Virus record (IMG/VR): IMGVR_UViG_3300017779_000062
Location: 1 to 33,398 of that record
Origin: a virus
Reading direction: 5' to 3' (one strand)
DNA length: 33,398 bases
A model generated the notes under the pieces. It saw only the letters and a program-made list of their open reading frames with translations. It ran no database searches and was not told the origin of the DNA. This document shows positions 1 to 33,398 of this stretch, in pieces. Each line of letters begins with the position of its first letter. The stretch's first letter is position 1. The translations under genes and the position numbers were made by a program.

Positions 1-11
1 GAAGAAGAGGA

Positions 12-73
12 TACGGCTGAGGGCTGTCAAAGTACCTTGGCTGCCATTGATGGGGATTCTGCCAATGGTGCGC
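12..73. repeat. Left copy of 62-bp terminal direct repeat
   Basis: These 62 bases recur at 33337-33398 with one difference: T at 48 here, C at 33373 there. The 11 bases before it (1-11) do not match the sequence before the right copy. The repeat lies at the two contig ends, about 100 bp upstream of terS, where cos or pac sites usually sit. It contains an inverted pair, CCATTG (45-50) and CAATGG (63-68), which the mismatch breaks in the right copy. It may be a circular-assembly overlap with a population variant, or a true short terminal repeat. Confidence 0.8.
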
Positions 74-332
74 TCCCCTATCGCGCAATGTATACTTGGT
101 GCTAGTGTTATGACAAAAAATTGTTAAGTGGCTGAAATAGCCTAGAAAGTGGCTTATATTTGATTTTGCCTAGATCGCGCACAACGCCCTGGATTGGCTT
201 GTAATTAAAAACAGACTTACCCTATATAGATATATTGCTTTTAATCTTAATGCGCTTAGATCAAAAAATTTAACGCCCAGTCAAGCAGCAATAAAATTTG
301 ATTATTAATTATTCCCGTTATTTATCGGAGAC
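74..332. other. Gene-free left-end region
   Basis: I find no convincing reading frame with a ribosome binding site on either strand. The stretch is AT-rich and lies between the terminal repeat and the terminator of the leftmost minus-strand genes. If the genome is circular or terminally joined, it merges with the terS leader into a non-coding region of roughly 500 bp, a reasonable place for packaging signals. No clear iterons, tRNA or CRISPR repeats are seen. Confidence 0.6.
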
Positions 333-358
333 AAAAAAAAGCCCCCAATTAAGGGGGC
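333..358 (-). terminator. Intrinsic terminator of the left-end operon
   Basis: On the minus strand GCCCCC and GGGGGC (341-358) form a six-pair GC stem around a TTAATT loop, followed by eight T residues (333-340). It lies just downstream of the stop codon at 378 and closes the minus-strand small-gene operon. The core CCCCCTTAATTGGGGG recurs at 10684-10699 in the opposite orientation. Confidence 0.9.
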
Positions 359-377
359 GTTGATAGGTAGGTTAATT

Positions 378-545
378 TTAGGAATGAGTATATCCGTCAG
401 CTTCAATGCCTAGCCACATACCGCACCATTGAACCATGAAACAATCGAAACCATTAACAACGGTTCTCCTAAACTGTAAGTAAGTTAAACCTTGATTGTC
501 TTGATTCCATTTATTTAATAATGCTAATTGCTGTTTTTTATTCAT
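378..545 (-). CDS. Small hypothetical protein, 55 aa
   Basis: A 55-residue frame starts MNKKQQLALLNKW and ends EADGYTHS. The start is supported by GGAG eight bases upstream of the ATG, overlapping the end of the preceding gene. It is the last gene before the terminator at 333-358. The sequence is soluble-looking, with a basic N-terminus and two Cys and several Trp residues in the C-terminal half. I do not recognise the family. The ribosome binding site, tight packing and shared strand make it a credible gene, but no function can be assigned. Confidence 0.6.
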   Translation of the reverse strand: MNKKQQLALLNKWNQDNQGLTYLQFRRTVVNGFDCFMVQWCGMWLGIEADGYTHS

Positions 546-557
546 CTTGATTACTCC

Positions 558-728
558 TTATTGTTTAATTAATTGAGCTAATATAAATATCAACCCAATT
601 GCTGCCGTTGATCCTATTAGCGCGGTGATCCATTCGTCACGCCTAATAATTCTACTTTCCCTATCAATTTGCTTGAGGTGTTCTAGCCTATTAATAACGG
701 GAATCATATGATCATTTTTTAAATACAT
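558..728 (-). CDS. Small membrane protein, 56 aa
   Basis: A 56-residue frame has a charged N-terminal half (HLKQIDRESRIIRRDEW) followed by one hydrophobic segment at about residues 34-52 (TALIGSTAAIGLIFILAQL) and a short KQ tail. This suggests a single-pass membrane protein with a soluble, possibly coiled N-terminus. Its ATG overlaps the TAA of the preceding gene (AAATAAATG), so translational coupling is likely. It might be a small holin-like or superinfection-exclusion protein, but it is remote from the lysis block and the family is not recognised. Confidence 0.6.
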   Translation of the reverse strand: MYLKNDHMIPVINRLEHLKQIDRESRIIRRDEWITALIGSTAAIGLIFILAQLIKQ

Positions 729-860
729 TTATTTCACCTCCATAACTTCAACATCATCATAGCCGTTATTAGTAAAGTCTAAGGCTAGAAAAACCGCCTC
801 CTCATAATTAAGCAAATAATTATTTACCTCTACACCACCTACAAAAACTGAATACTTCAT
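729..860 (-). CDS. Small hypothetical protein, 43 aa
   Basis: A 43-residue acidic frame begins MKYSVFVGGVEVNNYLLN and ends DVEVMEVK. The alternating hydrophobic pattern suggests a small beta-rich fold. Its ATG sits in a TAATG junction with the stop of the preceding gene, and its own stop abuts the next start, so it is embedded in a coupled operon. Family and function are not recognised. Confidence rests on the overlap architecture rather than on homology. Confidence 0.55.
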   Translation of the reverse strand: MKYSVFVGGVEVNNYLLNYEEAVFLALDFTNNGYDDVEVMEVK

Positions 861-1012
861 TATTGTTCCTCCCAATTTTGAATAATTGTTTTAACTTGAT
901 TAATCTTATCTAATAGCCTTGCATCAAAGTAAGGTGCTTGATCCTGAGATCTAGCCTCAAGATCTGATAACCACGTTTTAAATTCTTGTAGTGTTTCAGG
1001 ATATTTAAACAT
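860..1012 (-). CDS. Small hypothetical protein, 50 aa
   Basis: A 50-residue frame, MFKYPETLQEFKTWLSDLEA onward, is predicted to be mostly helical, with a second amphipathic helix near LLDKINQVKTIIQNWEEQ. The start codon overlaps the preceding stop as TAATG, and GGAGG lies about 11 bases upstream within the preceding gene. It is part of the left-end chain of coupled small genes. The family is not recognised. Confidence 0.55.
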   Translation of the reverse strand: MFKYPETLQEFKTWLSDLEARSQDQAPYFDARLLDKINQVKTIIQNWEEQ

Positions 1013-1167
1013 TATTCTGCCTCCGTGCTATATTCTTCCCATTGATCGGAAAGCTGAAAATCTTCTGTTTCGTATTCTGCTATTGCTTCAGCATCTTCAA
1101 AAGTTTCAGCCTCAACATAAGCATAGGAAATAATAATTTGCTTTCTCACTACTTTAAACTCTTTCAT
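1012..1167 (-). CDS. Small acidic hypothetical protein, 51 aa
   Basis: A 51-residue frame begins MKEFKVVRKQIIISYAYVEA and continues with a strongly acidic tail (EDAEAIAEYETEDFQLSDQ). The pattern of an N-terminal beta strand, then an 'A.v.AeTfedAeaiAe' helix, is common among small phage proteins. Its ATG overlaps the TGA of the 122-residue gene upstream (ATGA), which argues for coupled translation. Function unknown. Confidence 0.6.
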   Translation of the reverse strand: MKEFKVVRKQIIISYAYVEAETFEDAEAIAEYETEDFQLSDQWEEYSTEAE

Positions 1168-1532
1168 TTTGTACACTCCCATAATTCGCGCAATGCTTCT
1201 TCAATTTCCATTGCATCAAAGCCATATTTGCAAGAATACGAATCGCCCCACCAATGACCGTCAATTGTTGAACGTAGGGTATCAATCCAAATATTCGGCC
1301 CACCAAAAGCCACAAGAACCCGCGCTCCGATAAACTCTTTATCACTGTTAATGATCCACTGAATATCGAGACAATCTTCAAGATATTCAAAACCGCTTAT
1401 TTGATCTGACCCTTTCAGGCTATCGCACTCAGGAGTCATACCGCATTCATCATAAGTTAAACCGCATTCAAGATTCTTTGCTATTGAATCCACGTTGCTT
1501 TGTAGTAGATCTTTTTCTTGTATAGTTTCCAT
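1164..1532 (-). CDS. Hypothetical phage protein, 122 aa
   Basis: A 122-residue acidic protein. The C-terminal half has the pattern ARVLVAFGGPNIWIDT followed by DGHWWGDSYSCKYG, resembling small phage proteins with a conserved GGP.IWIDT...WWGD core. I know this pattern as a recurrent phage hypothetical but cannot name a function. The N-terminal 45 residues contain three Cys (C23, C30, C36) and may form a separate segment. It overlaps the next gene by four bases and follows the 111-residue gene after two bases. Confidence 0.75.
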   Translation of the reverse strand: METIQEKDLLQSNVDSIAKNLECGLTYDECGMTPECDSLKGSDQISGFEYLEDCLDIQWIINSDKEFIGARVLVAFGGPNIWIDTLRSTIDGHWWGDSYSCKYGFDAMEIEEALRELWECTK

Positions 1533-1534
1533 AA

Positions 1535-1870
1535 TTATTCCCCGTGATTATTGATTAATTTTACTAGACTATTGATTAAGTCCGATTCTCTTCTTTCAGC
1601 TATTAAGGCTTTATGTTCAGCCTTGAAACGTGACTGATCAGCTTCTTTCTCAATCTTAGAATCTAGATAAACTCTAAGGCATTTACTATCCTGAGTTTTT
1701 TGACCATGGGAATGGTAATTCCAATAGTCACCGCCTTTTAATTCATCTTTAAGATATTGACCCCTCACCCTTACTGAATAAGTTTCCTTATTGAGATATT
1801 TTTTCATTAGGCGTATCAATTCGCGCCCCTCTTCATTATTTGGAATATCTTTGAATGCATATCTGTTCAT
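1535..1870 (-). CDS. Hypothetical phage protein, 111 aa
   Basis: A 111-residue basic protein beginning MNRYAFKDIPNNEEGRELI. A middle segment (ETYSVRVRGQYLKDELKGGD) is followed by a charged helix rich in K, E and R (about residues 65-100). High charge and the arginine-rich middle would suit a nucleic-acid or protein partner, but no named domain is recognised. It lies between two unknown genes in the left-end operon with minimal gaps. Confidence 0.7.
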   Translation of the reverse strand: MNRYAFKDIPNNEEGRELIRLMKKYLNKETYSVRVRGQYLKDELKGGDYWNYHSHGQKTQDSKCLRVYLDSKIEKEADQSRFKAEHKALIAERRESDLINSLVKLINNHGE

Positions 1871-1872
1871 GA

Positions 1873-2190
1873 TTACCCCCTCACCAATTTATAGGCTTCT
1901 TGAGCTGTTTCACAATGACCGCACCCAACCCATAAAACATTCCACTTAGCCATTTCTTCAATCCATTCACTTAATAAGCATGAATAGTCTTTATCTTCTG
2001 AGTGAATATAGTCAGGAGCATCTGAAACAATAATCTCACCATTTTCAGGGTTTATGTGCTTAAACCAAAAAGCCCCATCTTCAGTGATAAGGCAATCAGT
2101 AATATCAGCCTCTTCAATGTGAGTCATATACCATTTAACATTCTCAAAGCCGTATAGGGTTTTTCCTGCTGTTTTGTAATTTGCTTTCAT
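1873..2190 (-). CDS. Hypothetical protein, 105 aa, first gene of left-end operon
   Basis: I chose the ATG at 2190 (MKANYKTAGKTLYGFENVKW) because AAGGAG lies nine bases upstream; the in-frame ATG at 2220 lies before that site and has none. The protein is acidic, with an aromatic-rich middle and a C-terminal GCGHCETAQEAYKLVRG that carries two Cys and a His close together. No family is recognised. It is the promoter-proximal gene of the eight-gene left-end cluster. Confidence 0.7.
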   Translation of the reverse strand: MKANYKTAGKTLYGFENVKWYMTHIEEADITDCLITEDGAFWFKHINPENGEIIVSDAPDYIHSEDKDYSCLLSEWIEEMAKWNVLWVGCGHCETAQEAYKLVRG

Positions 2191-2225
2191 TTTGTCTTTC
2201 TCCTTTTGATTAATTAACAATACCT

Positions 2226-2253
2226 ATCTTAATGATCTATCGCATTTTATCCA
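2226..2253 (-). promoter_or_regulatory. Candidate promoter for the left-end operon
   Basis: On the minus strand TGGATA (2248-2253) and TAAGAT (2226-2231) are separated by 16 bases. The -10 box is followed by TTAATTAATC near 2208, a downstream pattern also found after the -10-like boxes at 4980-4985 and 10351-10356. Each hexamer is only a moderate match to sigma70, so the shared context is the stronger argument. Confidence 0.4.
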
Positions 2254-2349
2254 CTTTTTAGCCACCCTTTAACCTTGCAAATTGCCCCTTTTATCTCACA
2301 TATTTTGCTGATTTTTGCCCTTTTTTCGCCCTAAAATCGCTCCACAATC

Positions 2350-2556
2350 TATCCGTGGGATAGCCATGGGATAGCCTTTACCTGCTCGAACAAATATCCA
2401 TGGGATAGCCATGACTGGACAAATATTCGTGGGATAGCCTTTGCCAGGTATCGCCAGGGCATTAAGAGGTTTTATAAAATATCTATGGGATAGCCATGCC
2501 TGGAGAAATATCCGTGGGATAGCCCTGGATGCGCTCACCAAAATATCCGTGGGATA
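2350..2556 (+). repeat. Array of TATCCRTGGGATA dyad repeats
   Basis: Copies lie at 2350-2362, 2361-2373 (TAGCC variant), 2395-2407, 2424-2436 (TATTC variant), 2480-2492 (TATCT variant), 2509-2521 and 2544-2556. The fuller unit is AAATATCCRTGGGATAGCC. TATCC and GGATA are mutually complementary around a three-base centre, so each unit is a dyad, yet all copies share one orientation. The array starts three bases after the stop of the 209-residue gene. A 246-bp frame across it (2296-2541) is repeat-derived and is not called as a gene. Confidence 0.9.
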
Positions 2557-2559
2557 GCT

Positions 2560-3189
2560 TTAGAAGCCAGTCGGGTTTCTGTACTTAGATTTGTTTAGTC
2601 GATAGCGCATAGCATCATAGAACAGATCGTTCCATAAGCGATTAAATATACGCTTGGATCTTTGCGGGGCAGGAAAGATTGCTTCTTGATGTCTTTCTTT
2701 TCTATCTAGCTTAATGACTAAGCCAGGTGCTTTCTTTTTATATCTTCTGTATAAACCATATGGTCTGTTGCCAGGTTTACCTAAAAAATATAAATGACTT
2801 TGTGTTTTTTTTCTTTTTAGGCTGCCACGCGGAATGTTTCCGTATTTATTAACCTTTTGATTAACTGGCTCAATTAATACGCTTGCCGTGTCGTGCGGTT
2901 TTACCTTTCCACCAAAAGTGATTGTTCCAAGATAGTGCCTGTCTTTTTGGTAATACACCGCAGCATAAACATTAGATAATGATGCCTTTTGATATAGGAT
3001 ACCTGACTTACTAAAACGAACAGCACCGCCCTCTACATAGCGGTCTATTTCTTTTCTTAGGTATTTATTTGATATGAGAAACATCGAGCGTGTCATCGCT
3101 GATGTAAGTGCTAATGGAAACGCATTCCTTTCTATGTCATTCATATGCTCGAATGCGCTGCTCATATCGATTGTCATGCTAACAACCAT
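2560..3189 (-). CDS. Probable minor tail / tail completion protein (gpZ-like), displaced
   Basis: A 209-residue basic protein. The N-terminus (FEHMNDIERNAFPLALTSAM) followed by a long helix, then KASLSNVYAAVYYQKD and HYLGTITFGGKV, resembles lambda gpZ-type minor tail proteins, which link head-tail connector and tail tube. This is my reading of the pattern, not a database match. In lambda-like maps the gene lies between the FII-like and U-like genes; here those two (25818-26126 and 25378-25821) overlap directly with no gene between them. GGAG eight bases upstream supports the ATG at 3189. Dyad repeats lie within 3 bp of its stop and 18 bp of its start. Confidence 0.55.
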   Translation of the reverse strand: MVVSMTIDMSSAFEHMNDIERNAFPLALTSAMTRSMFLISNKYLRKEIDRYVEGGAVRFSKSGILYQKASLSNVYAAVYYQKDRHYLGTITFGGKVKPHDTASVLIEPVNQKVNKYGNIPRGSLKRKKTQSHLYFLGKPGNRPYGLYRRYKKKAPGLVIKLDRKERHQEAIFPAPQRSKRIFNRLWNDLFYDAMRYRLNKSKYRNPTGF

Positions 3190-3206
3190 AGAACGTCTCC
3201 ATAATG

Positions 3207-3230
3207 TATCCGTGGGATAGCCGTGGGATA
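3207..3230 (+). repeat. Two overlapping dyad repeat units upstream of the gpZ-like gene
   Basis: TATCCGTGGGATA at 3207-3219 overlaps TAGCCGTGGGATA at 3218-3230, in the same orientation as the 2350-2556 array. They occupy almost the whole gap between the stop codon at 3235 and the ribosome binding site of the gene starting at 3189. With the array on the other side, they bracket a single gene. Confidence 0.9.
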
Positions 3231-3234
3231 GCCA

Positions 3235-3417
3235 TCACCAACTGCCACAGATGCAATCTACTTCTAAACAGACACAATTAGATGCCATCCGATCCTCAAG
3301 CATATAAAGAACTTCTTGCATCATCACCTTATCTTTATCGATAAGTGCTTCAGCGAATCGCTCTATAAGATCGAAATCAGCTTCGTGTAGCTCTTCATCA
3401 CTCTCTATTCTTACCAT
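3235..3417 (-). CDS. Small acidic Cys-rich hypothetical protein, 60 aa
   Basis: A 60-residue acidic frame with a helical N-terminal part (EADFDLIERFAEALIDKDK) and a Cys-rich tail, NCVCLEVDCICGSW, whose two CxC pairs could bind a metal. The ribosome binding site is weak: AAGGTG lies too far upstream and nothing better is nearer, so expression may depend on the preceding gene. No family recognised. Confidence 0.5.
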   Translation of the reverse strand: MVRIESDEELHEADFDLIERFAEALIDKDKVMMQEVLYMLEDRMASNCVCLEVDCICGSW

Positions 3418-3435
3418 AGAGAAGATTATAGCACC

Positions 3436-3687
3436 TTAGTCTTCTGCTCCGAACTGACGATGATTCATGGCAGGAAACTTCATAGCCAGTTCATCTTCGC
3501 TAGGTGGTAGCCGACTTGCTCTAGCATCTACTTCATTACTCCATAGCATTAAAGCAGACTTTATCTGTGTACCAGCACAGGGCGTATCAATTAGGCTCTG
3601 TGTTACCTGATCAACCTTGTTTAGCAAATCACTCCATCCATGCTCTTCGCATTCATGTATACGACTTATTAATTGCAGTTGCCTCAT
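3436..3687 (-). CDS. Hypothetical protein, 83 aa
   Basis: An 83-residue, mainly helical protein beginning MRQLQLISRIHECEEHGW and ending KFPAMNHRQFGAED. A good ribosome binding site (GAGAGGTGA) precedes the ATG, and an extended -10 promoter is visible about 35 bases upstream (3721-3729), so it may start its own transcript. No domain is recognised. The segment around residues 44-52 (SALMLWSNE) could pack as an amphipathic helix, but there is no membrane segment or catalytic motif. Confidence 0.6.
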   Translation of the reverse strand: MRQLQLISRIHECEEHGWSDLLNKVDQVTQSLIDTPCAGTQIKSALMLWSNEVDARASRLPPSEDELAMKFPAMNHRQFGAED

Positions 3688-3720
3688 ATTTCACCTCTCA
3701 GAAATAAACAGGTTATGCAT

Positions 3721-3729
3721 ATTATACCA
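3721..3729 (-). promoter_or_regulatory. Extended -10 promoter element
   Basis: On the minus strand TGGTATAAT combines a perfect TATAAT (3721-3726) with the TGn extension. No good -35 hexamer is seen 16-18 bases upstream, as is common for extended -10 promoters. It sits between the 35-residue peptide gene (stop at 3737) and the gene starting at 3687, which it would drive. Confidence 0.55.
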
Positions 3730-3736
3730 CTATTTG

Positions 3737-3844
3737 CTAACTTTTGGATGCTTTTTCTTCTGGATGCCTTGGAGTGCTAACCTTTAGGTCATCAAAAGCG
3801 ATAAAAGATAATGCGATAATAGTGAATATAAGTATAAGTTTCAT
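3737..3844 (-). CDS. Very small membrane or secreted peptide, 35 aa
   Basis: A 35-residue frame, MKLILIFTIIALSFIAFDDL then a polar tail VSTPRHPEEKASKS. The N-terminal 17 residues look like a signal anchor or signal peptide. AGAGG eight bases upstream supports the start. A TATATAAT box and a perfect 16-bp palindrome lie 27-50 bases upstream, so the peptide could be a separately regulated unit. No Cys is present, so it is not a lipoprotein. Function unknown. Confidence 0.5.
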   Translation of the reverse strand: MKLILIFTIIALSFIAFDDLKVSTPRHPEEKASKS

Positions 3845-3870
3845 TAGTGCCTCTGGTTGGTTGAGGCGAG

Positions 3871-3894
3871 ATTATATAGACATTTATCAATGTC
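3871..3894 (-). promoter_or_regulatory. -10 box with adjoining perfect palindrome (operator-like)
   Basis: On the minus strand TATAAT (3872-3877) lies immediately downstream of GACATTGATAAATGTC (3879-3894), a perfect inverted repeat of six-base arms around a four-base centre. A repressor bound there would cover the promoter of the 35-residue peptide gene. The -35 region is poor. Confidence 0.5.
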
Positions 3895-3934
3895 ATTACT
3901 GTTATTTTGTTATGAGGGATATAAAGAAAGGTAA

Positions 3935-3962
3935 TGACTCGTTTCGTAGCACTGGTGAGTCA
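3935..3962 (-). terminator. Hairpin with T-rich tail, possible weak terminator
   Basis: TGACTC (3935-3940) and GAGTCA (3957-3962) pair around a 16-base loop. Read on the minus strand, the stem is followed by TTACCTTTCTTTATATC. It is downstream of the gene ending at 4015 and upstream of the promoter at 3871, the right place for a terminator, but the stem is short and the loop large. The rest of the 3845-4014 gap shows no gene. Confidence 0.3.
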
Positions 3963-4014
3963 GACCAGCTTAATCAGGAGGGAGGAGACTCCACGCTACT
4001 AGGGGTTAAACATA

Positions 4015-4164
4015 CTAGGATGCTGTGACAATGGCAGCTACAATTACAATAACTGCAAGTAAGATCTTTCCTCTTTTATGACCATAAAATTCAACATCAA
4101 GCCATTTTTTAGCTTTTGCTTTGTAAGCATCAATCTGTGCTTTCAATATTTCTTTGTCTGCCAT
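4015..4164 (-). CDS. Small tail-anchored membrane protein, 49 aa
   Basis: I chose the ATG at 4164 (MADKEILKAQIDAYKAKAKK) because AGAGG lies eight bases upstream; starts at 4203 and 4215 would overlap the preceding small gene and lack a site. The first 35 residues are charged and helical; residues 34-48 (ILLAVIVIVAAIVTA) form one hydrophobic segment at the very C-terminus. Cytoplasmic helix plus tail anchor is the likely topology. No family recognised. Confidence 0.55.
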   Translation of the reverse strand: MADKEILKAQIDAYKAKAKKWLDVEFYGHKRGKILLAVIVIVAAIVTAS

Positions 4165-4177
4165 CTGATTAACCTCT

Positions 4178-4351
4178 TTAATTGCTTTCTTTGTTTTTGT
4201 CATTTTTGACTCCATTTAATTGAATAATACCATCAAAGCCCATATCTGCAACCCAGTTTTCGAATGCAGTTCTTTCTTCTTTATCATAAGGAATTTCTAA
4301 CGGTGGATAGCTATCTCTTAGCTTCTCCCAATCACTCTTCGAAATGCTCAT
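4178..4351 (-). CDS. Small hypothetical protein, 57 aa
   Basis: A 57-residue frame, MSISKSDWEKLRDSYPPLEI, continuing to RTAFENWVADMGFDGIIQLN and ending KNKESN. GGGAT lies about four bases before the ATG and the frame overlaps the end of the upstream gene by 20 bases. It reads like a compact helical domain. No family is recognised. Overlap with a longer neighbour in another frame lowers certainty. Confidence 0.5.
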   Translation of the reverse strand: MSISKSDWEKLRDSYPPLEIPYDKEERTAFENWVADMGFDGIIQLNGVKNDKNKESN

Positions 4352-4790
4352 ATTTATCCCTCGCTTTTAGGTTTACATATTGTTGGAATAGCTCGTCATC
4401 TATAGAGCTTTCTAGGTATAGAAAAATGTCCTCTCTAACTATGTCGGCAAAGTTGCCAAGATGAACGGTATCATCTACATATCCTAATGCTTCGCTCATG
4501 TACAGATCATCTCTGTCACTGTCTGGCGAATCTTCTGCCATGGCAATGAACAACTTTGATATTAACGCACTATGCGCCCTTGCTTTACCAAACAACATCT
4601 CTGTTGCCAACTTGCATACACCCTCATTAAAAGATGCAGGATATATATCTGTATACCAACTAACAAATCTGTTAAGCCAAATATGAATCGCCTCGTCTTG
4701 CAACTCTTCAGATAAGTCCATTAACGCATCTGCTTTGCTCAACACATCTTCGTTAGCGTAAATAAAGTCTTCGTAAAAATATCTAGACAC
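4332..4790 (-). CDS. Hypothetical acidic protein, 152 aa (GTG start)
   Basis: A 152-residue, strongly acidic and helical protein. The start is GTG (MSRYFYEDFIYANEDVLSKA), overlapping the TAG of the preceding 55-residue gene, with GGGGG just upstream. Helices seem likely across residues 15-40 and 60-90, and the last third carries many Asp/Glu. Acidity of this kind is seen in phage anti-host or DNA-mimic proteins, but I see nothing specific, so this is only a possibility. It lies downstream of ninG among small unknown genes. Confidence 0.65.
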   Translation of the reverse strand: MSRYFYEDFIYANEDVLSKADALMDLSEELQDEAIHIWLNRFVSWYTDIYPASFNEGVCKLATEMLFGKARAHSALISKLFIAMAEDSPDSDRDDLYMSEALGYVDDTVHLGNFADIVREDIFLYLESSIDDELFQQYVNLKARDKYEHFEE

Positions 4791-4950
4791 TACGACCCCC
4801 TATTATTCTTATGCCATCCTTTGTGTAGCAAACTAACAACTCGTAACCGATAAATCTATCATTTGCTATCTTTTCAGCTGCACGATCATTGTCTGCATGA
4901 AAATCGTAAATGGTGATACCCATTTCTTTTACCGCGTAATGCTTTTGCAT
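4783..4950 (-). CDS. Small hypothetical protein, 55 aa
   Basis: A 55-residue frame, MQKHYAVKEMGITIYDFHAD, then AAEKIANDRFIGYELLVCY and KDGIRIIGGRSV. The alternating beta-alpha-beta pattern suggests a small compact fold. AAGGGAGAGAG precedes the ATG, and a promoter-like sequence (4980-5009) sits in the gap after ninG. It overlaps the following GTG-start gene by eight bases. No family recognised. Confidence 0.6.
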   Translation of the reverse strand: MQKHYAVKEMGITIYDFHADNDRAAEKIANDRFIGYELLVCYTKDGIRIIGGRSV

Positions 4951-4979
4951 TTCTCTCTCCCTTTGATTAATTTAAATAT

Positions 4980-5009
4980 ATCCTACCACATAATAAACAG
5001 AAGTGTAAA
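4980..5009 (-). promoter_or_regulatory. Candidate promoter downstream of ninG
   Basis: On the minus strand TTTACA (5004-5009, five of six matches to TTGACA) and TAGGAT (4980-4985) are 18 bases apart, with TGG before the -10 giving an extended element. The downstream sequence AAATTAATCAAAGGGAG resembles that after the 2226 and 10351 promoter candidates. It would drive the genes from 4950 leftward. Confidence 0.5.
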
Positions 5010-5441
5010 CTATATTTCCCCAATACGATCTTCGTGGTATTTAATCTGCTCTCTGTACTCTTTCTGTAAGTCCAGTACATCTTGCCTATTGAACTTTGGT
5101 GGCTTTCTCCAAGCTAACTTCTGCATCGCCCTTATACGTCTTGCACCGTACATATCTTCCATGTAGATGCGATAGGCTTCCTGTATCTTAGTAGTCTTCA
5201 TGCCATACAAATTGCACCCAGGGCATTGGGGGTGACAATTCTCGATATACATTTTGAATATTAAATGTCGCCTACCGTAAAAATGACCACCTTGCATATT
5301 CTTATAGTGATCGACTTTACCGCAAGTAACGCACTGGCAGTACCCAAGATCATCAGATGCCTTGAGCCTTACCAGGCGTTGCATTAACTTCGCAGCTTTC
5401 TCTACTTCTTGTGCGATTGTTGGTGCTTTGCGTTTACCCAT
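5010..5441 (-). CDS. ninG: NinG (Rap) family recombination endonuclease
   Basis: A 143-residue protein with the lambda NinG/Rap pattern: a helical N-terminus, then CQCVTCGKVD, MQGGHFYGRR and NCHPQCPGCN, two Cys pairs around an HNH-like core (residues about 33-78). Rap is a structure-specific nuclease that cuts branched recombination intermediates. Lambda NinG is about 200 residues, so this is a short version. The ATG follows the stop of the zinc-ribbon gene directly (TAGATG). With Erf, SSB and NinB here, it completes a lambda-like recombination set. Confidence 0.88.
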   Translation of the reverse strand: MGKRKAPTIAQEVEKAAKLMQRLVRLKASDDLGYCQCVTCGKVDHYKNMQGGHFYGRRHLIFKMYIENCHPQCPGCNLYGMKTTKIQEAYRIYMEDMYGARRIRAMQKLAWRKPPKFNRQDVLDLQKEYREQIKYHEDRIGEI

Positions 5442-5642
5442 CTAGTGCCTCGTCTTACCATCGTCATCGGCAGTCTGTACAAGCTCATCGCCAACACCCA
5501 GATGACAGCTATTGCACAGCCCAAAGCTAGACCCATTAGAATCAACCCAATACTCAAGAACGATACCGCACTCGCAAAACTGTCGGGTAAGTGTGTAATT
5601 TTCGCCTTTAGGAAATTTAATAACATTATCATCACTCATCAT
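5442..5642 (-). CDS. Small zinc-ribbon-like protein, 66 aa
   Basis: A 66-residue frame containing CECG at about residues 23-26 and CNSCH at 43-47, spaced like a zinc ribbon, and ending QTADDDGKTRH. The start overlaps the stop of the metallophosphoesterase gene; there are two ATGs (5642, 5639). It is likely a small nucleic-acid or protein adaptor. A 77-residue frame (5402-5635) covers the same DNA in another register and is probably its shadow. Confidence 0.7.
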   Translation of the reverse strand: MMSDDNVIKFPKGENYTLTRQFCECGIVLEYWVDSNGSSFGLCNSCHLGVGDELVQTADDDGKTRH

Positions 5643-6807
5643 TTAGACCATCTATTGTTATTTTGACTCTACTATCTTCACCGTTTTTCTTATGATAAAC
5701 AATAGCTGTCATTGATCTGTTTGCTCCGTATCCCGAATCGCTGTGCCATTGATCGGTGGAAGTCAGACTCGAAAAATGCTCAAAAAGCATTGTTCCTACC
5801 TCTTTGCTCATTTGATGATGTATGTGACCCATGTGACAATATCTATGCTTGCAGCGCGACCACTCTTCATCCAGATTGGTTACTACAGCCTGGAGAATCT
5901 GCTCATGCTTTACTCTGTCTCCGTGGTGATAAACAAAAAGATTATTCTCCCATTCCCAGTGTAGGAACTTAGAATAGTTTTTAAGCACATTAACTCTTGG
6001 CTCTCTGTCGTATAGTAATTCTAAGCAACTAGATAAGTGACAAGCCATATCGCTGTCGTGATTACCACGAACATTAATTACTACTACCTCTTGATGCACT
6101 TCTAGCATCTTATCAATAATAGTTTGGAACAGTCTGCCAGCAAGTTTGAACGTCTTTCCAATGCGTGTATCTACATCTACTGGTGTTCCCGCAGTGGTCT
6201 TATTATCACCAGAATTTGCATGAAATAGATCTCCTACGTTTACCAAAACTCCAGTATGAGCATTGCCAACACGACTCGACAATCTATCCACGGCATCAAT
6301 TAAGACTTTAGTCGCTATCTTCACATCCCAGTCAGCATCATCAAATTTAGTGTCTGAGTCGGAAAGCATCCCAAAATGGTGATCACCGACAAGGTACTGG
6401 GCGCAATAATCTTTATTAATTTCTTTAGGTGCTGTAACAGGCTTTTTAAAGCCAGTCAGGTCATCACGCAATCCATCGACCATAGCGTCAATCTTTTGTC
6501 TTAGGTCGCGTTTCTCTGGCTCTTGGATAACCCATTGCAGGGCAATTGATCCGTCTTCTTTGTATGCAGTTGAGATACGCTTTGCGTTAAATCCCTCTGC
6601 TGTTTGATGTGTTAAGTCTCTATGCGGAGCAACACCTTGGCTTGCTGCTTTCTCTTCTAGTTTCTTGAGTAGCCTGTAAGCATATCGTCTATCGCAGTTT
6701 ACCTGTCTACAAGCCTCGCTTACGTTTGACTCTGTTGCTAGTGCGCTTAATATCTCTTTCTGTCTTTCAGTCGTACAAAACGGTATTAATGTCTCAGGTC
6801 TTAGCAT
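5632..6807 (-). CDS. HTH-metallophosphoesterase fusion protein
   Basis: A 391-residue protein. Residues 10-55 look like a helix-turn-helix module (ERQKEILSALATESNVSEAC then RRYAYRLLKKL). From about 135 a calcineurin-like phosphoesterase carries its motifs in order: GDHHFG (141), VGDLFH (191), RGNHD (247), HHGD (294) and GHIHH (327), all with metal ligands present. It presumably hydrolyses a phosphodiester or phosphomonoester of DNA, RNA or nucleotides; the N-terminal module suggests nucleic-acid targeting. AGGAGAG precedes the ATG. Neighbours NinB and NinG place it in a recombination/repair setting, perhaps as an SbcD/Mre11-like nuclease. Confidence 0.85.
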   Translation of the reverse strand: MLRPETLIPFCTTERQKEILSALATESNVSEACRQVNCDRRYAYRLLKKLEEKAASQGVAPHRDLTHQTAEGFNAKRISTAYKEDGSIALQWVIQEPEKRDLRQKIDAMVDGLRDDLTGFKKPVTAPKEINKDYCAQYLVGDHHFGMLSDSDTKFDDADWDVKIATKVLIDAVDRLSSRVGNAHTGVLVNVGDLFHANSGDNKTTAGTPVDVDTRIGKTFKLAGRLFQTIIDKMLEVHQEVVVINVRGNHDSDMACHLSSCLELLYDREPRVNVLKNYSKFLHWEWENNLFVYHHGDRVKHEQILQAVVTNLDEEWSRCKHRYCHMGHIHHQMSKEVGTMLFEHFSSLTSTDQWHSDSGYGANRSMTAIVYHKKNGEDSRVKITIDGLNDE

Positions 6808-6808
6808 T

Positions 6809-7267
6809 TTAACTCTCCTGTTGTTTTTTTATTTCCGCGTACTCACACTCTAATGGTATTGATAATCTTATTCCTAATTCTATTGCCCAATGATATACCT
6901 GGTCTAAATAGTGCGCCATTTCCCCTTTCTTTAAGTCGCTACTACTCTTCACTTGCTCAGATATTTCATGCTTGCCTATCTTATATGTGTCTGTCCCTAG
7001 AAATCTTTTCTTTAGCCATATCTTCCAAACTAACTCAGGCTTGTCGTGTTCAACCCTATGCCCCTTATTATGCATCTCTTTAGCGATCTCCCTGTACCAT
7101 ATATGAGATAGCGCATTCTGACTAAGGCTTCTTGGGTCTTGGTACTTCTCTAGCTTAACAACCAGGGGCTGAGTAAAGTCCCAATCCATCATGTTATCAA
7201 TCAGGTATTTTGACCTTTTCTCTACTTCACCCCTGCTGTTAAATCTCACAAATGCTCCTTGGCTCAT
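6809..7267 (-). CDS. ninB: NinB (Orf family) recombination mediator
   Basis: A 152-residue protein with the NinB signature: a substrate-binding strand (QPLVVKLEKYQDPRSLSQNA) followed by LSHIWYREIAKEM, a basic middle, and a helical C-terminus. Lambda Orf/NinB (146 residues) binds SSB and single-stranded DNA and helps load recombinases, replacing RecFOR. The start sits in a TAATG junction with the upstream PAPS-reductase-like gene. An SSB gene with a DDIPF tail in the same phage is the expected partner. Confidence 0.88.
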   Translation of the reverse strand: MSQGAFVRFNSRGEVEKRSKYLIDNMMDWDFTQPLVVKLEKYQDPRSLSQNALSHIWYREIAKEMHNKGHRVEHDKPELVWKIWLKKRFLGTDTYKIGKHEISEQVKSSSDLKKGEMAHYLDQVYHWAIELGIRLSIPLECEYAEIKKQQES

Positions 7268-8049
7268 TAGTCACCACAAAAGCAACTCATGGTGCTGTCA
7301 TCAAAATCAAACAAATTGCTTTGCTCTTTAGCAATGATCTGCAAATCTTTATAACTTGGACTGTCTTTTCTAAACCTAGCATTTAGTCTTTCTTCTTGTG
7401 CAATCCACCAATCAGCCAGTTCAGGCTTATGCTCAATAATAGACTTTTTTATCTTTGTACCTTTAAGAAAGCATAAGTCACAATTACTAAGAGTATTAAA
7501 CTCTGCTTTAGGCAGCTGAAGATCAAACTTCTGCTCTTGCCAAAACATACTTATATCAACTTCAGTCACATTATCATCGGCTAATGGAACATGATAGCCA
7601 TCTTTTGCTCGCATCTTTACGACTCGTCTAGGCTCATCGCCACGAATACCTACAGCCGTATCAAACTCGCAGTTCATGTATCGCTCAATAGTTAATACTT
7701 TAAGTTCTGATGTGCAAAATCTAGCCATGCTGTTTGGCAAGTATGATCTATCAGTAATTAACTTTTCAAACGGCTCACCATTTCTGCTTGCTGTTTCGTA
7801 GTCAACCTCTTTGTATGTTCTCTTTCCGTTATACTCTAGCCATACGATAGGCACATTCCAGTTGTAAGCACAATCTTCTACAAAATCTAATGTTTGAGGC
7901 ATTTCTTTACCAGTGTTACAGAAGATAACTTTTATATTTTCAGGTAAAGCAAAGTCGTGTGCTTCTAAGGTTTTATATAATAAGTAAGCAGAGCTTCTAC
8001 CACCACTAAAAGAAATGACAGTTTTATCGGTAAAATGATATGGGTTCAT
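7267..8049 (-). CDS. Phage PAPS reductase-like (CysH/adenine nucleotide alpha hydrolase) protein
   Basis: A 260-residue protein from the ATG at 8049, in an ATGA overlap with the upstream gene. The PP-loop SFSGGRSS is at residues 13-20, with CNTGKEM soon after and RFCTSELK in the middle. C-terminal Cys motifs CDLCFLKG and CFCGD suggest a bound metal or an iron-sulfur site. Family members activate a substrate with ATP or use adenylyl sulfate. Phage copies are common but seldom characterised: proposed roles are host sulfur metabolism or sulfur-type DNA/tRNA modification. Its place next to recombination genes and close to a DNA methyltransferase leans toward nucleic-acid modification, as inference only. 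Confidence 0.82.
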   Translation of the reverse strand: MNPYHFTDKTVISFSGGRSSAYLLYKTLEAHDFALPENIKVIFCNTGKEMPQTLDFVEDCAYNWNVPIVWLEYNGKRTYKEVDYETASRNGEPFEKLITDRSYLPNSMARFCTSELKVLTIERYMNCEFDTAVGIRGDEPRRVVKMRAKDGYHVPLADDNVTEVDISMFWQEQKFDLQLPKAEFNTLSNCDLCFLKGTKIKKSIIEHKPELADWWIAQEERLNARFRKDSPSYKDLQIIAKEQSNLFDFDDSTMSCFCGD

Positions 8050-8321
8050 AATGGCTTCCTCAACCACTTATTCATAACAGTTTCGCATCTATCCTCAAAA
8101 GCACTGGTGCGCTTCTTCCTTGCGCTATAGTCTCTTCGTTTTGCTTCCCTGACTGGCACTAAATCCCTGTCTGTAACAAAAGGTCTCCTGCCTAGCCTAT
8201 TAGTTATTGCTTTATATGTGATACCAGATGCTTCTGCAAGTTCGTTGTATGTGTAGAACTGCCCGTTAATTAATACATCACTTTTTGTGCCGTCATACCT
8301 TTTTCTTATTCTTGCTGGCAT
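8046..8321 (-). CDS. Small DNA-binding-like protein, paralogue B, 91 aa
   Basis: A 91-residue basic protein with NGQFYTYNELAEASGITYKA then NRLGRRPFVTDRDLVP, which looks like a helix-turn-helix (YNELAEASGITYKAITNRL). It is paralogous to its upstream neighbour at 8321-8590, sharing YTYNEL, a TY..I.NRL stretch and the .P..T..DL.P tail. The start is in a TAATG overlap. The basic C-terminal half (RRDYSARKKR) fits DNA binding. Likely a small regulator or accessory factor. Confidence 0.7.
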   Translation of the reverse strand: MPARIRKRYDGTKSDVLINGQFYTYNELAEASGITYKAITNRLGRRPFVTDRDLVPVREAKRRDYSARKKRTSAFEDRCETVMNKWLRKPL

Positions 8322-8590
8322 TATAATTTTCTCCTCAAATAGTTTTGCGATATTATCATCGCATCAGTCTCCAGTCTGCATATCTCTTTTGGCTTGCTCT
8401 TGGCTTTGCCTCCACTTCTTGAATATGGTGGATAAAGATCGTCACTTGTGCAGTAAGGCTTACTATATAATCTGTTTTTAATGCAGTTATATGTAGAGCC
8501 TATTAGTTCAGATAATTCGTTATAGGTGTAATAGTTACCATCTAATAGCGAGTCATGTCTTCCCTTGAACTGGATTTTTCGGGTTTTCAT
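8321..8590 (-). CDS. Small DNA-binding-like protein, paralogue A, 89 aa
   Basis: An 89-residue protein with DGNYYTYNELSELIGSTYNC then NRLYSKPYCTSDDLYP, matching paralogue B downstream across about 45 residues. The C-terminus is basic and ends ISQNYLRRKL, against MNKWLRKPL in the partner, so similarity spans the whole length. It overlaps the end of the upstream gene by 38 bases with a weak ribosome binding site, so coupling is likely. Probably a tandem duplication of an HTH-containing gene. Confidence 0.65.
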   Translation of the reverse strand: MKTRKIQFKGRHDSLLDGNYYTYNELSELIGSTYNCIKNRLYSKPYCTSDDLYPPYSRSGGKAKSKPKEICRLETDAMIISQNYLRRKL

Positions 8591-8957
8591 GTCTTACAGT
8601 CCCATCAAAGTAATAGCCATATTTACCTATGAAATAGTTAATGGCTCTGTTTTTTGCCTCCACATTTTCAACCCAACTAACATCAGCCAACTTATCTTCA
8701 ACTGATATAGCTCTACTACTTTGACTCTTAGACTTAACCATGGGAGAGCCGCCAGATTCGGCAGCCCTCTTTAACCAAGAATCAATAAACCTCTTCATGC
8801 CAACCTTTGTCTTTCTTTTTGCTGGATTAGCATCTAACCAAGATTCCATCGATAACAGTTCCTGCTGAACTTTAACACCACGCTCTGAATAAGCTCTTTC
8901 CCAAGCGATAACATCTTCTGCCTTTGGTTCGTATGTACTACCGTCTTTACATAACAT
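8553..8957 (-). CDS. Replication-associated protein, C-terminal-domain-like, 134 aa
   Basis: A 134-residue protein beginning MLCKDGSTYEPKAEDVIAWE. The ATG at 8957 is preceded by GGGGGAATAATT; earlier in-frame codons have no site. The pattern AWERAYSERGVKVQQELLSM ... MESWLDANPAKRKTKVGMKR followed by FIDSWLKRA is one I associate with the C-terminal part of phage replication initiator proteins. Without an N-terminal winged-helix domain here, it may work with the HTH protein encoded just upstream (8960-9262). No helicase or DnaC-like gene is seen. Confidence 0.55.
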   Translation of the reverse strand: MLCKDGSTYEPKAEDVIAWERAYSERGVKVQQELLSMESWLDANPAKRKTKVGMKRFIDSWLKRAAESGGSPMVKSKSQSSRAISVEDKLADVSWVENVEAKNRAINYFIGKYGYYFDGTVRHENPKNPVQGKT

Positions 8958-8959
8958 AA

Positions 8960-9262
8960 TTATTCCCCCAGTGAATACTGCATTACACTGCAAGACTCAT
9001 TAAACTTGTTCTTAACAGTGATACGCTTTTTCTTAATATCTATGCCATCTTGCATCATTTCGGAGATTCTAGCCGATAATCGGTAAATACCCAAGTCTAT
9101 TAATGCTTCACGACCAGTAATGTATTTATTTTCTTGCAGATAATTATGTATTCTCTCTTGCTGTGTCATTGGCTTTTCCTCTGGTTTGTTAAATATTGCA
9201 TCGTAATTAGAATCAAACTTAGCTTTGTTTGTTGGTCTTTGCTTACTGCCTTTACCGTTCAT
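8960..9262 (-). CDS. Winged helix-turn-helix protein, 100 aa
   Basis: A 100-residue protein beginning MNGKGSKQRPTNKAKFDSNY. I prefer the ATG at 9262 to that at 9316 because GGAGG lies seven bases upstream and the longer form would overlap the methyltransferase by 53 bases. Residues 33-85 (MTQQERIHNYLQENKYITGR, EALIDLGIYRLSARISEM) read as a winged HTH common in small phage proteins. The GKGSKQRP N-terminus also recurs in such proteins. Likely a DNA-binding accessory to replication or regulation. Confidence 0.7.
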   Translation of the reverse strand: MNGKGSKQRPTNKAKFDSNYDAIFNKPEEKPMTQQERIHNYLQENKYITGREALIDLGIYRLSARISEMMQDGIDIKKKRITVKNKFNESCSVMQYSLGE

Positions 9263-9263
9263 A

Positions 9264-10298
9264 TCACGCCTCCATGTTTTTAAATATATGTGAAATAACC
9301 TCAACTGTCCAACCATTGCCTAGCATCTTGTATCTCTGACTATTAGAAACACCCACGGTATAGCCATCAGGAACAGTCTGTAGTCGCTCGCATTCTAATG
9401 GTGTTAGCTTTCTGTAATTACTAGGTGGCTGAAATACTTTTGGCTCTCTGTTTCCACCAGTACAAGCATTTAGCGTAGATGACTTACCCTCATAATGATA
9501 AACACGTTTGAGGCAATCATGACCTTTTAGGTCAGCATGACCCATAAATATAAGGCCATTATCTGATCTATGTGGAACAATTCTAGTGTCTTGAAAGTAG
9601 TTATAAGGAACACCCTTGTAGAAGTTAGCAGTCAACGTAAATGCTTTATCTTTCTCTGGTGCTTGTGTGTATCTGTCTGCTCTTCTGTTACCCGCTTGCA
9701 TCCATTTATCGTTACCTCTTTCCATGTATGCAATAGACTTTTCTGAATGGTAATGTTCTTCACCAATGTCAGATACATCCTCTAGTATGTCTCTTAATAC
9801 GATTCCTTTATCGTTTGGTTGGGATATCCGTGGGATATTTGTCCAGTACAATCTCTTTCTGCTTTGCGCTGAAACCAGACTTGAGTCAATAGCTATGGGA
9901 TAGACTCCAAGAATATCGTTAATAACGTCTTGGCATTCTTGCTTCATTCTTACATTTTCGAGTAGAAAGTATTTAGGATTACACTCTTTCACTAATCGAG
10001 CGTATTCAAAGAATAGTTTTGATCTTGGGTCATCAAAGTTCAGCCTGTCTCCTGCAAAGCTAAATCCCTGACAAGGCGAGCCACCAATCACCAGGTCAAT
10101 CTTATGCCCATCAAATGACTCAGGGTACATTACTTCTTGGACATCACCCAGGTGGATAGTGTCTGGGTAATTCTTCTTAGCTATCTGTATAGCGTACTTA
10201 TCAATCTCAGCAGCAAAGTATTTATCTACTTTAATTCCTGCTCTTTCAAGTGCGATTCTTCCGCAACTCATTCCGTCAAACAAACTTAGTACATTCAT
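9264..10298 (-). CDS. C5-cytosine DNA methyltransferase
   Basis: A 344-residue enzyme with the C5-MTase motifs in order: SAM-binding LFDGMSCG (6-13), the catalytic PCQG (75-78), ENVR (114-117), QSRKRLYWTN (about 145-155), and the C-terminal RYKMLGNGWTVEV. It transfers a methyl group from SAM to cytosine C5. The target-recognition region between motifs VIII and IX is short, as in small phage enzymes. No restriction endonuclease is nearby, so it likely protects phage DNA or marks it for regulation or packaging. AGGAG precedes the ATG; a promoter with an operator-like palindrome lies 53-81 bases upstream. Two copies of the dyad repeat family fall within it (9825-9837, 9890-9902). Confidence 0.93.
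   Translation of the reverse strand: MNVLSLFDGMSCGRIALERAGIKVDKYFAAEIDKYAIQIAKKNYPDTIHLGDVQEVMYPESFDGHKIDLVIGGSPCQGFSFAGDRLNFDDPRSKLFFEYARLVKECNPKYFLLENVRMKQECQDVINDILGVYPIAIDSSLVSAQSRKRLYWTNIPRISQPNDKGIVLRDILEDVSDIGEEHYHSEKSIAYMERGNDKWMQAGNRRADRYTQAPEKDKAFTLTANFYKGVPYNYFQDTRIVPHRSDNGLIFMGHADLKGHDCLKRVYHYEGKSSTLNACTGGNREPKVFQPPSNYRKLTPLECERLQTVPDGYTVGVSNSQRYKMLGNGWTVEVISHIFKNMEA
9825..9837 (+). repeat. Intragenic dyad repeat TATCCGTGGGATA
   Basis: A perfect unit lies inside the methyltransferase gene, encoding part of NIPRI on the other strand. A degenerate copy (TAGCTATGGGATA, 9890-9902) lies 52 bp further on. Both have the orientation of the intergenic array. Confidence 0.85.
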
Positions 10299-10350
10299 TT
10301 CCCACTCCTATATGGCTCAACTAAAGTTTCGCCCGATTAATTTAATATTT

Positions 10351-10379
10351 ATCTTATATACATAATTGTTTATGTACAA
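10351..10379 (-). promoter_or_regulatory. Promoter with operator palindrome for the methyltransferase operon
   Basis: On the minus strand TTGTAC (10374-10379) and TAAGAT (10351-10356) are 17 bases apart. The spacer and part of the -35 box are covered by the 18-bp inverted repeat TACATAATTGTTTATGTA (10359-10376), seven-base arms around TTGT. A dimeric HTH repressor there would block polymerase; the 71-residue HTH protein (10689-10904) is the obvious candidate. AAATTAATC follows the -10, as at two other promoters. Confidence 0.6.
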
Positions 10380-10450
10380 GCATTATTTAACCCTTTCACT
10401 GCGCTGAGCGAAATTTAAGATCAAAGGGCATAGCAACTTTGCGGTTACAT

Positions 10451-10577
10451 TGTATTCGTATCGGATATCCAACCTATCTCTTTGCAGAAACCGATCTGCA
10501 TCGAGGGCTTTGTCTGGAGGGTCAACCACGCTCTGACGTTTTATTTAAGGAGTTCGTCAGCCCCAAGCCCGAATACA
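10451..10577. ncRNA. Candidate structured RNA in a gene-free region
   Basis: Within the 390-bp gap at 10299-10688, complementary segments nest coherently: TGTATTCG (10451-10458) with CGAATACA (10570-10577); TGCAGA (10483-10488) with TCTGCA (10495-10500); GGCTT (10506-10510) with AAGCC (10565-10569); CTGACG (10533-10538) with CGTCAG (10555-10560). TCGG (10461-10464) could also pair with CCGA in the second hairpin loop. No protein frame is evident. Strand is undecided: a plus transcript would end at the hairpin 10681-10702; a minus transcript would run toward the methyltransferase. I recognise no known RNA family; an origin or DNA-level structure is an alternative. Confidence 0.4.
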
Positions 10578-10680
10578 CAAGACAAGATAAGATAATACTT
10601 CTATGGAATGGATAGTATGGTATACTTAGCTTACTTGTTTTGTCGTAGATTCAAGTATAGTCTTTCCTGAGACTAAAAGT

Positions 10681-10702
10681 AAACCCCCTTAATTGGGGGT
10701 TT
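10681..10702. terminator. Probably bidirectional intrinsic terminator
   Basis: AAACCCCC (10681-10688) and GGGGGTTT (10695-10702) pair around TTAATT. T-rich tracts follow on both sides (TTTCTATTTT on plus; TTTACTTTTAG on minus). The stop codon of the HTH gene lies in the loop. The core matches the left-end terminator (341-358) in opposite orientation, so its original direction may be plus. Confidence 0.75.
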
Positions 10703-10904
10703 CTATTTTCTGGTATAACAAGAAGTCGTAGATCGACAAATCCATTGCCCTACATATTTTCTCTACTGTATGAATTTTCATGTTTGCTTGCGCCCTCCAC
10801 CGTACTACTTGCTGCGGTGTACTGTCTGCGCGTTTAGCTAACTCAACACTGGATATGCTTAAATCGACTTGTGCCAGTCGTAGGCATTTGCCTGTATCAA
10901 TCAT
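10689..10904 (-). CDS. Small Cro/XRE-like HTH regulator, 71 aa
   Basis: A 71-residue protein whose residues 16-60 give an XRE-type helix-turn-helix (SISSVELAKRADSTPQQVVR then WRAQ, followed by the dimer-side IHTVEKICRAMDLSIYDFLL). The size matches Cro-like proteins; there is no C-terminal self-cleavage domain as in CI. AAAGGAA precedes the ATG. It is encoded after erf and ssb and before a terminator, and the operator-like palindrome at 10359-10376 is a plausible target. It is the only classical XRE regulator seen. Confidence 0.82.
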   Translation of the reverse strand: MIDTGKCLRLAQVDLSISSVELAKRADSTPQQVVRWRAQANMKIHTVEKICRAMDLSIYDFLLYQKIETPN

Positions 10905-10905
10905 G

Positions 10906-10932
10906 CTGACATTCCTTTTATCGTGTTAAAAT
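10906..10932 (+). promoter_or_regulatory. Candidate plus-strand promoter for a small RNA
   Basis: CTGACA (10906-10911) and TAAAAT (10927-10932) with a TGT extension just before it (TGTTAAAAT) form an extended -10 promoter; the spacer is a short 15 bases. Predicted initiation is near 10939, where the first hairpin of the candidate small RNA begins. Confidence 0.4.
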
Positions 10933-10938
10933 CGAGAT

Positions 10939-10994
10939 GTGAGTTTCCCCACTCACGCTCCTATGGTTTGCCCCCTCTTCGGAGGGGGTTTTTT
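10939..10994 (+). ncRNA. Candidate small plus-strand RNA, about 55 nt
   Basis: All protein genes are on the minus strand, yet a strong plus-oriented terminator sits here. From the likely start site the sequence gives hairpin GTGAGT/ACTCAC (10939-10956, loop TTCCCC), a short linker, then CCCCCTC/GAGGGGG with a TTCG loop (10971-10988) and six T (10989-10994). A plus-strand promoter lies just upstream. The unit fits in the gap between the HTH gene and ssb, its T-tract overlapping the ssb stop codon. It could be an antisense or trans-acting RNA, or the hairpins may act as HTH leader structure on the minus strand. Confidence 0.45.
10971..10994 (+). terminator. Strong plus-strand intrinsic terminator
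   Basis: Seven perfect GC-rich pairs (CCCCCTC/GAGGGGG) with a TTCG tetraloop are followed by T6. Read on the minus strand no T tract follows, so its direction is plus. Confidence 0.8.
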
Positions 10995-11301
10995 AAAACG
11001 GAATATCGTCTTCAAGTAGATCGGCTTCCTGAATTACTGCTTTCACTTTAGCAGTGTTTCCAGTCGCGCCTTTAGCATCGTTAGAAAATACTTTTACATT
11101 GCCAAGTATCTCTGTCTTAACACCTGCTTCACGCTCTTCCTTAGAAGTGCTTTGCTTAATAAAGCCGTTGTTGTCATATTGATCTTTGTTATCAAGATCG
11201 ACAAAAGTTGTCAGGTCTAAATAAGTTCCTTTAGCTCCTTTATACAACCTTGCCTTATCTATCTTTTCAACATTGATTCTTATACTAATACCTACTGTCA
11301 T
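10993..11301 (-). CDS. ssb: Single-stranded DNA-binding protein, SSB-like
   Basis: A 102-residue protein with an OB-like beta pattern (ISIRINVEKIDKARLYKGAK, GTYLDLTTFVDL) and the acidic hydrophobic tip LLEDDIPF, which matches the C-terminal peptide by which bacterial SSBs recruit partners. It is shorter than E. coli SSB (178 residues), lacking a long linker. Encoded 10 bp after erf with GGAG upstream, it probably coats single-stranded DNA for Erf annealing and NinB binding. Confidence 0.83.
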   Translation of the reverse strand: MTVGISIRINVEKIDKARLYKGAKGTYLDLTTFVDLDNKDQYDNNGFIKQSTSKEEREAGVKTEILGNVKVFSNDAKGATGNTAKVKAVIQEADLLEDDIPF

Positions 11302-11311
11302 GGTCTATCTC

Positions 11312-11935
11312 CTATTGGGCTTCTCTAAATTCAGATGTTTTCATTATTTCCCTTTCCTTGGTGGTGAACTTTCCACCTTTCGAGGGGGCTTTCCATACTA
11401 ATTGTTTCTCTGTGTCGCTGAGAGACATCCATTCTTCGTTAGCCGTGGAATAGTCTCCAGTTGCAATGCCATCCTTAATTGCTTTGATCACAGGCAAAAG
11501 GTCAACAATCATGTCCTCATACTCATCCTGCTTAGACTTCTCTGTCCGTAACATTGCAGACTCAGCATCATCATCAGCCGTAGGTATGCCAGCAATAGAT
11601 TGCAAAGCATAACGTCTAGCATAAGTGATTGCCGATCCCGCAGCTTGTGGATCACGTTTGACTAAAGGCAAGGTGTAGCTATTCTCCATCCACTCACCTG
11701 ATGTATGCATCAGTCTCGTAACGACACCAACGCCAAGCTCATCAGATATAGGGAATTGAGTATAGCTAAGACCATTCTTAGCAAACGACTCTTTGATAGC
11801 TTTAATAACGGATGTTAAGTCCGCGTAGCTAGATTTGAAGAAAGGGTTAGAGGAATCTTTAACCGCACCCCCCATCTCAGATTGTGCCTTACATAATGCT
11901 TCTGCAAGGGCTTTTATTGACTCACTAGATTTCAT
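11312..11935 (-). CDS. erf: Erf-family single-strand annealing protein
   Basis: A 207-residue protein with the ERF pattern: N-terminal helix (LAEALCKAQSEMGGAVKDSS), then NPFFKSSYADLTSVIKAIKE, and the hallmark SAITYARRYALQSIAGIPTA (about residues 98-117) followed by a DDDAE acidic stretch. Erf of P22 anneals complementary strands during recombination and circularisation. A good promoter (11960-11988) and a strong AGGAGGT site mean it heads its operon: erf, ssb, HTH regulator. Confidence 0.93.
   Translation of the reverse strand: MKSSESIKALAEALCKAQSEMGGAVKDSSNPFFKSSYADLTSVIKAIKESFAKNGLSYTQFPISDELGVGVVTRLMHTSGEWMENSYTLPLVKRDPQAAGSAITYARRYALQSIAGIPTADDDAESAMLRTEKSKQDEYEDMIVDLLPVIKAIKDGIATGDYSTANEEWMSLSDTEKQLVWKAPSKGGKFTTKEREIMKTSEFREAQ
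11440..11452 (+). repeat. Intragenic dyad-repeat variant TAGCCGTGGAATA
   Basis: This variant falls inside erf and encodes part of DYSTA on the minus strand. It shows the GGAATA form also seen at 12491, 26355 and 30641, and the same orientation as all other copies. Confidence 0.6.
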
Positions 11936-11959
11936 ATTATTACCTCCTATGGAAGTAAC

Positions 11960-11988
11960 AATATACTCTAATGATGATTATCTATCAA
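11960..11988 (-). promoter_or_regulatory. Sigma70-type promoter of the erf-ssb operon
   Basis: On the minus strand TTGATA (11983-11988) and TATATT (11960-11965) are separated by exactly 17 bases; each matches consensus at five of six positions. AGGAGGT (about 11942-11948) and the erf ATG at 11935 follow. It lies in the short gap after the endolysin gene and separates early recombination genes from the late operon. Confidence 0.75.
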
Positions 11989-11997
11989 CAATAATGT

Positions 11998-12345
11998 TTA
12001 GTATTTCCAAACAACTGGCGTAGTTTCACGAATGTCTACATGGATAAATGTCTTAGCAACACCGATACCAGTAAAGCCTAATCGCATAGCTTCTTTGATA
12101 ATAGTATGACGTTGTGCGCCACCAGATACATATATATCACAGGCAATTCCCTGGGCATGAGTACCTGGCTTTGCTTTCTTAGCCTCTATACTATGGGATG
12201 GACTTCTGTAGCCACTAGTGATCTTAAACGGAAACCCACACGCTTCACGCAATTGGTCTAGCTTGTAAATAAACTCTGCTGACATTTCGTTCTCGCCAGT
12301 CTCCTGACAGTCAAACTCTTCGACAGTAAAATACTTAAATCTCAT
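11998..12345 (-). CDS. M15-family peptidase endolysin
   Basis: A 115-residue peptidase_M15-like protein: SGYRSP (44-49), the zinc-binding GTHAQGIACDI (H63, D70) and FIHVD (H102, D104). The family cleaves peptide cross-links of murein; phage copies are usually endolysins. It has no signal sequence, so it depends on a holin. The ATG overlaps the TGA of the 3TM holin gene (ATGA), a typical coupled holin-endolysin pair. It lies at the end of the late operon. Confidence 0.9.
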   Translation of the reverse strand: MRFKYFTVEEFDCQETGENEMSAEFIYKLDQLREACGFPFKITSGYRSPSHSIEAKKAKPGTHAQGIACDIYVSGGAQRHTIIKEAMRLGFTGIGVAKTFIHVDIRETTPVVWKY

Positions 12346-12713
12346 TTCTTTAAACTCGCTAGTTTGCTGACACCCTTAATACCAAAGCTACTAGAAATAG
12401 CTATGAACAATAAATACTGATACCACTCAGGTAACTGAGCTAACGCCTGGAAGCCATCTTCAACACGAATAACAATATCAGGATCTCCTACAACTATGGA
12501 ATAGCCTATCATGAATATAGGGATCGATAAAACTATAGTCCAAAATTCGTCACGCCATGAATTTTGAGTAGCATCAACAGCTTTAGATTCCCACTCAGCA
12601 TCGTTCTCAATTACTTTAATCTTTGCCTTATGCTTTGCTTGCTTTTCTTCTGCTTTGTTCTTCATGTAGCCACCTGCTAACTTGGCTACTGGTGCAATTA
12701 AATTCATCCACAT
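12342..12713 (-). CDS. GTA/3TM-type holin
   Basis: A 123-residue protein of the kind described as 'holin of 3TMs' in phages and gene transfer agents. After a basic helical N-terminus (about 20-40) come WRDEFWTIVLSIPIFMIGYS and WYQYLLFIAISSSFG, two clear hydrophobic segments, plus a weaker N-terminal one (LIAPVAKLAGGY). AGGAG supports the start. It overlaps the endolysin gene. A dyad-repeat variant (12491-12503) falls within it. Confidence 0.82.
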   Translation of the reverse strand: MWMNLIAPVAKLAGGYMKNKAEEKQAKHKAKIKVIENDAEWESKAVDATQNSWRDEFWTIVLSIPIFMIGYSIVVGDPDIVIRVEDGFQALAQLPEWYQYLLFIAISSSFGIKGVSKLASLKK

Positions 12714-12725
12714 TGTTATCTTCTC

Positions 12726-13196
12726 CTATAAGGGCATCGCTAGTGCATCGAGCGCACGCCAAATATCGTCATACTCCGTCTTGGCAGTATCCCAATTAGC
12801 TTTAATCTGATTCACATCCTCTACGACCAACTCAGCCTTTGCAACTATGGCTCTCATTGTCTCAATATCTTTTTCTAAATTAGATACGCTTGTAGTGATT
12901 TCTAAGAGCTTTTCTTGCTGAGATGATATAGTTATCAGGTTTGTGCCTAAAGTAGCTAATTTCGCGCTTAATTGGCTTATATCGTTGTCTTTAAGCTGTT
13001 GTTCTATCAGTTGGATAGATTCGTGCAAAGGTGCTACGTCAGGAACGCTAATTGCTTCAACTGCTTCTAATCGTGAATACAGGCTTGATGCAGTCCAAAC
13101 TCCACCGCCAATGGTAGAGCCAATTGCTAAAACTACTGCGATCCACGCACCCTTAAAGGTTTGACCGCCTATCTTTAATTCGCTGTCTTCAATCAT
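12726..13196 (-). CDS. Membrane-anchored coiled-coil protein of the lysis block, 156 aa
   Basis: The ATG at 13196 sits in a TAATG overlap with the upstream stop; the codon at 13205 sometimes chosen as a start would be TTG. A hydrophobic segment (GAWIAVVLAIGSTIGGGVW, about residues 16-35) is followed by a long coiled coil to the C-terminus. N-in/C-out topology with a coiled ectodomain resembles an inner-membrane spanin, though no outer-membrane lipoprotein partner is recognised. It precedes the holin and endolysin genes. Confidence 0.6.
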   Translation of the reverse strand: MIEDSELKIGGQTFKGAWIAVVLAIGSTIGGGVWTASSLYSRLEAVEAISVPDVAPLHESIQLIEQQLKDNDISQLSAKLATLGTNLITISSQQEKLLEITTSVSNLEKDIETMRAIVAKAELVVEDVNQIKANWDTAKTEYDDIWRALDALAMPL

Positions 13197-14026
13197 TATT
13201 CGCAATCCATATTAAAGAAACAATCATAACCCATAGCAATAGGTGACGTTTGATAAAACTCTGTCTCTGTACCTAGCGCAAGAATATCTGCCTCGCTGTA
13301 GTACAAGTCTAAACCAAAGGCATCGTTACCATTTAAGTAAACAACTGTCAGGTTTCTGGTTGTGTTGTAACCCATAGCCACCCACTGCGCTCCTGCATCA
13401 TAAAAGATATTAACATCAGCAGATGTTGTGTTTTTATCCTCTATTGATTGCTGTAGGAAATCTGCTGCCTCAGAGTTAGCGACACTCAGGTAAACTGCCG
13501 CCTCATTGGCTGATGTTTCAATCTCATCGAGACTGGTGTTGTATGTGTCAACATCGTCTTGGTCGATAGTAAGCATTTCCTGATTCTGCGAAACAAAGGT
13601 CTGCACTTCTTCTTCTTGTTTGGGGGTGCTTGCTGATTCAGCCTTTTCTGCTACCTGTGCAACTGAAACCAGATCAACAGTTACCTCAACAAAAGTATCA
13701 ATGTGCGTTTCCATCTCCGCCAGAGAATCCATCGCCATGTTTTCTAGCACTGCTTTTACAGGTGCGCCATAGGGTAAATAATTAGACATATTCGACAATG
13801 CAGAGTTATAGGCATCAACCTGCTCTGCGCCAATGTGCGCTGTGCTAGATAGTGTGCCGTCAGATATGCCACCGCCAGTGTACGCATACTCAGTAGCCGC
13901 ACCAGTAAGGGCTATGCCTTTAGTAATCTGATTAACTATGGTGTTGCTAGAGTCAATCAGGTTATCTAGTTCATTGCTTTGTACTGCGGTACTTATCGCT
14001 AATAGAAATGCTATCTTCTTCCACAT
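13196..14026 (-). CDS. Secreted or envelope protein of unknown function, 276 aa
   Basis: A 276-residue acidic protein with a signal peptide (MWKKIAFLLAISTAVQSNEL, likely cut near S17). The mature part is Ala-, Asp- and Ser-rich with long helices (about 100-190) and a C-terminal Cys pair (DCFFNMDC). Its start overlaps the end of the previous secreted-protein gene by 56 bases. Two consecutive exported proteins between tail fibre and holin suggest envelope-directed roles such as lysis control or superinfection exclusion; the family is not recognised. Confidence 0.6.
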   Translation of the reverse strand: MWKKIAFLLAISTAVQSNELDNLIDSSNTIVNQITKGIALTGAATEYAYTGGGISDGTLSSTAHIGAEQVDAYNSALSNMSNYLPYGAPVKAVLENMAMDSLAEMETHIDTFVEVTVDLVSVAQVAEKAESASTPKQEEEVQTFVSQNQEMLTIDQDDVDTYNTSLDEIETSANEAAVYLSVANSEAADFLQQSIEDKNTTSADVNIFYDAGAQWVAMGYNTTRNLTVVYLNGNDAFGLDLYYSEADILALGTETEFYQTSPIAMGYDCFFNMDCE

Positions 14027-14591
14027 CTTCGCTTACCTTTCCTATCTGGAGAATGCCGTTGTAATATTTCCGATTCTTTTTGTAATCAGGAATATATAAT
14101 TCTGGGTTTTGCTTTATTAGCATCAACCCCCGCTTCCCCGCTACTAATCTCCCATTGTTTATAAACGGACATGGTGAACCCGCTAACAACATACTCTTAT
14201 AGACTTCTTCACTTTGGCACAACATAGACACTGCCGCCACTTTTAAGCCCAAAGTTGATAGCATCCTAGAATATTTTAACCTAGTACAGTCTACATCTAG
14301 CTCATAACCACCGCTAGAAAATCCAACTGCCACTGTCTGCACTGAACCTGCTGTGCCTTTTAAACAGGTATCAGAACCATTAGACATAAAGGTTGGGCTA
14401 ATTGCAGAACCTACTGGAATCTCACTAGCGGCACCTGCGCCATTGTAGGTGTTTTCAGTTTTGCTACTTGTGTCAGTAGTAGTGTTGTTGCTGTTAGCTA
14501 CGCTATTTTCGCCATGATAGTTGTTTAAACTACCCTGCTCATTAGCAAAAGCCATTGATGAAAGTAGCCATAGGATAGCTAATCTTTTCAC
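13971..14591 (-). CDS. Secreted protein of unknown function, 206 aa (GTG start)
   Basis: A 206-residue protein from a GTG codon overlapping the stop of the small membrane protein (GTGA). A signal peptide (MKRLAILWLLSSMAFANEQ) is followed by a low-complexity N/T/S-rich stretch (about 20-55) and a Cys-containing domain (CLKG, DCTRLKYSR, MLCQSEEVYK, SPCPFINNG). The late basic segment ends in an acidic tail. Export and odd Cys pairing suggest periplasmic folding. I recall similar phage hypotheticals beside lysis genes but cannot name a function. Confidence 0.65.
   Translation of the reverse strand: MKRLAILWLLSSMAFANEQGSLNNYHGENSVANSNNTTTDTSSKTENTYNGAGAASEIPVGSAISPTFMSNGSDTCLKGTAGSVQTVAVGFSSGGYELDVDCTRLKYSRMLSTLGLKVAAVSMLCQSEEVYKSMLLAGSPCPFINNGRLVAGKRGLMLIKQNPELYIPDYKKNRKYYNGILQIGKVSEDVEEDSISISDKYRSTKQ
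14565..14577 (+). repeat. Intragenic dyad-repeat variant TAGCCATAGGATA
   Basis: It overlaps the region encoding the signal peptide of the secreted 206-residue protein (ILWLL on the minus strand). Orientation matches every other copy, but the reading register differs from most of the other coding copies. Confidence 0.5.
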
Positions 14592-14755
14592 TTTTTAGGC
14601 AACAACTTCTGAACTGTATCTGATTCATAGATACGAATACCTAACCAGACAATCGTGAATAAACTAGCAACAGGGGGCAACCAAGCCGCTAACGACATGA
14701 CTCCAGTTGATGCCGCCAATACGTCTACAGTTTGCTTTGTTTCTTCCGTTACCAT
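14588..14755 (-). CDS. Small holin-like membrane protein, 55 aa
   Basis: A 55-residue protein, MVTEETKQTVDVLAASTGVM, then SLAAWLPPVASLFTIVWLGI and RIYESDTVQKLLPKK. The polar N-terminus, two hydrophobic segments with a WLPP turn, and charged C-terminus match a short phage holin/hemolysin-like type that I have seen beside tail-fibre genes. AGGAGAATAAA precedes the ATG. With the 3TM protein downstream, the phage has two holin candidates; one may act as antiholin. Confidence 0.7.
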   Translation of the reverse strand: MVTEETKQTVDVLAASTGVMSLAAWLPPVASLFTIVWLGIRIYESDTVQKLLPKK

Positions 14756-14771
14756 TTTATTCTCCTAAGAA

Positions 14772-14984
14772 TCATCGTGGTATTTCGTGTAATACGTTAT
14801 AATCTTCACCGCCCTCGTACAGCTTATAACCGCGCACAACTGACAGTATAGACTCGTCATTTACTGATGCTAAAACTAATGCTCCAGCACCATCAATAGC
14901 TTCTTGCTTTGTATCGTACTCGTGATGCTTGATATATTCAGTCCTACCATTCGCATCGTTTCGTGTATATCCTACTACATACAT
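14772..14984 (-). CDS. Small protein following tail fibre, paralogue 2, 70 aa
   Basis: A 70-residue protein starting MYVVGYTRNDANGRTEYIKH and ending EGGEDYNVLHEIPR. It shares its MYV.GYT start, an aromatic/acidic middle and a G.K/G.KL stretch near the end with the 71-residue protein at 17487-17702. Both follow a fibre gene directly, so they may be fibre chaperones or small capping proteins. AGGGAAAG precedes the ATG. The paralogy is by eye and weak beyond the N-terminus. Confidence 0.6.
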   Translation of the reverse strand: MYVVGYTRNDANGRTEYIKHHEYDTKQEAIDGAGALVLASVNDESILSVVRGYKLYEGGEDYNVLHEIPR

Positions 14985-14985
14985 A

Positions 14986-17109
14986 TTAAACTTTCCCTAC
15001 GTCTGTAAATGTAACACTGGCTAAATCTAAAACTGCGCTATCAGTAGTTGCAAGCTCTTTTAATTTGAATCTATATGTTAAACGAGAATCGTCATAAGCT
15101 ACTTTAAACTTCAGTGATTCGCTTTGATGTCCGTAAGATACATATCTTTCATCTATTTCTATCGTCTTAGTTAAAGTTGTCCCTGCTGATTCCCAATCAT
15201 AAGGATGCCAGTAAACAGTGTCTCCAGTTGATAAAGAAACGCCAGGATTGCTGTCATGTAAAAAGTAAGTTCTGTCGTTAGCCTCATCATATTGCCAAGC
15301 CCTAACTCTCATTGCGTTAGTAGAGGCAAGCCCTGTCGAATTTACCCTACCAAACTCAGTAAAGTGATGCGTATAATCGCCAGAGACATATCCCCAATAT
15401 TCAAAGCCACTTTGAGTATAAATTGACGAGGAATACATCATCGTAACTGTACCCATATTAACTACTGTAGCATTGGCAGGTACAATAACTTGAGCCTGAA
15501 GTTCTAAATCATTTGTACCACTATTAACATATCGCCAATCTAAATAAAGTTTCAAGTCTACATAACGAGAACAGTCTACTGGTGTAGATGGGTGAATAAT
15601 ATCCGTTATATTGCCGACATTCTGTAAGATAGTTGTAAGTGTAAGTGTGCCGCTAGGCGCAGTCCGCAAAGCCACTTCATTGACTCTATGATAAGGAATA
15701 GTATCTAATCTAGCACCATCTGCGGCTACGTCTCTGCCGTCTACTGTGCCATCAACAGCTATGTCCCCATATATATTGACGTTGCTATCAGCATTAGCAG
15801 AAGAAGCACCAATGTTGATATTTGTTGTATTTGCGTTATAACCAGTACCTATGTTTACTGTTTTAAACTGACCAGTTGCGTTAAAGTCAGCACCAGAGGC
15901 AAGATTAGTGGTTATTGAGCCTGTTGTACTTATATTCAAATTAGATGCTGTGATATCTCCAGCAACATTTAAATTAGTTGCGTTAGGTAACTCAAGTGCT
16001 GTAGAAGTAAGCGACATCACTGTAGTTAATGTATTGTCTTTAGCTAAATTAAAGTCTAGCTGTCCATCTTTACTGTTACTGTCTGCATCATTAAGAACAC
16101 CAGTTATGTTGGCATATTCTGCTGTGCTGAAAAAAGGTGGGACAGACTGTAGAAAGCCATAAAACTCAATTTTACCAACACTGTCATCATCAACAGTAGA
16201 GCCACCAGACCTTCTTTCTAATCGTATCGTTGGTGAAGCTACATCGCTAGTATCAGCATTATATATATGCAAAGCAGGGGTGCTTGTGCTTGACTGCGTG
16301 ATACTTATGTTGCCTGTACCAGTAATGTCATTACCATTAAGGTCTAAGTCACCGCCTAGCTGTGGCGTAGTATCGTCTACTAAGTCCTGCATAGCTGAGT
16401 TAGCGGTAGTGGTTGTGGTTGACAGAACAGCATCTCTAGTTGCTATGTCTACGCCATCTACTGTGCCACCAACAACAATGTTACCACCTGCTGTAATGTT
16501 TCCGCTTGATGCTTGTATGTTACCACTCGTTGTAACTATGTCACCTGTTACTGTAGTGATGCTTCCAGTGCTTGCAAGAATATTACCTGAAGTAGCTAAT
16601 GAGGATACACTGACAATCGCATTGTTTTGACCGTCTAACTGCCCACCTAGCTGTGGATTAGTATCTTCAATAAGATTCTGTAACGCTGAATCAGCAGTAG
16701 AGCCTTGTGCGGCTGTAGCATAGTCTGAAGAATCAAAAGCCTTAACCTGTGCTAGGTTAGTTACTTCTGAATCCATTAAAGCACCTGCGGCAGATACGTT
16801 TGCAGATGTAATGTATTGAACAACACTAGACTCAGTAATATTTGCATCAGGTACGTCAGCCCAATTTACTGTTGTAGTCAGGTCGTTTGCTTCTGTTACT
16901 GCGGCAAGCTGATCTATTGCACCCTGAACATTTGTAGCGGTGACTAAGCCTGATGGCGTTACCGCCAGGTATGAACTATCAACAACAACAGAGGGAATAG
17001 CAGTATTTACTGTGATTGGCTGTACTACTTCAGCAGTCGAAATCACTACACCATCAGTTGATATAGAGATATTATTTGTAATTTTATTGACCGCTATAGT
17101 GATAGCCAT
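14986..17109 (-). CDS. Large tail fibre protein, 707 aa
   Basis: A 707-residue fibre. The first 60 residues look like a virion attachment domain. Repeats follow: SALQNLIEDTNPQLGG (about 141-156) and SAMQDLVDDTTPQLGG (about 238-253), each leading into N/T/G-rich beta-helical stretches (LNGNDITGTGNISI; NIGTGYNANTTNINIG). The last 220 residues form a distinct globular domain, probably the receptor-binding tip. This layout is typical of fibres from marine phages. It lies between the small structural gene at 17109-17447 and the MYV.GYT gene. Confidence 0.85.
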   Translation of the reverse strand: MAITIAVNKITNNISISTDGVVISTAEVVQPITVNTAIPSVVVDSSYLAVTPSGLVTATNVQGAIDQLAAVTEANDLTTTVNWADVPDANITESSVVQYITSANVSAAGALMDSEVTNLAQVKAFDSSDYATAAQGSTADSALQNLIEDTNPQLGGQLDGQNNAIVSVSSLATSGNILASTGSITTVTGDIVTTSGNIQASSGNITAGGNIVVGGTVDGVDIATRDAVLSTTTTTANSAMQDLVDDTTPQLGGDLDLNGNDITGTGNISITQSSTSTPALHIYNADTSDVASPTIRLERRSGGSTVDDDSVGKIEFYGFLQSVPPFFSTAEYANITGVLNDADSNSKDGQLDFNLAKDNTLTTVMSLTSTALELPNATNLNVAGDITASNLNISTTGSITTNLASGADFNATGQFKTVNIGTGYNANTTNINIGASSANADSNVNIYGDIAVDGTVDGRDVAADGARLDTIPYHRVNEVALRTAPSGTLTLTTILQNVGNITDIIHPSTPVDCSRYVDLKLYLDWRYVNSGTNDLELQAQVIVPANATVVNMGTVTMMYSSSIYTQSGFEYWGYVSGDYTHHFTEFGRVNSTGLASTNAMRVRAWQYDEANDRTYFLHDSNPGVSLSTGDTVYWHPYDWESAGTTLTKTIEIDERYVSYGHQSESLKFKVAYDDSRLTYRFKLKELATTDSAVLDLASVTFTDVGKV

Positions 17110-17447
17110 TATCTAGTAACCTCTTGGGTAAGATCAACCTCGCCCTGTAGAAGCCTAGAAACTAGTGCATCATTGCCTGTATGTATTTCAAGATCATAAT
17201 AGTAGCGACCTGCCTCAAGCACCTTAGAAGTGCCATTAGGCAGCTCCATTTTAATGATGCCGTTAGTCGGTGTGGCTATCGTGCAAGTGAAAGTTGCAGC
17301 AACGTCAGCCGCATCTTTAGTTTTTCGCATTTGCGCTCTTGCTGAATAGTTTGTTAAATCCTTAACACTACCATCTTCTGAAAGGGTAAATTCAACAGAA
17401 AAATCTGCACCTTGATCTATTACTAGATTATAAATTGCCGCAGCCAT
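17109..17447 (-). CDS. BppU-N-like small structural protein, 112 aa
   Basis: A 112-residue beta-rich protein: YNLVIDQGADFSVEFTL, NYSARAQMRKTKDAADV, then GRYYYDLEIHTGNDALVSRL and GEVDLTQEV. This arrangement resembles the N-terminal domain of baseplate/tail adaptors (BppU-like). Its ending parallels the N-terminal domain of the gpW-like fusion protein (30501-31082: GHYFYQLEITRADGERVVV). It probably joins a fibre to the tail tip. The stop lies one base from the fibre start. Confidence 0.7.
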   Translation of the reverse strand: MAAAIYNLVIDQGADFSVEFTLSEDGSVKDLTNYSARAQMRKTKDAADVAATFTCTIATPTNGIIKMELPNGTSKVLEAGRYYYDLEIHTGNDALVSRLLQGEVDLTQEVTR

Positions 17448-17486
17448 ATCTATCTCATCTTTATGTTTGGTTGTATATTCTTCTAA

Positions 17487-17702
17487 TTATAACGCTTTAT
17501 CCTGGTACCCACCAATGTCAAATGAGTCAGGTGATGTCTTAATGCCCCAGAAAAAATCGTTAATAGTAGAATCATCTTTTTTATCTTCTATCATACGATA
17601 GAAAGAGCTTCTAAACTCTGCAAAAACTTCCCACTCTTCATAAACTACATAAGGGTCTATGCCATCACTAGGATTTGCTAAAGTATATCCAATAACGTAC
17701 AT
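17487..17702 (-). CDS. Small protein following a tail gene, paralogue 1, 71 aa
   Basis: A 71-residue protein starting MYVIGYTLANPSDGIDPYVV and ending FDIGGYQDKAL. It shares the MYV.GYT start with the protein at 14772-14984, and both directly follow a fibre-like gene. GGGGTAATTT precedes the ATG. It is aromatic and acidic (EEWEVFAEFRSSFY). A fibre-assembly role is suggested by position only. Confidence 0.6.
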   Translation of the reverse strand: MYVIGYTLANPSDGIDPYVVYEEWEVFAEFRSSFYRMIEDKKDDSTINDFFWGIKTSPDSFDIGGYQDKAL

Positions 17703-17705
17703 AAA

Positions 17706-18968
17706 TTACCCCACTATCCTTGCTTGCATATGTATATTTGAATGTAGAACCCTGACATTTGTGATGTTCGATATGTCGTGTTTCATTCTGAGCCTACACT
17801 TTATGTCTTTTTGAAATCTTCCTAAATATGCTTCTGTAACGTCAGAATAATACCAGTTATTACTGCCATTATTATCCATGCTTAACAGTCTATTGCTCAT
17901 AGCCACCCAAGTGCCAACAGTATTTCCTGCGCTTAGACCTGAAAAACATAGCTCAGAAGTAGAAATAGGGTTAGATGGGTATGCGCTTACATCTACCCAT
18001 GTTCTACCCTGCAATTCATGTATTGACACATTATCAAAACTAAAGCTAACGCCACCTGCCGTCTCGTTTTCAATTATGACATAAAAATCATCAACATCTT
18101 TATCTAAAGTGAACTCAAACGCAACAAAATTTAGCTGATCGTATGTATTGAATTTGACATCTCCACCATCGCCTACGTCAGTCAAAACGTCTGTAGGGTC
18201 AGCAGAAGCACTAATATAAACATTAACGTCAACAGTAGTGCCAGGTCTATAAAATTTAAGCCTAAACTTACGAGGTGGCTCAGGGTAGGTCTGTGGGTTT
18301 GGCGATGCCAAAGTTATCTGCTGTGATGTTCTAGCCTTTTCAGGGCTATTGGCTACTCCTGCTAGTGTTGCGTAATAACCTGCTGACAAAGTTCCATTGA
18401 CAGTTGTCCATCCTGTAGTGTTGCTACTTAGACCGCCATTTGTAACTAGTTCAGCTAACTCATAATCATATTGGTAATGCAGGTTCTTATAAGTCTTATA
18501 GGTAGGGCTTGAATAGCTACCAATGTGAATCATATTGCTTGCGAATTTATTAGTATGATTGCCTATTGCATAGATTCTTTGCCAGTAAGATTCTGGATTG
18601 CTATCAGCGTAAAAAGTAGAAATAGGATTAGCAATAAACTGGATAGGAACTTGCACTTCAACTTGTGTGTAAAAAGTGCCTGATCTTGCCGCAGTTGTTC
18701 CTGCTGTCATCTGAAAATGTGATTTTATATCTATATGCTTTCCTTTAAACAGATTCCATTCAGCCGCAGGAAAATCAAATTCAAGAACAGTGTTATAGGT
18801 GTTGTAAGCACTTATATCATAGTTGGCAGTATAAGCTAGGTACTCTTCTTCTACCGCGCCAGTAAACTTGTTGGCACTAATAGTGTCAGCTTTTATCTGA
18901 TCGCCCTCAATAGTTCCATCAACGATTAAATTGCCTTTTATGTGTTTTGGTAGCTTTATAAAACTCAT
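17706..18968 (-). CDS. Tail tip / fibre protein with J C-terminal-like start, 420 aa
   Basis: A 420-residue protein whose first 35 residues (KGNLIVDGTIEGDQIKADTI) match the segment typically found at the C-terminus of gpJ-type hubs, where fibres begin. Here it starts a separate gene right after the hub gene, as if one long J protein had been split. The middle (about 170-310) resembles a carbohydrate-binding-type beta sandwich (VTNGGLSSNTTGWTTVNGT, VDVNVYISASADP). It is likely a side or central fibre contacting the host surface. The ribosome binding site is weak. Confidence 0.75.
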   Translation of the reverse strand: MSFIKLPKHIKGNLIVDGTIEGDQIKADTISANKFTGAVEEEYLAYTANYDISAYNTYNTVLEFDFPAAEWNLFKGKHIDIKSHFQMTAGTTAARSGTFYTQVEVQVPIQFIANPISTFYADSNPESYWQRIYAIGNHTNKFASNMIHIGSYSSPTYKTYKNLHYQYDYELAELVTNGGLSSNTTGWTTVNGTLSAGYYATLAGVANSPEKARTSQQITLASPNPQTYPEPPRKFRLKFYRPGTTVDVNVYISASADPTDVLTDVGDGGDVKFNTYDQLNFVAFEFTLDKDVDDFYVIIENETAGGVSFSFDNVSIHELQGRTWVDVSAYPSNPISTSELCFSGLSAGNTVGTWVAMSNRLLSMDNNGSNNWYYSDVTEAYLGRFQKDIKCRLRMKHDISNITNVRVLHSNIHMQARIVG

Positions 18969-18991
18969 GCTTAAGGTTGCCTATAATCTAA

Positions 18992-21367
18992 TTAGGTTGG
19001 TGTTTGTATCCAATCGTATACTGTAATATTAAAATAACTAGTTTGCGTTCCATAATCAGCTTGCATCGTAATGTTTGCAAAATAGAAAGCGTAGTCGTAT
19101 GTGCTATCGTCAAAATTATTATAAACACTAGCAGGGATTGTAACCTCTGCGGTTGCCTCACCCGCGCCATCAAGACCATCTACGACCGAACTAATGGTAA
19201 TTGGTAAATTTGAGCTTGTATAACCTAAATTCCCAAGAGTTACATTGTAGCTGTCTATAGACAATGTTACAGAATGTTCTGAGTGAACAGACTTAGGAAT
19301 CCTTATTTTAGTCTTAGAGACTGCATCTGCTGTATCTCCTAAACTGACACCACTATATTCAGAATGCCCCATACTGAAATTTGCATCAAATATGTAAGTT
19401 TCTGCATCTATGATAGTTCCTGCGCTGTCTTTCTCAATGAGGATTAATTTATCGCCACTGCTGGGTGGAGTACCTTTAGCGGAAAGCCATTGACTTTCTG
19501 TCGGAGTGACTTGTGTATCAGCAACAAACAAAAAATGCTCTTCATTTGATGGAAAGTCTGGGAATACAGGGTTGCTAAATTGCAAACTAACCCAATCACT
19601 AGTGGCATTAAAAACTGATGCTGTTTGCAGGTGAACACTAAAACTGCTATATATACTTAACGTGTAAGGTATAGGAACAAACATTGTAGGCACATTACTT
19701 CTCAATATAGGTCTGCCCGCAGGGTTTGTATAATTATGCCTATCAACAGAAGCTATATATTCTCTAGCTTTAACGCCTTCAACGGCATTGAATACCACAT
19801 CAAAACCTCTTTCAAACTTAGTGCCATTCCACCGCACAGCAGGAAACGCATTTACAGTATTAGAATCTATTTCAGCTATAGTAGGAGTTCTCGGTAAATC
19901 AATTACCTGCCCTGTTGTGTAAACTCGATCAGTGCTTGCTGTGTGGTCGTAGACCTCTGGCGCGTTTTCTCTGGCTTCAATGTCTACAAATACGCCATTG
20001 CTTGCATCAAAGCCAATAGTACAGCTTGTTATCTCATAAACCTTATCAACAATACCAAATTTTGCGTTACTTACGTTTACATTATCACCAACACAATAGG
20101 TTAATCCTTTCGCACTAAGCCTTGCCTTTATTCTGGATTGCATCCTAGATTTTAACAAGTTTAACCTAGCTAATCTCTGAGCGTTTATTGTGTCTGTTGT
20201 GAACGGCAAATCTAAGTTTAAAACGTGTTCACCGCCATCGGCAACTGGGTAAGAAGTTGATCTTTGTTGTGGATACTCAGTCTTAACATAATTTACTTCT
20301 TTGCTGATATATGTCCCTTTTACAGAATTATAGTTATCTTGTCTTGGCGTTTTAGTGATAACAGTAAAGTCACCTATAATAATGTCTTCATTCAGGTCTT
20401 GTGTGTGCGGTGTTTTATATTCAAATGGTTCAATGCGGAACTTACCAGATACATAGGTAATTCTGCCATTCATACTGCTCAACAAATTTTTGATGTTATT
20501 CCTGAATGAATTTTTTGTATCGACAATACCATGACACTCATACCTTGCTTTTTGTGGCGTGCCAACTAAATCATCGCAATGATCTGCCGCATCTGATATT
20601 TGGTCTTCATCAAACTCTGTTGCAGATATGCCTGCACCAAAATCTTCATTACGCATATAGTCATAGAGACATAAGACTGGGTTAGCAGTCCAAACAAAAG
20701 TGCTTTGGGTGTTAATGTCGCTATTAGTAACTCTAGGGTCATAAACCTTGCGACCTTTTATTTCAGCAGTTACATTAGGAATGCCATTAGGAAACTTATC
20801 AGGATTAAATGCAAACCTTGTCCATACATAAGCGATATCATTTAACTTGTGAGATGATTGTATGCCGTTAATAGTTTGGGTATTCCAATAAGACACTTCT
20901 GTAGGTGTGCCGTTAGTTACAGTGCTAATTGGTGTTTGCGAACTAGAGCCAGTTTTGACTATAATTTTTACAACATTCAACGTGTTCAAATACCAATAGT
21001 TTGAATTATAAACTCCATTTGACCATGCTTCATTGCTATCAAAAAAAACTTTATCTATTGATTCGCATTCAGAATGTGCAAGGGCGGTTATCTGATAAAG
21101 ATATTTATTATTATTTCCTGCTACATCCTGCCAAAGCACATTACCGCCTTTCCTCACCTTTCCATATACTATTTCTCTAGAACCTGATGAACTAGGAGAA
21201 GACACATTTCTGCCGCCCATCGTATCAACAGAGGCATCTTCCATCATGGCATCCATTGCATAATCTATTGTATAAGCCGCCGCTATACCTACGCTAACCG
21301 CAACAAGCGCAGATGAAGTTACCGCCGCCGCGCCTAGACCACCAAGAATGCCACCAACAATAGCCAT
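18992..21367 (-). CDS. Tail tip hub protein, gpJ-like
   Basis: A 791-residue protein. The hydrophobic Gly/Ala N-terminus (GGILGGLGAAAVTSSALVAV, to about residue 40) and the core with SREIVYGKVRKGGNVLWQDV, NPVLCLYDYMRNEDFGAGI and DAADHCDDLV are typical of lambda gpJ / host-specificity hub proteins. Lambda J has 1132 residues; the missing C-terminal part may be the next gene. It closes the tail tube distally and holds the fibres. It follows the GNAT gene in the usual order of hub-associated genes. Confidence 0.88.
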   Translation of the reverse strand: MAIVGGILGGLGAAAVTSSALVAVSVGIAAAYTIDYAMDAMMEDASVDTMGGRNVSSPSSSGSREIVYGKVRKGGNVLWQDVAGNNNKYLYQITALAHSECESIDKVFFDSNEAWSNGVYNSNYWYLNTLNVVKIIVKTGSSSQTPISTVTNGTPTEVSYWNTQTINGIQSSHKLNDIAYVWTRFAFNPDKFPNGIPNVTAEIKGRKVYDPRVTNSDINTQSTFVWTANPVLCLYDYMRNEDFGAGISATEFDEDQISDAADHCDDLVGTPQKARYECHGIVDTKNSFRNNIKNLLSSMNGRITYVSGKFRIEPFEYKTPHTQDLNEDIIIGDFTVITKTPRQDNYNSVKGTYISKEVNYVKTEYPQQRSTSYPVADGGEHVLNLDLPFTTDTINAQRLARLNLLKSRMQSRIKARLSAKGLTYCVGDNVNVSNAKFGIVDKVYEITSCTIGFDASNGVFVDIEARENAPEVYDHTASTDRVYTTGQVIDLPRTPTIAEIDSNTVNAFPAVRWNGTKFERGFDVVFNAVEGVKAREYIASVDRHNYTNPAGRPILRSNVPTMFVPIPYTLSIYSSFSVHLQTASVFNATSDWVSLQFSNPVFPDFPSNEEHFLFVADTQVTPTESQWLSAKGTPPSSGDKLILIEKDSAGTIIDAETYIFDANFSMGHSEYSGVSLGDTADAVSKTKIRIPKSVHSEHSVTLSIDSYNVTLGNLGYTSSNLPITISSVVDGLDGAGEATAEVTIPASVYNNFDDSTYDYAFYFANITMQADYGTQTSYFNITVYDWIQTPT

Positions 21368-21370
21368 TTT

Positions 21371-21820
21371 TTATCCTATAAACTTTTGATATAGCCTTTC
21401 GGTTAAACTGAAATCCATGCTTTCTAACAACCTATCAAAAGGAGCATGGTCTTTTGTATTTATAACTAGTACAGATACGCCATCTTTCTTTAACTCTTGC
21501 TCTGCAAATTTTATCAAACCATAACCTGCTCTTCCTTTGCGATATTCTGGCGATATGTATATAACATCAGTAGCCGCAAATGTGTGATCTGCATAATGTA
21601 AACCTTTAGTCACTACAAGAATAAAATATCCGACTAACTTATTCTCAACTCTTGCTGTATATGTTTTGAGCATTCCCAAAGATTCTAGCTTGCCATACAT
21701 ATTCCAATCTGGATTGAGTTTTATTTCATCTTGATTAAGTGCTATTTCTGACCAGTGATTTTCAATCAAAGGCTGTATTTCGCCTTTAATTGCAACTAAA
21801 CTTTCTTGATTATATTTCAT
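21371..21820 (-). CDS. GNAT-family N-acetyltransferase
   Basis: A 149-residue GNAT fold: strand pairs around YTARVENKLVGYFILVV, the motif-A-like DVIYISPEYRKGRAGYGLIK (acetyl-CoA pyrophosphate loop, R/K-G-R-A-G-Y-G), then LVINTKDHAPFDRLLESMDF. I prefer ATG 21820 to 21832: GGGGAG lies before it and it overlaps the upstream TAA as TAATG. It would transfer an acetyl group from acetyl-CoA to an amine; a virion protein or host factor is possible. GNAT genes recur in tail modules of marine phages, with unknown targets. Confidence 0.85.
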   Translation of the reverse strand: MKYNQESLVAIKGEIQPLIENHWSEIALNQDEIKLNPDWNMYGKLESLGMLKTYTARVENKLVGYFILVVTKGLHYADHTFAATDVIYISPEYRKGRAGYGLIKFAEQELKKDGVSVLVINTKDHAPFDRLLESMDFSLTERLYQKFIG

Positions 21821-22383
21821 TATACTCCCCATACTAGTTTTTGCTCTGCGATACTCTCCACATAGTTAAGCCCAATATCAGACTGACCATGATTGAGTTG
21901 TTGGTCTTCTTGCGTGTATAACCGCAAGTTTGTTCTGCTCAATCTTGCTAAATGATTTTCTACGGATAATGAAATTGTGATTGTATCACCATTCTGAACG
22001 TAGGTTGCGTTATCCATAAACCCTGAAAAAAATGGCGTTGTTCTTGTCGAGGTAGACACTCCCCCAATTTCTGTTTCTAGGGCAAGGTAAATATTGACAG
22101 GATTTCCCTGAAAGTCTTGATCTCTCATTCGTTCCACAATAGTAGTATTGCAACCCGACAGAGACAAAGTAATTCCTGATGTTCCTAAATCAGTATTTTC
22201 TTTAGCAGTTGATATTGATAAAAGGTCGCCAGTGCCAGTATAGTGAACACCACTAACTGTTTGATCTCCAAAAGATGTACATAGACGGAGAGGAGTATCG
22301 AAACCCAAATACACAAGCATGACTGGTCTTATTACATCGTCATCAAGTAAATTTGTGAAGTGTGAATGTAAATCACGACTCAT
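21820..22383 (-). CDS. Tail tip protein (DUF2163-like), 187 aa
   Basis: From the ATG at 22383 (MSRDLHSHFTNLLDDDVIRP), in an ATGA overlap with the preceding gene; a start at 22401 would overlap further. The beta-rich body with SISTAKENTDLGTSGITLSL and the C-terminal LYTQEDQQLNHGQSDIGLNY matches the tail-tip family often annotated DUF2163, which lies between the distal tail protein and the hub. It probably forms part of the tail-tip baseplate. Confidence 0.78.
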   Translation of the reverse strand: MSRDLHSHFTNLLDDDVIRPVMLVYLGFDTPLRLCTSFGDQTVSGVHYTGTGDLLSISTAKENTDLGTSGITLSLSGCNTTIVERMRDQDFQGNPVNIYLALETEIGGVSTSTRTTPFFSGFMDNATYVQNGDTITISLSVENHLARLSRTNLRLYTQEDQQLNHGQSDIGLNYVESIAEQKLVWGV

Positions 22384-22976
22384 ACAAAAAACTCCACACA
22401 AGCCAAAGTGAAACTATGTAGCGACTCTCTACCTACACGCCACTCAACATCATTTGATGCTAACCGCCATATTGCTTTAGGGTGCGTAACATCTATCGTT
22501 GTGCCAATGCTCGCAGTAACTCGAACATTAGGCATAACCTCGCAAGTAGTCGTTGCGTTAGCAGGTGCATCTTCTAATAAAATGTACAAACCACCTTGCA
22601 ACTCAATATGTGTGCCTGCTTTTAATACATGGTTGCTAGAGTTAGTTACATCTATATGGTCATCATTCTTGAGTGCAAACGCTGTACAAACTGGCACGTT
22701 TGTTGTGATAGTATGCTGTGGATCACCAAAGTAAAATGTTTTGGTCACGCCACGTAAAGATGCTAGAAATGCCTGAAATACTTTAGCTTCCTCTAAATTT
22801 AGTGGTCTTATGGTTATCTCTGCTTCCCATCTTGCAACATTAAAATCTTGCACCTGTGTGCTAAAGTTTGTAGAAGATGTAGTAACTGCGGCAGATTGAA
22901 CTAAACGCATTGTAAGATCTTGAACTATTGACTCACCATTAATAGTTGGAAAGTCTAAAGGATATGCTAATGCCAT
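22380..22976 (-). CDS. Distal tail / minor tail protein, 198 aa
   Basis: A 198-residue protein: ARWEAEITIRPLNLEEAKVF, then QAFLASLRGVTKTFYFGDP is a distal-tail-like domain (LRG...F.FGDP) commonly following the tape measure. The rest is a small beta barrel with an Ala/Thr-rich loop, ending LHSFTLACVEFFV. It likely forms the first ring of the tail tip. GGAAG precedes the ATG, two bases after the tape measure stop. Confidence 0.8.
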   Translation of the reverse strand: MALAYPLDFPTINGESIVQDLTMRLVQSAAVTTSSTNFSTQVQDFNVARWEAEITIRPLNLEEAKVFQAFLASLRGVTKTFYFGDPQHTITTNVPVCTAFALKNDDHIDVTNSSNHVLKAGTHIELQGGLYILLEDAPANATTTCEVMPNVRVTASIGTTIDVTHPKAIWRLASNDVEWRVGRESLHSFTLACVEFFV

Positions 22977-22977
22977 T

Positions 22978-24402
22978 TTATCTTCCTAATATGCCTGTTG
23001 AGTAGCCACCGCCTCTACGTCTCTCAGCCAAGACTGCGCCTTTTGCCGCCTCTTGTATCTGGGGTAGCAGGTTCTGCATTTCTGCTCTAACTGTTTGCTG
23101 TACGCCAGTCGAAATATTAATTGTCTGGTTAACTACTAAGCCTTGGCCACCGCCTTTTGTGTGATCAATAACAGTTTCATTGGGATGCAGTATAGCATTG
23201 AAACCACCTTTTCCGTCTACACCGCCAGACCTAGAGCCACGACCTGTAAAGCCACCGCCCTCGAAAGAAGCAGATTTAATAGCCGATACTTGAGCCATAC
23301 CTTGTGCTACTGCCATTGCAGCAAACGGTATGCCTAAAGGAATACCATAAGTTGCAATAGCTTTACTTGCAGCAGTATATGTATTCATTATTGCTTGTCC
23401 AACTTGCACGGTTTTTTGCACAGCAGCTAACTTTTTGCTTTGCTTGCCAACGCCATTTGTGAGCTTTACTGCATCACCTAGCATCTGTTCCGTTTTGCCT
23501 GTTGTAGACTTTGCTGCAAAATCATCAGCTAATTTAGAACCCTGAGCTGCTTTATCTTTTGCATCAGAAAGTTCACCTAAACGCTTTAATTCGGCAACGT
23601 GCATAAGAAGCTGTAATGCTTCTGTTTGACTCAGTTCTTCTCGTAAAAGCTGTTGCCTGATGGTATATTCTTCAATTTGTAATGAAGACATACCGTAAGT
23701 GTCAATTTGCTTTTGCAGTGCAGAATCTTGCTTCGCAAAAGAATCATTAACCCCTGCAATCTGCTCTTTTAGAGAAGCTATTGCTGCTTCGTAAAAAGCA
23801 GTATCACTATCAAGTTTAGTAATACGCTCATTATATTCTTCAAGTGTTTCTAAATCTTTACGACCATATACAATACCAAATGATCCAGTACGAACAGTTG
23901 TTAACTGCTCTCTTGTTGTCGCATTAAGTTTCTTTAGCTCTGCTTCATATTCTTCTAATTTTTTAGTAGCTAAAAGTGTAGCAAACTTTTGTTGTGCTGG
24001 GCTTAACTCATCAAAACTATCAATCAGACCTTTGTTAGCCTCTTTAAGTTCTTTAGCAGCTTCAGTAGCACCAAAGAATGCAGGAGCTAAACTCATACTA
24101 AGAGCAGCACCAATTGCAATAACAGCACCAAACATTGCGCCACCAGGCCCGAATAGAGATGCAATCTGAGAACCCTGCTGACCAAATACCAGCATAGCAT
24201 TCTGACCCATCTGTAACTGTACAGCGACATCCTGTACCTGATGACCAACCTGACCTAGACCGCCACGCATAAACCTAAACTGCTGATTCAGGACTTTACC
24301 CTGCTTTGCAGTTCTATTCATTTCTTTTTGCATATTACGAAAGCCAGCAGATGCTCCATCTTTGACTTTCGTTTCAATTACCGCTTGTGCTGTCTTAGCC
24401 AT
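22978..24402 (-). CDS. Tape measure protein, 474 aa
   Basis: A 474-residue protein. The N-terminus is charged and helical (GASAGFRNMQKEMNRTAKQG), followed by a hydrophobic region (LFGPGGAMFGAVIAIGAALS, about 83-110), a long helical middle with coiled coils, and a Gly-rich tail with GFNAILHPNETVIDHTKGGG. At usual tape-measure scaling this predicts a short siphovirus tail of roughly 70 nm. Its ATG overlaps the frameshift-extended chaperone frame (AATAATGGCTAA), the typical position after G/GT. Confidence 0.92.
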   Translation of the reverse strand: MAKTAQAVIETKVKDGASAGFRNMQKEMNRTAKQGKVLNQQFRFMRGGLGQVGHQVQDVAVQLQMGQNAMLVFGQQGSQIASLFGPGGAMFGAVIAIGAALSMSLAPAFFGATEAAKELKEANKGLIDSFDELSPAQQKFATLLATKKLEEYEAELKKLNATTREQLTTVRTGSFGIVYGRKDLETLEEYNERITKLDSDTAFYEAAIASLKEQIAGVNDSFAKQDSALQKQIDTYGMSSLQIEEYTIRQQLLREELSQTEALQLLMHVAELKRLGELSDAKDKAAQGSKLADDFAAKSTTGKTEQMLGDAVKLTNGVGKQSKKLAAVQKTVQVGQAIMNTYTAASKAIATYGIPLGIPFAAMAVAQGMAQVSAIKSASFEGGGFTGRGSRSGGVDGKGGFNAILHPNETVIDHTKGGGQGLVVNQTINISTGVQQTVRAEMQNLLPQIQEAAKGAVLAERRRGGGYSTGILGR

Positions 24403-24882
24403 TATTTGCCTCAGTTCTATCGTGTTTTAAGCGCAGATAAGTGAACCAATAATTAAACTCATCAGGTGTCATAGCTAAAATTGTCGAGAGGGGCTGACCA
24501 AGATGTTCTGCTAACTGAAACATTAAATATATTTCTGTTGGCTCACCTTGATCATTGATTAGTTTTTTTCAACTTCCTCTTGCTCTTCTATATGAAGAAC
24601 GAAGTTAGCCACTCTACTTAATACTTCAGGGTCAACTCTTTTTCTTAGCTTTACCTTATCAGAAAGGTCAAATACTGCTTCACCTTTCTCATCAGTAACT
24701 CCAAATATAAGAGCGTACACAAGATAATCTGTATTATCGCCATCGGCTCTAGCATACCATCTGGCTTTATCTTCCAAAGATAGGTTCTTCGAGTAGAGAG
24801 TGCAGTCCCACTCATCCACCCGAATACTTCTAACTTCTTTCCCACTAAAATGTGCTACCGCACTATCAATAATACTTCCCAT
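24395..24882 (-). CDS. Tail assembly chaperone GT by -1 frameshift
   Basis: Slippage at A-AAA-AAC (24562-24568) fuses the 107-residue G-like frame to a 55-residue extension (LINDQGEPTEIYLMFQLAEH, LGQPLSTILAMTPDEFNYWF, then TYLRLKHDR), ending at 24395 inside the tape measure start. The P..TILAM...EF..W..Y pattern is typical of T domains. Total length is 162 residues. GT binds the tape measure and recruits tube subunits; the G:GT ratio is set by slippage. Confidence 0.9.
24559..24882 (-). CDS. Tail assembly chaperone, G-like (unshifted product)
   Basis: A 107-residue acidic protein, MGSIIDSAVAHFSGKEVRSI through EEQEEVEKN. It ends two codons after the slippery run (GAA AAA AAC TAA), so the stop lies just past the heptamer, as in lambda G. 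It chaperones the tape measure before tube assembly and is not in the finished virion. It follows the tail tube gene closely and AAGGAT precedes the ATG. Confidence 0.9.
   Translation of the reverse strand: MGSIIDSAVAHFSGKEVRSIRVDEWDCTLYSKNLSLEDKARWYARADGDNTDYLVYALIFGVTDEKGEAVFDLSDKVKLRKRVDPEVLSRVANFVLHIEEQEEVEKN
24562..24568 (-). other. Programmed -1 frameshift site A AAA AAC
   Basis: The zero-frame reading GAA AAA AAC TAA contains the X-XXY-YYZ heptamer A-AAA-AAC, one of the most efficient bacterial -1 slippery sites. The -1 frame then stays open to 24395. No clear internal Shine-Dalgarno stimulator was seen. Confidence 0.92.
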
Positions 24883-24897
24883 GGTTTTATCCTTTTA

Positions 24898-25335
24898 TTA
24901 TGCAGTCTCTACAGAAATGTGTCCTTGTCCTGTAGCAGTGAATGAAATATCAACTAGACCATCACCTGAAACTGACTCTGATAAAGATGTGATATGTGCA
25001 TCACCTTGCCAATAGCTTTTGCCAGTTGCATCACCCTCATTGTATAGGTTAAGAGTAACTACAGTGTCTGCAAGCATTAAATCAACAGATTGCATGATGT
25101 TATTTTGCATCTCAATCTGACCGTTAGTAGCTGCATCATCATAAAAGCAGTTGACAGTTGCAGTCCAAGATCTGCTTGTGACTTTGCTTTTAGTCCATCC
25201 TTGATCTGCCGCAGCAGCATTTAGTGTAGTTGCATCAACTGTGTTAGCACTGATTTCTAATGAAAAGTCTTTTACCTCAGCAACAGTAGTCGAGCCGATC
25301 TTTACTACGCCTTGGTGTCCAGCATAAGTTGCCAT
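24898..25335 (-). CDS. Major tail tube protein
   Basis: A 145-residue protein with the compact tube fold: GVVKIGSTTVAEVKDFSLEI, then TKSKVTSRSWTATVNCFYDD and VDISFTATGQGHISVETA. The order (connector genes, tube, G/GT, tape measure) and the beta-sandwich pattern fit the HK97/lambda-like tail tube family. It polymerises into hexameric rings. AGGTAAG precedes the ATG. Shorter than lambda V (246 residues), without the C-terminal Ig domain. Confidence 0.88.
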   Translation of the reverse strand: MATYAGHQGVVKIGSTTVAEVKDFSLEISANTVDATTLNAAAADQGWTKSKVTSRSWTATVNCFYDDAATNGQIEMQNNIMQSVDLMLADTVVTLNLYNEGDATGKSYWQGDAHITSLSESVSGDGLVDISFTATGQGHISVETA

Positions 25336-25377
25336 ATTTCTTACCTCATATATATATTAACAAAGGCGTAATCGCCA

Positions 25378-25821
25378 TTAAATAGAAACATCAGGGTTAT
25401 TCTCTCTCACCTGATATGTTACTTCAACAGTAAGTGTAGCAACAGCTACTGGCTGATCTCCACTACCATCAAAATCTGCATCAAAGCTAGTAATTTTAGT
25501 ATCTCTCGCATTACTGCCTCGCGTTAAATCCGTATACAATGCCTCTTCAATTTCTAAGCATATTTGGTCAATGGTGTTATCATAATCCTGCACCGCTTTG
25601 ACATATACTTCAACCTGGTATTCGCACCGTCTATCTTGCATTCTAGGGGTGCTTATTGTCTCATAGGTTGTATCTTCTCTTCTATTATACAACAAGATCC
25701 CAGGTAACTTAGAATCATCCATGGGATAGACTCGACTTTGATACACATTTCTTCCAGTTGTTGTTAAGCCAGTCAACGCCTCTTTGATATCATCCCTAAT
25801 TTGCTTCCTTACATGACTCAT
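25378..25821 (-). CDS. Tail terminator / minor tail protein U-like
   Basis: A 147-residue protein, MSHVRKQIRDDIKEALTGLT, with LPGILLYNRRED, a middle strand pair (CEYQVEVYVKAV) and C-terminal VAVATLTVEVTYQVRE. This fits the gpU-like tail terminator that caps the tube, next to the tube gene. The start overlaps the stop of the upstream gene (ATGA). A dyad-repeat unit lies in it (25716-25728), encoding VYPMDD. Confidence 0.8.
   Translation of the reverse strand: MSHVRKQIRDDIKEALTGLTTTGRNVYQSRVYPMDDSKLPGILLYNRREDTTYETISTPRMQDRRCEYQVEVYVKAVQDYDNTIDQICLEIEEALYTDLTRGSNARDTKITSFDADFDGSGDQPVAVATLTVEVTYQVRENNPDVSI
25716..25728 (+). repeat. Intragenic dyad repeat CATCCATGGGATA
   Basis: One mismatch from the array consensus. 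It encodes YPMD on the minus strand within the tail terminator gene. Same orientation as other copies. Confidence 0.75.
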
Positions 25822-26126
25822 GATTGTGCCTCAAGCGCAATTTCTGTTATCCCTGTGCCGTCATCCATAAGTATAGATATAGCATAAAGATTTCCACGCA
25901 CAAGAAAGCAGTCACCCTCAACTGCATTTGGGATGTCCGCAGTTCTTACAGTCAATCTTGGCTGCACCACTGCAAAGCTAACCGAGCCACCTGCATCGAC
26001 TGATTGATACTGATTATCAAATATTGCAGTTATGTAGCTTTTATGCCAACCACCAGGCATGAAAGAAACCGACTCTCCAAAGTCAGCTAACATTAAGGCT
26101 CTATCATCAGCAGTCTCAATTGGCAT
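25818..26126 (-). CDS. Head-tail joining protein, FII-like, 102 aa
   Basis: A 102-residue beta-rich protein: FGESVSFMPGGWHKSYITAI, QPRLTVRTADIPNAVEGDCF then LVRGNLYAISILMDDGTG. The Y-like alternation and the V..GD.....Y.i......G pattern fit FII/head-tail adaptor proteins that complete the portal vertex. It overlaps the preceding and following genes. In lambda, Z would follow; here the U-like gene follows directly. Confidence 0.75.
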   Translation of the reverse strand: MPIETADDRALMLADFGESVSFMPGGWHKSYITAIFDNQYQSVDAGGSVSFAVVQPRLTVRTADIPNAVEGDCFLVRGNLYAISILMDDGTGITEIALEAQS

Positions 26127-26322
26127 TTGTTTCCACTCTTGTTAATGGCTTATCTTCATCTAGCCCAACACTTCTGTTTTTAGCTTTCTTCTTGGCTTCA
26201 ACTGGTATGCATCTACCAGCCTCAATCAATTCTTCAGCTTCTTTTTTGTCTAAATCTATTTTATCCCCTGGGCGATACAACAGCCCTCTGATACCGCATT
26301 TACTTACAAATTGCACTTTCAT
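26116..26322 (-). CDS. Small head-associated protein, 68 aa
   Basis: A 68-residue basic protein, MKVQFVSKCGIRGLLYRPGD then KIDLDKKEAEELIEAGRCIP. The pattern (basic strand, PGD, D-x-E.A..LI.AG) is common in short proteins between capsid and connector genes. AAGGAG precedes the ATG. The tail is Lys-rich. It may be a connector adaptor or a capsid-associated peptide. Confidence 0.7.
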   Translation of the reverse strand: MKVQFVSKCGIRGLLYRPGDKIDLDKKEAEELIEAGRCIPVEAKKKAKNRSVGLDEDKPLTRVETNAN

Positions 26323-26343
26323 AAAATTCTCCTTTAGTAAAAG

Positions 26344-26367
26344 CTACTATGGGATAGCCACGGAATA
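26344..26367 (+). repeat. Two dyad-repeat variants downstream of the capsid gene
   Basis: CTACTATGGGATA (26344-26356) and TAGCCACGGAATA (26355-26367) overlap, in the same staggered arrangement as 2350-2373 and 3207-3230. They fill the 85-bp gap between the capsid polyprotein stop and the next gene, the largest gap inside the head gene block. Confidence 0.8.
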
Positions 26368-26407
26368 GCCTTTAGTAAAAGAGGGGGGCAAGCCCCCTCA
26401 GTATTAC

Positions 26408-27637
26408 TTAACCATCGTTACCGAATGCAAAACTTGCAGCGTGACGTACAGCTACATCTACAGACTGCATCGCAACAACGCGAACAGTACCAGTAGTAGA
26501 AGCAGTGTATGGGTCAACAACGATGTCCAAACCACCGAACATACCGATAAGTAGGTCATCAAAGTTACCGAAGTACAAGTTACCAGCAGTTGCTTGGTTA
26601 GAAACAATAGCATTGTAACCGTTGATTTGACCACCTTGCGCTACGAACTGACCAGAGCCAGCATCTTTAGCAGTAGTTTTCAAAGCACCGTTCATTGCAG
26701 CAGGAAGAATGTATGAAAGGTTGCCGTTAAGTGCGTTAGCACCAGCAACAGCAGTTTCAAGGCTTACAGCTTCAGCAAAAGTTGGGTTAGCGGCAGCAAA
26801 TGCAGTTACAGTTCCAACATTAGCAGTGTTTAAGATGCCAGTTGGGTTTCCGTTAGCACCAGAACCTTCAAGACCAGCTTTATCGATTGCAATAGCAATA
26901 GACTTAGCAAGATCATCACGGATTAGGCTTTCAATGTCTAAGCTAGATTGCATTAGAAGCTGACGAGTTACGTCAGTGAATGCACCTAGAGTCTTAGGAG
27001 TCAATGAAACCTGGCCAACAGTCATTTCTGATTCAGCTACAGCAGTACCTTCACCATCAACAAACGCAGCAGTTGATGCAGCAGATTTGCGTGGAATCTT
27101 AACGTCACCACTTAGACCGCCAAGCATACGCGCACCCGCAGCCATTACAGAAGATTGGTTGCGTAGGGCATCAATGAAATCGCCACCACGGAAGTCTTCA
27201 GTAACTAATGCAGTATCATTAGTAAGAGCATTCATGTCACGCTTCCAGTTACGAAGAACGTCAGCAGGAAGCATAATGCCCTGTGCAGTTTTTCCGTACT
27301 GGTCAGCAGCAGCTCGTGAACATTCAAATTCAAATGCTGCAGCTTCTTGCGCTCTGCGATCAGTTGGGTTAGCTAGAGCGTGAATAGCTTTAGCCATAGA
27401 GAAGCGTTTAACTTCAGCATCTTTCATGCCGATGTCTTGGCTTTCTAGTGCAGTTTCAGAACCGATTGATTCTAGTAATGCGCCACGGAAAGATTCGATT
27501 GATTCGCCTTTTGCAATAGCATCGCGAGCCATATCTGACTTATTGTGACGTGCGCCTAACTCAACGATTTGAGCAGCGTTCTTTTGTGCGGCTTGCTGGG
27601 CTTCAGCTTTTACCGCTTCGATATTAACTTCTGACAT
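26408..27637 (-). CDS. Major capsid protein from possible internal start
   Basis: The MCP part begins at an in-frame ATG (MSEVNIEAVKAEAQQAAQKN, residue 466), 7-12 bases downstream of AAGAGAG. Translation from here would give a 409-residue capsid protein in excess over the polyprotein, as needed for a 415-copy-scale shell. The N-terminal ~100 residues are a helical delta/scaffold region; the HK97 core follows (IMLPADVLRNWKRDMNALTN, SLTPKTLGAFTDVTRQLLMQ, GNPTGILNTANVG). Whether both products exist cannot be told from sequence. Confidence 0.55.
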   Translation of the reverse strand: MSEVNIEAVKAEAQQAAQKNAAQIVELGARHNKSDMARDAIAKGESIESFRGALLESIGSETALESQDIGMKDAEVKRFSMAKAIHALANPTDRRAQEAAAFEFECSRAAADQYGKTAQGIMLPADVLRNWKRDMNALTNDTALVTEDFRGGDFIDALRNQSSVMAAGARMLGGLSGDVKIPRKSAASTAAFVDGEGTAVAESEMTVGQVSLTPKTLGAFTDVTRQLLMQSSLDIESLIRDDLAKSIAIAIDKAGLEGSGANGNPTGILNTANVGTVTAFAAANPTFAEAVSLETAVAGANALNGNLSYILPAAMNGALKTTAKDAGSGQFVAQGGQINGYNAIVSNQATAGNLYFGNFDDLLIGMFGGLDIVVDPYTASTTGTVRVVAMQSVDVAVRHAASFAFGNDG

Positions 27638-29032
27638 AATATTTCTCTCTTTTAGGGAAGTTTTAATTACGGGTTTATTTTCAGCTTTGCCTGAACGCCC
27701 AACGCCAACTGTCATATCGGCAGGAATAGACACCAAACTTGCTTCAACGGGTTTCCATGACTTAGCACGATAGGTTTCCTTATCGCCTTTGTCTCTTTCC
27801 ATCTTGCCGATAGAGTAACCAACGGAAATGTTAGCTTTAATTCCATCAACAACATCAGAGAAAGCCTCACGAGCGAGTTCACCTTTTCCAAAGCGTACCT
27901 CTGCACGCAGTCTACGCGCATTCTCGTCAAGCTCTACCGATTTGATAACACCAATCTGCTTCTCTGGATCGTGATCCAAAAGCAAAGGGGCGCGACCAGA
28001 AGAAAGGAATGATAAATCAATTGACTCTTTCTTGTGATCTAATACTTCTCTACCGAAAGAACGCTCAACAGGCTCTTCACTAGAAAGTGCTAAGCGAACT
28101 GTTCGAGTATCCTCATCAATTGGAGACATTTCCATCTCCATAGCGCGATGTGTGACCTCGGCAGATTCTGCTCTATCGGTATCTTCTACTTCTAATTCAA
28201 CTTCAGACTCTTGTTCAACCTCTGGCTCTTCTGCTGATTTGCCATAAGTAATAATTACAGAATCTTCAGTCTCTTCAACATTCTTAATGTGTCTCTCGCC
28301 AACTTCTTCAGCAAGTTCAACATTTTCTACTGCATCTTCACTCATAATAAATGCCTCAAAGTCTAATTCATCCCAAGCTCTTTCATCACTAGCCATGGGA
28401 TGTCCTTTTGGTAAGAGATCAGTGTCATGCTTACCGCTTCTAAATTTACCATTGCGTAAGACGTATAGAAAGCTATTAACTCTCGCGTAAGCCCATTGCT
28501 CTGGCGATTTTACGGTAGGTCTTACTGACTGCGGATTGGTCTTGTAAGCCCCAATGCCACGTCTAAATACCGCTTCCAATGTGCGAGTGCTAGTTCTTTT
28601 ACTAGCAACATCGCCAACCTTTTCGTTGTGTTCTTTTGCCTTAGTAGATAAGGCTTCTTTAACACTACCTGTAATCTCCGCTGCACGATCTTCGCTAATC
28701 ATACCTGTAATCTTACGAGAAAATGCAAATCCTGCATCACCACCCCATAATGCCCATGCAATACGCCCTGCACTAGGATAGCCTTTCTCGCCTGGGCTAA
28801 AGCCGTCTGCTTTCTTGTCTACTTCATGCCGACTAAAGAAAGAGTACATTCTTTTTACTGTATCGAATGATAACTCTTTTCTATTTTTTATGTCTCTTGC
28901 TCTGGCTACACCAACTTCTGTTCCGCCACGACCAAACTCTTTGCGCCACTCAAGACCTTTCTCCGCCTCTGACACCATTCCATCAGTTGGCTTAGTGTTT
29001 ATTTCTTTACCCTTGAACTTCGGCATCATCAT
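26408..29032 (-). CDS. Prohead protease-major capsid polyprotein, 874 aa
   Basis: Four parts in one frame. Residues 15-105: GLEWRKEFGRGGTEVGVARA and PSAGRIAWALWGGDAGFAFS, a conserved phage domain. 150-215: LEAVFRRGIGAYKTNPQSVR and ARVNSFLYVLRNGKF to LLPKGHP. 298-450: a prohead serine protease with LLLDHD (H354), NISVGYS (S403) and SWKPVEASLVSIPA. 466-874: an HK97-type major capsid protein. The protease would cleave itself and the delta region. ATGs at 29032, 29029 and 29026 are possible; GGAG spacing suits the third. It overlaps the portal by 26 bases. Large fusions of this type occur in some phages; all four parts together are unusual. Confidence 0.88.
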   Translation of the reverse strand: MMMPKFKGKEINTKPTDGMVSEAEKGLEWRKEFGRGGTEVGVARARDIKNRKELSFDTVKRMYSFFSRHEVDKKADGFSPGEKGYPSAGRIAWALWGGDAGFAFSRKITGMISEDRAAEITGSVKEALSTKAKEHNEKVGDVASKRTSTRTLEAVFRRGIGAYKTNPQSVRPTVKSPEQWAYARVNSFLYVLRNGKFRSGKHDTDLLPKGHPMASDERAWDELDFEAFIMSEDAVENVELAEEVGERHIKNVEETEDSVIITYGKSAEEPEVEQESEVELEVEDTDRAESAEVTHRAMEMEMSPIDEDTRTVRLALSSEEPVERSFGREVLDHKKESIDLSFLSSGRAPLLLDHDPEKQIGVIKSVELDENARRLRAEVRFGKGELAREAFSDVVDGIKANISVGYSIGKMERDKGDKETYRAKSWKPVEASLVSIPADMTVGVGRSGKAENKPVIKTSLKERNIMSEVNIEAVKAEAQQAAQKNAAQIVELGARHNKSDMARDAIAKGESIESFRGALLESIGSETALESQDIGMKDAEVKRFSMAKAIHALANPTDRRAQEAAAFEFECSRAAADQYGKTAQGIMLPADVLRNWKRDMNALTNDTALVTEDFRGGDFIDALRNQSSVMAAGARMLGGLSGDVKIPRKSAASTAAFVDGEGTAVAESEMTVGQVSLTPKTLGAFTDVTRQLLMQSSLDIESLIRDDLAKSIAIAIDKAGLEGSGANGNPTGILNTANVGTVTAFAAANPTFAEAVSLETAVAGANALNGNLSYILPAAMNGALKTTAKDAGSGQFVAQGGQINGYNAIVSNQATAGNLYFGNFDDLLIGMFGGLDIVVDPYTASTTGTVRVVAMQSVDVAVRHAASFAFGNDG
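28390..28402 (+). repeat. Intragenic dyad-repeat variant TAGCCATGGGATG
   Basis: One base from TAGCCATGGGATA. It encodes HPMA within the conserved LLPKGHPM segment of the capsid polyprotein. Since that motif is conserved in relatives, chance cannot be excluded for this copy. Confidence 0.45.
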
Positions 29033-30500
29033 CTCCGACTATATCAGGATTTATACTGTTAAAGTTAGCCCCATATGGCTCAAGAGCGTAGTTTACGCCA
29101 TATTGTTCGGCTATATCGCGATCTCGTGCGATCTGAGACACTAACTCCTCTACATCCTTACCATACTGACTAGCAACGTCAGATAGGCTTAGAACGCCTG
29201 ATTTAAGCCCTGTGATTGCTGCATTCATTTCTTTCTGCGGGTCAACCCAGTTCCATGCCTTGCCTCGGAATTGAGCGGCATCACAAAAACGGTCATATTG
29301 ACGTAAAGGTATGCCGAAACTGTTAACTTCCATAGAAGCAGCAAGCCAATCATCATAAACTACGCGAACAAAGTGATCAGTTACAAACTTCTGTAGGTTA
29401 CGATACGCATCACGCTCTTCTAGTGCGCCCTGACGGATAGAACTGTACGATACAGACTCTAAATCATTGGATAAAGCAAAGTAGCTAACACCTAATGCTG
29501 AAGCAATACCCTTGAGAACAGCTTTGTGAAATGAATCAAACTCGTTATTTGGGTACTGCGGATCGAACGACTTAAAGTCTACACCGTTTGGTAATTGATG
29601 AAATGAACCTGGAGTAGCTTCCATGATAGGAACATTGCCATCTAAGTCATCAGCAACAAAGCCATCGCCACTAGGTGAAGTGAAAAAGCCCATTTTACTA
29701 GCACCAATACGAGCATTTACTACCGCAGCTTCTCTTAATGCGCCTAACTGCTTCATTGCAGAGATAGCAGATGCCATCCAAGGCTCGCCACGAGACTGAC
29801 CTGCGCGACTAGGGTCATATAGGTGTATCATTCTATCTGCGGGTATACGAACATGCTTTGGTGACTTACCAGATGTTGTATAATCGTAATCACCTGGATG
29901 ATATGTCATTACATGGTATGCAACAGGCTTTCGGAACTTATTTAGCTCAACGCCCATTCTAACTTCGTTGCCGTTAGATAGTCTTTCGTTCTTTTGCTCG
30001 TCAATTTGGTCTGGTTCAAGGAACTCTAGGGCAAATGAATCATGAAATGAAGCACCACGATGCTTAATAATGAATACTTCACCATCACGCGCTAGACATT
30101 CAACAGCTAACTTTTGTGCATCTATCCACGACATACCGCCATCAACAGTACAGTTACCTAACTTGCCCCACTTGCGAAATGCAGTTTCAACCTTTTGATT
30201 ACCATCTCTATCTAATTTACCTATAGAATCAGTTGCTTTTACCTGCAAAGTGAAGCCTTTTTCGCCAACTACATTAATTTTAAGCAAATTAAGGTATTTT
30301 TTTGCATATTCGTTGTTTCTAGCCAAGTCTCTTGATCTTGACCTGATTGATCTTAGTGCTGGTCTTAGCTCTGAGTCAGCAGACCTTTCAGAAGCCTTAA
30401 AATCACTAAATAGATTGCCAGCATTAGCTGCTGAGTACGTTCTCTTAAACATTTTGTCTTTTTTTACGGCTTTTGGCTTGAATATGTCAAAAAGAGCCAT
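29007..30500 (-). CDS. Portal protein, lambda family
   Basis: A 497-residue portal: RNNEYAKKYLNLLKINVVGE, then GFTLQVKA, LARDGEVFIIKH, LEFLEPDQID, HVRIPADRMIHLYDPSRAGQ and SRGEPWMASAISAMKQLG match the lambda gpB/portal family (533 residues in lambda). Twelve subunits make the packaging and ejection vertex. The C-terminus (about 410-497) is acidic at the end (GDDDAEVQG). The ATG sits directly after the stop of the gpW-like gene, and the end overlaps the capsid polyprotein start. Confidence 0.93.
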   Translation of the reverse strand: MALFDIFKPKAVKKDKMFKRTYSAANAGNLFSDFKASERSADSELRPALRSIRSRSRDLARNNEYAKKYLNLLKINVVGEKGFTLQVKATDSIGKLDRDGNQKVETAFRKWGKLGNCTVDGGMSWIDAQKLAVECLARDGEVFIIKHRGASFHDSFALEFLEPDQIDEQKNERLSNGNEVRMGVELNKFRKPVAYHVMTYHPGDYDYTTSGKSPKHVRIPADRMIHLYDPSRAGQSRGEPWMASAISAMKQLGALREAAVVNARIGASKMGFFTSPSGDGFVADDLDGNVPIMEATPGSFHQLPNGVDFKSFDPQYPNNEFDSFHKAVLKGIASALGVSYFALSNDLESVSYSSIRQGALEERDAYRNLQKFVTDHFVRVVYDDWLAASMEVNSFGIPLRQYDRFCDAAQFRGKAWNWVDPQKEMNAAITGLKSGVLSLSDVASQYGKDVEELVSQIARDRDIAEQYGVNYALEPYGANFNSINPDIVGDDDAEVQG

Positions 30501-31082
30501 TTAAAACCTCACTTTTATAGTGCTAGAGCCTTTACGCCCATGCTTAATGTCGATTGCGTTCATTTCCTGCTTAACTTCTCGTCTATAAAAATCTCTAGCG
30601 TTAACTAGCTCTTCAAACGTCATTTTGTTTAGAGATCTACCAGCTATGGAATAGCTTGCCACATCAGAATCAGCTTTGCCAGACAGTAAACTTTCTATCT
30701 TGCCTAACATTACTTCTGCATGGGAGCGTGGATCAGCTTGATTAACGTCTAAATCAGGAATTGCATTGAAATGCCCGCGATCAACAACAACTCTTTCACC
30801 GTCTGCTCGCGTTATTTCTAGCTGATAAAAGTAATGCCCTGGAACGAAGTCTTCGCTGTCAGCATTAAGTACGGTAAAAAGGTAATGTGTTGTTTGCGGT
30901 GTGCCAGTGATTGTTATTTCATTACTACCACCACCAGAAATTCTTGCTACATAAGTTGCTGTATAAGTATCCGTAGGATAGTCAGCAACAATATCAGACC
31001 GCTTCCACTGGATAAAGTCTCCTACAACAATTTCTAGCGGTTCTCCCTCTGGAGCGTTAGCAGCATCAAATAGATTCGCCAT
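30501..31082 (-). CDS. gpW-like head-tail joining protein fused to a beta-sandwich domain
   Basis: A 193-residue protein in the lambda W position, between terL and portal. The C-terminal ~80 residues, HAEVMLGKIESLLSGKADSD then SYSIAGRSLNKMTFEELVNA and RDFYRREVKQEM, match the gpW pattern (68 residues in lambda). The N-terminal ~110 residues form a separate beta-rich domain (EIVVGDFIQWKRSDIV, GHYFYQLEITRADGERVVVD) resembling the BppU-N-like protein at 17109-17447. AAAGGTG precedes the ATG. Two dyad-repeat variants lie inside (30641, 30970). Confidence 0.75.
   Translation of the reverse strand: MANLFDAANAPEGEPLEIVVGDFIQWKRSDIVADYPTDTYTATYVARISGGGSNEITITGTPQTTHYLFTVLNADSEDFVPGHYFYQLEITRADGERVVVDRGHFNAIPDLDVNQADPRSHAEVMLGKIESLLSGKADSDVASYSIAGRSLNKMTFEELVNARDFYRREVKQEMNAIDIKHGRKGSSTIKVRF
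30641..30653 (+). repeat. Intragenic dyad-repeat variant CAGCTATGGAATA
   Basis: Encodes SYSIA on the minus strand, in the gpW-like domain. The GGAATA form is shared with 11440, 12491 and 26355. Confidence 0.5.
30970..30982 (+). repeat. Intragenic dyad repeat TATCCGTAGGATA
   Basis: One mismatch from TATCCGTGGGATA, with the TATCC/GGATA arms intact. Encodes DYPTDT on the minus strand in the N-terminal domain of the gpW-like fusion. Confidence 0.75.
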
Positions 31083-31094
31083 TAATATACACCT

Positions 31095-32942
31095 TTATCG
31101 CCACGAATTAACAAAACTCTTCCCTGTCTTGGGTACAAATGATTGCTTCTGCTTAACTGGACTTTGAGCCGTTTGCTGTGGCTGTTTGTCTCTGTTATCT
31201 GCTAAAGCATTAATATCTACGTTTAATATAGCATAAGCCGCAATAGAATAAACAAAACAGTCTAATGCTTCGTTTCTCGGTCTTATCTTTTGGAATACAC
31301 GCTTTTTGTATCCCCTAGTAAACTTTGTAACTATCTTCTCTGCGGTTAGCTGACGAAAATACTCATCATTTAAGTCATCGTGAAAGTGTATGTAGCCAGC
31401 ACCCTCTTCCGCAATCCGCAATCTAGCAAATAGTAAATCTTTTGCAGTATCTACACCAACAGGAAACAACAAGCACTTGCCAATGTTGTTTTTCGATGGT
31501 CTGCCTACAATAGCTCTGCCCTCACCACCAACACCTTTAATAGCGAAAACCCTGCGAGCATAGTTCTTCTTAGCGTAGGAGTATACCGTATTTGTAAAAT
31601 GACCACCAGAGTCAATACAGGAGGCGCGTATAGGCAGTTGACGACCATCATTACATAGATAAGTTGTAAACAATTTAGTGTCTAAAGAAGTCCATAATTG
31701 CGGAGTAGACGGATCGCCCCACAACACTTCGTGTGTAACAACCCAAGACTCATCATCTCGCCCCCAGCCAATTATAGAAAGCTCTAGTCGATCATCCTGA
31801 ACATCCACTCCACAGGTAAGAAAGATAACTTCATCAGGTATTCCCTCGCCATACGCTTCTCTTCTTTCTGCTAAGGAGTAGTCATCAATAGTCTCGCCCT
31901 GATCTTCCCACGTTTCTCCCAAGTAAGTGTTTGTCCACACTCTAAGTTGCTCTGGGTTCTTACGCATGGACAAAAAATCCCTTACGCCATCAGATAAAGG
32001 TGTCCACGGAGAGTAAAGTCCGTTGATAGCAAATCCTGCCACTCCATTAAATTCTTTCTCTGCTTTCCATGTTCCATTACGAATAGCCCATCGCCTGTCA
32101 GAGTCAGACCACAATACATCGCATTCTTCACATAGGTACTTCGCAGTATCAGGGTCATCATCAGTCCACTGTACATTAGACCACTTTAGCTTCTGCTCAT
32201 GATGACAGTGCTTACAAGGCACGTTGTAGTAGCGCATATCAGATGCTTCAAATGCCTCTTCGATACGACTTGCATCTTTATTCGTGGGAGTCGAAACCAT
32301 AACAATCTTACGATTCCAGAACGTAGCTGCCCTTTTACGGGCTAGTTGTATAGGATCACCCTCTGAGCCAGCACTCGCGGGATACCGATCCACCTCATCA
32401 CATAAAACAAGTCGGATAGGTCGAGATGCCAAGCCTGATGGACTGTTAGCACCTACAAGTGTCAAACTGCCACCAGGGAATAATTTATGTAATGTAGTAT
32501 TTCCACTGTCTCTTGCGCGAGGGTCTTTTACTTTCCCTCTAAGACATACTGTCGCTTTAAGAAGACCGTTAGCAACACGATCCTTAGAGAATGCTTGTGC
32601 CATTTCCAAGGTAGGCTGTAGACACAAAATCGGTGATGGGTCGTTATCTATGTGATACCCGATAATGTTCAACAGAGCTTCTGACTTGCCAAGCTGCGCT
32701 CCTGCCATAACAACAACTTCGCGTATGTTTTGGTCAGAGCAAGCATCCATAATGCCACGTTGGTATTCAGCACGAGCAGTATGCCATCGACCTGGCTCAG
32801 AACTACTTTGGGAGTCGAGTCGTCTTTTTTGGTCTGCCCACTGACTTACGCTTAGTTTTGGTGGTGGCTTTAGTGTCTTTATTGCCGTCTTCAGGTGCTT
32901 CCTCAGTTCCTTTCGTTTCTGTCGCGTTGACCGATGGATCAT
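31095..32942 (-). CDS. terL: Terminase large subunit, gpA family
   Basis: A 615-residue lambda gpA-like terminase (641 in lambda). The ATPase has GAQLGKSE (Walker A, about 80-87) and RLVLCDEVDRYP (Walker B). A Cys-rich segment (CKHCHHEQKLKWSNVQWTDD, CEECDVLW) resembles a zinc-binding insert. The nuclease part carries TCGVDVQDDRLELSIIGWG and ASCIDSGGHFTN. It overlaps terS by 140 bases, with no better start downstream, which is a long overlap. It packages DNA into proheads and cuts the concatemer. Confidence 0.95.
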   Translation of the reverse strand: MIHRSTRQKRKELRKHLKTAIKTLKPPPKLSVSQWADQKRRLDSQSSSEPGRWHTARAEYQRGIMDACSDQNIREVVVMAGAQLGKSEALLNIIGYHIDNDPSPILCLQPTLEMAQAFSKDRVANGLLKATVCLRGKVKDPRARDSGNTTLHKLFPGGSLTLVGANSPSGLASRPIRLVLCDEVDRYPASAGSEGDPIQLARKRAATFWNRKIVMVSTPTNKDASRIEEAFEASDMRYYNVPCKHCHHEQKLKWSNVQWTDDDPDTAKYLCEECDVLWSDSDRRWAIRNGTWKAEKEFNGVAGFAINGLYSPWTPLSDGVRDFLSMRKNPEQLRVWTNTYLGETWEDQGETIDDYSLAERREAYGEGIPDEVIFLTCGVDVQDDRLELSIIGWGRDDESWVVTHEVLWGDPSTPQLWTSLDTKLFTTYLCNDGRQLPIRASCIDSGGHFTNTVYSYAKKNYARRVFAIKGVGGEGRAIVGRPSKNNIGKCLLFPVGVDTAKDLLFARLRIAEEGAGYIHFHDDLNDEYFRQLTAEKIVTKFTRGYKKRVFQKIRPRNEALDCFVYSIAAYAILNVDINALADNRDKQPQQTAQSPVKQKQSFVPKTGKSFVNSWR

Positions 32943-33234
32943 AGTTACTCAGTTCCTCTAGTGCTTCGTTCATTAGGTCTTCTAAGATGTCCTGACATAT
33001 TCCAGCTTCGCTTTCAGCAGATACAATAGGAGCAGCTTTAGTTGGTATAGACAACAGCTTACCTTTCAGTGCGCCAAGCACTTCTTCCCACGCTTTAACA
33101 ACATCTTCTGCAACAACTAAAGTTCCGTGAACTGTCGCCAGTTCTAATTCTGCTATCTCAGCTTCTGCGTTAACTTTTCTCGTACGAGCCTCGTCATAGC
33201 TCGATCCGATCTTAACTCCACCTGTAGATGCCAT
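32803..33234 (-). CDS. terS: Terminase small subunit, Nu1-like
   Basis: A 143-residue protein. A helical N-terminal half (SYDEARTRKVNAEAEIAELE, KAWEEVLGALKGKLLSIPTK) contains the KLLSIPTKAAP segment typical of this family. The C-terminal ~50 residues are Lys/Thr/Glu-rich and end KTKRKSVGRPKKTTRLPK, with a GRP core like an AT-hook. It recognises the packaging site and regulates TerL. AAGGGA precedes the ATG; the terminal repeat lies about 100 bp upstream. Confidence 0.88.
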   Translation of the reverse strand: MASTGGVKIGSSYDEARTRKVNAEAEIAELELATVHGTLVVAEDVVKAWEEVLGALKGKLLSIPTKAAPIVSAESEAGICQDILEDLMNEALEELSNYDPSVNATETKGTEEAPEDGNKDTKATTKTKRKSVGRPKKTTRLPK

Positions 33235-33268
33235 GCTAGTTCCCTTTGGTTTTTTTACATAATATCAC

Positions 33269-33297
33269 AATATACACAATTAGGATTAGGTTTTGAA
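33269..33297 (-). promoter_or_regulatory. Candidate late promoter upstream of terS
   Basis: On the minus strand TTCAAA (33292-33297) and TATATT (33269-33274) are 17 bases apart, about 35 bases before the terS ATG. It would drive the long late operon to the endolysin. Matches are moderate (four and five of six). Confidence 0.45.
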
Positions 33298-33336
33298 TAT
33301 TCTGTCGCTACGCAAAGAAAGTGCTTGCGCGAAACC

Positions 33337-33398
33337 TACGGCTGAGGGCTGTCAAAGTACCTTGGCTGCCATCGATGGGGATTCTGCCAATGGTGCGC
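33337..33398. repeat. Right copy of 62-bp terminal direct repeat
   Basis: Matches 12-73 except at 33373. It lies upstream of terS, a position typical for packaging sites. Confidence 0.8.

Follow-up and report, generated by a model that had tools for sequence, protein, structure and literature searches.

A small RNA (sRNA) is encoded on the plus strand of a marine phage, opposite an operon of recombination genes. It is quite probably a trans-acting antisense RNA of the phage that masks ribosome-binding sites (RBSs) within the phage's own operon. A fixed sequence in the sRNA matches the RBSs of the phage's recombination genes, so that their translation is probably turned down. The window, that is the whole stretch of DNA analysed, comprises positions 1–33,398 of the IMG/VR record IMGVR_UViG_3300017779_000062. 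Positions of the features are given in Table 1.

Table 1. Features of the sRNA unit, its neighbouring genes and its predicted targets in the window.
Feature	Position	Strand	Basis
Small RNA, about 56 nt	10939–10994	+	Match of covariance model R1 (window left out of the model)
sRNA promoter: CTGACA (10906–10911), 15-nt spacer, extended -10 TG-T-TAAAAT (10924–10932)	10906–10932	+	Sequence
5' hairpin GUGAGU-UUCCCC-ACUCAC, C-rich conserved loop	10939–10956	+	Fold; covariation in relatives
Linker GCUCCUAUGGUUU, single-stranded, proposed seed (anti-Shine-Dalgarno)	10957–10969	+	Unpaired in fold
Intrinsic terminator GCCCCCTC-TTCG-GAGGGGGT, UUCG loop, U6 tail	10970–10994	+	Terminator scan
Cro/C1-type HTH gene, divergent neighbour of the sRNA	10689–10904	-	Pfam HTH_26, E 3.6e-7
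Gene upstream of the sRNA in the operon, ssb in the preliminary description, 102 aa	10993–11301	-	No Pfam match
ERF-family recombinase, main predicted target gene	11312–11935	-	Pfam ERF, E 1.5e-26
C5 cytosine methylase, gene after HTH, predicted target gene	9264–10298	-	Pfam DNA_methylase, E 2e-49
Shine-Dalgarno region CCAUAUAGGAG of the C5 methylase gene, predicted target	10305–10315	-	Duplex -18.9, rank 1/45
ERF start region, 15-bp hairpin holding Shine-Dalgarno site and AUG	11933–11965	-	Fold; duplex -16.2, rank 2/45
Shine-Dalgarno region of ssb, weaker predicted target	11309–11319	-	Duplex -14.2, rank 3/45

The RNA unit in the window

The covariance model matched exactly the extent of the unit (47.5 bits, E 2.1e-9). 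A 66-nt stretch folds with -24.8 kcal/mol (z -3.2 against shuffles). The preliminary description of this DNA had proposed a self-contained plus-strand sRNA in a genome with all genes on the minus strand, with an extended -10 promoter, a hairpin from the predicted start and a UUCG-capped terminator with T6. These proposals held. Every identifiable gene of the window is on the minus strand, and the hairpin lies at the predicted start. The terminator with its U6 tail heads the list of terminator-like structures in a scan of positions 1–20000. The promoter is present in the sequence, and all 98 unique copies from relatives have its extended -10 pattern TGNTA---T ahead of the linker, compared with 11 expected from shuffling. 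With conserved promoter and terminator sequences, the sRNA has a predicted transcription unit of its own, as expected of a phage antisense sRNA that acts at RBSs. Promoter, terminator, plus-strand covariation and conservation of the whole unit give strong support, and the plus-strand unit is confirmed as a sequence element.

The promoter overlaps the RBS of the divergent HTH gene. At its other end, the sRNA overlaps ssb by 2 nt, within the stop codon. A terminator-like hairpin at 10681–10702 was on the lists of both strands, directly after the HTH stop codon. Between the HTH and methylase genes, about 380 bases (10300–10680) hold no convincing open reading frame (ORF). A second structured RNA, considered on the minus strand of this region at 10455–10600, was rejected (fold z-score -0.04).

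Occurrence and gene neighbourhood

More than 100 contigs of IMG/VR carry the unit, and it invariably diverges from the same small HTH gene. A pattern of loop, linker and terminator start matched at least 119 stretches in IMG/VR. A search with the ssb protein yielded 80 IMG/VR loci, most of them with the unit downstream of ssb on the opposite strand. Among 89 unique copies, 37 different arm pairs form the 5' stem, whereas the C run of the loop and the linker YCCTATGGTTT are kept, one group having CCTATGGTAGTTT. The CCUAUGGUUU of the linker does not vary among 35 diverse copies, and no other long single-stranded stretch of the sRNA is conserved.

Of 142 unique copies, all but 4 at contig ends have the HTH gene as their divergent neighbour. 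The other neighbour belongs to the window-type SSB family in 111 of the 142. In the inspected cases without a detected member of this family, its place is usually taken by another SSB-like protein, a classical OB-type SSB among them (naming by inspection). RNA and HTH gene thus stay together while the SSB gene is exchanged. Contigs with an exchanged SSB gene are L184, L088 and L135 as well as L085, L122 and L134. The replacements are an OB-type SSB or a short protein with a start like MSDYEQKDNSGAIFKNDKKES and the end DDDIPF.

Outside these phages, one exact-pattern scan of 84,980 prokaryote genomes did not find the unit. Its two matches (L192, L193) had no 5' hairpin, promoter or U-tract like those of the element and no significant model score. 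Pattern matches in L170 were G-rich start regions and not the sRNA element. Two start regions of that stretch (L170:4528 and 4808) have the repeated motif GGGGAAACCATAGGAGGGCGGGGAATG; no copy of the element was found there. The best model match in element-lacking contigs had an E-value of 0.017, and further matches of about 22 bits in relatives were plain terminators in the three records examined. Rfam 15 contained no family that matched the window RNA at the gathering cut-off (best RF02766 Ysr49, 19.9 bits against 95), nor any that matched five relatives' copies at this threshold. Among the matches listed by literature and seed-string searches, none described the sRNA.

Among cultured relatives, Methylophilales phage Venkman (SSB 56%) and three Vibrio phages have no element beside the SSB gene. 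The Roseobacter phages CRP-823, -811, -831 and -821 (terminase about 57% identical) carry an opposite-strand hairpin, a CU-rich linker (ACCTCTTCCTCCCCAAGACTT) and a terminator just after the gene of a ssDNA-binding protein (L198:5625-5680, L199:6839-6895, L201:6308-6363 and L202:5741-5803). Model matches to these loci are weak (E 0.16–0.27). They possibly encode an analogous sRNA with another seed.

Complementarity to ribosome-binding sites

The conserved linker CUCCUAUGGUUU is complementary to Shine-Dalgarno sites C-Y-R-U-AGGAG of the phages' own genes. These sites lie chiefly before the gene of the ERF/Rad52 recombinase and before the one that follows HTH, which in the window encodes a methylase. 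The complement of CUCCUAUGG is CCAUAGGAG, a Shine-Dalgarno site whose upstream part is fixed. Sites with CUGU, CCGU or CUAU replacing CCAU also pair with the linker when G–U pairs are allowed.

In the window, 45 start regions were ranked by duplex energy (RNAduplex) with the linker alone, leaving out the terminator arm. The median was -8.5 kcal/mol, and the top three were the start regions of methylase, ERF and ssb. In the ERF start region, CCAUAGGAG at 11944–11952 (minus strand) is complementary to the linker. In relatives, the ssb start site is only rarely matched (5 of 87). The preliminary description had seen HTH or ssb as regulated, by way of the antisense overlap with the 3' end of ssb. 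This view gives way to ERF/Rad52 and the gene after HTH as better predicted targets: the overlap is minimal, and ssb is third in the window and rare as a target in relatives.

Start regions, called by simple rules, were compared between element-bearing contigs and a set of 69 element-lacking contigs with the same SSB family. CYRUAGGA was present in 144 of the 1360 unique start regions from element-bearing contigs and in none of the 492 from element-lacking ones (p 9e-21, indicative only because the contigs are related and p-values overstate independence). Plain AGGAG was rarer in the element-bearing start regions. TAGGA was preceded by CYR at 144/283 sites with the element and 0/50 without. 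Restricting the comparison to ERF/Rad52 genes left 73 unique start regions from element-bearing contigs, of which 57 are strongly complementary to the linker and 16 only weakly. Among the 22 from element-lacking contigs, 1 is strongly complementary (p 4e-10, with the same reservation). Element-lacking ERF genes whose proteins share 77–83% identity with that of the window have no target site, so close protein kinship does not explain the site. The one element-lacking exception is L311, in which the SSB-type gene has diverged and the site is partly altered. Most contigs with a target site but without the exact element carry a variant of it. When the linker was shuffled, 4 of 200 shuffles, which may equal the true order, reached the count of the true linker over all start regions and none exceeded it.

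Target sites cluster 1–2 kb upstream of the sRNA (ERF/Rad52, small ORF) and 0.4–1 kb beyond it (gene after HTH). The genes after HTH belong to different, unrelated families and have the common leader GAGGCTTGCCGAGCCATAGGAG, for example L342:1405-1411. In relatives, the gene after HTH carries GAGCCATAGGAG. The GAGGCTTGCCGAGCCATAGGAG leader has the appearance of a fixed regulatory leader ahead of exchangeable genes.

The C-rich loop could provide a second seed, directed at RBSs of the GGGG type. GGGG sites are enriched in element-bearing contigs (318/1360 start regions against 49/492 in element-lacking contigs), partly from upstream terminators. This would suit such a role of the loop, but the groups also differ in G+C (0.42 with the element, 0.37 without), a difference that bears on the comparison of the target sites as well.

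Proposed mode of action

The DNA itself shows that the unit exists, on which strand it lies, that it is conserved and that it occurs specifically together with complementary target sites. From this we infer that the RNA is transcribed and pairs with its targets in the cell, that it represses and does not activate them, that it has a role in timing, and any part played by a chaperone. Host RNA polymerase would synthesise the sRNA from the plus-strand extended -10 promoter, and the transcript would end at its own intrinsic terminator. The linker would then pair with the C-Y-R-U-AGGAG sites of a small number of genes in its own phage, mainly ERF/Rad52 and the first gene after HTH. Pairing would block ribosome binding and lower translation of the targets. 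As translation would be lowered at some sites, genes of one operon could be expressed unequally or shut down in time. The sRNA is antisense within its target operon and no minus-strand terminator is present there; the operon message would thus carry the full complement and could titrate the sRNA. A tentative extension, about which we are doubtful, is a riboregulon within one phage operon: a fixed 12-nt anti-Shine-Dalgarno seed would control several non-homologous genes with the same leader, and titration of the sRNA by the full-length message would act as a timer that uncouples the recombinase from SSB.

The position of the sRNA, encoded antisense inside the operon with HTH as the constant neighbour, would also suit an action mainly in cis on the ssb-HTH message. 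Convergent transcription, with a perfect 56-nt complement in the polycistronic message, could trigger cleavage or block read-through into HTH. The minus-strand hairpin has no U-tract, so that the operon message probably reads through. It is unlikely all the same, as it explains neither why a fixed linker lies beside freely varying stems nor why matching sites precede other genes.

The hairpin in the ERF start region of the window sequesters the Shine-Dalgarno site and the start codon. In relatives, many ERF/Rad52 start regions have a similar small hairpin with an RUAGGA loop and varying arms (GAC/GUC, UGC/GCA, GGC/GCC). An sRNA that opens such hairpins would activate its targets. This is quite improbable: the sRNA would pair with the very bases of the Shine-Dalgarno site and so mask them, and many targets with GAGCCAUAGGAG leaders have no such hairpin. 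Since the ERF start region forms a hairpin of its own, it may be conserved in part for a different regulator, such as a protein recognising GGA in loops.

RNA structure and strand

Because MAFFT places the 5' stem wrongly in alignments of stems of unequal length, covariation was counted on a set of equal-length hairpins. In 19 distinct hairpins, 133 of 133 cells of the 5' stem are standard pairs, and five of the seven pairs vary on both sides. The covariation score was 0.693, compared with 0.236 in shuffles and less than 0.1 when slid. The terminator stem and loop also change together in relatives, with UUCG, GNRA and other loops and compensating changes in the stem. Covariation in related phages, which the preliminary description had named as a check, was thus found for both stems. 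The strand is indicated by 30 of the 133 cells of the 5' stem, which are G–U pairs and would be C–A mismatches on the minus strand. This argues for selection on the plus-strand RNA.

A functional minus strand, with AAACCAUAGGAG as the RBS of HTH or of a leader peptide and an incidental plus-strand reading, is very improbable on this evidence. One contig group (L340) has a closely spaced ATG in frame with HTH, but the window and the other groups examined have no such ORF. Promoter and U-tract indicate the plus strand, and the G–U pairs fit this strand only.

Relation to known small RNAs

The c4 antisense RNA of phages P1 and P7 is structured, complementary to the region around a phage mRNA RBS and blocks translation (PMC12197685). 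By description, c4 and the sRNA are alike: both are phage-encoded structured RNAs, and complementarity to the RBS of phage genes, typical of the class of c4 and sar, is present here. They differ in that c4 targets the antirepressor message; the sRNA has its own opposite-strand promoter and several predicted targets, namely ERF/Rad52 recombinase genes, the gene after HTH and small ORFs. The sar RNA of phage P22 is small, pairs with a phage mRNA and hinders the initiation of translation, with ant as the one antisense target (PMC12197685). The sRNA is similar as a small phage RNA predicted to pair with phage mRNA; unlike sar, its main predicted targets are outside the encoded overlap.

The OOP RNA of lambda acts as an antisense RNA on cII mRNA via RNase III (PMC12197685). 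Like OOP, the sRNA is short, has its own promoter and is antisense to an operon beside a regulator gene. Its overlap with ssb is too short for an OOP-like action through the coding sequence. A role solely as a promoter/terminator boundary, or as a transcript that primes replication beside the SSB gene, as was formerly supposed for OOP RNA, would suit the shortness of the element and its SSB-type neighbour. Such a role is extremely unlikely, since neither function needs a fixed anti-Shine-Dalgarno linker or predicts target sites.

The phage sRNAs VpdS (phage VP882, about 50 nt) and PreS (lambda) act in trans and bind Hfq; PreS acts on host dnaN (PMC12197685). They share with the sRNA the action in trans that we propose here. 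The target of PreS is a host gene, whereas the evident targets here belong to the phage itself. With respect to Hfq, the sRNA has a U6 tail. In staphylococci, sRNAs with UCCC seed motifs, RsaE among them, use a C-rich unpaired seed against G-rich Shine-Dalgarno sites. The idea of a C-rich seed is shared with these RNAs; they differ in being bacterial and Gram-positive and in having another fold. By analogy, the sRNA family, absent from Rfam, is like c4, sar, VpdS and PreS in principle. It appears to differ from these in having several targets within its own phage and a seed in the linker, and in its constant position opposite the operon that it apparently controls.

To our knowledge, the sRNAs described from phages other than the model phages are few, and most came to light singly through transcriptomics. 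The sRNA described here was recovered by comparative sequence alone and is widespread in uncultured marine phages. The phages provide a natural experiment, in which the same genes occur with and without the sRNA and their start sites differ accordingly. The predicted target sites are directly testable. They suggest that phages can regulate recombination genes post-transcriptionally by a single multi-target RNA.
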